Part shown: one piece after another, positions 1 to 33,665 of the stretch
Layout: every line of letters begins with the position of its first letter
Numbering within the stretch: the stretch's first letter is position 1
Assembly: GCA_016283575.1 (NCBI GenBank)
Contig: JAEEND010000006.1
Coordinates: 1-33,665 of the forward strand
Reading direction: 5' to 3'
Length of the DNA stretch: 33,665 nt
Source of the DNA: Lachnospiraceae bacterium
GTDB lineage: Bacteria > Bacillota > Clostridia > Lachnospirales > Lachnospiraceae
The notes under the pieces: generated by a model
What the model saw: only the letters and a program-made list of their open reading frames with translations
The model's database searches: none
Told to the model about the DNA's origin: nothing
Position numbers and translations under genes: made by a program

Positions 1-304
1 AACGCTTGAAGCATCCCATCGTATCTTTAAAAATATCATCGGAAACTCCGAGCTTTTCGTACTTTTCGTGGATCTTAACTGCGCACAGACTTTGCACATA
101 GAACATTTTAAAGTTACCGGGATCATCTGTAAGGGCCTTTACAAGCTCATCATAGGCAGACTCCATCGTATCCAGAACCATAAGTCTTTCCATTAATGGC
201 CTTAACGTTTCAATATGTTCATCCACATATTTTGAAGCATCCATCACTCCTTTAATCATTTCATCCTGCAGATCTATTAATTTGTAAAACTCCTGTACAG
301 TCAT
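1..304 (-). CDS. Acyltransferase-domain protein (NAT_N/GNAT_C family), partial
   Basis: The first about 101 residues are present and the gene runs off the left edge of the window. The start is an ATG at 304, four bases after the stop of the CcdA-TlpA gene, so the two are probably co-transcribed. The readable protein begins MTVQEFYKLIDLQDEM and contains a helical stretch ending YEKLGVSDDIFKDTMGCFKR. That pattern is typical of the N-terminal helical domain of Firmicutes proteins annotated 'acyltransferase domain-containing' (NAT_N, followed by GNAT_C). No biochemical role is established for this family as far as I know. A second, full-length member with the matching C-terminal domain lies at 7630-8922. 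The family call rests on recognition of this one region, since the C-terminal domain is outside the window. Confidence 0.65.
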   Translation of the reverse strand, partial: MTVQEFYKLIDLQDEMIKGVMDASKYVDEHIETLRPLMERLMVLDTMESAYDELVKALTDDPGNFKMFYVQSLCAVKIHEKYEKLGVSDDIFKDTMGCFKR

Positions 305-308
305 CTTA

Positions 309-1580
309 TCAGTCCTCGCTTAGTTCTTTTGCCTGTCGTATCACATCGAGCATTGTTTCTTTATCCATTCCGCCGGGAATATACCCCAATACCTTGCCTT
401 CGTCACTGATCAGATATGTAGTGGGGAAAGCAGTTATATAATAGGGTTGCATCAGGCTTGCGCCTTCATCCATCATCACGGGGAAATCATATCCGTTATC
501 ATCTAAAAATCCGGTAACGCCCGCGACATCCTGCTCGTTACCAAGATTCGGGAATGTTACGCCTAAAATTGCCACATCCTCCGAATCTTTAAATTCATTA
601 TAAAGCTCGTTAATATATGGAAGCTCTTCCCTGCAGGGAGGACACCATGTAGCCCAGAAATTAAGAAAAAGAATCTTTCCCTTATAATCTGCCAGCGTAT
701 GGGTATTTCCATATTGATCCACCAGAGAAAAATCGGGAGCATCCATAAATTCTTCTTCCGGCTCTTCTTCCGCTGCGTGAGAAGCTTCTTCCGAAACCGG
801 CTCTTCTTTTGATATCGTTGAATCCTCCTTCTCGATTGCGGTAGCAACTCCCGATGAAGCTGTTCCGCTGTTTCCCGCAAGTATGTTTACCTTCCCGGAT
901 ATCATGAGGATTCCCATGAATATAAGCAGTATTGCGCCGATCTTAACGGTATATTTCACAACGGATTTATGTCTTCCGAAGAGTCTCAACAATTCTGTAG
1001 TGAAGACACCCACAAGGATAAATGGAAGTATATATCCCAATGTATAAACTCCTATAAGGAGTAAACTTGTGGCGAAGCTCTCTTCCGATGATGCCATAAG
1101 AAGCACGCTTGATAATACGGGCCCTACGCAAGGCGTCCACGCAAAGCTGAACACAAATCCCATGACCCAGGCTGTCCAGGGAGACATTCTGAACTTATCA
1201 AGATTTACGGGGAGTCTCTTTTCGCTGTTCATAATGGTATCCCGTCCGTAAAAGAACAGCTGGTAAATTCCAAAGAATATTACAAGAAGACCTCCGCCCA
1301 CTGTAAGGAGCGTCTTTCCCTTGGCAAAGAAGACCCCTATTCCTCTGAGCCCTAAGCCCAATAAGAAGAATGAAAAGCTGATACCGATTACAAAGAATAT
1401 TGTATTTATCAGTACTTTTCCTCTGTTATATTCTTTTTCTCCATTCTCACTTTCTTTTACCGCACCGCCTGATAAATAGCCCATATATATGGGAAGTAAC
1501 GGCAGTACACAGGGTGAAAAGAAACTGAGTACGCCCTGCAAAAATACTGTTATTGCGGGAACTGTTACATTAAATGTCAT
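309..1580 (-). CDS. CcdA-TlpA fusion: membrane thiol-disulfide reductase with thioredoxin domain
   Basis: A 423-residue fusion. Residues about 1-235 form a CcdA/DsbD-type membrane domain with the two cysteine motifs expected for electron transfer across the membrane (SPCVLPLLP near residue 22 and WTPCVGP near 148). An acidic Glu/Ser-rich linker of about 45 residues follows. The C-terminal TlpA/ResA-like thioredoxin domain has the active site W312-C313-P-P-C316 and a cis-proline segment AFPTTYL. In this family cytosolic thioredoxin reduces CcdA, which reduces the extracytoplasmic domain. The partner is often a c-type cytochrome or oxidized secreted protein. No cytochrome or haem gene is visible here, so reduction or repair of envelope proteins, or peroxide defence, is more likely (inference). 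The ribosome binding site is AAGGATAAGG. A 117-bp gap upstream holds a possible promoter. Fused CcdA-TlpA proteins are known in Clostridia. Confidence 0.9.
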   Translation of the reverse strand: MTFNVTVPAITVFLQGVLSFFSPCVLPLLPIYMGYLSGGAVKESENGEKEYNRGKVLINTIFFVIGISFSFFLLGLGLRGIGVFFAKGKTLLTVGGGLLVIFFGIYQLFFYGRDTIMNSEKRLPVNLDKFRMSPWTAWVMGFVFSFAWTPCVGPVLSSVLLMASSEESFATSLLLIGVYTLGYILPFILVGVFTTELLRLFGRHKSVVKYTVKIGAILLIFMGILMISGKVNILAGNSGTASSGVATAIEKEDSTISKEEPVSEEASHAAEEEPEEEFMDAPDFSLVDQYGNTHTLADYKGKILFLNFWATWCPPCREELPYINELYNEFKDSEDVAILGVTFPNLGNEQDVAGVTGFLDDNGYDFPVMMDEGASLMQPYYITAFPTTYLISDEGKVLGYIPGGMDKETMLDVIRQAKELSED

Positions 1581-1597
1581 TTTTCTAAACCTTATCC

Positions 1598-1626
1598 TTT
1601 ATTGCTTTTTATGAGCAATGTATCAA
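1598..1626 (-). promoter_or_regulatory. Possible promoter for the ccdA-tlpA fusion gene
   Basis: On the minus strand, TTGATA (1621-1626) and AATAAA (1598-1603) are separated by 17 bases, close to a sigma-A pattern. They sit 18 bases upstream of the start codon in the only sizeable gap of the left gene run. A second TTGATA lies at 1630-1635. With a start site near 1591 the leader would be very short, so the match could be chance in AT-rich DNA. Confidence 0.35.
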
Positions 1627-1697
1627 GATTATCAAAAAGAGTCTGTGACTTTGGCACATTGGGGTGTCGGTGGCTTTGTATGTTGTATCGCAGAGTT

Positions 1698-2273
1698 CTA
1701 TAATTTAATCGCAATGTCGCATTTATCCCTGATTTGCAGGGTATTAAAATATGCTTCTTCAAGCGGGATCCACTTGTTCCTGAATACTTCAGCACCGTCA
1801 GAGCCGTTTCTTTTCAGGATCCTTGCCATCTGCTCTTCTTCTGATATATCCATGAAGAATCTAAGATCATAATAGGGAAACAGATCCGGATGAAGGCTGT
1901 AGGCTCCCTCGATAATTGAAATGTCTTTTACCTTGATTTCAATGCCGTCTTCCAATGTGACGGTTTTACAGTTAAAGGGCCTATAAAGAATCACATCCGA
2001 CCCCTCAGATAAAGGCTTAAGCACTTCATTTAAAAATCGCTCATGATCCACATTTTCTCCCGGTGTGCCTAAGCGTTCGGGGCTACGCATGTGAGGCTGC
2101 AGGAAAAAGTCATCCATATGAAACAAAGAAGCGTTAAGTTCCGTGGCAAGTTCATTTGAAAGAGTTGTCTTTCCGGCGGCGCATCGGCCGTCAATTGCCA
2201 CTATCACACGCTTCTTCGTCATTTGTATCGCTTTTATTCTGTTAATTATTTCAGCTTTATCCGTTATGATCAT
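1698..2273 (-). CDS. Uridine-kinase-like P-loop kinase
   Basis: A 191-residue member of the uridine kinase / phosphoribulokinase / bacterial pantothenate kinase superfamily. The P-loop GRCAAGKTT spans residues 29-37, followed by an FHMDDFFL segment that in this superfamily contributes a catalytic or Mg-binding aspartate, then a RPFNC motif and a Walker-B-like IIEGAYSLHPDL stretch. Proteins of this length with this spacing are routinely annotated uridine kinase, but the substrate is not proven and a vitamin-type substrate is possible. I prefer the ATG at 2273 over an upstream TTG at 2300, which would overlap the preceding gene by 20 bases. The ATG start leaves a 7-base gap after the ECF S-component gene, so the imported compound may be trapped by phosphorylation (inference). 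Confidence 0.75.
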   Translation of the reverse strand: MIITDKAEIINRIKAIQMTKKRVIVAIDGRCAAGKTTLSNELATELNASLFHMDDFFLQPHMRSPERLGTPGENVDHERFLNEVLKPLSEGSDVILYRPFNCKTVTLEDGIEIKVKDISIIEGAYSLHPDLFPYYDLRFFMDISEEEQMARILKRNGSDGAEVFRNKWIPLEEAYFNTLQIRDKCDIAIKL

Positions 2274-2280
2274 CCGAAAA

Positions 2281-2826
2281 TCATGCCTTATTGCCGCCAA
2301 TGGGAATAAGCTTTGCTTTCTTTAAGGCTACCATGATAACAGGAATAAGTATTAACTGAAGTATGATGCCGGGAATCGCATTAAGTAATGCCCCTGATAA
2401 AAATGCGGAGTAGGTAAAAGAATTACCTTTAATTCCAAGAAGTATCATCATACATCCGCCCCATACAATACGTCCGATGATCATGGCAGCGATTATTGAT
2501 ATATAGAGTGATAAAACCGTCTGCTTTTTGATCTTTCTGTAAAGAAAACCTGCTACAAAAGCATATGTTGCAAGTTCAAATGCCATGGCAATTGCTGTAG
2601 GATACATGGGAGGCATACCGAAGAGTAAGGACCTCAAAATCGGAAGCACAAGAGCCATGGGGACGCCAAATTCCCAGCCACAGATAAGGGCACATAAGAA
2701 TACCGGAAGATGCATGGGAAGTAACATGCTTCCTATCTGCTGGATCTGACCTGTCAAAAAGGGAAGTACAAGCCCGAGAGCAAGCAATAATGCCGTAATA
2801 ACAAGTTTTTTTATGTTGTTTTTCAT
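2281..2826 (-). CDS. ECF transporter S component (substrate-binding membrane subunit)
   Basis: A 181-residue, very hydrophobic protein with about five to six membrane helices. The middle segment LLPMHLPVFLCALICGWEFG is typical of energy-coupling-factor S components of the ECF_trnsprt family. S components bind a vitamin or metabolite and associate with a shared EcfA-EcfA'-EcfT module, which is not encoded in this window. The substrate cannot be read from the sequence. The immediately downstream kinase gene suggests a compound phosphorylated after import, such as a nucleoside or pantothenate-like molecule. It lies 24 bases downstream of the aldo/keto reductase gene with an AAGGAAAAAG ribosome binding site. 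I see no riboswitch in the short gap. Confidence 0.82.
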   Translation of the reverse strand: MKNNIKKLVITALLLALGLVLPFLTGQIQQIGSMLLPMHLPVFLCALICGWEFGVPMALVLPILRSLLFGMPPMYPTAIAMAFELATYAFVAGFLYRKIKKQTVLSLYISIIAAMIIGRIVWGGCMMILLGIKGNSFTYSAFLSGALLNAIPGIILQLILIPVIMVALKKAKLIPIGGNKA

Positions 2827-2850
2827 TTAATTCTTTTTCCTTTTCTTTTT

Positions 2851-3984
2851 TTATCGGTCGAAGGTCTTTGCCACTTCTTCAAGCAACTCTCTTATGGGAA
2901 GATGCTGAGGGCATACCTTTTCACATTTACCGCACTTAATACAGTCGGAAGCTTTTCCGTGACCTCCGCTTGTAACCGCGGTTTCATAATACATGGAAGA
3001 ATTCCAGTCATGGAATGCTTCCTGCTGATTCTTACAGGAGAACATGTCGGGAATTCTGATTCCCATGGGACATTCATTCTCTTCAATACAATAGCGACAG
3101 GATGTACAGGGAATGAGATTAAGGCCTCTGAAGATAGCTCTTACATGGCTTAATGCATCCATTTCTTTTTCATCTAATGCCTTAAAATCCTTCATGGCAG
3201 AAATATTATCATTCATCTGCTCCATGTTACTCATTCCGGAAAGCACCATTGTCATCTGATCGAAGCTTGCTGCAAAGCGTACTGCGTAGCTTGCATTGCT
3301 TCCGCCGTTTAAGCCTTTAAGAATGTCATCGGCCTCCTTGGGAAGATTTACAAGTGAACCACCCTTAACAGGCTCCATTACGATAACAGGCTTATTATGC
3401 TTTACGCATACATCATAAACCTTTTTACTTTCGATTGATGCATCATCATAATCGAGATAATTGAACTGGATCTGAACCACCTCGATCTCAGGATGCTCTG
3501 TAAGGATCATATCAAGAATCTCTGCCTTATCATGGAAAGAAAGTCCGAGATGACGGATCTTACCTTCTTTTTTAAACTCATAGGCTGTTTCATAAGCCTT
3601 GCATTCCTTGAACTTTTTGTAATTGTTTCTGTCCTGGGCATGCATCAGGTAAAAGTCAAAATACTCAACGCCGCAGGCTTTAAGCTGGGATTCAAAGAAG
3701 GGCCTGATGTCCTCCTGCTTTTTAAAGTATGGATCCGTCAGCTTGTCGGTAAGAAGAAACTTACTTCTGTCATAACGCTTCGAAAGACAGTCTGCCACTG
3801 CCAGCTCCGAAAGCCCACCGATATATCCGTGCGCTGTATCGAAATAATTGAATCCCGCATCAATAAAGGCATCAACCATACGGGTAAATTCTTCATAATC
3901 CACCTTGTCCCCGTTCATTGGCAAACGCATACAGCCGAAGCCGAAATTACCGTGGATTTCAGAAAAAAAACTGTTCTGTACCAT
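2851..3984 (-). CDS. Aldo/keto reductase with C-terminal 4Fe-4S ferredoxin domain
   Basis: A 377-residue protein of the COG1453 type. Residues about 12-285 form an aldo/keto reductase barrel with the usual catalytic tetrad visible as D49, Y54, K81 and H115. The C-terminal 90 residues carry two cysteine clusters, CTSCRYC followed by ECPMG and CIKCGKCEKVCP, as expected for two 4Fe-4S centres. Such fusions are common in anaerobes and may couple NAD(P)H- or ferredoxin-dependent reduction of a carbonyl, but the substrate is unknown. The start ATG is preceded by AGGAGG. It follows the hydrogenase-chemoreceptor gene by 22 bases and precedes the ECF S component by 24, so all are probably on one transcript. 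Confidence 0.9.
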   Translation of the reverse strand: MVQNSFFSEIHGNFGFGCMRLPMNGDKVDYEEFTRMVDAFIDAGFNYFDTAHGYIGGLSELAVADCLSKRYDRSKFLLTDKLTDPYFKKQEDIRPFFESQLKACGVEYFDFYLMHAQDRNNYKKFKECKAYETAYEFKKEGKIRHLGLSFHDKAEILDMILTEHPEIEVVQIQFNYLDYDDASIESKKVYDVCVKHNKPVIVMEPVKGGSLVNLPKEADDILKGLNGGSNASYAVRFAASFDQMTMVLSGMSNMEQMNDNISAMKDFKALDEKEMDALSHVRAIFRGLNLIPCTSCRYCIEENECPMGIRIPDMFSCKNQQEAFHDWNSSMYYETAVTSGGHGKASDCIKCGKCEKVCPQHLPIRELLEEVAKTFDR

Positions 3985-4006
3985 AAAACCTCCTAATACT
4001 ATTAAT

Positions 4007-5938
4007 TTAATGCTCCAATATTTCTTTCAGTGAATCTTCAACATTTTCAGCCACATCCTTCATGACTGTGATGGAGGCTGCAGTCTGTTCTGCCGAAGCT
4101 ACAAGAGTAGTTGCTCTTCCGTTTACTTTATCAACGATCTTAACGAGCTTGTCGGATTCCACCATCAGATGTTCAAGAGTCATCTTGATATCCTGGTTGT
4201 TGGCATTACTGTCATCGGCTGTAGCCTTGGAATCTGCCGCAAGCTTCTTGATCTCATCGGCAACTACCGCAAATCCCTTACCCATCTCACCTGCACGGGC
4301 AGCTTCGATGGATGCGTTAAGAGCAAGCAGATTGGTCTGGGATGCGATACCGATAACCGCTTCGTTGTTTTCTTCCAGCTTGTTTAAGTAGGAAGCGATG
4401 TTATTCAGCACTTCTTTTAACTCCTTGGCAAAGTCATCAACCTCGCCCATTTCACGGGAGATACCCGCTGTCTGATGAGCATTGTCGGCACTTGTTCCAC
4501 CGATACGGTCGATGGTTTCTTTAAGTGTGCTGAAGTTCGCACTGATCTCCGATGCGATAGAAAGCTTCTTTTCACGCATCTCGTCCTGTGTTTTCTTGAT
4601 CTCTCCAGTTAATTCTTCCGCTTTGTCCTTATCTTCGTAAGCGCAGTCCTTAATATAGTGAACACAGTTATTGATATGATTGAAGCCGTTAAATATGGCA
4701 ACTGCCATGTCGCGACAGGTATTGTATCCGCAGCAGCCGCAATCAATGGCGCGCTTTTCTTCCGTATCTTTTCTTAAGCTTAAGAAGATCTTATTGAGCT
4801 CTGATTCCGTAGGCATCTTATATGTGCATGCAGCACTTCTGTCTGTATACTTACGTAAGAAATCATTAAGATTAAGCTTTGCAAATTCTTTGTTGAGAGC
4901 CTCCAAACGCTGCTTGGGAGTAAGCTCTCTGCCCCACGCGGATCTCTTTGATGAATTCTTACTGTTGATCTTGATCTGCTGGATCGCCATGAAAACATCT
5001 TCAGCCATATCGGCACGGGATTCGGTACCGGGACCATATAGACAGCCGTTGGTGCAGTTAAGTGCATCCACAAAAAGATATGGTGTATTTCCGTTCTTTA
5101 AACGGTCTTTATTTCTGCGAAGGTATTCATACATATGATGCTCACCTTCCATCTGGCGTACCAGAGCATCCTCTCCGAGAAGCCAGTATACATTTTCTTT
5201 TAATCCGCCGGGCATTGGATAAATGGAACCGAGACCATACTCGATCTCATCCTTGTAGGGAACGGCTCCGCTTACGGGATTCTCCTTAAGATAGTTAACA
5301 AGGTGATTAAAAGTAAGATTATAGGAAACGTATCCCTTATTATTGGGATCGTCTATTTCATTCTTTTTAGCGATACAGGGACTTATAAATGTAAGCTTAT
5401 CAGTAACATGCATGTATTTTTTCACATAAATGGCACCGCACATCATGGGTGACTGCACCGGCATGAGCTTGGGAATAAGTTCGGGAGTGTATCTCTCAAT
5501 ATAGCCTACAACTGCAGGACAGGGCTGAGAAATACCGCCGTAGAATTTATGCTCGGTAATGTATTTGATATAGGCCCAGGTTGTTATATCTGCGCCAAAA
5601 GAAACACTTATGAAACGGTTTACGCCCAGTTTCTTAAGCATTCCCAGGTACTTTTCATAATCCTTGGGATAGTTTGCAAGAAAAGCAGGAGCGATAAGTA
5701 CGGAAATCTTTTCTCCGTTCTTAAGATCCTCAAAGAAACTTTCAACATCATCTACATACTCTCTGGCGCCGTGCTCGCACACGTCAAGACAGGCACCGCA
5801 AGCAATACATCTGTCGGGATTTACGTCGATAACATTTCCCCGACCGCGTTCAACCGCAATATTGGCTCCCATGCAGTTGCACACTCTGATACATTTGTTA
5901 CACCCAATACATTTGTCGTTTGTTTTGATAAGACTCAT
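4007..5938 (-). CDS. FeFe-hydrogenase-like domain fused to a methyl-accepting chemotaxis signalling domain
   Basis: A 643-residue soluble protein with no membrane helices or signal peptide. Two N-terminal 4Fe-4S clusters use C10/C13/C16/C20 and C44/C47/C50/C54. A FeFe-hydrogenase large-subunit domain follows (about 75-330) with altered H-cluster motifs: QPCP (C140), PCIAKKNE (C188) and CTNGC (C295, C299), instead of TSCCP, MPCxxK and the long third motif of catalytic enzymes. A further Fe-S domain has C400, C402/C403 and C408 in a CGCCGYNTC segment. The C-terminal 160 residues are a chemoreceptor signalling coiled coil with the conserved hairpin tip [18 protein letters not shown]. The likely role is a cytosolic H2, redox or gas sensor signalling to CheA/CheW (inference from domains). 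No che gene is nearby. It lies 62 bases downstream of the small FakA-domain gene. Confidence 0.9.
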
Positions 5939-6000
5939 AGAATACCTCCGGTCTAAATGTTCTGCATTTACTATCGTGTATCCATAACCTGCTTACTCAA

Positions 6001-6288
6001 CTAACCCTGCTGCCCGTTTGCCTGTCGAATCATATCCTCCACCACGATGTCGTAGATCTCACCGACTGTGTTGCAATATTCTAAGATCTTCCAAGGCTCG
6101 TTTGTATGAAAATGAATTTTGATCAAATCTTCATCACCCGCTGCAATAAGAGAATTTCCTTCGAAATGCTCGGTGATGTAGTCGGAAATTTCATCCTCGT
6201 CAAGATCCTTGTCTCTTCTGTCTATTAAGAGCTGTGTGTCATATCTGTAGGCAAACTGATCGTCCTCGGCATCAATGCTATTTACCAT
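6001..6288 (-). CDS. Stand-alone FakA/DAK-kinase middle-domain protein
   Basis: A 95-residue protein. The segment DYITEHFEGNSLIAAGDEDL followed by IKIHFHTNEPWKILEY closely follows the middle domain of FakA/YloV fatty-acid kinase subunits, where the pattern is GDSLVVVGDDD..VKVHVHT..P..VL. The DAK2 ATP-binding domain and the C-terminal acyl-carrier-binding domain are both absent, so it is unlikely to be a kinase alone. Similar short proteins are often labelled 'kinase to dihydroxyacetone kinase' in Clostridia. Its role is unknown. It is first in the left gene run, with a GGAGG site at 6296-6300 and an extended -10 box 31 bases upstream of the start codon. Placement directly before the hydrogenase-chemoreceptor gene is suggestive, but I cannot infer a function. 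Confidence 0.7.
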   Translation of the reverse strand: MVNSIDAEDDQFAYRYDTQLLIDRRDKDLDEDEISDYITEHFEGNSLIAAGDEDLIKIHFHTNEPWKILEYCNTVGEIYDIVVEDMIRQANGQQG

Positions 6289-6318
6289 ACTACGCCTCCT
6301 TAGTTAATTTATCTTCAA

Positions 6319-6327
6319 TTATAACAT
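6319..6327 (-). promoter_or_regulatory. Extended -10 promoter of the left gene run
   Basis: The minus strand reads TGTTATAAT, a perfect TATAAT with an extended TGn element, and no good -35 box. A start site near 6311 would give a leader of about 23 bases containing the GGAGG site. The box directly abuts the terminator hairpin of the upstream sugar operon. Confidence 0.55.
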
Positions 6328-6330
6328 AAA

Positions 6331-6366
6331 GCCCCAAAGACTGGGAATAACCTAATCTTTGAGGCT
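6331..6366 (-). terminator. Probable rho-independent terminator of the sugar operon
   Basis: On the minus strand, AGCCTCAAGA and TCTTTGGGGCT can pair as a stem with one G-U pair and one bulged base, followed by TTTATGTTATAA. The T tract is weak. It lies seven bases after the stop of the Gfo/Idh/MocA gene, the last gene of the sugar operon. Confidence 0.5.
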
Positions 6367-6372
6367 CTGTAT

Positions 6373-7626
6373 TTATATCATGTATTTTTTCCTGAATTCG
6401 TCCATCGAGACGGTCTTTCCCGTGATCCTTGCTTCCTCCGCGGCAAATGCCATCATGTGGCTTTCAATGGATTTATCTATGGAGGAAAGGGCTTTTGCTC
6501 CGCTGTCGCCTATCATACTCACAAAATCTTTGGTAAGGCCGTAATCTCCTCCACCGTGAAATCCTTCTTCACTTACCACATTCATGGTTCGGCTTTCGCC
6601 TTCATATAAGGCATTTGAAGAATAATGAGTTACGATAAGTTCATTGCTGTAATCATCTCCGAAGATCTCGCCGTGCTCACACATCACCTTTATGACTCTG
6701 TGCATCTTATCCGTAAGTCCGCTTAAATGGAAGGTTGCGGTTACGCCGTTCTCAAAAAGAATGGTAGTGACCTGATTATCACAGACATCATTGTCACATT
6801 TATATACGCATCGACCGTAGGGACTTGTTTTAAAGGCTTCCATCAAGCCCTCTTCACTTTGGTCCTTACAGATAACCTCTGCAGGCCAGCCGCCTCTGAC
6901 CGGGAGATATGCTTTTCTTACATCGAATCTGCATTTATCATGTACCGGACACTCAAGACATCTGTCAGCACTCCCTTCCGGTGCATTTTCTTTCTTAAAA
7001 AAGTTGAGATTTCCAAAAGAAGATATTCTCTCAGCCCTGCTGCCGGTAAGCCACACAAGGATATCCATGTCATGGCAGGATTTCTGAAGGATAATGGGGC
7101 TTGATTCTTTGGAATTTCTCCAGTTACCTCTTACAAAAGAATGAGCCATGTGGAAATTTCCCACATTCTCAGCATGGTCAATGGTTACCACCTTTCCGAT
7201 CTCTCCGGAATCAATGATGTTTTTTATTGCCGCAAAGAAATTGGTATATCTTAAAACATGGCATACCATGATCCTTCGATCGCATTCTTTGGCAACCGCT
7301 TCTATCTCCATGCACTCTCTCGGATCGGGAGAAATAGGCTTTTCAAGTAAAATGTCATATCCCGCCTTTAAGCATGCGATTGTTTCTTTGTAGTGGTCAC
7401 GATCCATTGTTGAAATAATAACCGCATTGAGTTCAAGATTCTTTTTCAGGAAAAGATCGAAGCTTTCAAAAAGCATGTCGTCGCTCACATCGTACTTTTC
7501 TTTTGCACGTTCAAGCTTTTCTTTGGAAATATCCACCACTGCGACTATTTCCACATCCATTTTCTCTTTCATATATGTTGCATATATGTTTCCGCGCTGT
7601 CCTGCGCCAATCAAAGCCACCTTCAT
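6373..7626 (-). CDS. Gfo/Idh/MocA-family NAD(P)-dependent oxidoreductase
   Basis: A 417-residue member with an N-terminal Rossmann fold (GAGQRG at 7-12) and the family motif E95-K96-P97, whose lysine is the usual catalytic residue. A cysteine-rich insertion near the middle (CLECPVHDKC, later CVYKCDNDVC) is common in a large Firmicutes subgroup and may bind a metal. Family members oxidise or epimerise sugars and sugar acids, and some use transient NAD-dependent 3-oxidation to cleave glycosides, as in GH109-type enzymes. The substrate here is unknown. It is the last gene of the operon, three bases after the acyltransferase-like gene, and is followed by a terminator. Context suggests action on the sugar released by the GH31 enzyme, or on a glycosidic bond that GH31 cannot cleave (inference). 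Confidence 0.88.
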   Translation of the reverse strand: MKVALIGAGQRGNIYATYMKEKMDVEIVAVVDISKEKLERAKEKYDVSDDMLFESFDLFLKKNLELNAVIISTMDRDHYKETIACLKAGYDILLEKPISPDPRECMEIEAVAKECDRRIMVCHVLRYTNFFAAIKNIIDSGEIGKVVTIDHAENVGNFHMAHSFVRGNWRNSKESSPIILQKSCHDMDILVWLTGSRAERISSFGNLNFFKKENAPEGSADRCLECPVHDKCRFDVRKAYLPVRGGWPAEVICKDQSEEGLMEAFKTSPYGRCVYKCDNDVCDNQVTTILFENGVTATFHLSGLTDKMHRVIKVMCEHGEIFGDDYSNELIVTHYSSNALYEGESRTMNVVSEEGFHGGGDYGLTKDFVSMIGDSGAKALSSIDKSIESHMMAFAAEEARITGKTVSMDEFRKKYMI

Positions 7627-7629
7627 GAC

Positions 7630-8922
7630 TTAATCCTCCAATACCTTTAATATGTCGATTCCGGCGTTTTTAAGCACCGCTTTATATTCTTTTATATTTT
7701 CATCCTTTAAGTAAGGATATCTGTCTTTGATATTTGGAACATCATCCTTTAACACTATCATTGATGTTGTATGAAAGTCGTATCCTGCCTTAAATACCGC
7801 GAGAGCCTTTTTCTGTAGGCTTGTAACGGGATCTGTGCTATCCGGTGTCACATGAAGTTCTTTTTGTAACATATCCGAACCTGCGCCTATGGAGTAGCAA
7901 TAAAACCTTCTCTGCATCGATACGATATTTGTGTCCTTATCAAGTAACAGGGAAAGTCTCGGGTCATATAGCCAGCTTTCGCTCCAGAATCCCTTTATAT
8001 CCATCTCCGGAAAGTATTTTTCGTAAAAGGCGAGGGCCATGGTCATTGACTTTTCAAGCCTCCTCGGATTGTAGCCTTCACCTCCGGGAATGTGAAAAGC
8101 AAGAAGCAGGTCACCGGGTTTAAGGGCGATCTCAAAATCCTTTTTGGAAAGGCTCATGACTTTTTTAGAAATGATACCGCATGGGTTCATATAATTGCCC
8201 CTGTATGCTCCGTCATCTTCTTCATAAAAGGTTTCAAAACCGGGAAGAGTATCCTTTTTATTTTCGTCCGACTCAAGCTGGCCGTCCCTGGTAACGCCCG
8301 CTCCGCCGAAATAAAGCCCGGTTACTCTGTCACTCTTTTTATTTCTGTACAGCCTGAAGGGATCTCCGAATGTATAAGGTGTAAAGTAGAACCTGTCGAA
8401 TAAGAAAATGGTTAATGCATAAAAGTTCTTATCCCAGCCAAAGTCGAGAACCTCGCAGTTATCTGTTTCAAGGTACTGCTTCATCTGAGGTTCGATACGA
8501 TAATATGGCATATTTTCATATATCTCCACAGGAACGTTTCTTTCTTTTAAAACCTCCGTGCCCACGGAAATGCATGATAAAAGAAGCAAAAACTTTCGCA
8601 CATCAGGGCATTTCGACTCATATTCAAATTTGAAATTAAGATAAAAATCACCGTCTATGCCTTTTTTATATCTGCATAAATCCCAGCGTAAGAACTTAAA
8701 AAGGGCACATATTTCCGGATTTCCTTCTATTTCATCCATTGCGATAAAGAAGCGGTCCGATAATCTTTCAGGTAAAGAATATTTTTCCGAAAGCTCCCTT
8801 AACAGATTTCGGTCCAAAAAAGGCCTTTCCGATTCCCTTTCCCAAGCTCCCGATCCTTTATATAAAGAAAAGGCTTCTTCAATTTCTTCAAATCCTCTTT
8901 CGGCACTTAAATACCTAAGCAT
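7630..8922 (-). CDS. Acyltransferase-domain protein (NAT_N/GNAT_C family)
   Basis: A 430-residue soluble protein. The C-terminal half contains LLLAFHIPGGEG, then ALAFYEKYFPEMD, SESWLYDPRLSLLL and NIVSMQRRF. These blocks match the GNAT_C domain of Firmicutes proteins annotated 'acyltransferase domain-containing' (family pattern HIP.G.L....SWLLDP.L...L...SNI..FQ.RF). The helical N-terminal half matches NAT_N. Members often sit beside glycosidase genes, but I know of no defined reaction. Acetylation of an intracellular sugar or phosphorylated sugar is a reasonable guess from the operon (inference). The ATG directly follows the stop of the NahK-like kinase gene, with the GGAGG site inside that gene's end. 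A related partial gene lies at the left edge of the window. Confidence 0.7.
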   Translation of the reverse strand: MLRYLSAERGFEEIEEAFSLYKGSGAWERESERPFLDRNLLRELSEKYSLPERLSDRFFIAMDEIEGNPEICALFKFLRWDLCRYKKGIDGDFYLNFKFEYESKCPDVRKFLLLLSCISVGTEVLKERNVPVEIYENMPYYRIEPQMKQYLETDNCEVLDFGWDKNFYALTIFLFDRFYFTPYTFGDPFRLYRNKKSDRVTGLYFGGAGVTRDGQLESDENKKDTLPGFETFYEEDDGAYRGNYMNPCGIISKKVMSLSKKDFEIALKPGDLLLAFHIPGGEGYNPRRLEKSMTMALAFYEKYFPEMDIKGFWSESWLYDPRLSLLLDKDTNIVSMQRRFYCYSIGAGSDMLQKELHVTPDSTDPVTSLQKKALAVFKAGYDFHTTSMIVLKDDVPNIKDRYPYLKDENIKEYKAVLKNAGIDILKVLED

Positions 8923-10023
8923 CTATTTCCTCCGATCGTTTACTATATTCTCCATCTGAGACCATTTATTCTCCATATCGCATACAAGCTTGAACTGGTC
9001 TCTGGCACGGTCTAAATTATGATTTTCACGATGAATCTTAAAATATGTATCACCATTTAAGTAGTCCGTGAGAAAGCGCATGCCGCACTCCATTGTCATG
9101 TTCTTTGCGCCGTAAGGAAGCGAGCATATTTCCGCATCCGTAAGCCTTCCGTCCGCGCCCTCGATATAACCCTTAACATATAGTTCAAAAAGGTCCAGAT
9201 CCAGGCTCACTTTCGATAGATCCGTCTCATCCTCGGCCGCGGTATTTGCACCGAATCTTATGGAATCTCCGAAATCATATATGGAAAGCCCGGGCATTAC
9301 GGTATCTAAATCGATGACACAGATTCCCTTTCCGGTAACGGAGTCCATCATAATATTGTTAAGCTTTGTATCATTATGGGTAACTCTTAAGGGAAGTTCC
9401 CCTGACTCAAGCATTTTCTGCCCTCTTGCCATTTCTTCTTTTCTTTCGCGTAAAAAGAAAATTTCTTTTTCAACAAGGGAAGCTCTCCCCATTCTGTCTT
9501 CTTTTACCGCACGTTCAAAATCCTCATATCTCTTTACTGTGTTATGAAAGTCCGGAATGGTCTCTCTTAAGGTTTCCGCAGGGAAGTCGGAAAGCATACT
9601 CTGGAATTTACCGAAGCTCACTGCACTTTCATAGAATTCTTCGGGCGTCTCGACTTTTTCAAGACATATTGCATTTTCAATATATAAATACATGCGCCAG
9701 TAATTTCCCTGAGGGTCTTTATAAAAAGGCTTATTATCTCTTGTCTTAACAACCGTAAGAGTTTCTCTGTACGGGTCACGGGCCTTTTTTCTCAGGTGCT
9801 CCGTAACCTTTAAGATATTCTCCATAAGTCCCTCGGGATCTTTAAAGATTTCATGGTTTATTCGCTGTAATATAAGTTTTTTATGAGTACCTTCTTTTAA
9901 CTTAACTAAAAAAGTATCATTTATATGGCCGTTCCCGTGGCGGGTCACGGATTCAACATTTTCTTTTTCACAATATTCAAAATTCATTGCGGCATCAGTT
10001 GCCACATTTACATTTATCTCCAT
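8923..10023 (-). CDS. NahK-like anomeric sugar kinase (aminoglycoside phosphotransferase fold)
   Basis: A 366-residue phosphotransferase of the APH fold. The catalytic loop THNDTKLNN lies around residue 213 and the Mg-binding VIDLDTVMPG around 235, followed by YDFGDSIRFGANTAAEDE. This combination and the length match N-acetylhexosamine 1-kinase (NahK, about 360 residues in Bifidobacterium) and its relatives, which phosphorylate free sugars at the anomeric carbon. Relatives vary in specificity, so GalNAc, GlcNAc, galactose or another sugar are all possible. It follows the GH31 gene by 46 bases, suggesting it phosphorylates the sugar that GH31 releases (inference). No matching nucleotidyltransferase or GNB/LNB phosphorylase is in the window. 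Confidence 0.8.
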   Translation of the reverse strand: MEINVNVATDAAMNFEYCEKENVESVTRHGNGHINDTFLVKLKEGTHKKLILQRINHEIFKDPEGLMENILKVTEHLRKKARDPYRETLTVVKTRDNKPFYKDPQGNYWRMYLYIENAICLEKVETPEEFYESAVSFGKFQSMLSDFPAETLRETIPDFHNTVKRYEDFERAVKEDRMGRASLVEKEIFFLRERKEEMARGQKMLESGELPLRVTHNDTKLNNIMMDSVTGKGICVIDLDTVMPGLSIYDFGDSIRFGANTAAEDETDLSKVSLDLDLFELYVKGYIEGADGRLTDAEICSLPYGAKNMTMECGMRFLTDYLNGDTYFKIHRENHNLDRARDQFKLVCDMENKWSQMENIVNDRRK

Positions 10024-10069
10024 ATGTAAGCCCTCGATATATGTTTTTTGTCAAGAAAAGCGGACAACA

Positions 10070-11587
10070 TTACATTGCCCGCTGTCTTTCGAAGAGGATC
10101 AGCGGATCCTCTCCCTGTTCACACCATAGTTTTTCACCTTGGCTTATAATCTTTTCACCGTTCCGTAACCAGTTTCCTTTGGGAAGGTACAGGAATCGTC
10201 CTGTCTGTCCTTTTTCGTAAATGGGTGCCACCAGATACTTTTCTCCCAGCATAAACTGATCTATTACGGTATCGCAGCCATCCTCGGGGAATTCATAAGC
10301 CATATATCTGAGTATCGGCTCTCCCGTGGACCCCGCTCTTTCAACAAGTTCCATAAGATAGTCAGTGAGACTCTTACGGAGTTCAATTAACGTGAGTATT
10401 TTTTTGTAGTTTTCTTTTGATAATAATCTGTAAGGTGCTGCGGAAAACTGCATTGCGGGCATGAGGCATGCGATTTCGCAATGCCGCACAAAGAGTTCTT
10501 CGTCAAACCTCGTTTTTAATGCTTCATGGAAGTTAACATATTCGCCGCCTCCGATCATGTCGGGACATGTGAAAGGATGCCCTGTGATTCCCTGTAAAAG
10601 TGAATCCGGAATAAGACCGCCAATTCCTTCTTCATTCCATGAATGCTGTTTATCACAGAGTCGCTGCAATACGGGCGCGCCGCCTGCAAGATAGGTCACT
10701 CTGTATTCATTGTATTCATATTGCTCACCGAACTGCTCCCACAGAATGGACTGTTCATTGGGAGTGGTGCTGCCATATGTTTTGTTTTCTTCTTCATAGA
10801 AGAAACTGTCGCCTGCGTCAAATTTAAATCCGTCGATTCCTAAGCTCGTAAGTGCGTCTAACTGTTCCTTTAACCAGGCTACAGCTTCGGGATTTGACAT
10901 ATCAAGAACCGCTGAGTACCCGTTCCACCAGCGAACGATGTAGGGCTCGTCTTCAGATGTTTTAATAAGAATGTCTTTTGCCAATGCCTCTCTGTATTTA
11001 AGCGTATCCGCGCTTATAAAGGGGCAGAGCCAAAGCATTACCTTAAATCCTTTTTCATGAAGCATCTTTATCATTGCGGCGGGGTCTTTAAATCTTCCTG
11101 AGTGGAAGGTCCAGTTGCCGTAATACTCGCTCCATCCGTCATCTATCATAAGTACTCCCGCGGGCATTCCGTTTGAAAGGATCCCTTCGGCGTATTTAGT
11201 GATATCTTCCTGATTCTGGTTAAAAGTCAATTCAATCCAGGTATTATATATGGGGTTCTTAAAGAGCTCCGGTGAGGGAGTTCCCTTTTTAAAGGGGAAC
11301 TCCTCTGCCATCGCTTTTAAATATCCTTTTTTCAGTGTACCTACGGCTTCGCTTACAAAGCAATCGTCATCAATCTCTATCTCCCCGTCCTTAAAAGAAA
11401 GCTTAAATCCTTCTTTTTTCCAGATATAGCGACCCTTTGTGGATACAAAGAGGGGCATTGCCTGGTTGGGGGTTCGATTGATCGTAGTGTCAACAGTAAC
11501 GTTGCTTGCTTCGGACAGAGGCATTTTAGTACCGTCTTTGACGAAGCCTCCATACCAATACTCGTCCTTCAAGCATTTAATCTTCAT
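10070..11587 (-). CDS. Glycoside hydrolase family 31, MYORG-like, probable intracellular alpha-glycosidase
   Basis: A 505-residue GH31 enzyme without a signal peptide, so presumably cytoplasmic. The barrel begins near residue 110 with YNTWIEL and contains GVLMIDDGWSEYYG. The nucleophile motif GFKFDAGD places the probable nucleophile at D257. The region from D312 (CDKQHSW) through SLLQG..GHPF and CPDMIGGGEY to CLMPAMQFS resembles mammalian MYORG and related small bacterial GH31 proteins more than the large alpha-glucosidases. MYORG is reported to be an alpha-galactosidase, so alpha-galactoside is my first guess, and alpha-GalNAc or alpha-glucoside cannot be excluded. D312 is a candidate acid/base by spacing (inference). 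Its ATG overlaps the stop of the binding-protein gene by one base (TAATG). Confidence 0.85.
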   Translation of the reverse strand: MKIKCLKDEYWYGGFVKDGTKMPLSEASNVTVDTTINRTPNQAMPLFVSTKGRYIWKKEGFKLSFKDGEIEIDDDCFVSEAVGTLKKGYLKAMAEEFPFKKGTPSPELFKNPIYNTWIELTFNQNQEDITKYAEGILSNGMPAGVLMIDDGWSEYYGNWTFHSGRFKDPAAMIKMLHEKGFKVMLWLCPFISADTLKYREALAKDILIKTSEDEPYIVRWWNGYSAVLDMSNPEAVAWLKEQLDALTSLGIDGFKFDAGDSFFYEEENKTYGSTTPNEQSILWEQFGEQYEYNEYRVTYLAGGAPVLQRLCDKQHSWNEEGIGGLIPDSLLQGITGHPFTCPDMIGGGEYVNFHEALKTRFDEELFVRHCEIACLMPAMQFSAAPYRLLSKENYKKILTLIELRKSLTDYLMELVERAGSTGEPILRYMAYEFPEDGCDTVIDQFMLGEKYLVAPIYEKGQTGRFLYLPKGNWLRNGEKIISQGEKLWCEQGEDPLILFERQRAM

Positions 11588-13107
11588 TAGTTTCCTTTCT
11601 TGGATGCCAAGAATTCATCGTACTGTCTCTGTACCTCAGCAACATATTCATCGATACCTGCTGCCTTTAATTTTGCAACAGCATCATCATAGTGATCGTC
11701 GAAGCTTACAAATCCGCTTCTGATGGGAGCAAAGTCAGATGCAGTAACTTCAGTGATGGCTGTTTCGATCTCAACTACGTTTTCGTTGTTGAAGATGAAG
11801 CCCTGTGCGGAAGAAACCTTCGCATTGTCATCCCAGTGTTCATATGTGTTGATGTATTCGTCAGATACGCTCTTATCGAATAACTGATAGTTCTTGTTTC
11901 TGAACATCCACTCATAGAAGAAATCTTCCTGAGTGAGTTTTTCAACTCTGCCGTCAACCATCTGGTAATCCTTGCCTTCTACACCGTAGATCGCAAATCT
12001 GTAGTTTTCAGGTGAGGAATAGATCCAGTTGATAAACTTCATAGCGCCTTCTTTGTTGGCTGCTGAATAAGGAATGCAAAGTACTTCACCACCGGATGTG
12101 GAGATGTATTTATCCTTTTCGGGTGCTAAGATGTATGTCTTTAACTCTGCATCGGGTGCATTCTGCTGTACTGCATTGATGATTTCACGATCCTTACCGA
12201 TGGAAGCTTCTACCCAAAGATAGAGACCTGTCTGCATACGAGAGTCTTTTTCGTTGTAGTTGGTGGTAAGTTCGTCGGCATATAAGCCCTTCTTGTACAT
12301 TTCTTCGTTGAACTTTGCAACCTTCTTGAATGCTTCTGTTTCATAGTAGCTGGATACCTTACCTGTTGTTTCATCAAGAACTGTGAATACGTCGGTACCG
12401 ATCCATGTAAGCTGATTATCCTGGAAGTATCTTGTGAGAGGCTTAAAGATGATATCAGCGGGTCCCTTTAATTCAGGGAACTGTTCTTTAGCTTTTGTTG
12501 CAAATTCCATAAGGTCATCGGGTGTTTCGATATTGTCCATGCCAACTGCCTTAAGGATATCTTCTCTTACACATACAAGCTGATAGATACCTGAGCTGGG
12601 GCCGTAAGCGGAAGGGATACCGTAGATCTGACCATCTACAAGTCCGCCTTCAACCTGGGACATGGGAAGAACCTTTAACATATCCTGACCATATTCCTGA
12701 ATAAGTTCGTCAAGAGGCTGTGCCTGCTTCTTATTAACAATAAGTGAAAGGTTTGCAAGACCGTCCCAGTAGAGATCTACTGTTTCATTGGCTGCAAGCA
12801 TGATTTCCTTCTTGGTCCAGTACTGGTCCCAGGGAACAAAGATCATGTTAACCTTTAAACCGATGTCGTTATAAATTTTTTCTGCAAATTCATTCTGTAA
12901 GAAATCTGAAAATCTTTCTGTTTCATCACCGGGATAGTAAATGGTGATTTCGCCTGCATCTTCAACGGCTGTGCCGGAAGAAGCGGGTACTTCGGCGTTT
13001 TCCGTACCTGAAGGTACGTCCTTAGACTCTGTTTTTGATCCGCAACCCACTAAACATGAAGCAGCAAGTGCCAATACCAATAACATGCTACATAACTTTT
13101 TTCTCAT
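11587..13107 (-). CDS. Sugar ABC transporter solute-binding lipoprotein
   Basis: A 506-residue extracellular binding protein with a lipoprotein signal peptide (lipobox LVGC, acylated C22) followed by a short Ser/Thr/Glu-rich linker. Its fold is an SBP type-1 carbohydrate binder of the LplA class. The C-terminal segment FDDHYDDAVAKLKAAGIDEY matches the DUF3502-type tail of such proteins. It should capture an oligosaccharide at the membrane for the two permeases encoded just upstream. The substrate is unreadable from sequence. The start has a GGAGG site and lies 55 bases after the second permease gene. It is the third gene of the operon, after both permeases. Confidence 0.93.
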   Translation of the reverse strand: MRKKLCSMLLVLALAASCLVGCGSKTESKDVPSGTENAEVPASSGTAVEDAGEITIYYPGDETERFSDFLQNEFAEKIYNDIGLKVNMIFVPWDQYWTKKEIMLAANETVDLYWDGLANLSLIVNKKQAQPLDELIQEYGQDMLKVLPMSQVEGGLVDGQIYGIPSAYGPSSGIYQLVCVREDILKAVGMDNIETPDDLMEFATKAKEQFPELKGPADIIFKPLTRYFQDNQLTWIGTDVFTVLDETTGKVSSYYETEAFKKVAKFNEEMYKKGLYADELTTNYNEKDSRMQTGLYLWVEASIGKDREIINAVQQNAPDAELKTYILAPEKDKYISTSGGEVLCIPYSAANKEGAMKFINWIYSSPENYRFAIYGVEGKDYQMVDGRVEKLTQEDFFYEWMFRNKNYQLFDKSVSDEYINTYEHWDDNAKVSSAQGFIFNNENVVEIETAITEVTASDFAPIRSGFVSFDDHYDDAVAKLKAAGIDEYVAEVQRQYDEFLASKKGN

Positions 13108-13162
13108 TTTTGAAATCCTCCGTTTTTTTCTTAATTCGCCGGCGTATTAATTCGTTTGTAAA

Positions 13163-14056
13163 CTATTCTTTTACCGCCCCTGTCATAACACCGCTAACAA
13201 AGTATTTCTGAACAAAGGGATAGGCAAAAATAATAGGTCCTATGGTAATAATGGTAACCGCCATCTTAACGGTTTCCGAGGGAAGTGGAATATTGGCTGC
13301 AGCTCCTGCCGGTAAGCGGCCTGACTTAACGGCGTTAACGTTTGACAAAACGTTGTAGAGTAGGTACTGCAGTGGCCAAAGCTTCTTGTTATCAACAAAC
13401 ATGAGAGCATTCCACCAGTCGTTCCAGTACTGCAATGCGTACATGAGACCCACCGTGAGGAGCGGGGTCTTACTGAGGGGCATCGCAATACGGGCATATA
13501 TCTGGAAGTAGTTGGCTCCGTCGATTCTGGCTGCCTCATAAAGAGACTGGGAGATTGCCTTGAAATACGTACGAAGCAAGAACATATTCCACACACTGAA
13601 CATCGAAGGTACTATAAGTCCCACAATGTTATCCTTAAGCCCATAGTAGTTAACACACATAAAGTACCAGGGGATAAGGCCCGCACCAAAGATGATGGTG
13701 AAATTACAGATAAAAGAGATCACGTTTCTGTATTTCATATCTTTAATGGATACGGAAAAAGCCAGCATACTGGTTATGGTAAGAGCAAGAAGTGTTCCCA
13801 CGGCCGTTACGAAGATCGTCACTCCGTAGGACCTTAGTATTTCCTTTCCGCTGTTACCGAATATGTAAATGTAAGTATTGAGTGTAAAGCCCTGGGGGAT
13901 TGCTGAATACCCCTTCATGGCGATCATCTTTTCCGAGGAAAAAGAAACACTCAGTGTCATAAGCAAAGGATAGAAGCACACAAATCCTATAAAGCCGATG
14001 AACACATATGCAAAGATCTGAAGTAACAGATCGCTTCTGTTAGTTTTTACTTTCAT
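13163..14056 (-). CDS. Carbohydrate ABC transporter permease (YtcP/LplC type)
   Basis: A 297-residue inner-membrane permease of the MalG-like class with about six membrane helices. The cytoplasmic EAA loop that contacts the ATPase is visible as YEAARIDGANYFQIYARIAM. The start codon overlaps the stop of the first permease by one base. A shared MsmK/MsmX-type ATPase encoded elsewhere must energise it, because no ATP-binding subunit is in the operon. The C-terminal sequence YPFVQKYFVSGVMTGAVKE is the usual ending of this family. Confidence 0.95.
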   Translation of the reverse strand: MKVKTNRSDLLLQIFAYVFIGFIGFVCFYPLLMTLSVSFSSEKMIAMKGYSAIPQGFTLNTYIYIFGNSGKEILRSYGVTIFVTAVGTLLALTITSMLAFSVSIKDMKYRNVISFICNFTIIFGAGLIPWYFMCVNYYGLKDNIVGLIVPSMFSVWNMFLLRTYFKAISQSLYEAARIDGANYFQIYARIAMPLSKTPLLTVGLMYALQYWNDWWNALMFVDNKKLWPLQYLLYNVLSNVNAVKSGRLPAGAAANIPLPSETVKMAVTIITIGPIIFAYPFVQKYFVSGVMTGAVKE

Positions 14057-15003
14057 CAGAAAAGGCCCTCCCCGTCATTTATTTTCTTGGCAGCCGCATT
14101 AGCCAAGGTTACGAGGATAAGTCCCATAATGGACTGGAAGAGACCTACCGCTGTGGAGTATGAAAATCCCAGGGATCTCATACAGGAATAAACATAAGTA
14201 TCAATAACCGCTACGGAATCTCCGATTACGGGGTTGTTACCGATAATACCGTAAACCATTCCGAAGTCACCGAAGAAGATTCGTCCGATGCTCATAAGCG
14301 TAAGCACCACCGCCGTGGGCTTTAACATGGGAAGTGTTAAATGGATGATACGCTGTAGTTTATTGGCGCCGTCCACCTCTGCTGCTTCGTAGAGGGAACC
14401 GTCAAAGCCTGTCATGGCGCCGAGATAAATAATCGAATTGTATCCGCTCCACTTCCATACGTTGGCAATGATGAGAATGGGCTTCCAGTACTTTCCGTCA
14501 GCATACCATCTTATTTTTTCGCCTCCGAAGAAGGTGATGACTCTGTTCATGACACCGACATCGGTTGCGAAGAGCCCGTATACCAAGGTTCCCACAACAA
14601 CCCATGAAAGGAAGTATGGGAAGAACATCATGCTCTGGGTGAATTTCTTATACATCTTCCCTTGGATCTCGTTAAAGAAGACCGCGATGCTTATGGGAAA
14701 GATAAGTCCAAGGATTATTCCCCACACATTAAGGAACAGTGTGTTGTATATGGATTTGGGACCCATGCCGGTTCCGAAAAAGAAATATTTTAAATGTTTA
14801 AGACCTACAAAAGGGCTTCCGAAAATACCGTCCACCACGTTGTAATCCGTGAATGCCATCCAGATACCCGCAAGAGGGATATATGAGAACAGCAACAGAA
14901 AGAATAACCCCGGTATACACATAAGATAGAGTATTCTGTTCTTTTTAAGCTCGTGGATCACGCCATACTTTTTTGGTTGTGAAGAGGCGTTCTTTTTGCT
15001 CAT
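14056..15003 (-). CDS. Carbohydrate ABC transporter permease (LplB type)
   Basis: A 315-residue inner-membrane permease and the first gene of the sugar operon. It has about six membrane helices, an N-terminal cytoplasmic stretch rich in lysine, and the EAA loop YEAAEVDGANKLQRIIHLTL. The LplB-type permease pairs with the LplC/YtcP-type permease that follows with a one-base overlap. The promoter region upstream (15004-15174) is shared with the divergent AraC regulator gene and carries the conserved operator-like motif at 15091-15115. Transcription is therefore likely to be activated in response to the transported sugar (inference). Confidence 0.95.
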   Translation of the reverse strand: MSKKNASSQPKKYGVIHELKKNRILYLMCIPGLFFLLLFSYIPLAGIWMAFTDYNVVDGIFGSPFVGLKHLKYFFFGTGMGPKSIYNTLFLNVWGIILGLIFPISIAVFFNEIQGKMYKKFTQSMMFFPYFLSWVVVGTLVYGLFATDVGVMNRVITFFGGEKIRWYADGKYWKPILIIANVWKWSGYNSIIYLGAMTGFDGSLYEAAEVDGANKLQRIIHLTLPMLKPTAVVLTLMSIGRIFFGDFGMVYGIIGNNPVIGDSVAVIDTYVYSCMRSLGFSYSTAVGLFQSIMGLILVTLANAAAKKINDGEGLF

Positions 15004-15055
15004 TAAATGTACCTCAATCTCTGATAGTTTTTGTCACCCCACGTGACATCTTTAT

Positions 15056-15061
15056 AATATA
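15056..15061 (-). promoter_or_regulatory. -10 box of the sugar operon promoter
   Basis: The minus strand reads TGCTATATT, an extended TGn -10 element (TATATT) about 53 bases upstream of the first permease start codon. No convincing -35 box lies 17 bases upstream. That is usual at promoters needing an activator, and the conserved motif lies just upstream, at about -42 to -66 from the presumed start site. Confidence 0.5.
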
Positions 15062-15090
15062 GCAAAGTGCATCCTACAAATAGTCTATTT

Positions 15091-15115
15091 TGTTTTCCAA
15101 AACAGATGATTTGTG
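15091..15115 (-). promoter_or_regulatory. Conserved operator copy 1 (sugar operon / araC intergenic)
   Basis: On the plus strand a perfect palindrome TGTTTTCCAAAACA is followed at once by GATGATTTGTG. Nearly the same 25 bases occur upstream of both DUF4832 lipoprotein genes, in the same orientation relative to the gene. It also overlaps the probable -35 region of the divergent AraC-family gene, so it could serve autoregulation. The regulator next door is the obvious candidate binder (inference). Confidence 0.7.
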
Positions 15116-15174
15116 GTATATTATCAACTGTAGGTTTATCTTATCTGACACTTTAAATTCAGGAGCCAAAGTTC

Positions 15175-16092
15175 ATGAAAAGCGTAGATTCGGTACTTTT
15201 ATCTCCTACAGGAGAAATAATCGAGGAAACAGTCTCTCCCTGGCAACAGACATATATTGACGAAACCATGAAGGTCGTGCATGTAAATGACAATTCAAAA
15301 TCTTCGGATCTTTACATGCATTATTGCGGTATGTCGCAGTGCGAACCCGACCACTCCTTCGGTCCTGCCATGAGAGACCATTTTGTCATCCATTATATAA
15401 TAGGCGGCGAAGGTGTGCTTACCATCGGCGACAAAAAATATCATCTCACAAAAAATCAGGGATTTCTTCTTTGTCCAAACATGGTGTCTCAGTATAAGGC
15501 AGATCATGATAACCCCTGGGAATACGTCTGGGTAGGCTTTAACGGTTTGAATGCTCAGATTTATTTAAATCAGGCTTCCTTAAATGCTAATAACCCGGTA
15601 TTCACCTATGATAAGGACGATACAGTAAAGTCATGCTTACTTGAAATGGTAAATACCTACGATGCCTACAAGTACGCTACCAATTTAAAGCTTCAGTCAT
15701 TACTGTACCTGCTTCTTTCAGAGCTTGTAGAGAATGCGACTTTAAAATCACCCATAGAGCATATGCCCCTTCAATATCGCTATATTCAAAAGGCTATTTC
15801 ATATATTCAGATGAATTACATGGAGGATACTCTTTCAGTTACGGGGCTTTCAGATTATGTAGGTCTTGACAGAAGCTATTTATGTTCTATTTTTAAGAAG
15901 TATCTGAACAGTTCCCCTCAGTCCTATATATCTCAGTACAGGATCAACCGTGCCTGCGAGCTCCTTAAGAACACCTCCTATTCCATCAGTGATGTGTCAA
16001 GGATGATCGGATATAAGGACCCCGTAGTGTTCCAGAAATTCTTTAAGAAAATAACCGGGATGCCCCCCAGCAGGTATAGAAAAGAAGCTTAG
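15175..16092 (+). CDS. AraC-family transcriptional regulator of the sugar regulon
   Basis: A 305-residue regulator. Residues about 60-155 form an AraC-type cupin sensor domain (HYIIGGEGVLTIGDKKYHL, then GFLLCPNMVSQY). The C-terminal 100 residues carry two helix-turn-helix motifs, LSVTGLSDYVGLDRSYLCSI and YSISDVSRMIGYKDPVVFQK, ending GMPPSRYRK, the classic AraC/XylS signature. It is divergent from the sugar operon with 171 bases between start codons. AGGAG lies nine bases upstream of its ATG. A TATATT at 15117-15122 may be its -10 box. By family and position it probably binds the oligosaccharide or a derivative and activates the operon and the two DUF4832 genes (inference). Confidence 0.92.
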   Translation: MKSVDSVLLSPTGEIIEETVSPWQQTYIDETMKVVHVNDNSKSSDLYMHYCGMSQCEPDHSFGPAMRDHFVIHYIIGGEGVLTIGDKKYHLTKNQGFLLCPNMVSQYKADHDNPWEYVWVGFNGLNAQIYLNQASLNANNPVFTYDKDDTVKSCLLEMVNTYDAYKYATNLKLQSLLYLLLSELVENATLKSPIEHMPLQYRYIQKAISYIQMNYMEDTLSVTGLSDYVGLDRSYLCSIFKKYLNSSPQSYISQYRINRACELLKNTSYSISDVSRMIGYKDPVVFQKFFKKITGMPPSRYRKEA

Positions 16093-16114
16093 TTCACTTA
16101 ATAGGATCAAACGA

Positions 16115-16148
16115 AAAAAGCGCAAGGAACAAAATCCTTACGCTTTTT
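16115..16148. terminator. Bidirectional terminator between araC-type gene and DUF4832 gene
   Basis: AAAAAGCG plus AAGGA pair with TCCTT plus CGCTTTTT around a six-base loop, with one internal mismatch on the plus strand that becomes a G-U pair on the minus strand. Runs of T follow on both strands. It lies between the convergent gene ends at 16092 and 16192 and should serve both. Confidence 0.8.
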
Positions 16149-16191
16149 CTAATCTATGTGAGGAGTGATTTATGACCGTTTCGTCCAATTA

Positions 16192-18141
16192 CTATTTCTT
16201 TATGAGTCTTATACAGTCAAAGTCAGGGGCCCAGCCGGTCTCGTTGTGGAAATAGAAGGTATTTAAGCCCTTTTTAAGTTCAAATTCCACGCTGAAAGTT
16301 CCGAGAGTGGTCCAGTCTTCTCCTGAAGGAGGGAAGTCGATCTTGACATCTTCACCTTCATTTACGGAAACCTTTACATATCTCTCTTCTTTTGTAATAT
16401 AAGTAAATTCCACTTCATAAAGTCCGTCTTCAGGCGCTTCCACGTTTTCCATGTAGAGGCTTCCGCCTTCTTTCCCTATATAGCCGACTTTTCTTCCGCC
16501 CATGCATTCGGGCACATCCCTGTCAACAATGGCAAGGCCCTCGATGCGGCCGTTTTCCGCCTGGAAATATCCGTCAACACCGTCTTCCACGGGTTCCGGC
16601 TCCACATATACAATGGGGGGAACTTCTTCGATCACATCAAGTTCCATTTCAGGTCCCAAAATCGTAACAGTGCCTAATGTAAGCCATCCGTCATCTTCCT
16701 GACCCTCATTGGCAAAGAACAAAAGCTTACCTCCGGGAAGAGGGTTCTGAACCTTCATGCAGAGCGTGTATTCTCCGCCGCCGAGATTGTGCTTTTCTAT
16801 ATTATGTGTAAAAGAAACTTCGTTTCCGTCTGCGGGAATGTCGCATAAATCCCACTCGGTCTTATATTTCTTTACAAGATTTCCATCCTTTTTAATGCCG
16901 AGAGTCACGGGCCACTTGGTGTGATCGTAATAGAAGGGGGCTACACCGATATTCTTAATGCTTACTTCTACCTCCATGGATTCAGCGGATACTTCCTCAA
17001 GGAAAGTCGCTTCCGTAACCTGAAGGTCATAGCCCAGGCTGTCAGATGCTTTTATCGCATTCTCTCTTGCTTCATCCCGGTATATCTTAATGCGGTCACA
17101 CATAAGCCATGATGCGTGAGTATTCTGTACGCATGTGGCAAAATCCTGTCTTCCTTCCTGCTCTATCCATTCGGGATATTCTACGGGATCGTTAAAGAGT
17201 CCCGGCTGGATCGGAGGATATACTTCGCCGCCGATACAGTTTGTTTTCCACTTTTCTGTTTCACCGAGATTTTCAACCTTCTGCCCGAAGCTCCATTCCT
17301 GTCCGCCGTTAGCTGCTGTCAATGTCGCATAGGCAAAAGAATCATCATGATAGCCCGCGTTATATCGGGCATTGTCGATTCCGGGCTTTGGCTCTCTTAC
17401 AAGTAAAGGTGTGATCTTAAATGCCTCATCGAAAGTCTCGTATACTTCTTCATATACTTCCACGGGGATGCTCCAGTCGGGTTTTCCGTCAGATAAATCT
17501 TCATCAAAGGGCCAGTTGTGCCACTCACCCCAGAATCCCAAAAGTCCTTCGGTAATAAATCCTATTCGCGCATCTCCGTCATACTTAGCGCCAAAGGCCT
17601 TAATAAAGTTCTTCATGGATTCTCTTAAGTTTTCGTCGCTGTAATCAGGGCAAAGACCGCCACCGCCCAGATCATCCGGTTCATTATAGGGGCGCATCTT
17701 GAGACCCTTGTCGATCAGAAACTCCGGAACCCCTGATTCTTCTCCGGGATAATCATAATAGAATCGAAGCACTGCCTGATTTCCCTGCTCGGCAGATAAG
17801 TTAAGCTTTTCTTCCAGAGCATTCCAGTCAAAGATATTGGTGCTTACCTGCACCGCACTTACAGGAATATAAAACCAGTCCATGCTGTGAGGGAAATCCG
17901 TTTCACTTCCCTGAAAAGGAATAAGACCCTTCAATGGATTTCCGCTTTTAGAAATACCGGCAGGTATCTCATGGGACACCGCCGTAAGATTAGCTTTTTC
18001 GTTCATTTCCCCGCCCTCATCTGTTTGCACATTTTCCTTATCGTCGCTTTGTCCGGCTCCGCCGCAGCCTGCGACACAGGATAAAGAAAGTGCAAGCATC
18101 AACATCATACCGATCAGTTTCTTTTTCACTTTTGTAACCAT
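16192..18141 (-). CDS. Secreted lipoprotein with DUF4874/DUF4832 putative glycosidase domain and CBM35-like module
   Basis: A 649-residue lipoprotein (lipobox VAGC, acylated C26). Residues about 60-360 match the DUF4874/DUF4832 barrel, beginning NPLKGLIPF and including GLLGFWGEWHNWPFDED near residue 200. The Trp/Glu/His-rich motif is a candidate active site. Residues about 365-500 form the following beta domain (SIKNIGVAPFYYDHTKWPV). The last about 125 residues (YFQAENGRIEG to the C terminus) resemble a CBM35/CBM6 sugar-binding module. The family sits in the TIM-barrel glycosidase superfamily, but I know of no characterised activity. It is a single-gene unit with the conserved operator 79 bases upstream and a terminator downstream. 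It probably binds or trims a polysaccharide at the cell surface for the ABC importer (inference). Confidence 0.8.
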   Translation of the reverse strand: MVTKVKKKLIGMMLMLALSLSCVAGCGGAGQSDDKENVQTDEGGEMNEKANLTAVSHEIPAGISKSGNPLKGLIPFQGSETDFPHSMDWFYIPVSAVQVSTNIFDWNALEEKLNLSAEQGNQAVLRFYYDYPGEESGVPEFLIDKGLKMRPYNEPDDLGGGGLCPDYSDENLRESMKNFIKAFGAKYDGDARIGFITEGLLGFWGEWHNWPFDEDLSDGKPDWSIPVEVYEEVYETFDEAFKITPLLVREPKPGIDNARYNAGYHDDSFAYATLTAANGGQEWSFGQKVENLGETEKWKTNCIGGEVYPPIQPGLFNDPVEYPEWIEQEGRQDFATCVQNTHASWLMCDRIKIYRDEARENAIKASDSLGYDLQVTEATFLEEVSAESMEVEVSIKNIGVAPFYYDHTKWPVTLGIKKDGNLVKKYKTEWDLCDIPADGNEVSFTHNIEKHNLGGGEYTLCMKVQNPLPGGKLLFFANEGQEDDGWLTLGTVTILGPEMELDVIEEVPPIVYVEPEPVEDGVDGYFQAENGRIEGLAIVDRDVPECMGGRKVGYIGKEGGSLYMENVEAPEDGLYEVEFTYITKEERYVKVSVNEGEDVKIDFPPSGEDWTTLGTFSVEFELKKGLNTFYFHNETGWAPDFDCIRLIKK

Positions 18142-18183
18142 ACCTTTCCTGATTTATAGTTCCAAGCATACCTGTATGTTTAC

Positions 18184-18189
18184 ATTATG
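18184..18189 (-). promoter_or_regulatory. -10 box for the 649-residue DUF4832 gene
   Basis: The minus strand reads CATAAT about 42 bases upstream of the start codon. Its distance to the conserved operator (about 34 bases centre to edge) is nearly the same as at the sugar operon promoter, which supports both calls. Confidence 0.5.
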
Positions 18190-18220
18190 CCGTGATTATG
18201 CATGATGTGACAGATTAGTA

Positions 18221-18245
18221 TGTTTTCTAAAACAGATGATTTGTG
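18221..18245 (-). promoter_or_regulatory. Conserved operator copy 2 (upstream of 649-residue DUF4832 gene)
   Basis: Plus strand: perfect palindrome TGTTTTCTAAAACA followed by GATGATTTGTG, differing from copy 1 at a single base. It lies 79 bases upstream of the start codon and extends to nine bases from the end of the metallopeptidase gene. Confidence 0.72.
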
Positions 18246-18253
18246 GGATTATT

Positions 18254-18817
18254 CTAAGGCAGTCTGCCAAGTAAGGACGGCCCGAGTATTTTAAGTGTTT
18301 TCCTGTCTTTCTTATAGTCGGGGTGATACCTTTCAACCTCCAGCCAGAAGGCTTTTGAATGGTTCATATGTCTTCTGTGGGACAGTTCGTGCACTATTAC
18401 ATATCGCCTTACATTGGGAGGTAACTGCATGAGAAGGCAGTTAAAGTTAAGATTCCCGTCTGACGAGCAGCTTCCCCAGCGTGTTTTCTGAGCTCTCACC
18501 GAAATCCGTCCGTAACTTACTCCCATGATCCTCGCCATGGATTCAACCTCCACCGGGATCACGGATTTTGCAAGCTTTTTTAGATTGTTAAGCTCATCGG
18601 ATGTAAAAGGCGTGGTTTTTATGCCTTCTTTTTCCGCAGCATCTCTACGCTTCTCCATGCGCTTTTGAGCCTTTTCGATCCAGTCAAGCTTCCTGTATAA
18701 AAATTCTTCAATGGTGCTCTTCCGGGTTAAAAGCGGCGCCTTTACCACCACTCTTCCGTCAGGTTCCACCATTATCGATATGGTCCGTCTCCGGGACCTT
18801 ATTAATTCGTATTCCAT
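18254..18817 (-). CDS. YgjP/DUF45-type zinc metallopeptidase
   Basis: A 187-residue protein with the zincin motif VIVHELSHRRHMNHSKAFW. HELSH carries the two zinc-binding histidines and the catalytic glutamate, and the third histidine follows in the MNHS context typical of the M48-related YgjP/DUF45 family. Upstream are the usual segments RSRRRTISIMVEPDG, KTRWGSC and LNFNCLLMQLP. There is no signal peptide, so it is cytoplasmic. Its substrate is not known. It lies between secreted enzyme genes in the same orientation but looks unrelated to sugar use. No clear ribosome binding site precedes the ATG at 18817, so expression may be low or the start uncertain. Confidence 0.9.
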   Translation of the reverse strand: MEYELIRSRRRTISIMVEPDGRVVVKAPLLTRKSTIEEFLYRKLDWIEKAQKRMEKRRDAAEKEGIKTTPFTSDELNNLKKLAKSVIPVEVESMARIMGVSYGRISVRAQKTRWGSCSSDGNLNFNCLLMQLPPNVRRYVIVHELSHRRHMNHSKAFWLEVERYHPDYKKDRKTLKILGPSLLGRLP

Positions 18818-18850
18818 AGCGTTCTTATAATATCATCCGTCCAAAAAAAA

Positions 18851-18878
18851 GAAAACCGGCCGCATAGGACCGGTTTCC
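18851..18878 (-). terminator. Terminator of the GH87-like gene
   Basis: On the minus strand GGAAACCGG pairs with CCGGTTTTC around a ten-base loop, followed by a run of eight T. It lies just after the stop of the 1244-residue gene and would also insulate the metallopeptidase gene downstream. Confidence 0.85.
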
Positions 18879-18888
18879 CTTTATTTTT

Positions 18889-21800
18889 TTAATAAACATT
18901 AATTGATATGGTCTTCTGGTTGTTGCCTTCGTTAACTTCACCGGGAAGTCTGTTTACGTCATCAACCCACGCCATAACAGTGTGACTGCCATTCACTGCG
19001 TACCAGCGGTTTCCGTTGTTTCCGCCGTTAGCATCGAGGGTTACGCTCTGTCCGGGCTGTAATCCGCTTGAATAAGAATCGCACCATGTGATAACGCTTG
19101 TGTTACCGTCCACCTGGAACTGTACGCCGATAACAGTGCCTGCGGGAATTGCTGCATCTCCTGCATTAACAACTGTTGCAGAGAAACGTACCTGGTCACC
19201 CTGGTGGATTGAATTCTTATCATAGCTTACGCCTGTAACTACCAGATCATAACCTCCGGTTACGGGTGTGTATCCAAGATCGGGCTGCTGGCTTCCACCA
19301 CCCTGGTTTCCTCCGTTACCGACTGTAAAAGAAACTGTCTTCAAATTGTTTCCTTCGTTAACTTCGTTGGAAAGTCTGTTTACATCATCTACCCATGCGG
19401 TAACTGTATGGGAACCTGCAGTAGCATTCCAGTAGTTTCCTGCATTGCCGCCGTTGGCGGTTAAGTTTACTCTTGCGCCTGGCTGTAAGCCTCCTGCGTA
19501 ATTATCACACCATGTGATCACATTGGTATTTCCGTCTATCTGGAACTGAATACCGATGGTGGTACCTGCGGGAATTGCTGTATCACCTGCATTAACAACA
19601 GTTGCAGTGAACTGAACATGATCTCCTGCGTTAATATCATTAACCGCAATATCTGTTACGAATAAATCGTATCCGCCGTAAACAGGTGTGTAGTCAAGAT
19701 CAGGATCCGGCTCCGGTTCAGGTTCCGGATCAGGATCGGGATTGGGATCGGGATCGGGATCCGGATCAGGGTTTGGATTGGGATCGGGATCAGGGTTAGG
19801 ATTCGGATCTTCACCATAATAATCAGGAGCATAGGTGGTAATATTATTGAGATTTGTTAAGTTGTCTGCTCCGTCGGGATTACTTATATAAACCACTCCG
19901 CCGTAAGGAACTGAAATATTGACTGTCTTAATATTATTTCCTTCGTTAACCTCATTGGGAAGTCTGTTTACATCATCTACCCATGCGCTTATGCTGTGGG
20001 ATCCGGTTGCAGCACGCCATGTATTACCATTGGTTCCGCCATTAGCGGTGAGAGTGACTGTCGCACCGGGCTGTAAGCCACTGTTATAGCTATCACACCA
20101 TGTGATGGCACTTGTATTTCCATCTACCTGGAACTGGACGCCGATTGTTGTACCTGCGGGAACAGCTCTGTCGCCTGCATTTACAACCTTAGCTGAGAAT
20201 GTAAGATTTTCATTTTCAGCTATTGTTTCTTTTCCGTAAGTTATATCAAGTACCTGAAGATCGTATCCGCCGCTTACCTCGGTGTAATTATTGTTATTGG
20301 CTCCGGGACGTACGTTCATGGACTTTGACTTTGTGTTATTGTTTTCGGAAAGCTCCTTATCAAGCCTGTTCTGATAATCGACTGTAGCTACAAATGTATG
20401 TCCGCCCTTTGCTGCAGTCCATGTATTTATGGCATCAAGCTTAATGCTCTGACCCTTGTTGAGGCCGTCTCTGTATGTTGTATTAAGATAATTACCCTTG
20501 CCATCCACAGTTACCTTAAGAGTAATGGGAACACCGGCAGGAATATCCACGTTGGAATCGTTCTTGATCGCTGCGGAGAATGTTACCTGATCACCGTTTG
20601 TAAGGTCGTGAGAACCTGCGGCATTTTTCCATGTTAAGCCTGTGATCTTAAGGTCATAATCCTGAATACCGTCAAGGGGATCCACAACACCGCCACCCTG
20701 ATTGTTGTTATCAGGTGTAGGATATCCGGGGATTACATATGATGTGCCTTCATCATAAATTGTAACGTTGTTAAAAGAAGGATGTACGCCACCTGTCAGG
20801 AAGTAAGGAGCGTTTTCTCCCGTCCAGGCTACATTGGCGATCTCGAGACCGTTAAATACTGCGCCTTCGCCACCTGCTCTGATGGCAGCACCTTCATGAT
20901 ATACGGAGGAGTAGTTTGCTCTCTGAGAGTCAACTCCCGCACCAAAAATCTTGGTGTTGTTAAATACAATGCCTGTAGGTGAATTGTCTAAGATCCTTAC
21001 GCCTTCATGCTGTGCATCGTAGATCTGTGTGTTATTAAAGGTTACATTTGATACATTCTGCTTAACATCAACTGCACCAAGCTCTTCTTTCCAGCTGTCT
21101 GAACTTGTACCGCAGCGTACTAAGATATTGTTATCAAAAGTGATACCTGTGTTATTGCTGAACTTATAACCGTCAAAGGTTGTATTCAAGTGAATACCTG
21201 CTGCCATAAACATGTCGCAGATATAGTTATTATAAATATGGTGACCGCTTCCGCCGTAAATTGCGATGCCGCCGGCGCGCCATATAAATTCGATTGTGTT
21301 GTAAGCTAAGATATTTCCGGTTTCATCCTTTGCATTGCCATAGGTGTTATTCCACATGGCAAGACCATCATCACCGTTGTTTCTTATATTACAGTTATAA
21401 ACAACAGCATTTGATGTACCCTGGCAGAAGTTAACACCGTCTGCAAGGTTATTTCTGATACGGCAGTTAATAACCTTAACTCCGTCGGAGTAGTCCATTT
21501 TGCCATTGTAATCTCCGAACCAGAAACCGCATTCAAAATGTTCTTCCCAGATATCATGTATCACGGAACCGTCTGTATATACATCCATGAAGCACTTGTA
21601 AATTGCCTGCTGATTGTATCTCGAGTTAAGGTTCGAGTTGATGTACATGTTACAGAATTCAATATTATTGCAATATCCGTCCTTGGGACCATAGGTCATC
21701 CAGCCGCCCGAGATACCGCCGCTGTCAGGCTGGTTGCTGGTAAACTGAATGTTGGTATACCACATACCCGCACCGGTGATCTTCATGTTGGAGCCGTACA

Positions 21801-22623
21801 ATCTCCAGGTCTGTCCGATATGGAAAGTACCTGCGGGAATATATACGTCCATATCATGGCTGTCAGCATATTCAATTGCGGAATAGATCGCATTATAGTC
21901 GTCCTGTCCGTCATCGGGAACAGCGCCGAAATCTTCAACATTTACACTGCCGGCGGGCTGGTAAATGGGATCCGGAACATTTTCCACTTCCACAAAGTCA
22001 ACACCATACTCAAGACCGGAAGCGCCGCTGCTCTGAATCTTCAATACATCCCCTGCCTTTAAGGGTGTATCCAAAAGAAAATGAACTTCATCAAAGGCAA
22101 AACAAGGTGCTCCACCATCGTTGGTATCACTGGGATTACCCTGAGCAAAATACTGCCACATATAATATGATGTGAGATTTACAGTCTTTACTTTTCTATT
22201 ATTTACATATACATCCAGTGAGCCTGTAAGACCGTTGCTTCCTGAATCAGGCATTGTAAATCTCATGGTTACACCTGCGCCCACCGTGTTTGCAAGAGGA
22301 TCATCGGTTACCATGGTCCACTGTGCGTAAGAGCCTGAACCCGGAAGTCTTACATAAGACTGCTTTGAAGCCTGGCTCGCAATATTCATTCTGTTAAAAT
22401 CAGGAGATGATGCAATGGCAGCGCCGCCCCCTATTTGCGCCTGCATCGAATCATATCTAGTGTATGGCATTGCTGCTCCCACTTCACCGTTAGCACTTGC
22501 CCCGGGAATCTGAAAAGCATCGGCAACGCCTGCAGCTTCTGCCTGAATTGCGGGATTAGCTACGTTTAGTACCATGAGTGCTGCGAGAGTCATGGCACAT
22601 ATCCACCTTGTTCTTCGTTTCAT
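18889..22623 (-). CDS. Secreted GH87-like beta-helix glycanase with four CARDB domains
   Basis: A 1244-residue exported protein with a Sec signal peptide (cleavage probably after IQAEAA near residue 31). Residues about 50-215 look like the CBM35-type domain found in GH87 proteins. Residues about 225-640 form a right-handed parallel beta-helix starting NVEDFGAVPDDGQDD. D395 (DGVNFCQGTSN) and D418/D419 (NNGDDGLAMW) have the spacing I recall for the catalytic aspartates of GH87 alpha-1,3-glucanases. Four CARDB domains follow (about 645-770, 780-905, 975-1100, 1115-1244), with an Asp/Pro/Asn linker at about 936-974. The probable substrate is alpha-1,3-glucan or a related alpha-glucan (inference), and a pectate-lyase-like role is the alternative. 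No cell-wall anchor motif is visible. Two palindromic operators lie upstream. Confidence 0.75.
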   Translation of the reverse strand: MKRRTRWICAMTLAALMVLNVANPAIQAEAAGVADAFQIPGASANGEVGAAMPYTRYDSMQAQIGGGAAIASSPDFNRMNIASQASKQSYVRLPGSGSYAQWTMVTDDPLANTVGAGVTMRFTMPDSGSNGLTGSLDVYVNNRKVKTVNLTSYYMWQYFAQGNPSDTNDGGAPCFAFDEVHFLLDTPLKAGDVLKIQSSGASGLEYGVDFVEVENVPDPIYQPAGSVNVEDFGAVPDDGQDDYNAIYSAIEYADSHDMDVYIPAGTFHIGQTWRLYGSNMKITGAGMWYTNIQFTSNQPDSGGISGGWMTYGPKDGYCNNIEFCNMYINSNLNSRYNQQAIYKCFMDVYTDGSVIHDIWEEHFECGFWFGDYNGKMDYSDGVKVINCRIRNNLADGVNFCQGTSNAVVYNCNIRNNGDDGLAMWNNTYGNAKDETGNILAYNTIEFIWRAGGIAIYGGSGHHIYNNYICDMFMAAGIHLNTTFDGYKFSNNTGITFDNNILVRCGTSSDSWKEELGAVDVKQNVSNVTFNNTQIYDAQHEGVRILDNSPTGIVFNNTKIFGAGVDSQRANYSSVYHEGAAIRAGGEGAVFNGLEIANVAWTGENAPYFLTGGVHPSFNNVTIYDEGTSYVIPGYPTPDNNNQGGGVVDPLDGIQDYDLKITGLTWKNAAGSHDLTNGDQVTFSAAIKNDSNVDIPAGVPITLKVTVDGKGNYLNTTYRDGLNKGQSIKLDAINTWTAAKGGHTFVATVDYQNRLDKELSENNNTKSKSMNVRPGANNNNYTEVSGGYDLQVLDITYGKETIAENENLTFSAKVVNAGDRAVPAGTTIGVQFQVDGNTSAITWCDSYNSGLQPGATVTLTANGGTNGNTWRAATGSHSISAWVDDVNRLPNEVNEGNNIKTVNISVPYGGVVYISNPDGADNLTNLNNITTYAPDYYGEDPNPNPDPDPNPNPDPDPDPDPNPDPDPEPEPEPDPDLDYTPVYGGYDLFVTDIAVNDINAGDHVQFTATVVNAGDTAIPAGTTIGIQFQIDGNTNVITWCDNYAGGLQPGARVNLTANGGNAGNYWNATAGSHTVTAWVDDVNRLSNEVNEGNNLKTVSFTVGNGGNQGGGSQQPDLGYTPVTGGYDLVVTGVSYDKNSIHQGDQVRFSATVVNAGDAAIPAGTVIGVQFQVDGNTSVITWCDSYSSGLQPGQSVTLDANGGNNGNRWYAVNGSHTVMAWVDDVNRLPGEVNEGNNQKTISINVY
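18892..20290 (-). repeat. Near-repeated CARDB units within the GH87-like gene
   Basis: Three units at about 18892-19290, 19320-19700 and 19905-20290 share long similar DNA and protein blocks, for example IPAGT.IG.QFQ.DGNT, ITWCD and HSI/HTV.AWVDDVNRL. The fourth, N-terminal unit (about 20300-20690) has the same architecture but has diverged. The similarity of the three suggests fairly recent duplication or gene conversion. Confidence 0.8.
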
Positions 22624-22720
22624 AAAACAATCCTTTCAATACTGCATAGTTTCTTGCTACCTCTGCGATTTACCCCGCAATAACGAAATTTGGCTATGAA
22701 GGGTATATTCCGCAGATTTA

Positions 22721-22736
22721 CGTTTAACGTTAAACG
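22721..22736. promoter_or_regulatory. LacI-type operator, downstream copy
   Basis: A perfect 16-base palindrome CGTTTAACGTTAAACG with a central CG, the typical form of LacI/CcpA-family operators. It lies in the leader of the GH87-like gene, 97 bases upstream of its start codon and 92 bases (centre to centre) from the second copy. Confidence 0.7.
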
Positions 22737-22813
22737 TCTCGAATTCCGATTAATTTCCCCACAAAAATACTGTTCTCCTTCCTTTTTTCAACCATTTTTA
22801 CGTGCTGTTTTTC

Positions 22814-22827
22814 GTTTAACGTTAAAC
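22814..22827. promoter_or_regulatory. LacI-type operator overlapping the transcription start
   Basis: A perfect 14-base palindrome GTTTAACGTTAAAC two bases downstream of the -10 box, so it covers the expected start site. A bound repressor would block transcription directly. The core is identical to that of the copy at 22721. The regulator itself is not in the window. Confidence 0.75.
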
Positions 22828-22829
22828 TA

Positions 22830-22858
22830 ATTCTATCATTGTGAGACAACTCAATCAA
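22830..22858 (-). promoter_or_regulatory. Sigma-A-type promoter of the GH87-like gene
   Basis: On the minus strand TTGATT (22853-22858) and TAGAAT (22830-22835) are separated by exactly 17 bases. The leader to the start codon is about 200 bases, unusually long, and contains the second operator. Apart from these elements and the terminator at 22880-22905 I see nothing else in the 296-base gap. Confidence 0.65.
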
Positions 22859-22879
22859 TATCACAAATTTTCACAAAAA

Positions 22880-22905
22880 AAGAAGGTCCCTTTTGGAACC
22901 TTCTT
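22880..22905 (-). terminator. Terminator of the 1127-residue DUF4832 gene
   Basis: On the minus strand AAGAAGGTTCC pairs with GGGACCTTCTT (one G-U pair) around an AAAA loop and is followed by an uninterrupted T run. It lies 15 bases after the stop codon. Confidence 0.9.
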
Positions 22906-22919
22906 CAAAAAATCGTTTT

Positions 22920-25900
22920 TTAATGCTTAAAGCTGTATGTAGCCATTGGGCTCTGCATGTTGTCATAGTTGCTGGAATGTACCAGACACCAGTCTGAATC
23001 CTTGAGCTCCATACCTATTCCGATGGTGGATGCCAAAGTCTTCTCGGCTGTAACAAGCTTATTCTTAGGAATCTTTATTTCCATTACACCGTCAACAAGA
23101 GAGTAATAGCTTAAACCATCCTGTACATCAATAAGAGGCGCCCATGATGTATTATTGGTGGTCTGCTGTCTCAAGAGACCTGACTCGATCACGAAATCAG
23201 AGCCTGTGCTTCCGGGCTGCCATACCCAGTCAATCTGATAGCCTGTAGCAGTATTTCCATCGGTATTAAACTCGATGGCATAGTGGGGATATGTGCTCTC
23301 GGGCACTCCTGTTACGCCTACATATAAATAATCTGCATCATCGGTAACATATATCTCCATGATACTGTCACTGTAGAATGCGTTCACGCCGTTCCATACA
23401 TTAAGGGTACCGGGGAATATTGCGCCGGGCTCGGGATTGGTGTTTCCCTGCTCATTTCCGCCTTCGTTTCCCGTATTTCCGGTATCACCACCTTCATTTC
23501 CGGATCCTCCGTTGTTGCCTGCATTCTGGTTAGATGAGCTATAGCTTAATACTTCAGCTCCGTTACTTGAACCGATCTCGCCCCAGTCACCGTCAATATA
23601 GCGAAGCCCTACACCTATGGTAGCAGCCAAAGGTCTGTCGGATTTGTTAAGCGCTGCCTTCTTTATCCTTACTTCTATGCATTTATTGCCTGCATCAACT
23701 ACGCTTGCTACCGCATCTTCCACATATGTGGTGTAATCCCAGTTCCAGTCTCCGTCAGATGTGCTCTTATATGCAAGATTTCCGCCGTTAAGATCACCTT
23801 CAACCATGTAATCGATACCGCCCGGTGCGAAGGGCCAGGTACTTGTCATGCCTGTTCCGGAATTTCCGTCAGCATCTATCATTACCTGCCAGTGCTGAAG
23901 GTTACTGTATTTATATTCCGTTGCAAAATAAACATATTCTGTATCATCTTTTACCCAGATCGTCTGTGAATCATTGGTATAAATAGGATTCACGTTGCTC
24001 CAATCGGTATAGAAACCGCGGGTAAAGTGGTCGCTTCCCGTATCAGGAGTCTCAGGCTCAGTAATTTCCGTATAGCCCTTTGTAAACTTGAAGTAATCCA
24101 TGTCGGGAGCATAACCTGTGTCATTATGTACAAGGATGGTATTTACTCCCTGCCTTAAGTTGACATTTGCAAGCTTCGTACCAAGAGTTGTCCATCCGCC
24201 TGTTGATGTGAAATTAACTGTTACGGTTTCACCGCCTGCCGATGCACCGCCGTTCACTTCAAGGGTAGCGGTTCTGTGATCTTCACCGAGTACATAGGCG
24301 ATCTCTACGGTATATGCGCCCGCTTCACTTACTTCAATATGGTCAAGACTGAAACTTCCGCTTTCACCGTCGCCGGTTCCAATCCAGCCCACCATCTTTC
24401 CGTTGGAAGCCTTATAGTTATCTGAAAGAGTGGCTTTTCCGTAAAGCGTGCCGCGCTCTGCTTCATAAAGGCCGTTAACACCGTCGGGTGTAGGTTCGGG
24501 TTCGGGAGTTTCACCGGGGCCGTTATCATCACCTACAGGGTCATAATTTACATTTCCTGCATTAGATACCGTAAAGCTTCCGAGACTTAACCATCCGTCA
24601 GCACCCTGTCCCGCATTTGAAAAGCTCAAGAATACTCCGCCGCTCAAAGGATTCTGAACCTTCATGCAAAGAGCGTAATTGCCGTTTCCAAGTCCGTGAT
24701 TTTCTATATTTGTGTTAAAAGAAACAACATTTCCGTTAGCAGGAATACTGTTTAAATCCCATGTGGTGTAGTATTTCTTGACGAGAGTGTCACCCTGCTT
24801 AACGCCGATCATTACCGGCCATGTGTTGTGATCGTAATAGAAGGGAGCAACACCGTTATTCTTTATACCTACCGAAACGGGAAGGCTTGTATTGCCGCCG
24901 ATCGTCTCGCTGTATGAAGCAGTTACCACCTGAAGATCATAGCCGAGACCCTTTGATGCATTGATGGCATTGGCTTTAGTGTTACCACTGTAACCCTTTA
25001 TCTGATCGCACATAAGCCAGCTTGCATGTGTTTCATTGACGCATGCCTGCCAGTTCTGGGTATCACCTGTAGTATTTCCGGTGAAAATGCTTCCCTGAAG
25101 AGGAGGATAAACCTCACCGCCGATACAGCCGAACTGCCAGTTGTTCTGAACTCCCTGGTTGATGAGTCTCTGCATAAAGCTCCAGCTCTGGCCACCGTTA
25201 GCTTCCGATAAAGTTGCATAAGCAAAAGAATCGTCATGGTAGCCTGTGCGGAAGGCGGGATCGTCAACACCATCCTTGGGTTCTCTGACTACAAGCTGTG
25301 TAGTATCAAATGCATTGTTAAATGCAGTATATACTTCCGTATAGACCTCAGCGGGAATGTTCCAGTTGGGCTTTCCGTCCGAAGTATCTTCATCGAAGGG
25401 CCAGTTATGCCACTCGCCCCAGAAGCCTAAGAGACCTTCTGTAATAAATCCGATTCTGGGATCTCCGTCATACTGAGCACCGAAAGCTGCTATAAAATCA
25501 GCCATGGATGCTCTGAAATGGACATCCGCATAATCGGGACATAAGCCGGATCCCCCAAGATTACCGGGCTCATTGTAGGGTCTCATTTCAAGATGATATT
25601 TATCAATCAAATACTGAGGAACACCCGTGCTTTCACCGGGATAGTCATAATAGAAGCGAAGCACTGCCTGGTGTCCGCGACCTGCAATGGTATTAAGCCT
25701 TGATTCAAGGGCAGACCAGTCGTAAACCCCTTCTGCAACTTCCACTTCATTAACCGCAATGTAGAACCATTCCATACTTACAGGGAATGTGGTCTCACCC
25801 GAGAAAGGAATAAGTCCCTTCAAAGGATTCACATCCGGTGTAGGTCCTGCCTGAATCTGATGTTCTGTCACATTAAGAGTGACAGGTGTGTTGGCAGGCG

Positions 25901-26303
25901 CACTTCCCTGATTGGATGATCCGGAATTTCCGGAACCTGTGCTACCTGATCCTGCATTACCGGATCCTGTGTTGCTACCTGTGTTACTGCTATTGTTATT
26001 ATTTGAATTTCCCCCATTGTTACGGCCTCTTCCGGTCCTTGAGGATCTTGCCGCCGTTCTTACGGTAGTGTTTGTTTCAGGAGTTACCGTAACCTCCTCG
26101 ATAGATGCGCTTTCTACAGCCACATCTTCTTTTTCATCAGATACCGTATCTTCCGTAACCGCCTCAATTACGGTATCTGCCAAGGGCTGCTCAGATTCTT
26201 CGATCACTGTGTAAGAATCTGCCGCTGCGACTTTCGGCCCACAGCCGCCCATGGTAGAAAGAACCAAAAGGGCAGCCAAGAGCATGCCAAATGTCTTTTT
26301 CAT
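22920..26303 (-). CDS. Large secreted lipoprotein with DUF4874/DUF4832 domain, CBM35-like and two CBM9/DOMON-like modules
   Basis: A 1127-residue lipoprotein (lipobox MGGC, acylated C21). A Glu/Val/Thr-rich region and an Asn/Ser/Gly-rich linker reach residue about 140. The DUF4874/DUF4832 region (about 155-585) parallels the 649-residue paralogue closely, again with GLLGFWGEWHNWPFDED near 296. A CBM35-like module follows (about 608-745). Two repeated beta-sandwich modules (about 757-922 and 956-1127; FATEYKYSNLQHWQVMIDAD and YAIEFNTDGNTATGYQIDW) resemble CBM9/DOMON domains and are joined by a Gly/Asn/Glu linker. The extra modules suggest stronger attachment to insoluble glycan. The start has a GGAGG site, the conserved operator lies 79 bases upstream and a strong terminator follows, so it is monocistronic. 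Catalytic activity is unproven. Confidence 0.8.
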   Translation of the reverse strand: MKKTFGMLLAALLVLSTMGGCGPKVAAADSYTVIEESEQPLADTVIEAVTEDTVSDEKEDVAVESASIEEVTVTPETNTTVRTAARSSRTGRGRNNGGNSNNNNSSNTGSNTGSGNAGSGSTGSGNSGSSNQGSAPANTPVTLNVTEHQIQAGPTPDVNPLKGLIPFSGETTFPVSMEWFYIAVNEVEVAEGVYDWSALESRLNTIAGRGHQAVLRFYYDYPGESTGVPQYLIDKYHLEMRPYNEPGNLGGSGLCPDYADVHFRASMADFIAAFGAQYDGDPRIGFITEGLLGFWGEWHNWPFDEDTSDGKPNWNIPAEVYTEVYTAFNNAFDTTQLVVREPKDGVDDPAFRTGYHDDSFAYATLSEANGGQSWSFMQRLINQGVQNNWQFGCIGGEVYPPLQGSIFTGNTTGDTQNWQACVNETHASWLMCDQIKGYSGNTKANAINASKGLGYDLQVVTASYSETIGGNTSLPVSVGIKNNGVAPFYYDHNTWPVMIGVKQGDTLVKKYYTTWDLNSIPANGNVVSFNTNIENHGLGNGNYALCMKVQNPLSGGVFLSFSNAGQGADGWLSLGSFTVSNAGNVNYDPVGDDNGPGETPEPEPTPDGVNGLYEAERGTLYGKATLSDNYKASNGKMVGWIGTGDGESGSFSLDHIEVSEAGAYTVEIAYVLGEDHRTATLEVNGGASAGGETVTVNFTSTGGWTTLGTKLANVNLRQGVNTILVHNDTGYAPDMDYFKFTKGYTEITEPETPDTGSDHFTRGFYTDWSNVNPIYTNDSQTIWVKDDTEYVYFATEYKYSNLQHWQVMIDADGNSGTGMTSTWPFAPGGIDYMVEGDLNGGNLAYKSTSDGDWNWDYTTYVEDAVASVVDAGNKCIEVRIKKAALNKSDRPLAATIGVGLRYIDGDWGEIGSSNGAEVLSYSSSNQNAGNNGGSGNEGGDTGNTGNEGGNEQGNTNPEPGAIFPGTLNVWNGVNAFYSDSIMEIYVTDDADYLYVGVTGVPESTYPHYAIEFNTDGNTATGYQIDWVWQPGSTGSDFVIESGLLRQQTTNNTSWAPLIDVQDGLSYYSLVDGVMEIKIPKNKLVTAEKTLASTIGIGMELKDSDWCLVHSSNYDNMQSPMATYSFKH

Positions 26304-26344
26304 TTTTCACCTCCATAAAAAAGAAAACCTTCAGTAACACCCTA

Positions 26345-26350
26345 ATTTTA
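26345..26350 (-). promoter_or_regulatory. -10 box for the 1127-residue DUF4832 gene
   Basis: The minus strand reads TAAAAT about 41 bases upstream of the start codon, at nearly the same distance from the conserved operator as in the other two promoters. A TTGACT lies only 12 bases upstream, too close for a normal -35. Confidence 0.45.
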
Positions 26351-26382
26351 CGTATATTTTAAAGTCAATTAATATAACAATA

Positions 26383-26407
26383 TGTCATCAAAAACAGATA
26401 ATTTGTG
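26383..26407 (-). promoter_or_regulatory. Conserved operator copy 3 (upstream of 1127-residue DUF4832 gene)
   Basis: Plus strand TGTCATCAAAAACA followed by GATAATTTGTG. The left half has lost the palindrome seen in copies 1 and 2, but the AAAACAGAT and ATTTGTG core is kept. It lies 79 bases upstream of the start codon, exactly as for copy 2, in the divergent region shared with the ECF sigma gene. Confidence 0.65.
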
Positions 26408-26532
26408 TGATGTATAACCGAACTATCCATGCAAGGTGTAACGAAATCGGGTATCATGACATTAATGTATGAATGAGCTCATGAAGCGTCTTACTTAAAA
26501 TGCAGGATAAAGAAGGGAGGGGGTATATAAGC

Positions 26533-27024
26533 ATGCAGTCACCCGAAGATATTTACAAGCAATATGCGAAAACTGTATATAAGTTTCTTTTAGCCCTCTC
26601 TCACGACCGGGATATAGCGGAAGAGCTGACCCAGGAAACCTTCTATCAGGCCATCAGGTCCATTAACCGCTTTGACGGAAGCTCAAAGCTCACCACATGG
26701 CTTTTCAGCATCGCAAAGCATCAGTTTTATGACTATTTAAGAAAGCATCCCGTGTGGGAACCCCTGCCGGATGAGGACATGGGGTTAAATGCCGAACACT
26801 CTGCGGAGGACGCTTATTTTTCAAAGGAAAACATAAAGACTTTGCTTTCACTCATAGACAGGCTCCCCAATGCCTACAAGGAAGTGCTGGGCCTTAGGAT
26901 CTTCGCGGGACTTTCTTTTGCAAGGATCGGTGAAATGCTTGGAAAAAGTGAGAACTATGCCAGGGTAACCTACTACCGGGGAAAAGAACGATTACGAAAG
27001 GAGCTTGAAGCCAATGAAATCTAA
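26533..27024 (+). CDS. ECF-type RNA polymerase sigma factor
   Basis: A 163-residue sigma-70 family protein of the extracytoplasmic-function group. Region 2 is visible as DIAEELTQETFYQAI...LTTWLFSIAKHQFYDYLRK, and region 4 as RLPNAYKEVLGLRIFAGLSF followed by ARIGEMLGKSENYARVTYYR. I chose the ATG at 26533 because a strong GGGAGGGGG site lies just upstream. An in-frame ATG at 26500 lacks such a site and would translate through it. The gene overlaps the following anti-sigma gene by 11 bases, the usual arrangement for co-translated sigma/anti-sigma pairs. It is divergent from the DUF4832 lipoprotein gene, and the target promoters are unknown. Confidence 0.93.
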   Translation: MQSPEDIYKQYAKTVYKFLLALSHDRDIAEELTQETFYQAIRSINRFDGSSKLTTWLFSIAKHQFYDYLRKHPVWEPLPDEDMGLNAEHSAEDAYFSKENIKTLLSLIDRLPNAYKEVLGLRIFAGLSFARIGEMLGKSENYARVTYYRGKERLRKELEANEI

Positions 27025-27940
27025 ACTGCCATGTGACGTTGTAACAGATTTGCTTCCTTCATACGTTGACGGCCTCACCAATGAGACCACAAGTTCATAT
27101 ATTAAGGAACATCTCTCAGAATGCAGTGAATGTAACAATAAATACAGATCCATGATGGGAATGGATATTACTCCCGAGACTTCCGACGAAGAAGAAAAGG
27201 AGATCGACTTTTTAAAGAAGCAAAAGAAAAACAATACCGTTAAAACTGTCCTTCTTTTTGCGACCCTTGTGCTTTGCTTTTTGGTTGTCGCAGTCATAAT
27301 AATGAGCAGGCCGAAAACGCCTGATTTTAAAGAAATCGCTCCGGAGCTCACAAGAGGGGACACTTTCACATTCGGTAGCTACGAGCAGGATGCCAATGAA
27401 TCAAATGGCTCCGAACCAATAGAATGGATTGTTCTCACCAATTGGGAAGGTCTTGGAGTAATAGAGGCCATGAGCTATTACGGTCTTGATACCAAGCAGT
27501 ATCACTCAGAAAAGAGCGCCATAACCTGGGAAGAAAGTGATATCCGTGCGTGGCTCAATACTGAATTTTATGACAGTGCTTTTTCCGAAAAGGAAAAGTA
27601 CATGATTCAGGAAAAAGAAATATTAACCCCAGCCAATGAATATTACAAAACCGATAACGGAAACAATACCCTTGATAAAGTAACACTTATATCCGAAGCA
27701 GAAATAAATGCCATCTATGTCAATAACGGCGATGGCTTCATGCTTAAATGTTATCCCACGGCATACGCTCTTAAAAACGGAGCCTTTGTGGATCCAAAAT
27801 ACAATGAATGTGACTGGTGGGGCCGTGGTGCGGGAATTCATGAAGGAATTGCTTCCTCAGCAAAAAGCAGTACCATCGGCATACCCGTAACCACAAAAGG
27901 AATTACCGTGAGACCAATTATCTATATAAAATACAAATAA
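27014..27940 (+). CDS. Zinc-finger anti-sigma factor with extracellular DUF6273 domain
   Basis: A 308-residue membrane protein. The N terminus has a zf-HC2-like zinc-binding motif (CDVVTDLLPSYVDGL then HLSECSEC), typical of anti-sigma domains that hold ECF sigma factors. One membrane helix lies at about 77-97 (VLLFATLVLCFLVVAVIIMS). The outer 200 residues match the DUF6273 pattern: FTFGSYEQD, PIEWIVL, TWEESDIRAWLNTEFYDSAF and a C-terminal GITVRPIIYIKY. DUF6273 is widespread in gut Clostridia and its ligand is unknown. I chose the ATG at 27014 with GGAG ten bases upstream rather than a TTG nine bases earlier. It probably senses an outside signal and releases the sigma factor (family inference). 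Confidence 0.88.
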   Translation: MKSKLPCDVVTDLLPSYVDGLTNETTSSYIKEHLSECSECNNKYRSMMGMDITPETSDEEEKEIDFLKKQKKNNTVKTVLLFATLVLCFLVVAVIIMSRPKTPDFKEIAPELTRGDTFTFGSYEQDANESNGSEPIEWIVLTNWEGLGVIEAMSYYGLDTKQYHSEKSAITWEESDIRAWLNTEFYDSAFSEKEKYMIQEKEILTPANEYYKTDNGNNTLDKVTLISEAEINAIYVNNGDGFMLKCYPTAYALKNGAFVDPKYNECDWWGRGAGIHEGIASSAKSSTIGIPVTTKGITVRPIIYIKYK

Positions 27941-27944
27941 AAAC

Positions 27945-27969
27945 AAGCGGATGGAAATTCCATCCGCTT
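27945..27969. terminator. Bidirectional terminator after the anti-sigma gene
   Basis: A perfect stem AAGCGGATGGA / TCCATCCGCTT with a three-base loop and T-rich flanks on both strands. It lies between the convergent ends at 27940 and 27986. Confidence 0.9.
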
Positions 27970-27985
27970 TTGTTTTAATCACCGG

Positions 27986-28186
27986 CTATTCCTCCACCAT
28001 GTAGTCAGCTTTCTTAGCGAACTCAGCATTACATTCCGCTATCTCTTTTTTGCCGTCTATGTAATCCCTGTATATTTCCCACATATCAAGATTATTTTCG
28101 TCGGAAGTCTCATCCTCCGGCTGCCAGGATCTGATAAGTTCGATTCTCTGCTCTTTTGTGGTATTTTTAATGCTGTAATCTTCCAT
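27986..28186 (-). CDS. Small hypothetical acidic protein
   Basis: A 66-residue soluble protein rich in Glu and Asp (IKNTTKEQRIELIRSWQ near the start, YIDGKKEIAECNAEF near the end). Short proteins with this 'IKNTTKE.R' opening followed by a YIDGKKEI-like helix recur in Lachnospiraceae, but I know of no function. It is transcribed alone, convergent with the anti-sigma gene across a shared terminator, with a modest AAAGG site before its ATG. It may be a two-helix regulatory or antitoxin-like protein, but nothing in the sequence proves this and no toxin partner is adjacent. Confidence 0.65.
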   Translation of the reverse strand: MEDYSIKNTTKEQRIELIRSWQPEDETSDENNLDMWEIYRDYIDGKKEIAECNAEFAKKADYMVEE

Positions 28187-28379
28187 ATTTATGCCTTTCT
28201 ATTGTTTCGTATCCCTATACTCTTTTTGAGTGTCTTTTGGGATAGCCTCTTATATTTAAATCGCCTTGTTTTTTCCATGTGGCAAAAGTAAAATAAAATA
28301 AAAAACTTTCGCTTTATGCGAACATCTATATATTAACATCAAACCGGCAGAAGTAACACTGCCAACATCGGAGCAGGTC

Positions 28380-29816
28380 ATGAATTCACACTCACCACTT
28401 ACCAAAAAAGAAAAGCTTTTCTTCATACTTTATTTGCTGTTCTTTTTTGTCACAGCCCTGGTGCTTGCATTATTTCAACCTGCAGATAATAATCCCCCTC
28501 TTTTTTCAAATCCCCCCGATGAACACGCGAGGATCCTTATCCCTGAATTCATCGCCCTTCACGGATATCTTCCCACGGGTCTCGAAGATGAAGTGATAAT
28601 TCCGGGCTACGGCTTTTCCTACGGCCTTACCCCCTATCTTCCCTTTGTGATCATGGGTTACGCCATGCGGATCGTATATCTTCTCGGCGGTTCAGCCCTC
28701 TCTCTTATATATACCGCACGTTTTGTAAACGTATGCTTTGGCACCGTTATGGCGGCAGTGGTATTTTTCCTGGGCCGCAGGATTTTCAGTAATAAAAAAT
28801 ACGCCATGGCATTTTCCGTTTCCGTAATGTTCTTACCCGAGCATCTTTTTGTACATAGCTACGTGAACACGGAATCCATGTGTTTTCTCGGTATTGCTAT
28901 TCTCTTGCTCGGCCTCGTGTCCCTGTATCAGGGTGGGGCTGATATAAAGAATACCCTCACAATTTCCGCAGGCTTATCCATCATCATTTCTTCATACTAC
29001 AATGCATACGGATATATCATTTCAGCCTTTTTATTATTTATTGCATACTTTATAAGTTTCACTTCTTCCGAAAAAGAAGGTGCCGGCAAAAAACTTTCCA
29101 TCGATCATAAAAGCATGTTCAAGTACGGCTTCATGATATTTGGTATCGTGCTCGCCACCTCAGGCTGGTGGTTTATCAGAAATATCATTCTTTTTAATGG
29201 TGATATTTTCGGTATGAGGATCCGCGACGCCCTGTTCCATGCCGCCAACCCCGAAAGCTGGAATTCCTACAGGAATTCGGGTTATACCATCATGGAGATG
29301 CTTAAACTTAATCCCGATTACTTTCCCGTAGTGCTTAAAACCTTCTTTGCAAGCCTCGGATCGGTTTCCATATTCTGTAATGACTTTTACTATATAATTT
29401 ACGAGCTCATTTACTTAACAGGTCTTATTCTGTCCCTTTCTTTTGCCATATCTTCTATTGTAAAAAGAAAGTGCGGCGCATCCGGTTTTAAACCTGTTTT
29501 CTTTCATATTAACATGCTCTTCTGCATTCTGATGCCTGCTTTTCTCCACATGTATTATGTTTATGTAGTTGAATTTCAGAGGCAGGGACGATACCTTCTT
29601 CCCATGCTCATTCCCCTGGTTTATTACGTAATTAAGGGGTATTGGCGCTTAGAAAATAAAAAGTTCAAGAACAGCGCACTGAATCGGCTTATTAAAGCTG
29701 TTCCCTGCATAATAACCGTCTGGGTATTTATCGCAATAGTCTGGATGGTATTTAAGGTAGCCCTCCCCGTGTATCTGTCAGATCCCGTATGGAATCATAT
29801 TCCCCTTACCATATAA
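28380..29816 (+). CDS. Multi-pass membrane protein, GT-C / DUF2142-like
   Basis: A 478-residue integral membrane protein with about ten to twelve helices. After the first helix an outer loop carries NPPDEHARILIPEFIA, close to the 'PPDE.AH' pattern of DUF2142 and GT-C glycosyltransferase-like proteins, where the acidic residues face the active site. GT-C enzymes transfer sugars from lipid-phosphate donors to surface polymers or proteins, so a role in envelope glycosylation is plausible but not shown. It stands alone, with a GGAGCAGG site before its ATG and a 193-base gap upstream. That gap holds an AT-rich promoter-like stretch and a small hairpin TTCGC/GCGAA at 28308-28322 of unclear meaning. 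Confidence 0.75.
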   Translation: MNSHSPLTKKEKLFFILYLLFFFVTALVLALFQPADNNPPLFSNPPDEHARILIPEFIALHGYLPTGLEDEVIIPGYGFSYGLTPYLPFVIMGYAMRIVYLLGGSALSLIYTARFVNVCFGTVMAAVVFFLGRRIFSNKKYAMAFSVSVMFLPEHLFVHSYVNTESMCFLGIAILLLGLVSLYQGGADIKNTLTISAGLSIIISSYYNAYGYIISAFLLFIAYFISFTSSEKEGAGKKLSIDHKSMFKYGFMIFGIVLATSGWWFIRNIILFNGDIFGMRIRDALFHAANPESWNSYRNSGYTIMEMLKLNPDYFPVVLKTFFASLGSVSIFCNDFYYIIYELIYLTGLILSLSFAISSIVKRKCGASGFKPVFFHINMLFCILMPAFLHMYYVYVVEFQRQGRYLLPMLIPLVYYVIKGYWRLENKKFKNSALNRLIKAVPCIITVWVFIAIVWMVFKVALPVYLSDPVWNHIPLTI

Positions 29817-29890
29817 ACCGCATCCCGTTTAGGCTTTCTTTTTCATAAAATATGCCTGATGGAATGTTTTTTTAATAATTTATCGATTTT

Positions 29891-29917
29891 TGAAAATTTA
29901 CGCGCTTAACACACGTT
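29891..29917 (+). promoter_or_regulatory. Possible ECF-type autoregulatory promoter
   Basis: TGAAAA (29891-29896) and CGTT (29914-29917), 17 bases apart, resemble the TGAAAC / CGTA-CGTC pattern of Firmicutes ECF sigma promoters. They lie 36 bases upstream of the second sigma gene. The match is short and could be chance. Confidence 0.3.
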
Positions 29918-29953
29918 AATATTTATAGAACGCAACAAAAAGGAGCTTAGACA

Positions 29954-30496
29954 ATGCAGCAGGGTGGCGACAAGGAACGGTTGTCCAACTTGATAAATGA
30001 ATATCAGAACCTGATTTTCACGATTTGCTATCGCTTTACGAGCGACTATTTTGCGTCCGAAGATTTAACGCAGGACACCTTTCTTTCCGCATACGCGCAT
30101 ATGTCGGAAATTGAGGTAGGGAAAGAAAAGTACTATCTTGCCCGCGTTGCCAATAATAAATGCATTGACTATCTTCGAAAAAGAAAGCACGAGACCATAC
30201 AGTCCGACGAAGATTTCAGTGCAATCCCTGCAGATCTTCCTGATATACATGAAAAGCTGGAAGAAGAAGATGTACGGGAAGAACTGAAACAAAAATGCCG
30301 AAAACTCAAGGATCCCTACGGCGAGGTCGCATACAGATACTATTATCTTGAGCAGACTCCGGAGATCATAGCCGCAGATCTTAAGAAAAAAACGGCAACC
30401 ATAAAAACGCAGCTCTACCGGGCCCGGGATATGTTGCGGAAGCTTTACGGAAAGGAGGGCACCTATGACGGGCAAAGAGTTAGAGCAGTTAATTAA
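29954..30496 (+). CDS. Second ECF-type RNA polymerase sigma factor
   Basis: A 180-residue sigma-70 family protein. Region 2 is seen in LIFTICYRFTSDYFASEDLT then QDTFLSAY, followed by ARVANNKCIDYLRKRK. Region 4 is seen in EVAYRYYYLEQTPEIIAADL and KTQLYRARDMLRK. It has an AAAAAGGAG site eight bases before the ATG. The gene is first in a tight four-gene unit and overlaps the next gene by 32 bases, in the manner of sigma/anti-sigma pairs. It is clearly different in sequence from the sigma factor at 26533 and should read different promoters. The neighbouring LiaI/LiaF-like membrane genes suggest an envelope-stress response (inference). Confidence 0.93.
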   Translation: MQQGGDKERLSNLINEYQNLIFTICYRFTSDYFASEDLTQDTFLSAYAHMSEIEVGKEKYYLARVANNKCIDYLRKRKHETIQSDEDFSAIPADLPDIHEKLEEEDVREELKQKCRKLKDPYGEVAYRYYYLEQTPEIIAADLKKKTATIKTQLYRARDMLRKLYGKEGTYDGQRVRAVN

Positions 30497-30851
30497 CGAG
30501 ATCGATTCAGGACCATTGCTTACGGCTCCGATCGGTTTAAAAGAAGAAATACTTGCAAGGGCAGACAAGATTGATAAAAGAAAAGAGTTTTCCACAAGGC
30601 TCAAAAAACGCGGTGAGCTTATCCTCTATTCTCTGGAAGTCACGGCTGTGACTGCTGCCGCGGTGTTCTTAATAATCGTAAGCCCCTTAAAGAACGAATT
30701 CTCCACAAATAGAGCGGAACGCGAAGCCACCCTTTTTGTAAAAGAAGAAAACATCAGAAAAACATTTTTCGATAAAGCTCACAAAATCGTATATCTTGGA
30801 GACTTTATGGACAATTTAGAAAAAGACGACCCTAAGGAGGAACGAAAATGA
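30465..30851 (+). CDS. Single-helix membrane protein, probable anti-sigma factor
   Basis: A 128-residue protein with an N-terminal cytosolic part of about 55 residues (LEQLINEIDSGPLLTAPIGL), one membrane helix at about 56-74 (VTAVTAAAVFLIIVSPL) and a 50-residue outer part. There is no zinc-finger His/Cys motif, so it is not a classic ZAS anti-sigma factor. Its position overlapping the sigma gene by 32 bases, its one-helix topology and an AAAGGAGGG site inside the sigma gene all fit an anti-sigma role. The segment around SGPLLTAPIGLKEEIL resembles a short helical motif seen in similar Clostridial proteins next to ECF sigma genes. Function is inferred from context only. Confidence 0.65.
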   Translation: MTGKELEQLINEIDSGPLLTAPIGLKEEILARADKIDKRKEFSTRLKKRGELILYSLEVTAVTAAAVFLIIVSPLKNEFSTNRAEREATLFVKEENIRKTFFDKAHKIVYLGDFMDNLEKDDPKEERK

Positions 30852-31396
30852 CACATAAAAGAAGAAACGCATTCTGGTCCTTTGTATTTGCATTCATACC
30901 CGGATGCACGGAAATGTATTGGGGATTTATGAAGATGGGCATGAGCCTTCTCCTCCCCTTCACACTTATTGCCGCAATTGCCATCGCGCTTGAGATCGAA
31001 GTTATTTTATTCGTGGACATAGTGATCTATGTATATGGATTCTTCCATGCACGTAACCTCGTGCATATGTCCGACGAAGAACTTGCAGAAACTCCCGATG
31101 AACCCGTTCAGATGTTTGACAGCATCACAAAGCCCTTTGATTTCATTAAAAAGAAGGACATTCCAAAGTGGGTTGGCGCGTTACTTGTTGTACTGGGAAT
31201 ATATATTGTTTTGAATCAGTTCAATTACTTTTTCCCTTACGATTCCGCTGCGTACTGGATCTATGAAAGAGTCCTCAGCTTACTTCCCAAATGCGTAGCG
31301 GCCGGTCTGGTAATAAGATTCGGTATCGCACTTATCGCAGGTAAAAAGGAAGAAAGCGAAAAAGAAATCGAAGAAGTTAAAAAGGAGGAAAACTGA
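30848..31396 (+). CDS. Four-helix membrane protein, TM2/LiaI-like
   Basis: A 182-residue membrane protein. The N-terminal FWSFVFAFIPGCTEMYWGFM followed by two hydrophobic helices resembles the TM2-like opening 'PG..HLY.G....G' of small bacterial membrane proteins. A cytosolic linker (residues about 72-105) is followed by two more helices, and the C terminus is strongly charged (EESEKEIEEVKKEEN). The start overlaps the stop of the preceding gene (ATGA), with AAGGAGGAACGAAA upstream, so the genes are translationally coupled. Role unknown. Co-transcription with an ECF sigma pair and a LiaI/LiaF-like gene suggests the envelope-stress output or sensing arm (inference). Confidence 0.7.
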   Translation: MTHKRRNAFWSFVFAFIPGCTEMYWGFMKMGMSLLLPFTLIAAIAIALEIEVILFVDIVIYVYGFFHARNLVHMSDEELAETPDEPVQMFDSITKPFDFIKKKDIPKWVGALLVVLGIYIVLNQFNYFFPYDSAAYWIYERVLSLLPKCVAAGLVIRFGIALIAGKKEESEKEIEEVKKEEN

Positions 31397-31752
31397 TGGA
31401 AGCCAATATTACAGTCACTCCCGAAAATGTGAAAGAAGAACCTGTCAGAACTCACCGTGTAGGCACCATGACTCTTGGTCTTACCCTTATATCCTTCGGT
31501 GCTCTGTATCTTGCAAGGCTTTTCACACCCGCCATCCCCATTGACATGATCATGCATGCATGGCCCATTCCCATGATCCTTTTAGGACTTGAACTTCTTT
31601 TTGCAGGTTTTTCAAAAAGAAAGTTCATCATTGACAAGGGCGCCATCGTACTTTGCTTCTTAGTGATACTTTTTGTATTCGGTATGGCATGTGCCGATTT
31701 CATGATGGAATGGTTTATGAAAGCTGCTGAAGCGCATCTGATTAGTTTTTAG
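31396..31752 (+). CDS. LiaI/LiaF-like transmembrane-region protein (DUF5668-like)
   Basis: A 118-residue protein with a short Glu-rich N terminus and three hydrophobic segments. The block GTMTLGLTLISFGALYLARL followed by WPIPMILLGLELLFAGF matches the LiaI/LiaF transmembrane-region family, in which W-P-x-x-L-I-x-x-G-x-E is characteristic. In Bacillus, LiaF and LiaI respond to cell-wall antibiotic damage, but here the gene belongs to an ECF-sigma operon instead of a two-component system. The start overlaps the preceding stop by one base (TGATG), with AAAGGAGG upstream. It is the last gene before a GC-rich hairpin. Confidence 0.78.
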   Translation: MEANITVTPENVKEEPVRTHRVGTMTLGLTLISFGALYLARLFTPAIPIDMIMHAWPIPMILLGLELLFAGFSKRKFIIDKGAIVLCFLVILFVFGMACADFMMEWFMKAAEAHLISF

Positions 31753-31776
31753 AAATAAAGATTTAAAAAGAGGAGA

Positions 31777-31796
31777 GGGGCTGAGTAATCAGCCCC
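31777..31796. terminator. Probable terminator after the second sigma operon
   Basis: A perfect eight-base stem GGGGCTGA / TCAGCCCC with a GTAA loop. The T tract is weak on both strands. It lies 25 bases after the LiaI/F-like gene and between convergent gene ends. Confidence 0.55.
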
Positions 31797-31865
31797 TTAA
31801 CATATTCAACCTAACCAATCCCACATGGATCAGCTAAGCGAACGGCCTATGAAAATAACAATCTA

Positions 31866-33665
31866 TCATTGATAAAGAATAGCGAATGACGCATCCTTTT
31901 GATCGAGTTCTGTATAAATCGATGATATCTTTAAATAGCTGTTATAATGTCTGATATATTGTCCGGGATAATTATAACTTTCGAAAGAGTATCCGGAACC
32001 ACTCAGACCATCCCGAATTCTCCAAGTCGCATCTTGTTTAAAAAGTTCAGTACCATTGGACTGAGAAATAATTACCTCTCCGTTACAATGTCTTAAATAA
32101 TAACCGGGCGAGTCTATAGATTCTATAGAGATGCAGTTTTCGTCTGCAAGACCCTTAACTATTTTCCAATGAGAACTTTCAACCGGCAAAGCTGACTGTC
32201 CGTTTGAAATAAGTGTCCTGCCATCCGAAGCATGGTATACGGTGCAATCCGTTATATTAACCGACCTCAATGTGACAGTATCCCAGATTCTTTTTACACT
32301 CCATCTTTGAGTTGAACTGTTGGAATAAGGGTTTTGTACCAAATTAGCATGCAATCCGGTCGAATGGTTTTCCGTGTCAAGATAAAGGTTGCTTGCCTTG
32401 TTCTGAATACGATAGGTCCCGTTACCCGCGGAAATAAAGCGAAAACTCTGTGCATTGGAGTTGTTGATATCCCACTGTACAATTCGCAAACCGCTTGTCG
32501 ATGAACCTGATGGAACATCCATGTTTAAATTACTGAAGGCACATTTAAAGCTAAAATATTCTCCATCAAGCTTGTCAAATATCCAGGTCTGTGTATCTAA
32601 GTCATTTCTGCTCCATAAAATTAATTCATTACCCCAGTCCAATGAGCCGCCGGCATCATCTATACAATATCCGGTTGCTGCATTTTCCAAAGTGTAAGCG
32701 GCTCCGGAAATAAAAATGTTATCTCCCGAAAGCACTCCTGTATTGCACCTTATCTCGTTAAAAGAGCCATTAAAGGCATTGTTTATTTCAAAAAGAACGT
32801 TTCCTTTTGTTAAAAACGTACCGCTCCAGCTGCTGCCTACCGACTCATTTCTGACTGCAGTCAATGGCGCATCAATTACATTCCAGGTATTTCCACCATC
32901 TGTAGAAGTAAAACACTGAGCAGGAGAGCAGGTATCATTCATTCCTTTCAAAACCAGTCTTCCATATGTACTTCCATCATCTATGCAAGCTACCATGGGA
33001 CACTGATGTGCTTCCAGACCCTCTGATGTCACAACGCGCGTTCCCAAAGCGGTTACGTCGCCCCAGTTAATGCCATCCTGAGATGTCCTGCAGGATACAA
33101 TTCCACCGTATCCATTTGCAATATTCTCATACGCCATAAAGTATGTTCCGTTATTAAGGCGCAGAACTCTCGGCATTCCGGGTCTCCACATGGAAGGATC
33201 CACACCCCGTACCCAGTTAGGGTCGCTTGTACCTACAATGATTTGATAATTTGACCACGTAACTCCGCCATCAAAAGAAATTTCTTCGGCGATGCATTGA
33301 TCATATCCCGACTGACGTTCATCCGAATAATAGCAGACCAGTTTATTGTCATCCGTCAGAATAAATTCCGGCTCCCATACGCTGGAAGTGACATTGCCCC
33401 TTGGAGCCAGATTACTGTGGAACTGCCAGGACGCGCCATTATCTGTAGAACGCCATACGTGAATACAGTACTCGGATGAAGAGTTCCAATCCGATAGTGC
33501 AAAAAGTATCGTTCCCGCAGGAAGGTTGCCTACCGCTCTGGGCAATACATACATGCCACTCATGCCCATTTTATCTCTCGACAGCCCATCATAGTTCGAA
33601 GGATCAAGTGTACTTACTCTGCTCCATGTCTTACCATCATCCGAACTTTTATAAAAATACATGCT
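31866..33665 (-). CDS. BNR-repeat glycan-active protein with ricin-B and AbfB (CBM42-like) domains, 5' partial
   Basis: The C-terminal about 599 residues are present and the N terminus lies beyond the right edge: the frame stays open, and an in-frame ATG at 33662 falls inside a BNR repeat. Asp-box repeats are visible as SSDDGKTWS, STDNGASWQ, SFDGGVTWS, SQDGINWG and STDGGNTWN, giving a sialidase-like five- or six-bladed propeller over residues 1-325. A ricin-type trefoil follows (ENAATGYCIDDAGG to QRWSVKR, about 330-455). The C-terminal trefoil (about 460-598; CISIESIDSPGYYLRH and YSFESYNYPGQYIRH) matches AbfB/CBM42, which binds arabinofuranose. A GH93-type exo-arabinanase is therefore my first guess, and sialidase or another BNR hydrolase remains possible. 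It has no operator or terminator ties to the neighbouring sigma operon. Confidence 0.75.
   Translation of the reverse strand, partial: SMYFYKSSDDGKTWSRVSTLDPSNYDGLSRDKMGMSGMYVLPRAVGNLPAGTILFALSDWNSSSEYCIHVWRSTDNGASWQFHSNLAPRGNVTSSVWEPEFILTDDNKLVCYYSDERQSGYDQCIAEEISFDGGVTWSNYQIIVGTSDPNWVRGVDPSMWRPGMPRVLRLNNGTYFMAYENIANGYGGIVSCRTSQDGINWGDVTALGTRVVTSEGLEAHQCPMVACIDDGSTYGRLVLKGMNDTCSPAQCFTSTDGGNTWNVIDAPLTAVRNESVGSSWSGTFLTKGNVLFEINNAFNGSFNEIRCNTGVLSGDNIFISGAAYTLENAATGYCIDDAGGSLDWGNELILWSRNDLDTQTWIFDKLDGEYFSFKCAFSNLNMDVPSGSSTSGLRIVQWDINNSNAQSFRFISAGNGTYRIQNKASNLYLDTENHSTGLHANLVQNPYSNSSTQRWSVKRIWDTVTLRSVNITDCTVYHASDGRTLISNGQSALPVESSHWKIVKGLADENCISIESIDSPGYYLRHCNGEVIISQSNGTELFKQDATWRIRDGLSGSGYSFESYNYPGQYIRHYNSYLKISSIYTELDQKDASFAILYQ

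Follow-up and report, generated by a model that had tools for sequence, protein, structure and literature searches.

A conserved 25-bp element in the genome of a Lachnospiraceae bacterium precedes a sugar importer operon and two genes for DUF4832 lipoproteins, and very probably forms the conserved portion of the operator bound by the AraC-family protein whose gene lies at 15175-16092. Judging from sequence comparison, this protein would act as a class II activator of the three units and as a repressor of its own gene. The window analysed here is the whole 33,665-nt stretch of contig JAEEND010000006.1 (GCA_016283575.1), from a host genome of 2.21 Mb; its features are collected in Table 1. The regulon is of an ordinary kind and is newly delineated. 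An earlier note on this DNA had proposed that a common operator ties the importer to the DUF4832 genes, with the adjoining AraC-family gene as candidate regulator, a reading supported by the uniqueness of the element, its conservation in six lineages, its co-occurrence with the regulator and its arrangement in Butyrivibrio sp. MC2013.

Table 1. Features of the putative regulon and its surroundings (window coordinates)
Feature	Position	Strand	Remarks
Gfo/Idh/MocA oxidoreductase	6373..7626	-	
GNAT_C-domain protein	7630..8922	-	domain scan
APH-fold sugar kinase, relative of N-acetylhexosamine 1-kinase NahK	8923..10023	-	
GH31 protein	10070..11587	-	closest solved relatives GH31 alpha-galactosidases
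Extracellular solute-binding lipoprotein (SBP_bac_1 + DUF3502)	11587..13107	-	domain scan
ABC sugar permease 2	13163..14056	-	named from sequence and operon place
ABC sugar permease 1	14056..15003	-	first operon gene; domain scan
-10 hexamer TATTAT, sugar operon	15054..15059	-	offset 56
Weaker promoter-proximal half-site, copy 1, ACA-N7-CTATTTGT	15076..15094	-	about 21-22 nt downstream of distal half, over expected -35
Operator copy 1, CACAAATCATCTGTTTT-ggaaa-ACA	15091..15115	-	before permease-first sugar operon; also inside divergent regulator promoter
-10 hexamer TATATT, AraC-family gene	15117..15122	+	1 nt beyond the 17-mer
AraC-family regulator (AraC_binding + HTH_18)	15175..16092	+	predicted binder; domain scan
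DUF4832 lipoprotein, short form (649 aa)	16192..18141	-	predicted TIM barrel + beta-sandwich + CBM35/CBM6-like domain
-10 hexamer CATAAT, short DUF4832 gene	18184..18189	-	offset 56
Operator copy 2	18221..18245	-	before 649-aa DUF4832 lipoprotein gene
GH87-type alpha-1,3-glucanase with CARDB repeats	18889..22623	-	between DUF4832 genes; outside regulon
Palindrome GTTTAACGTTAAAC, upstream of GH87 gene	22722..22735		second, LacI-type regulon
Second GTTTAACGTTAAAC, upstream of GH87 gene	22814..22827		92 nt from first
DUF4832 lipoprotein, long form (1127 aa)	22920..26303	-	CBM6 + C-terminal extension
-10 hexamer TAAAAT, long DUF4832 gene	26345..26350	-	offset 57
Operator copy 3	26383..26407	-	before 1127-aa DUF4832 lipoprotein gene

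The three copies contain a 17-bp core, AAAACAGAT-N-ATTTGTG, which an exact pattern search places at 15099-15115, 18229-18245 and 26391-26407, in the same orientation relative to the minus-strand genes. No other exact match is found in the whole 2.21-Mb genome, and the reversed pattern, used as a control, gives none. The genome was searched by exact and mismatch patterns plus chosen stretches. With up to three mismatches allowed, the core has 6 matches in the window against 0.70 +/- 0.89 in shuffled sequences, and 47 in the genome against 21 for the reversed control. The genome matches include three without mismatches, none with one mismatch and three with two, the latter all overlapping open reading frames of at least 100 aa. 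Rather than the many copies in unrelated DNA that the earlier note had named as counterevidence, the search returned three exact copies, all before the named units; their coordinates and sequences were recovered as first described, as were the gaps of 87, 79 and 79 bases separating copies 1, 2 and 3 from the start codons.

The 60 bases upstream of the copies are identical at chance level (14, 8 and 13 of 60 in pairwise comparison). The spacers between operator and -10 agree in 8, 11 and 12 of 31 positions, and the sequences beyond the -10 in 12, 11 and 17 of 45; the 17, from the pair of DUF4832 paralogs, is slightly raised. Promoter duplication, or the spread of the cluster, might have left the copies behind as relics that no longer have a regulatory role: the DUF4832 pair is paralogous (54% identical in alignment), and the cluster has a patchy distribution and probably travels between genera, the regulator of MC2013 being 89% identical to that of the window. 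However, the core is kept across lineages while its upstream flanks are not, and it precedes different downstream genes at a near-constant distance from the -10; we regard an origin as mere relics as extremely unlikely.

Measured from the outer end of the site, the conserved -10 of the window copies starts at 56-57 nt, and measured from the inner end at 31-32 nt, not at the 33-36 bases proposed earlier. At offsets of 55-57, the -10 hexamers of 15 sites yield 77 of 90 matches, against a shuffle mean of 43.9 and a maximum of 58 in 5000. Copy 1 has an equally good rival hexamer (offset 59, 34 nt from the inner site end), and the long DUF4832 gene of locus L064 has a rival -10 hexamer too. With the -10 hexamer taken as -12 to -7, the distal 17-bp half-site CACAAATNATCTGTTTT occupies about -68 to -52. 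The proximal repeat (ACA-N7-CT[A/G]T...) is weak, with its blocks recurring at unequal spacing (21 nt for ACA, 22 nt for CT), and matches least well upstream of the long DUF4832 genes. The targets have poor -35 hexamers, with 2 to 5 of 6 matches, and the 17-mer is placed upstream of where a -35 is expected; this arrangement suits an activator, and the activator-like position assigned earlier to the operator (about -42 to -68) holds.

At the divergent promoter, the 17-mer abuts the regulator's own -10, and binding should therefore repress the regulator gene. All 7 divergent loci compared have a similar -10 hexamer (4 to 6 of 6) at this spot, with 37 of 42 matches against a shuffle maximum of 29. 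This abutting site speaks for a regulator that mainly represses at these sites, a reading opposed by the position of the 17-mer and the poor -35 hexamers at the three targets. Moreover, AraC itself both activates and represses, as the relevant passages of PMC4760080 describe. A mainly repressive role is thus very unlikely, and activation of the three units combined with autorepression is the preferred reading.

Conservation in relatives defines the element further. Fifteen sites from six lineages have CACAAAT-NNN-CTGTTTT-N5-ACA in common, 14 of them exactly, and the blocks CACA, T, CTGTTTT and ACA are invariant; the compared loci include L061 and L064, which are closely related and do not count as independent. 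In copies 1 and 2, the segments TGTTTTCCAAAACA and TGTTTTCTAAAACA form perfect 6-nt inverted arms flanking an asymmetric 2-bp centre, and what had been called a perfect palindrome is perfect in its arms only. A symmetric dimer of a different regulator, of the LacI, GntR or catabolite-control type, might bind this TGTTTT-N2-AAAACA inverted repeat, and TGTTTT-N5-ACA is indeed invariant in 15 of 15 sites. It is, however, the only part of the repeat to be so: copy 3 and many relatives lack the symmetry, and the conserved CACAAAT block falls outside the repeat. The CcpA cre box has the consensus TG-N4-CG-N4-CA, whose central CG occurs in just 1 of the 15 sites. The distribution of the AraC-family gene, the one regulator compared, also coincides with that of exact sites in 397 genomes. 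We consider binding by a different regulator unlikely. As relatives do not keep its symmetry, the inverted repeat was rejected as the functional unit.

The 397 genomes of the family contain 8 exact matches, all in four genomes, and the same four carry an ortholog of the AraC-family regulator (Fisher 1e-9). Allowing one mismatch gives 33 matches, against 12 in all for the reversed control. Close homologs of regulon genes are present in the three examined loci with exact sites, and 27 of the 33 one-mismatch loci, on examination, had no close homolog of regulon genes nearby; weak matches near such sites are to permeases (23% and 31%, L097) and an HTH protein (32%, L109). Among 20 named DUF4832-bearing genomes, all 5 that have a regulator at 73-89% identity carry exact sites, and none of the 15 others does. 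DUF4832 genes are spread wider than the regulator, 11 of these 20 genomes having no regulator at E <= 1e-60. The exact motif is absent from the loci of regulators at 49-56% identity; a relaxed motif, its pattern defined after looking, is present there, and no relaxed-form site was found upstream of the Ruminiclostridium permease gene. The stretch from genome G331 (L159), where the contig ends soon after the regulator, showed no DUF4832 gene.

Motif and regulator adjoin in most loci, and their co-occurrence therefore partly reflects inheritance of a single cluster. Butyrivibrio sp. MC2013 has its regulator operon and its DUF4832 gene on separate scaffolds, each with an exact site; judged by how far they lie from the contig ends, the two sites are separated by at least about 140 kb. 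This unlinked arrangement comes from one genome. A second AraC-family gene of the host genome (G000:C6, 42% identity) was rejected as a partner of the element: a 2-mismatch site about 2.7 kb off overlaps a small ORF, and the stretch, which has no strict match of the relaxed operator architecture, is taken as unrelated.

The regulator combines an N-terminal sensor (AraC_binding, E 5.5e-26) with a C-terminal domain matching HTH_18 (E 1.2e-21) and, in two stretches, HTH_AraC; its best solved match is BgaR (6nwh, E 7e-19, residues 45-195). In the araBAD promoter of E. coli, a half-site overlaps the -35. The likeness to that system, as far as the passages on it in PMC4760080 describe it, extends to the regulator family, the tandem unequal half-sites (araI1 stronger, araI2 weaker and polymerase-recruiting), of which the window pair is putative, the divergent regulator gene and the sugar-gene targets. 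The window operator has another sequence, however, and the system differs in its unlinked secreted-protein targets and Gram-positive host. AraC-family sugar regulons delineated by comparative genomics (for instance PMC3870299 and PMC8579813) are similar in the kind of inference, which likewise sets out from conserved operators upstream of genes for transporters, catabolism and enzymes.

Membership of the GH87 gene in the regulon was considered and rejected, as the operator is absent and the gene has a palindrome pair of its own. This LacI-type operator pair recurs at a distant LacI/GH65 locus. GH87 answers to a different switch, and proximity alone would have misassigned it.

Both DUF4832 proteins pass the Pfam threshold of PF16116 narrowly (31.3 and 30.8 bits against a gathering score of 29.2). 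The model of the shorter protein places a TIM barrel before the DUF4832 beta-sandwich (pLDDT 84, pTM 0.86), with a GH35 beta-galactosidase as the best Foldseek match (E 6e-10, TM about 0.3), and a longer, 600-aa model gives multidomain matches with low TM scores. Model and Foldseek search point to a TIM-barrel glycosidase fold only, not to a family assignment. Two invariant residues, E157 and E257 as numbered in the aligned first sequence, are candidates for the catalytic acids; E157 falls in a stretch of the model with pLDDT under 50. The secreted DUF4832 proteins are probably glycosidases. The earlier description of such proteins as uncharacterised is apt for a little-studied family but overlooks SIR_1591 of Streptococcus intermedius, a DUF4832 protein reported in the passages on it in PMC12345266 to be active as a glycoside hydrolase and to disrupt Pel-dependent aggregates. 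By its domains as described there, SIR_1591 resembles the window proteins in pairing a TIM barrel with DUF4832 and in being extracellular, but it belongs to a Pel biosynthesis operon and not to an importer regulon.

The GH31 protein of the importer operon (PF01055, E 1.4e-31) appears alpha-galactosidase-like by relatedness. Its best solved relatives are PDB 8j50-8j53 (E 6e-130), followed by MYORG (7qqf, E 9e-59), which is reported not to accept a GalNAc substrate in the part of PMC9491548 that deals with it. The motifs KFDAGD and CPDMIGGG, with the nucleophile and acid/base aspartates, align with 8j50, and no signal peptide is apparent on reading the sequence. The kinase matches NahK (PDB 4wh1, 4ocj) over nearly its full length (E 2e-89).

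In the proposed mechanism, an inducing sugar from the imported glycan would bind the N-terminal sensor domain of the regulator, whose dimer would fill the strong distal and weak proximal half-sites and contact RNA polymerase as a class II activator. The operon for the permeases, solute-binding protein, GH31, kinase, GNAT_C protein and oxidoreductase would then be turned on together with both DUF4832 lipoproteins, and the bound 17-mer abutting the divergent -10 would bring about autorepression. The DUF4832 proteins, as putative extracellular glycosidases, would cut the polymer outside, and the fragments would be captured by the solute-binding protein, imported, trimmed by the alpha-galactosidase-like GH31 and phosphorylated by the NahK-like kinase. 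More tentatively, and less probably than not, the whole may be a mobile rumen-Lachnospiraceae system under one AraC-type activator for scavenging exopolysaccharides with alpha-linked galactose or galactosamine, of the bacterial Pel or fungal galactosaminogalactan type, in which DUF4832 proteins would be clan GH-A-like glycosidases acting on the polymer outside and GH31 and the kinase would process Gal/GalNAc fragments inside.

The regulon is not the subject of the passages on DUF4832 from three reports, nor, by title or start of abstract, of the matches listed for GH31 alpha-galactosidases, Pel and galactosaminogalactan, AraC regulons, araI half-sites or GH65/GH87/LacI. One control site is present on three genes or operons, and at the same places in other genera, which suggests that one sugar-sensing regulator probably switches on the importer together with the secreted enzymes supplying it. 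With 8 exact matches in 397 genomes, the site has the specificity needed for finding regulon members elsewhere. It ties the little-studied secreted DUF4832 family to an importer, an alpha-galactosidase-like enzyme and a relative of amino-sugar kinases, and an "unknown surface protein" thereby becomes a testable prediction of substrate and inducer.

The 25-bp operator occurs three times in the window, exactly where the earlier note placed it, and reads CACAAATCATCTGTTTTGGAAAACA, CACAAATCATCTGTTTTAGAAAACA and CACAAATTATCTGTTTTTGATGACA along the minus-strand genes downstream, whose start codons follow at the claimed distances of 87, 79 and 79 bases. Its 17-mer core is found exactly three times in 2,214,002 bases of the genome and the reversed pattern not at all. 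The genome scan returned no core with exactly one mismatch, and the three two-mismatch matches all overlap open reading frames of at least 100 amino acids. At up to three mismatches the genome holds 47 core matches against 21 for the reversed control, and the window six against 0.70 expected from shuffles. The three copies do not stem from recent copying of a whole promoter, as their flanks show: pairwise identity is 8 to 14 of 60 positions upstream of the site, no more than chance, 8 to 12 of 31 between the site and the -10 box, and 11 to 17 of 45 beyond it, the top value belonging to the two DUF4832 paralogs. The observation of a shared 25-bp element is confirmed.

Coordinates of operators, palindromes and associated genes (C15, a contig of the window genome; L061 and L062, loci of two rumen MAGs)
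Feature	Sequence	Coordinates
Operator copy 1	window	15091-15115
Operator copy 2	window	18221-18245
Operator copy 3	window	26383-26407
GNAT_C-domain gene	window	7630-8922
LacI-type palindrome upstream of GH87 gene	window	22722-22735
LacI-type palindrome upstream of GH87 gene	window	22814-22827
Exact palindrome pair	C15	227464/227553
One-mismatch palindrome before LacI-family gene	C15	218437
One-mismatch palindrome inside GH65 ORF	C15	221259
Locus linked by palindromes	C15	218437-227566
BNR/sialidase-like repeat protein	window, edge	31866-33662
Short DUF4832 gene with in-frame stops	L061	1386-3338
Short DUF4832 gene with in-frame stops	L062	2884-4815

Genome contigs were scanned for proteins related to the short DUF4832 form, which yielded 20 loci. 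The site lies before the DUF4832 gene in five of them (L061-L065), and in four (L061-L064) also beside the regulator gene; the L062 contig stops short of the expected permease gene position. Once L160 and L159 are added, the loci that hold the regulator in Butyrivibrio sp. MC2013 and in genome G331, the set comprises 15 sites in six lineages (the window, L061/L064, L062, L063, L065/L160 and L159), of which five, L062 not among them, are different genera by taxonomic labels that were matched through coordinates, while L061 and L064 apparently represent one genus and are not independent. The consensus CACAAAT-NNN-CTGTTTT-N5-ACA is matched exactly by 14 of the 15, the exception being the L063 DUF4832 site with two mismatches; no variation is seen in the ACA or at 12 of the core's 17 positions. 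The short DUF4832 gene carries in-frame stop codons in L061 and L062, perhaps through sequence or assembly error, unlike the intact copies of other genomes.

The gene adjoining copy 1, at 15175-16092 of the window, encodes a two-domain AraC-family protein, the predicted binder of the site. Among 397 genomes of the family, eight exact sites fall in four genomes (G000, G211, G299 and G331), the same four that hold a regulator ortholog (E <= 1e-75). Up to one mismatch, 41 sites are matched against 12 for the reversed control. A single one of the 33 one-mismatch matches falls in a regulator-bearing genome, and around the 27 such loci examined no regulon gene has a close homolog, whereas the three exact-site loci examined do contain close homologs. 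In 20 named DUF4832 genomes, which overlap with the 397 (G453 is apparently G299, and G454 apparently G211), the ten exact sites belong to the five with the regulator at 73-89% identity. The other 15 have no exact site; among them, four carry a regulator at 49-56% identity, and in 11 nothing passes E <= 1e-60. Since site and regulator are mostly neighbours, the co-occurrence is partly a matter of linkage. The exception, which carries the weight of the argument, is MC2013, where the regulator and importer operon occupy one scaffold and the DUF4832 gene another, with an exact site at each, at least 52 kb and at least 90 kb from contig ends; no third copy was found there at up to two mismatches.

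The spacing to the promoter is conserved as well. Counted from the site's outer end, a TATAAT-like hexamer begins at 56 nt, or at 57 before the long DUF4832 gene in the window and in MC2013; it scores 71 of 90 if offset 56 is held to strictly and 77 of 90 if a shift of one base is allowed (5000 shuffles: mean 43.9, maximum 58); an equal or better rival stands at offset 59 in the window sugar-operon promoter and that of the L064 long gene. With the hexamer set at -12 to -7, the 17-mer falls at -68 to -52 and the ACA at -46 to -44. Some 21-22 nt further downstream begins a weaker repeat of the form ACA-N7-CT[A/G]T. It overlies the expected -35, whose hexamers are poor, with 2 to 5 of 6 positions matching. 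This putative pair of a stronger and a weaker half-site resembles araI1/araI2 at araBAD, where PMC4760080 describes the weaker half-site, araI2, as recruiting polymerase beside the stronger araI1. On the regulator side, a TATAAT-like hexamer stands exactly 1 nt past the 17-mer in all seven divergent loci (4 to 6 of 6 each, 37/42 in total; shuffles reach at most 29, whichever of 45 offsets is taken), against 21/48 matches at the same position of eight DUF4832 sites. Because the regulator -10 abuts the 17-mer in all seven, the regulator is predicted to repress its own gene. The interpretation as a shared operator is correct as far as sequence can tell.

Genomes with 49-56% regulators display a looser version of the site (ACAAAW, then C at +9, CA at +22 and a -10 at +54 to +56), placed before the permease gene in L066, before the DUF4832 gene in L072, L073 and L079, and in L079 also before a homolog of the window GNAT_C-domain gene, with a weaker match before the L066 DUF4832 gene. 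Eight DUF4832 loci without the regulator (L067-L071, L074, L075, L077) gave no strict match, and neither did the surroundings of two AraC-family genes that are more distantly related (L081, L165). Matches that are weaker and not strict also occur at places of no known link (L064, L071, L081, L160). Because it was set after the sequences were viewed, the pattern offers a lead rather than a test.

No site of the 25-bp type belongs to the GH87 gene that lies between the DUF4832 genes. Upstream of it stand two exact copies of the palindrome GTTTAACGTTAAAC, spaced 92 nt apart. The one other place in the genome with exact copies is on C15, where a pair with 89-nt spacing lies, by position, directly before a solute-binding-protein gene. 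One of two one-mismatch copies lies directly before a LacI-family gene and the other inside a GH65 ORF; the locus continues with two GH65 genes, and two intervening ORFs are permease-sized. The paired palindromes tie the GH87 alpha-1,3-glucanase gene to this distant locus, and the two would form a second, trans-acting regulon that may serve alpha-1,3-glucan use. The gene content would suit a system that takes up alpha-1,3-gluco-oligosaccharides and cleaves them by phosphorolysis. At the window edge, a further protein combines BNR/sialidase-like repeats with ricin-B lectin and AbfB domains.

AraC-type sugar regulons are a well-known kind of system. No report of this regulator, its operator or a DUF4832 link to an importer and GH31/NahK-like pathway was found in the literature searched, which covers few subscription journals. 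The regulator is 89% identical between the window genome and Butyrivibrio sp. MC2013 (G455/G687), of different genera, yet no ortholog turned up among the 17 further members of the window's genus that were searched (62-99% complete; best match 41% identity) or among six other listed genomes of the Butyrivibrio genus, which suggests that the regulon moved horizontally.

The operon encodes two permeases (the second named from sequence and operon place), a solute-binding lipoprotein, GH31, an APH-fold kinase, a GNAT_C-domain protein and a Gfo/Idh/MocA oxidoreductase; the GNAT_C-domain protein also occurs in related loci. The GH31, with nucleophile and acid/base motifs in place, is nearest GH31 alpha-galactosidases (8j50, E 6e-130, then MYORG, 9e-59), and the kinase matches NahK along nearly its full length. 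Both DUF4832 proteins clear the Pfam score narrowly. Predicted structures of the short form comprise a TIM barrel, a beta-sandwich and a CBM35-like module; of its invariant glutamates, E157 (in a low-confidence stretch) would follow strand 4 and E257 would lie on strand 7, as in clan GH-A. SIR_1591 of S. intermedius is a DUF4832 protein with a TIM barrel; PMC12345266 reports that it has glycoside hydrolase activity and disrupts the aggregates that Pel forms. Pel is an alpha-1,4-GalNAc/GalN polymer. A cluster with the importer, GH31, oxidoreductase, regulator and DUF4832 genes recurs in Pseudobutyrivibrio sp. RUI423 and two Ruminiclostridium genomes and, save for a GH31 match, in the stretch examined of Clostridium sp. 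KNHs205. Against an alpha-Gal/GalNAc reading, 11 of the 20 DUF4832 genomes lack this regulator, and PMC9491548 reports that MYORG does not accept a GalNAc substrate. The GH31 and NahK-like relatives, the SIR_1591 activity and the clustering in other genomes make an alpha-Gal/GalNAc polymer a plausible but unproven substrate of the regulon.
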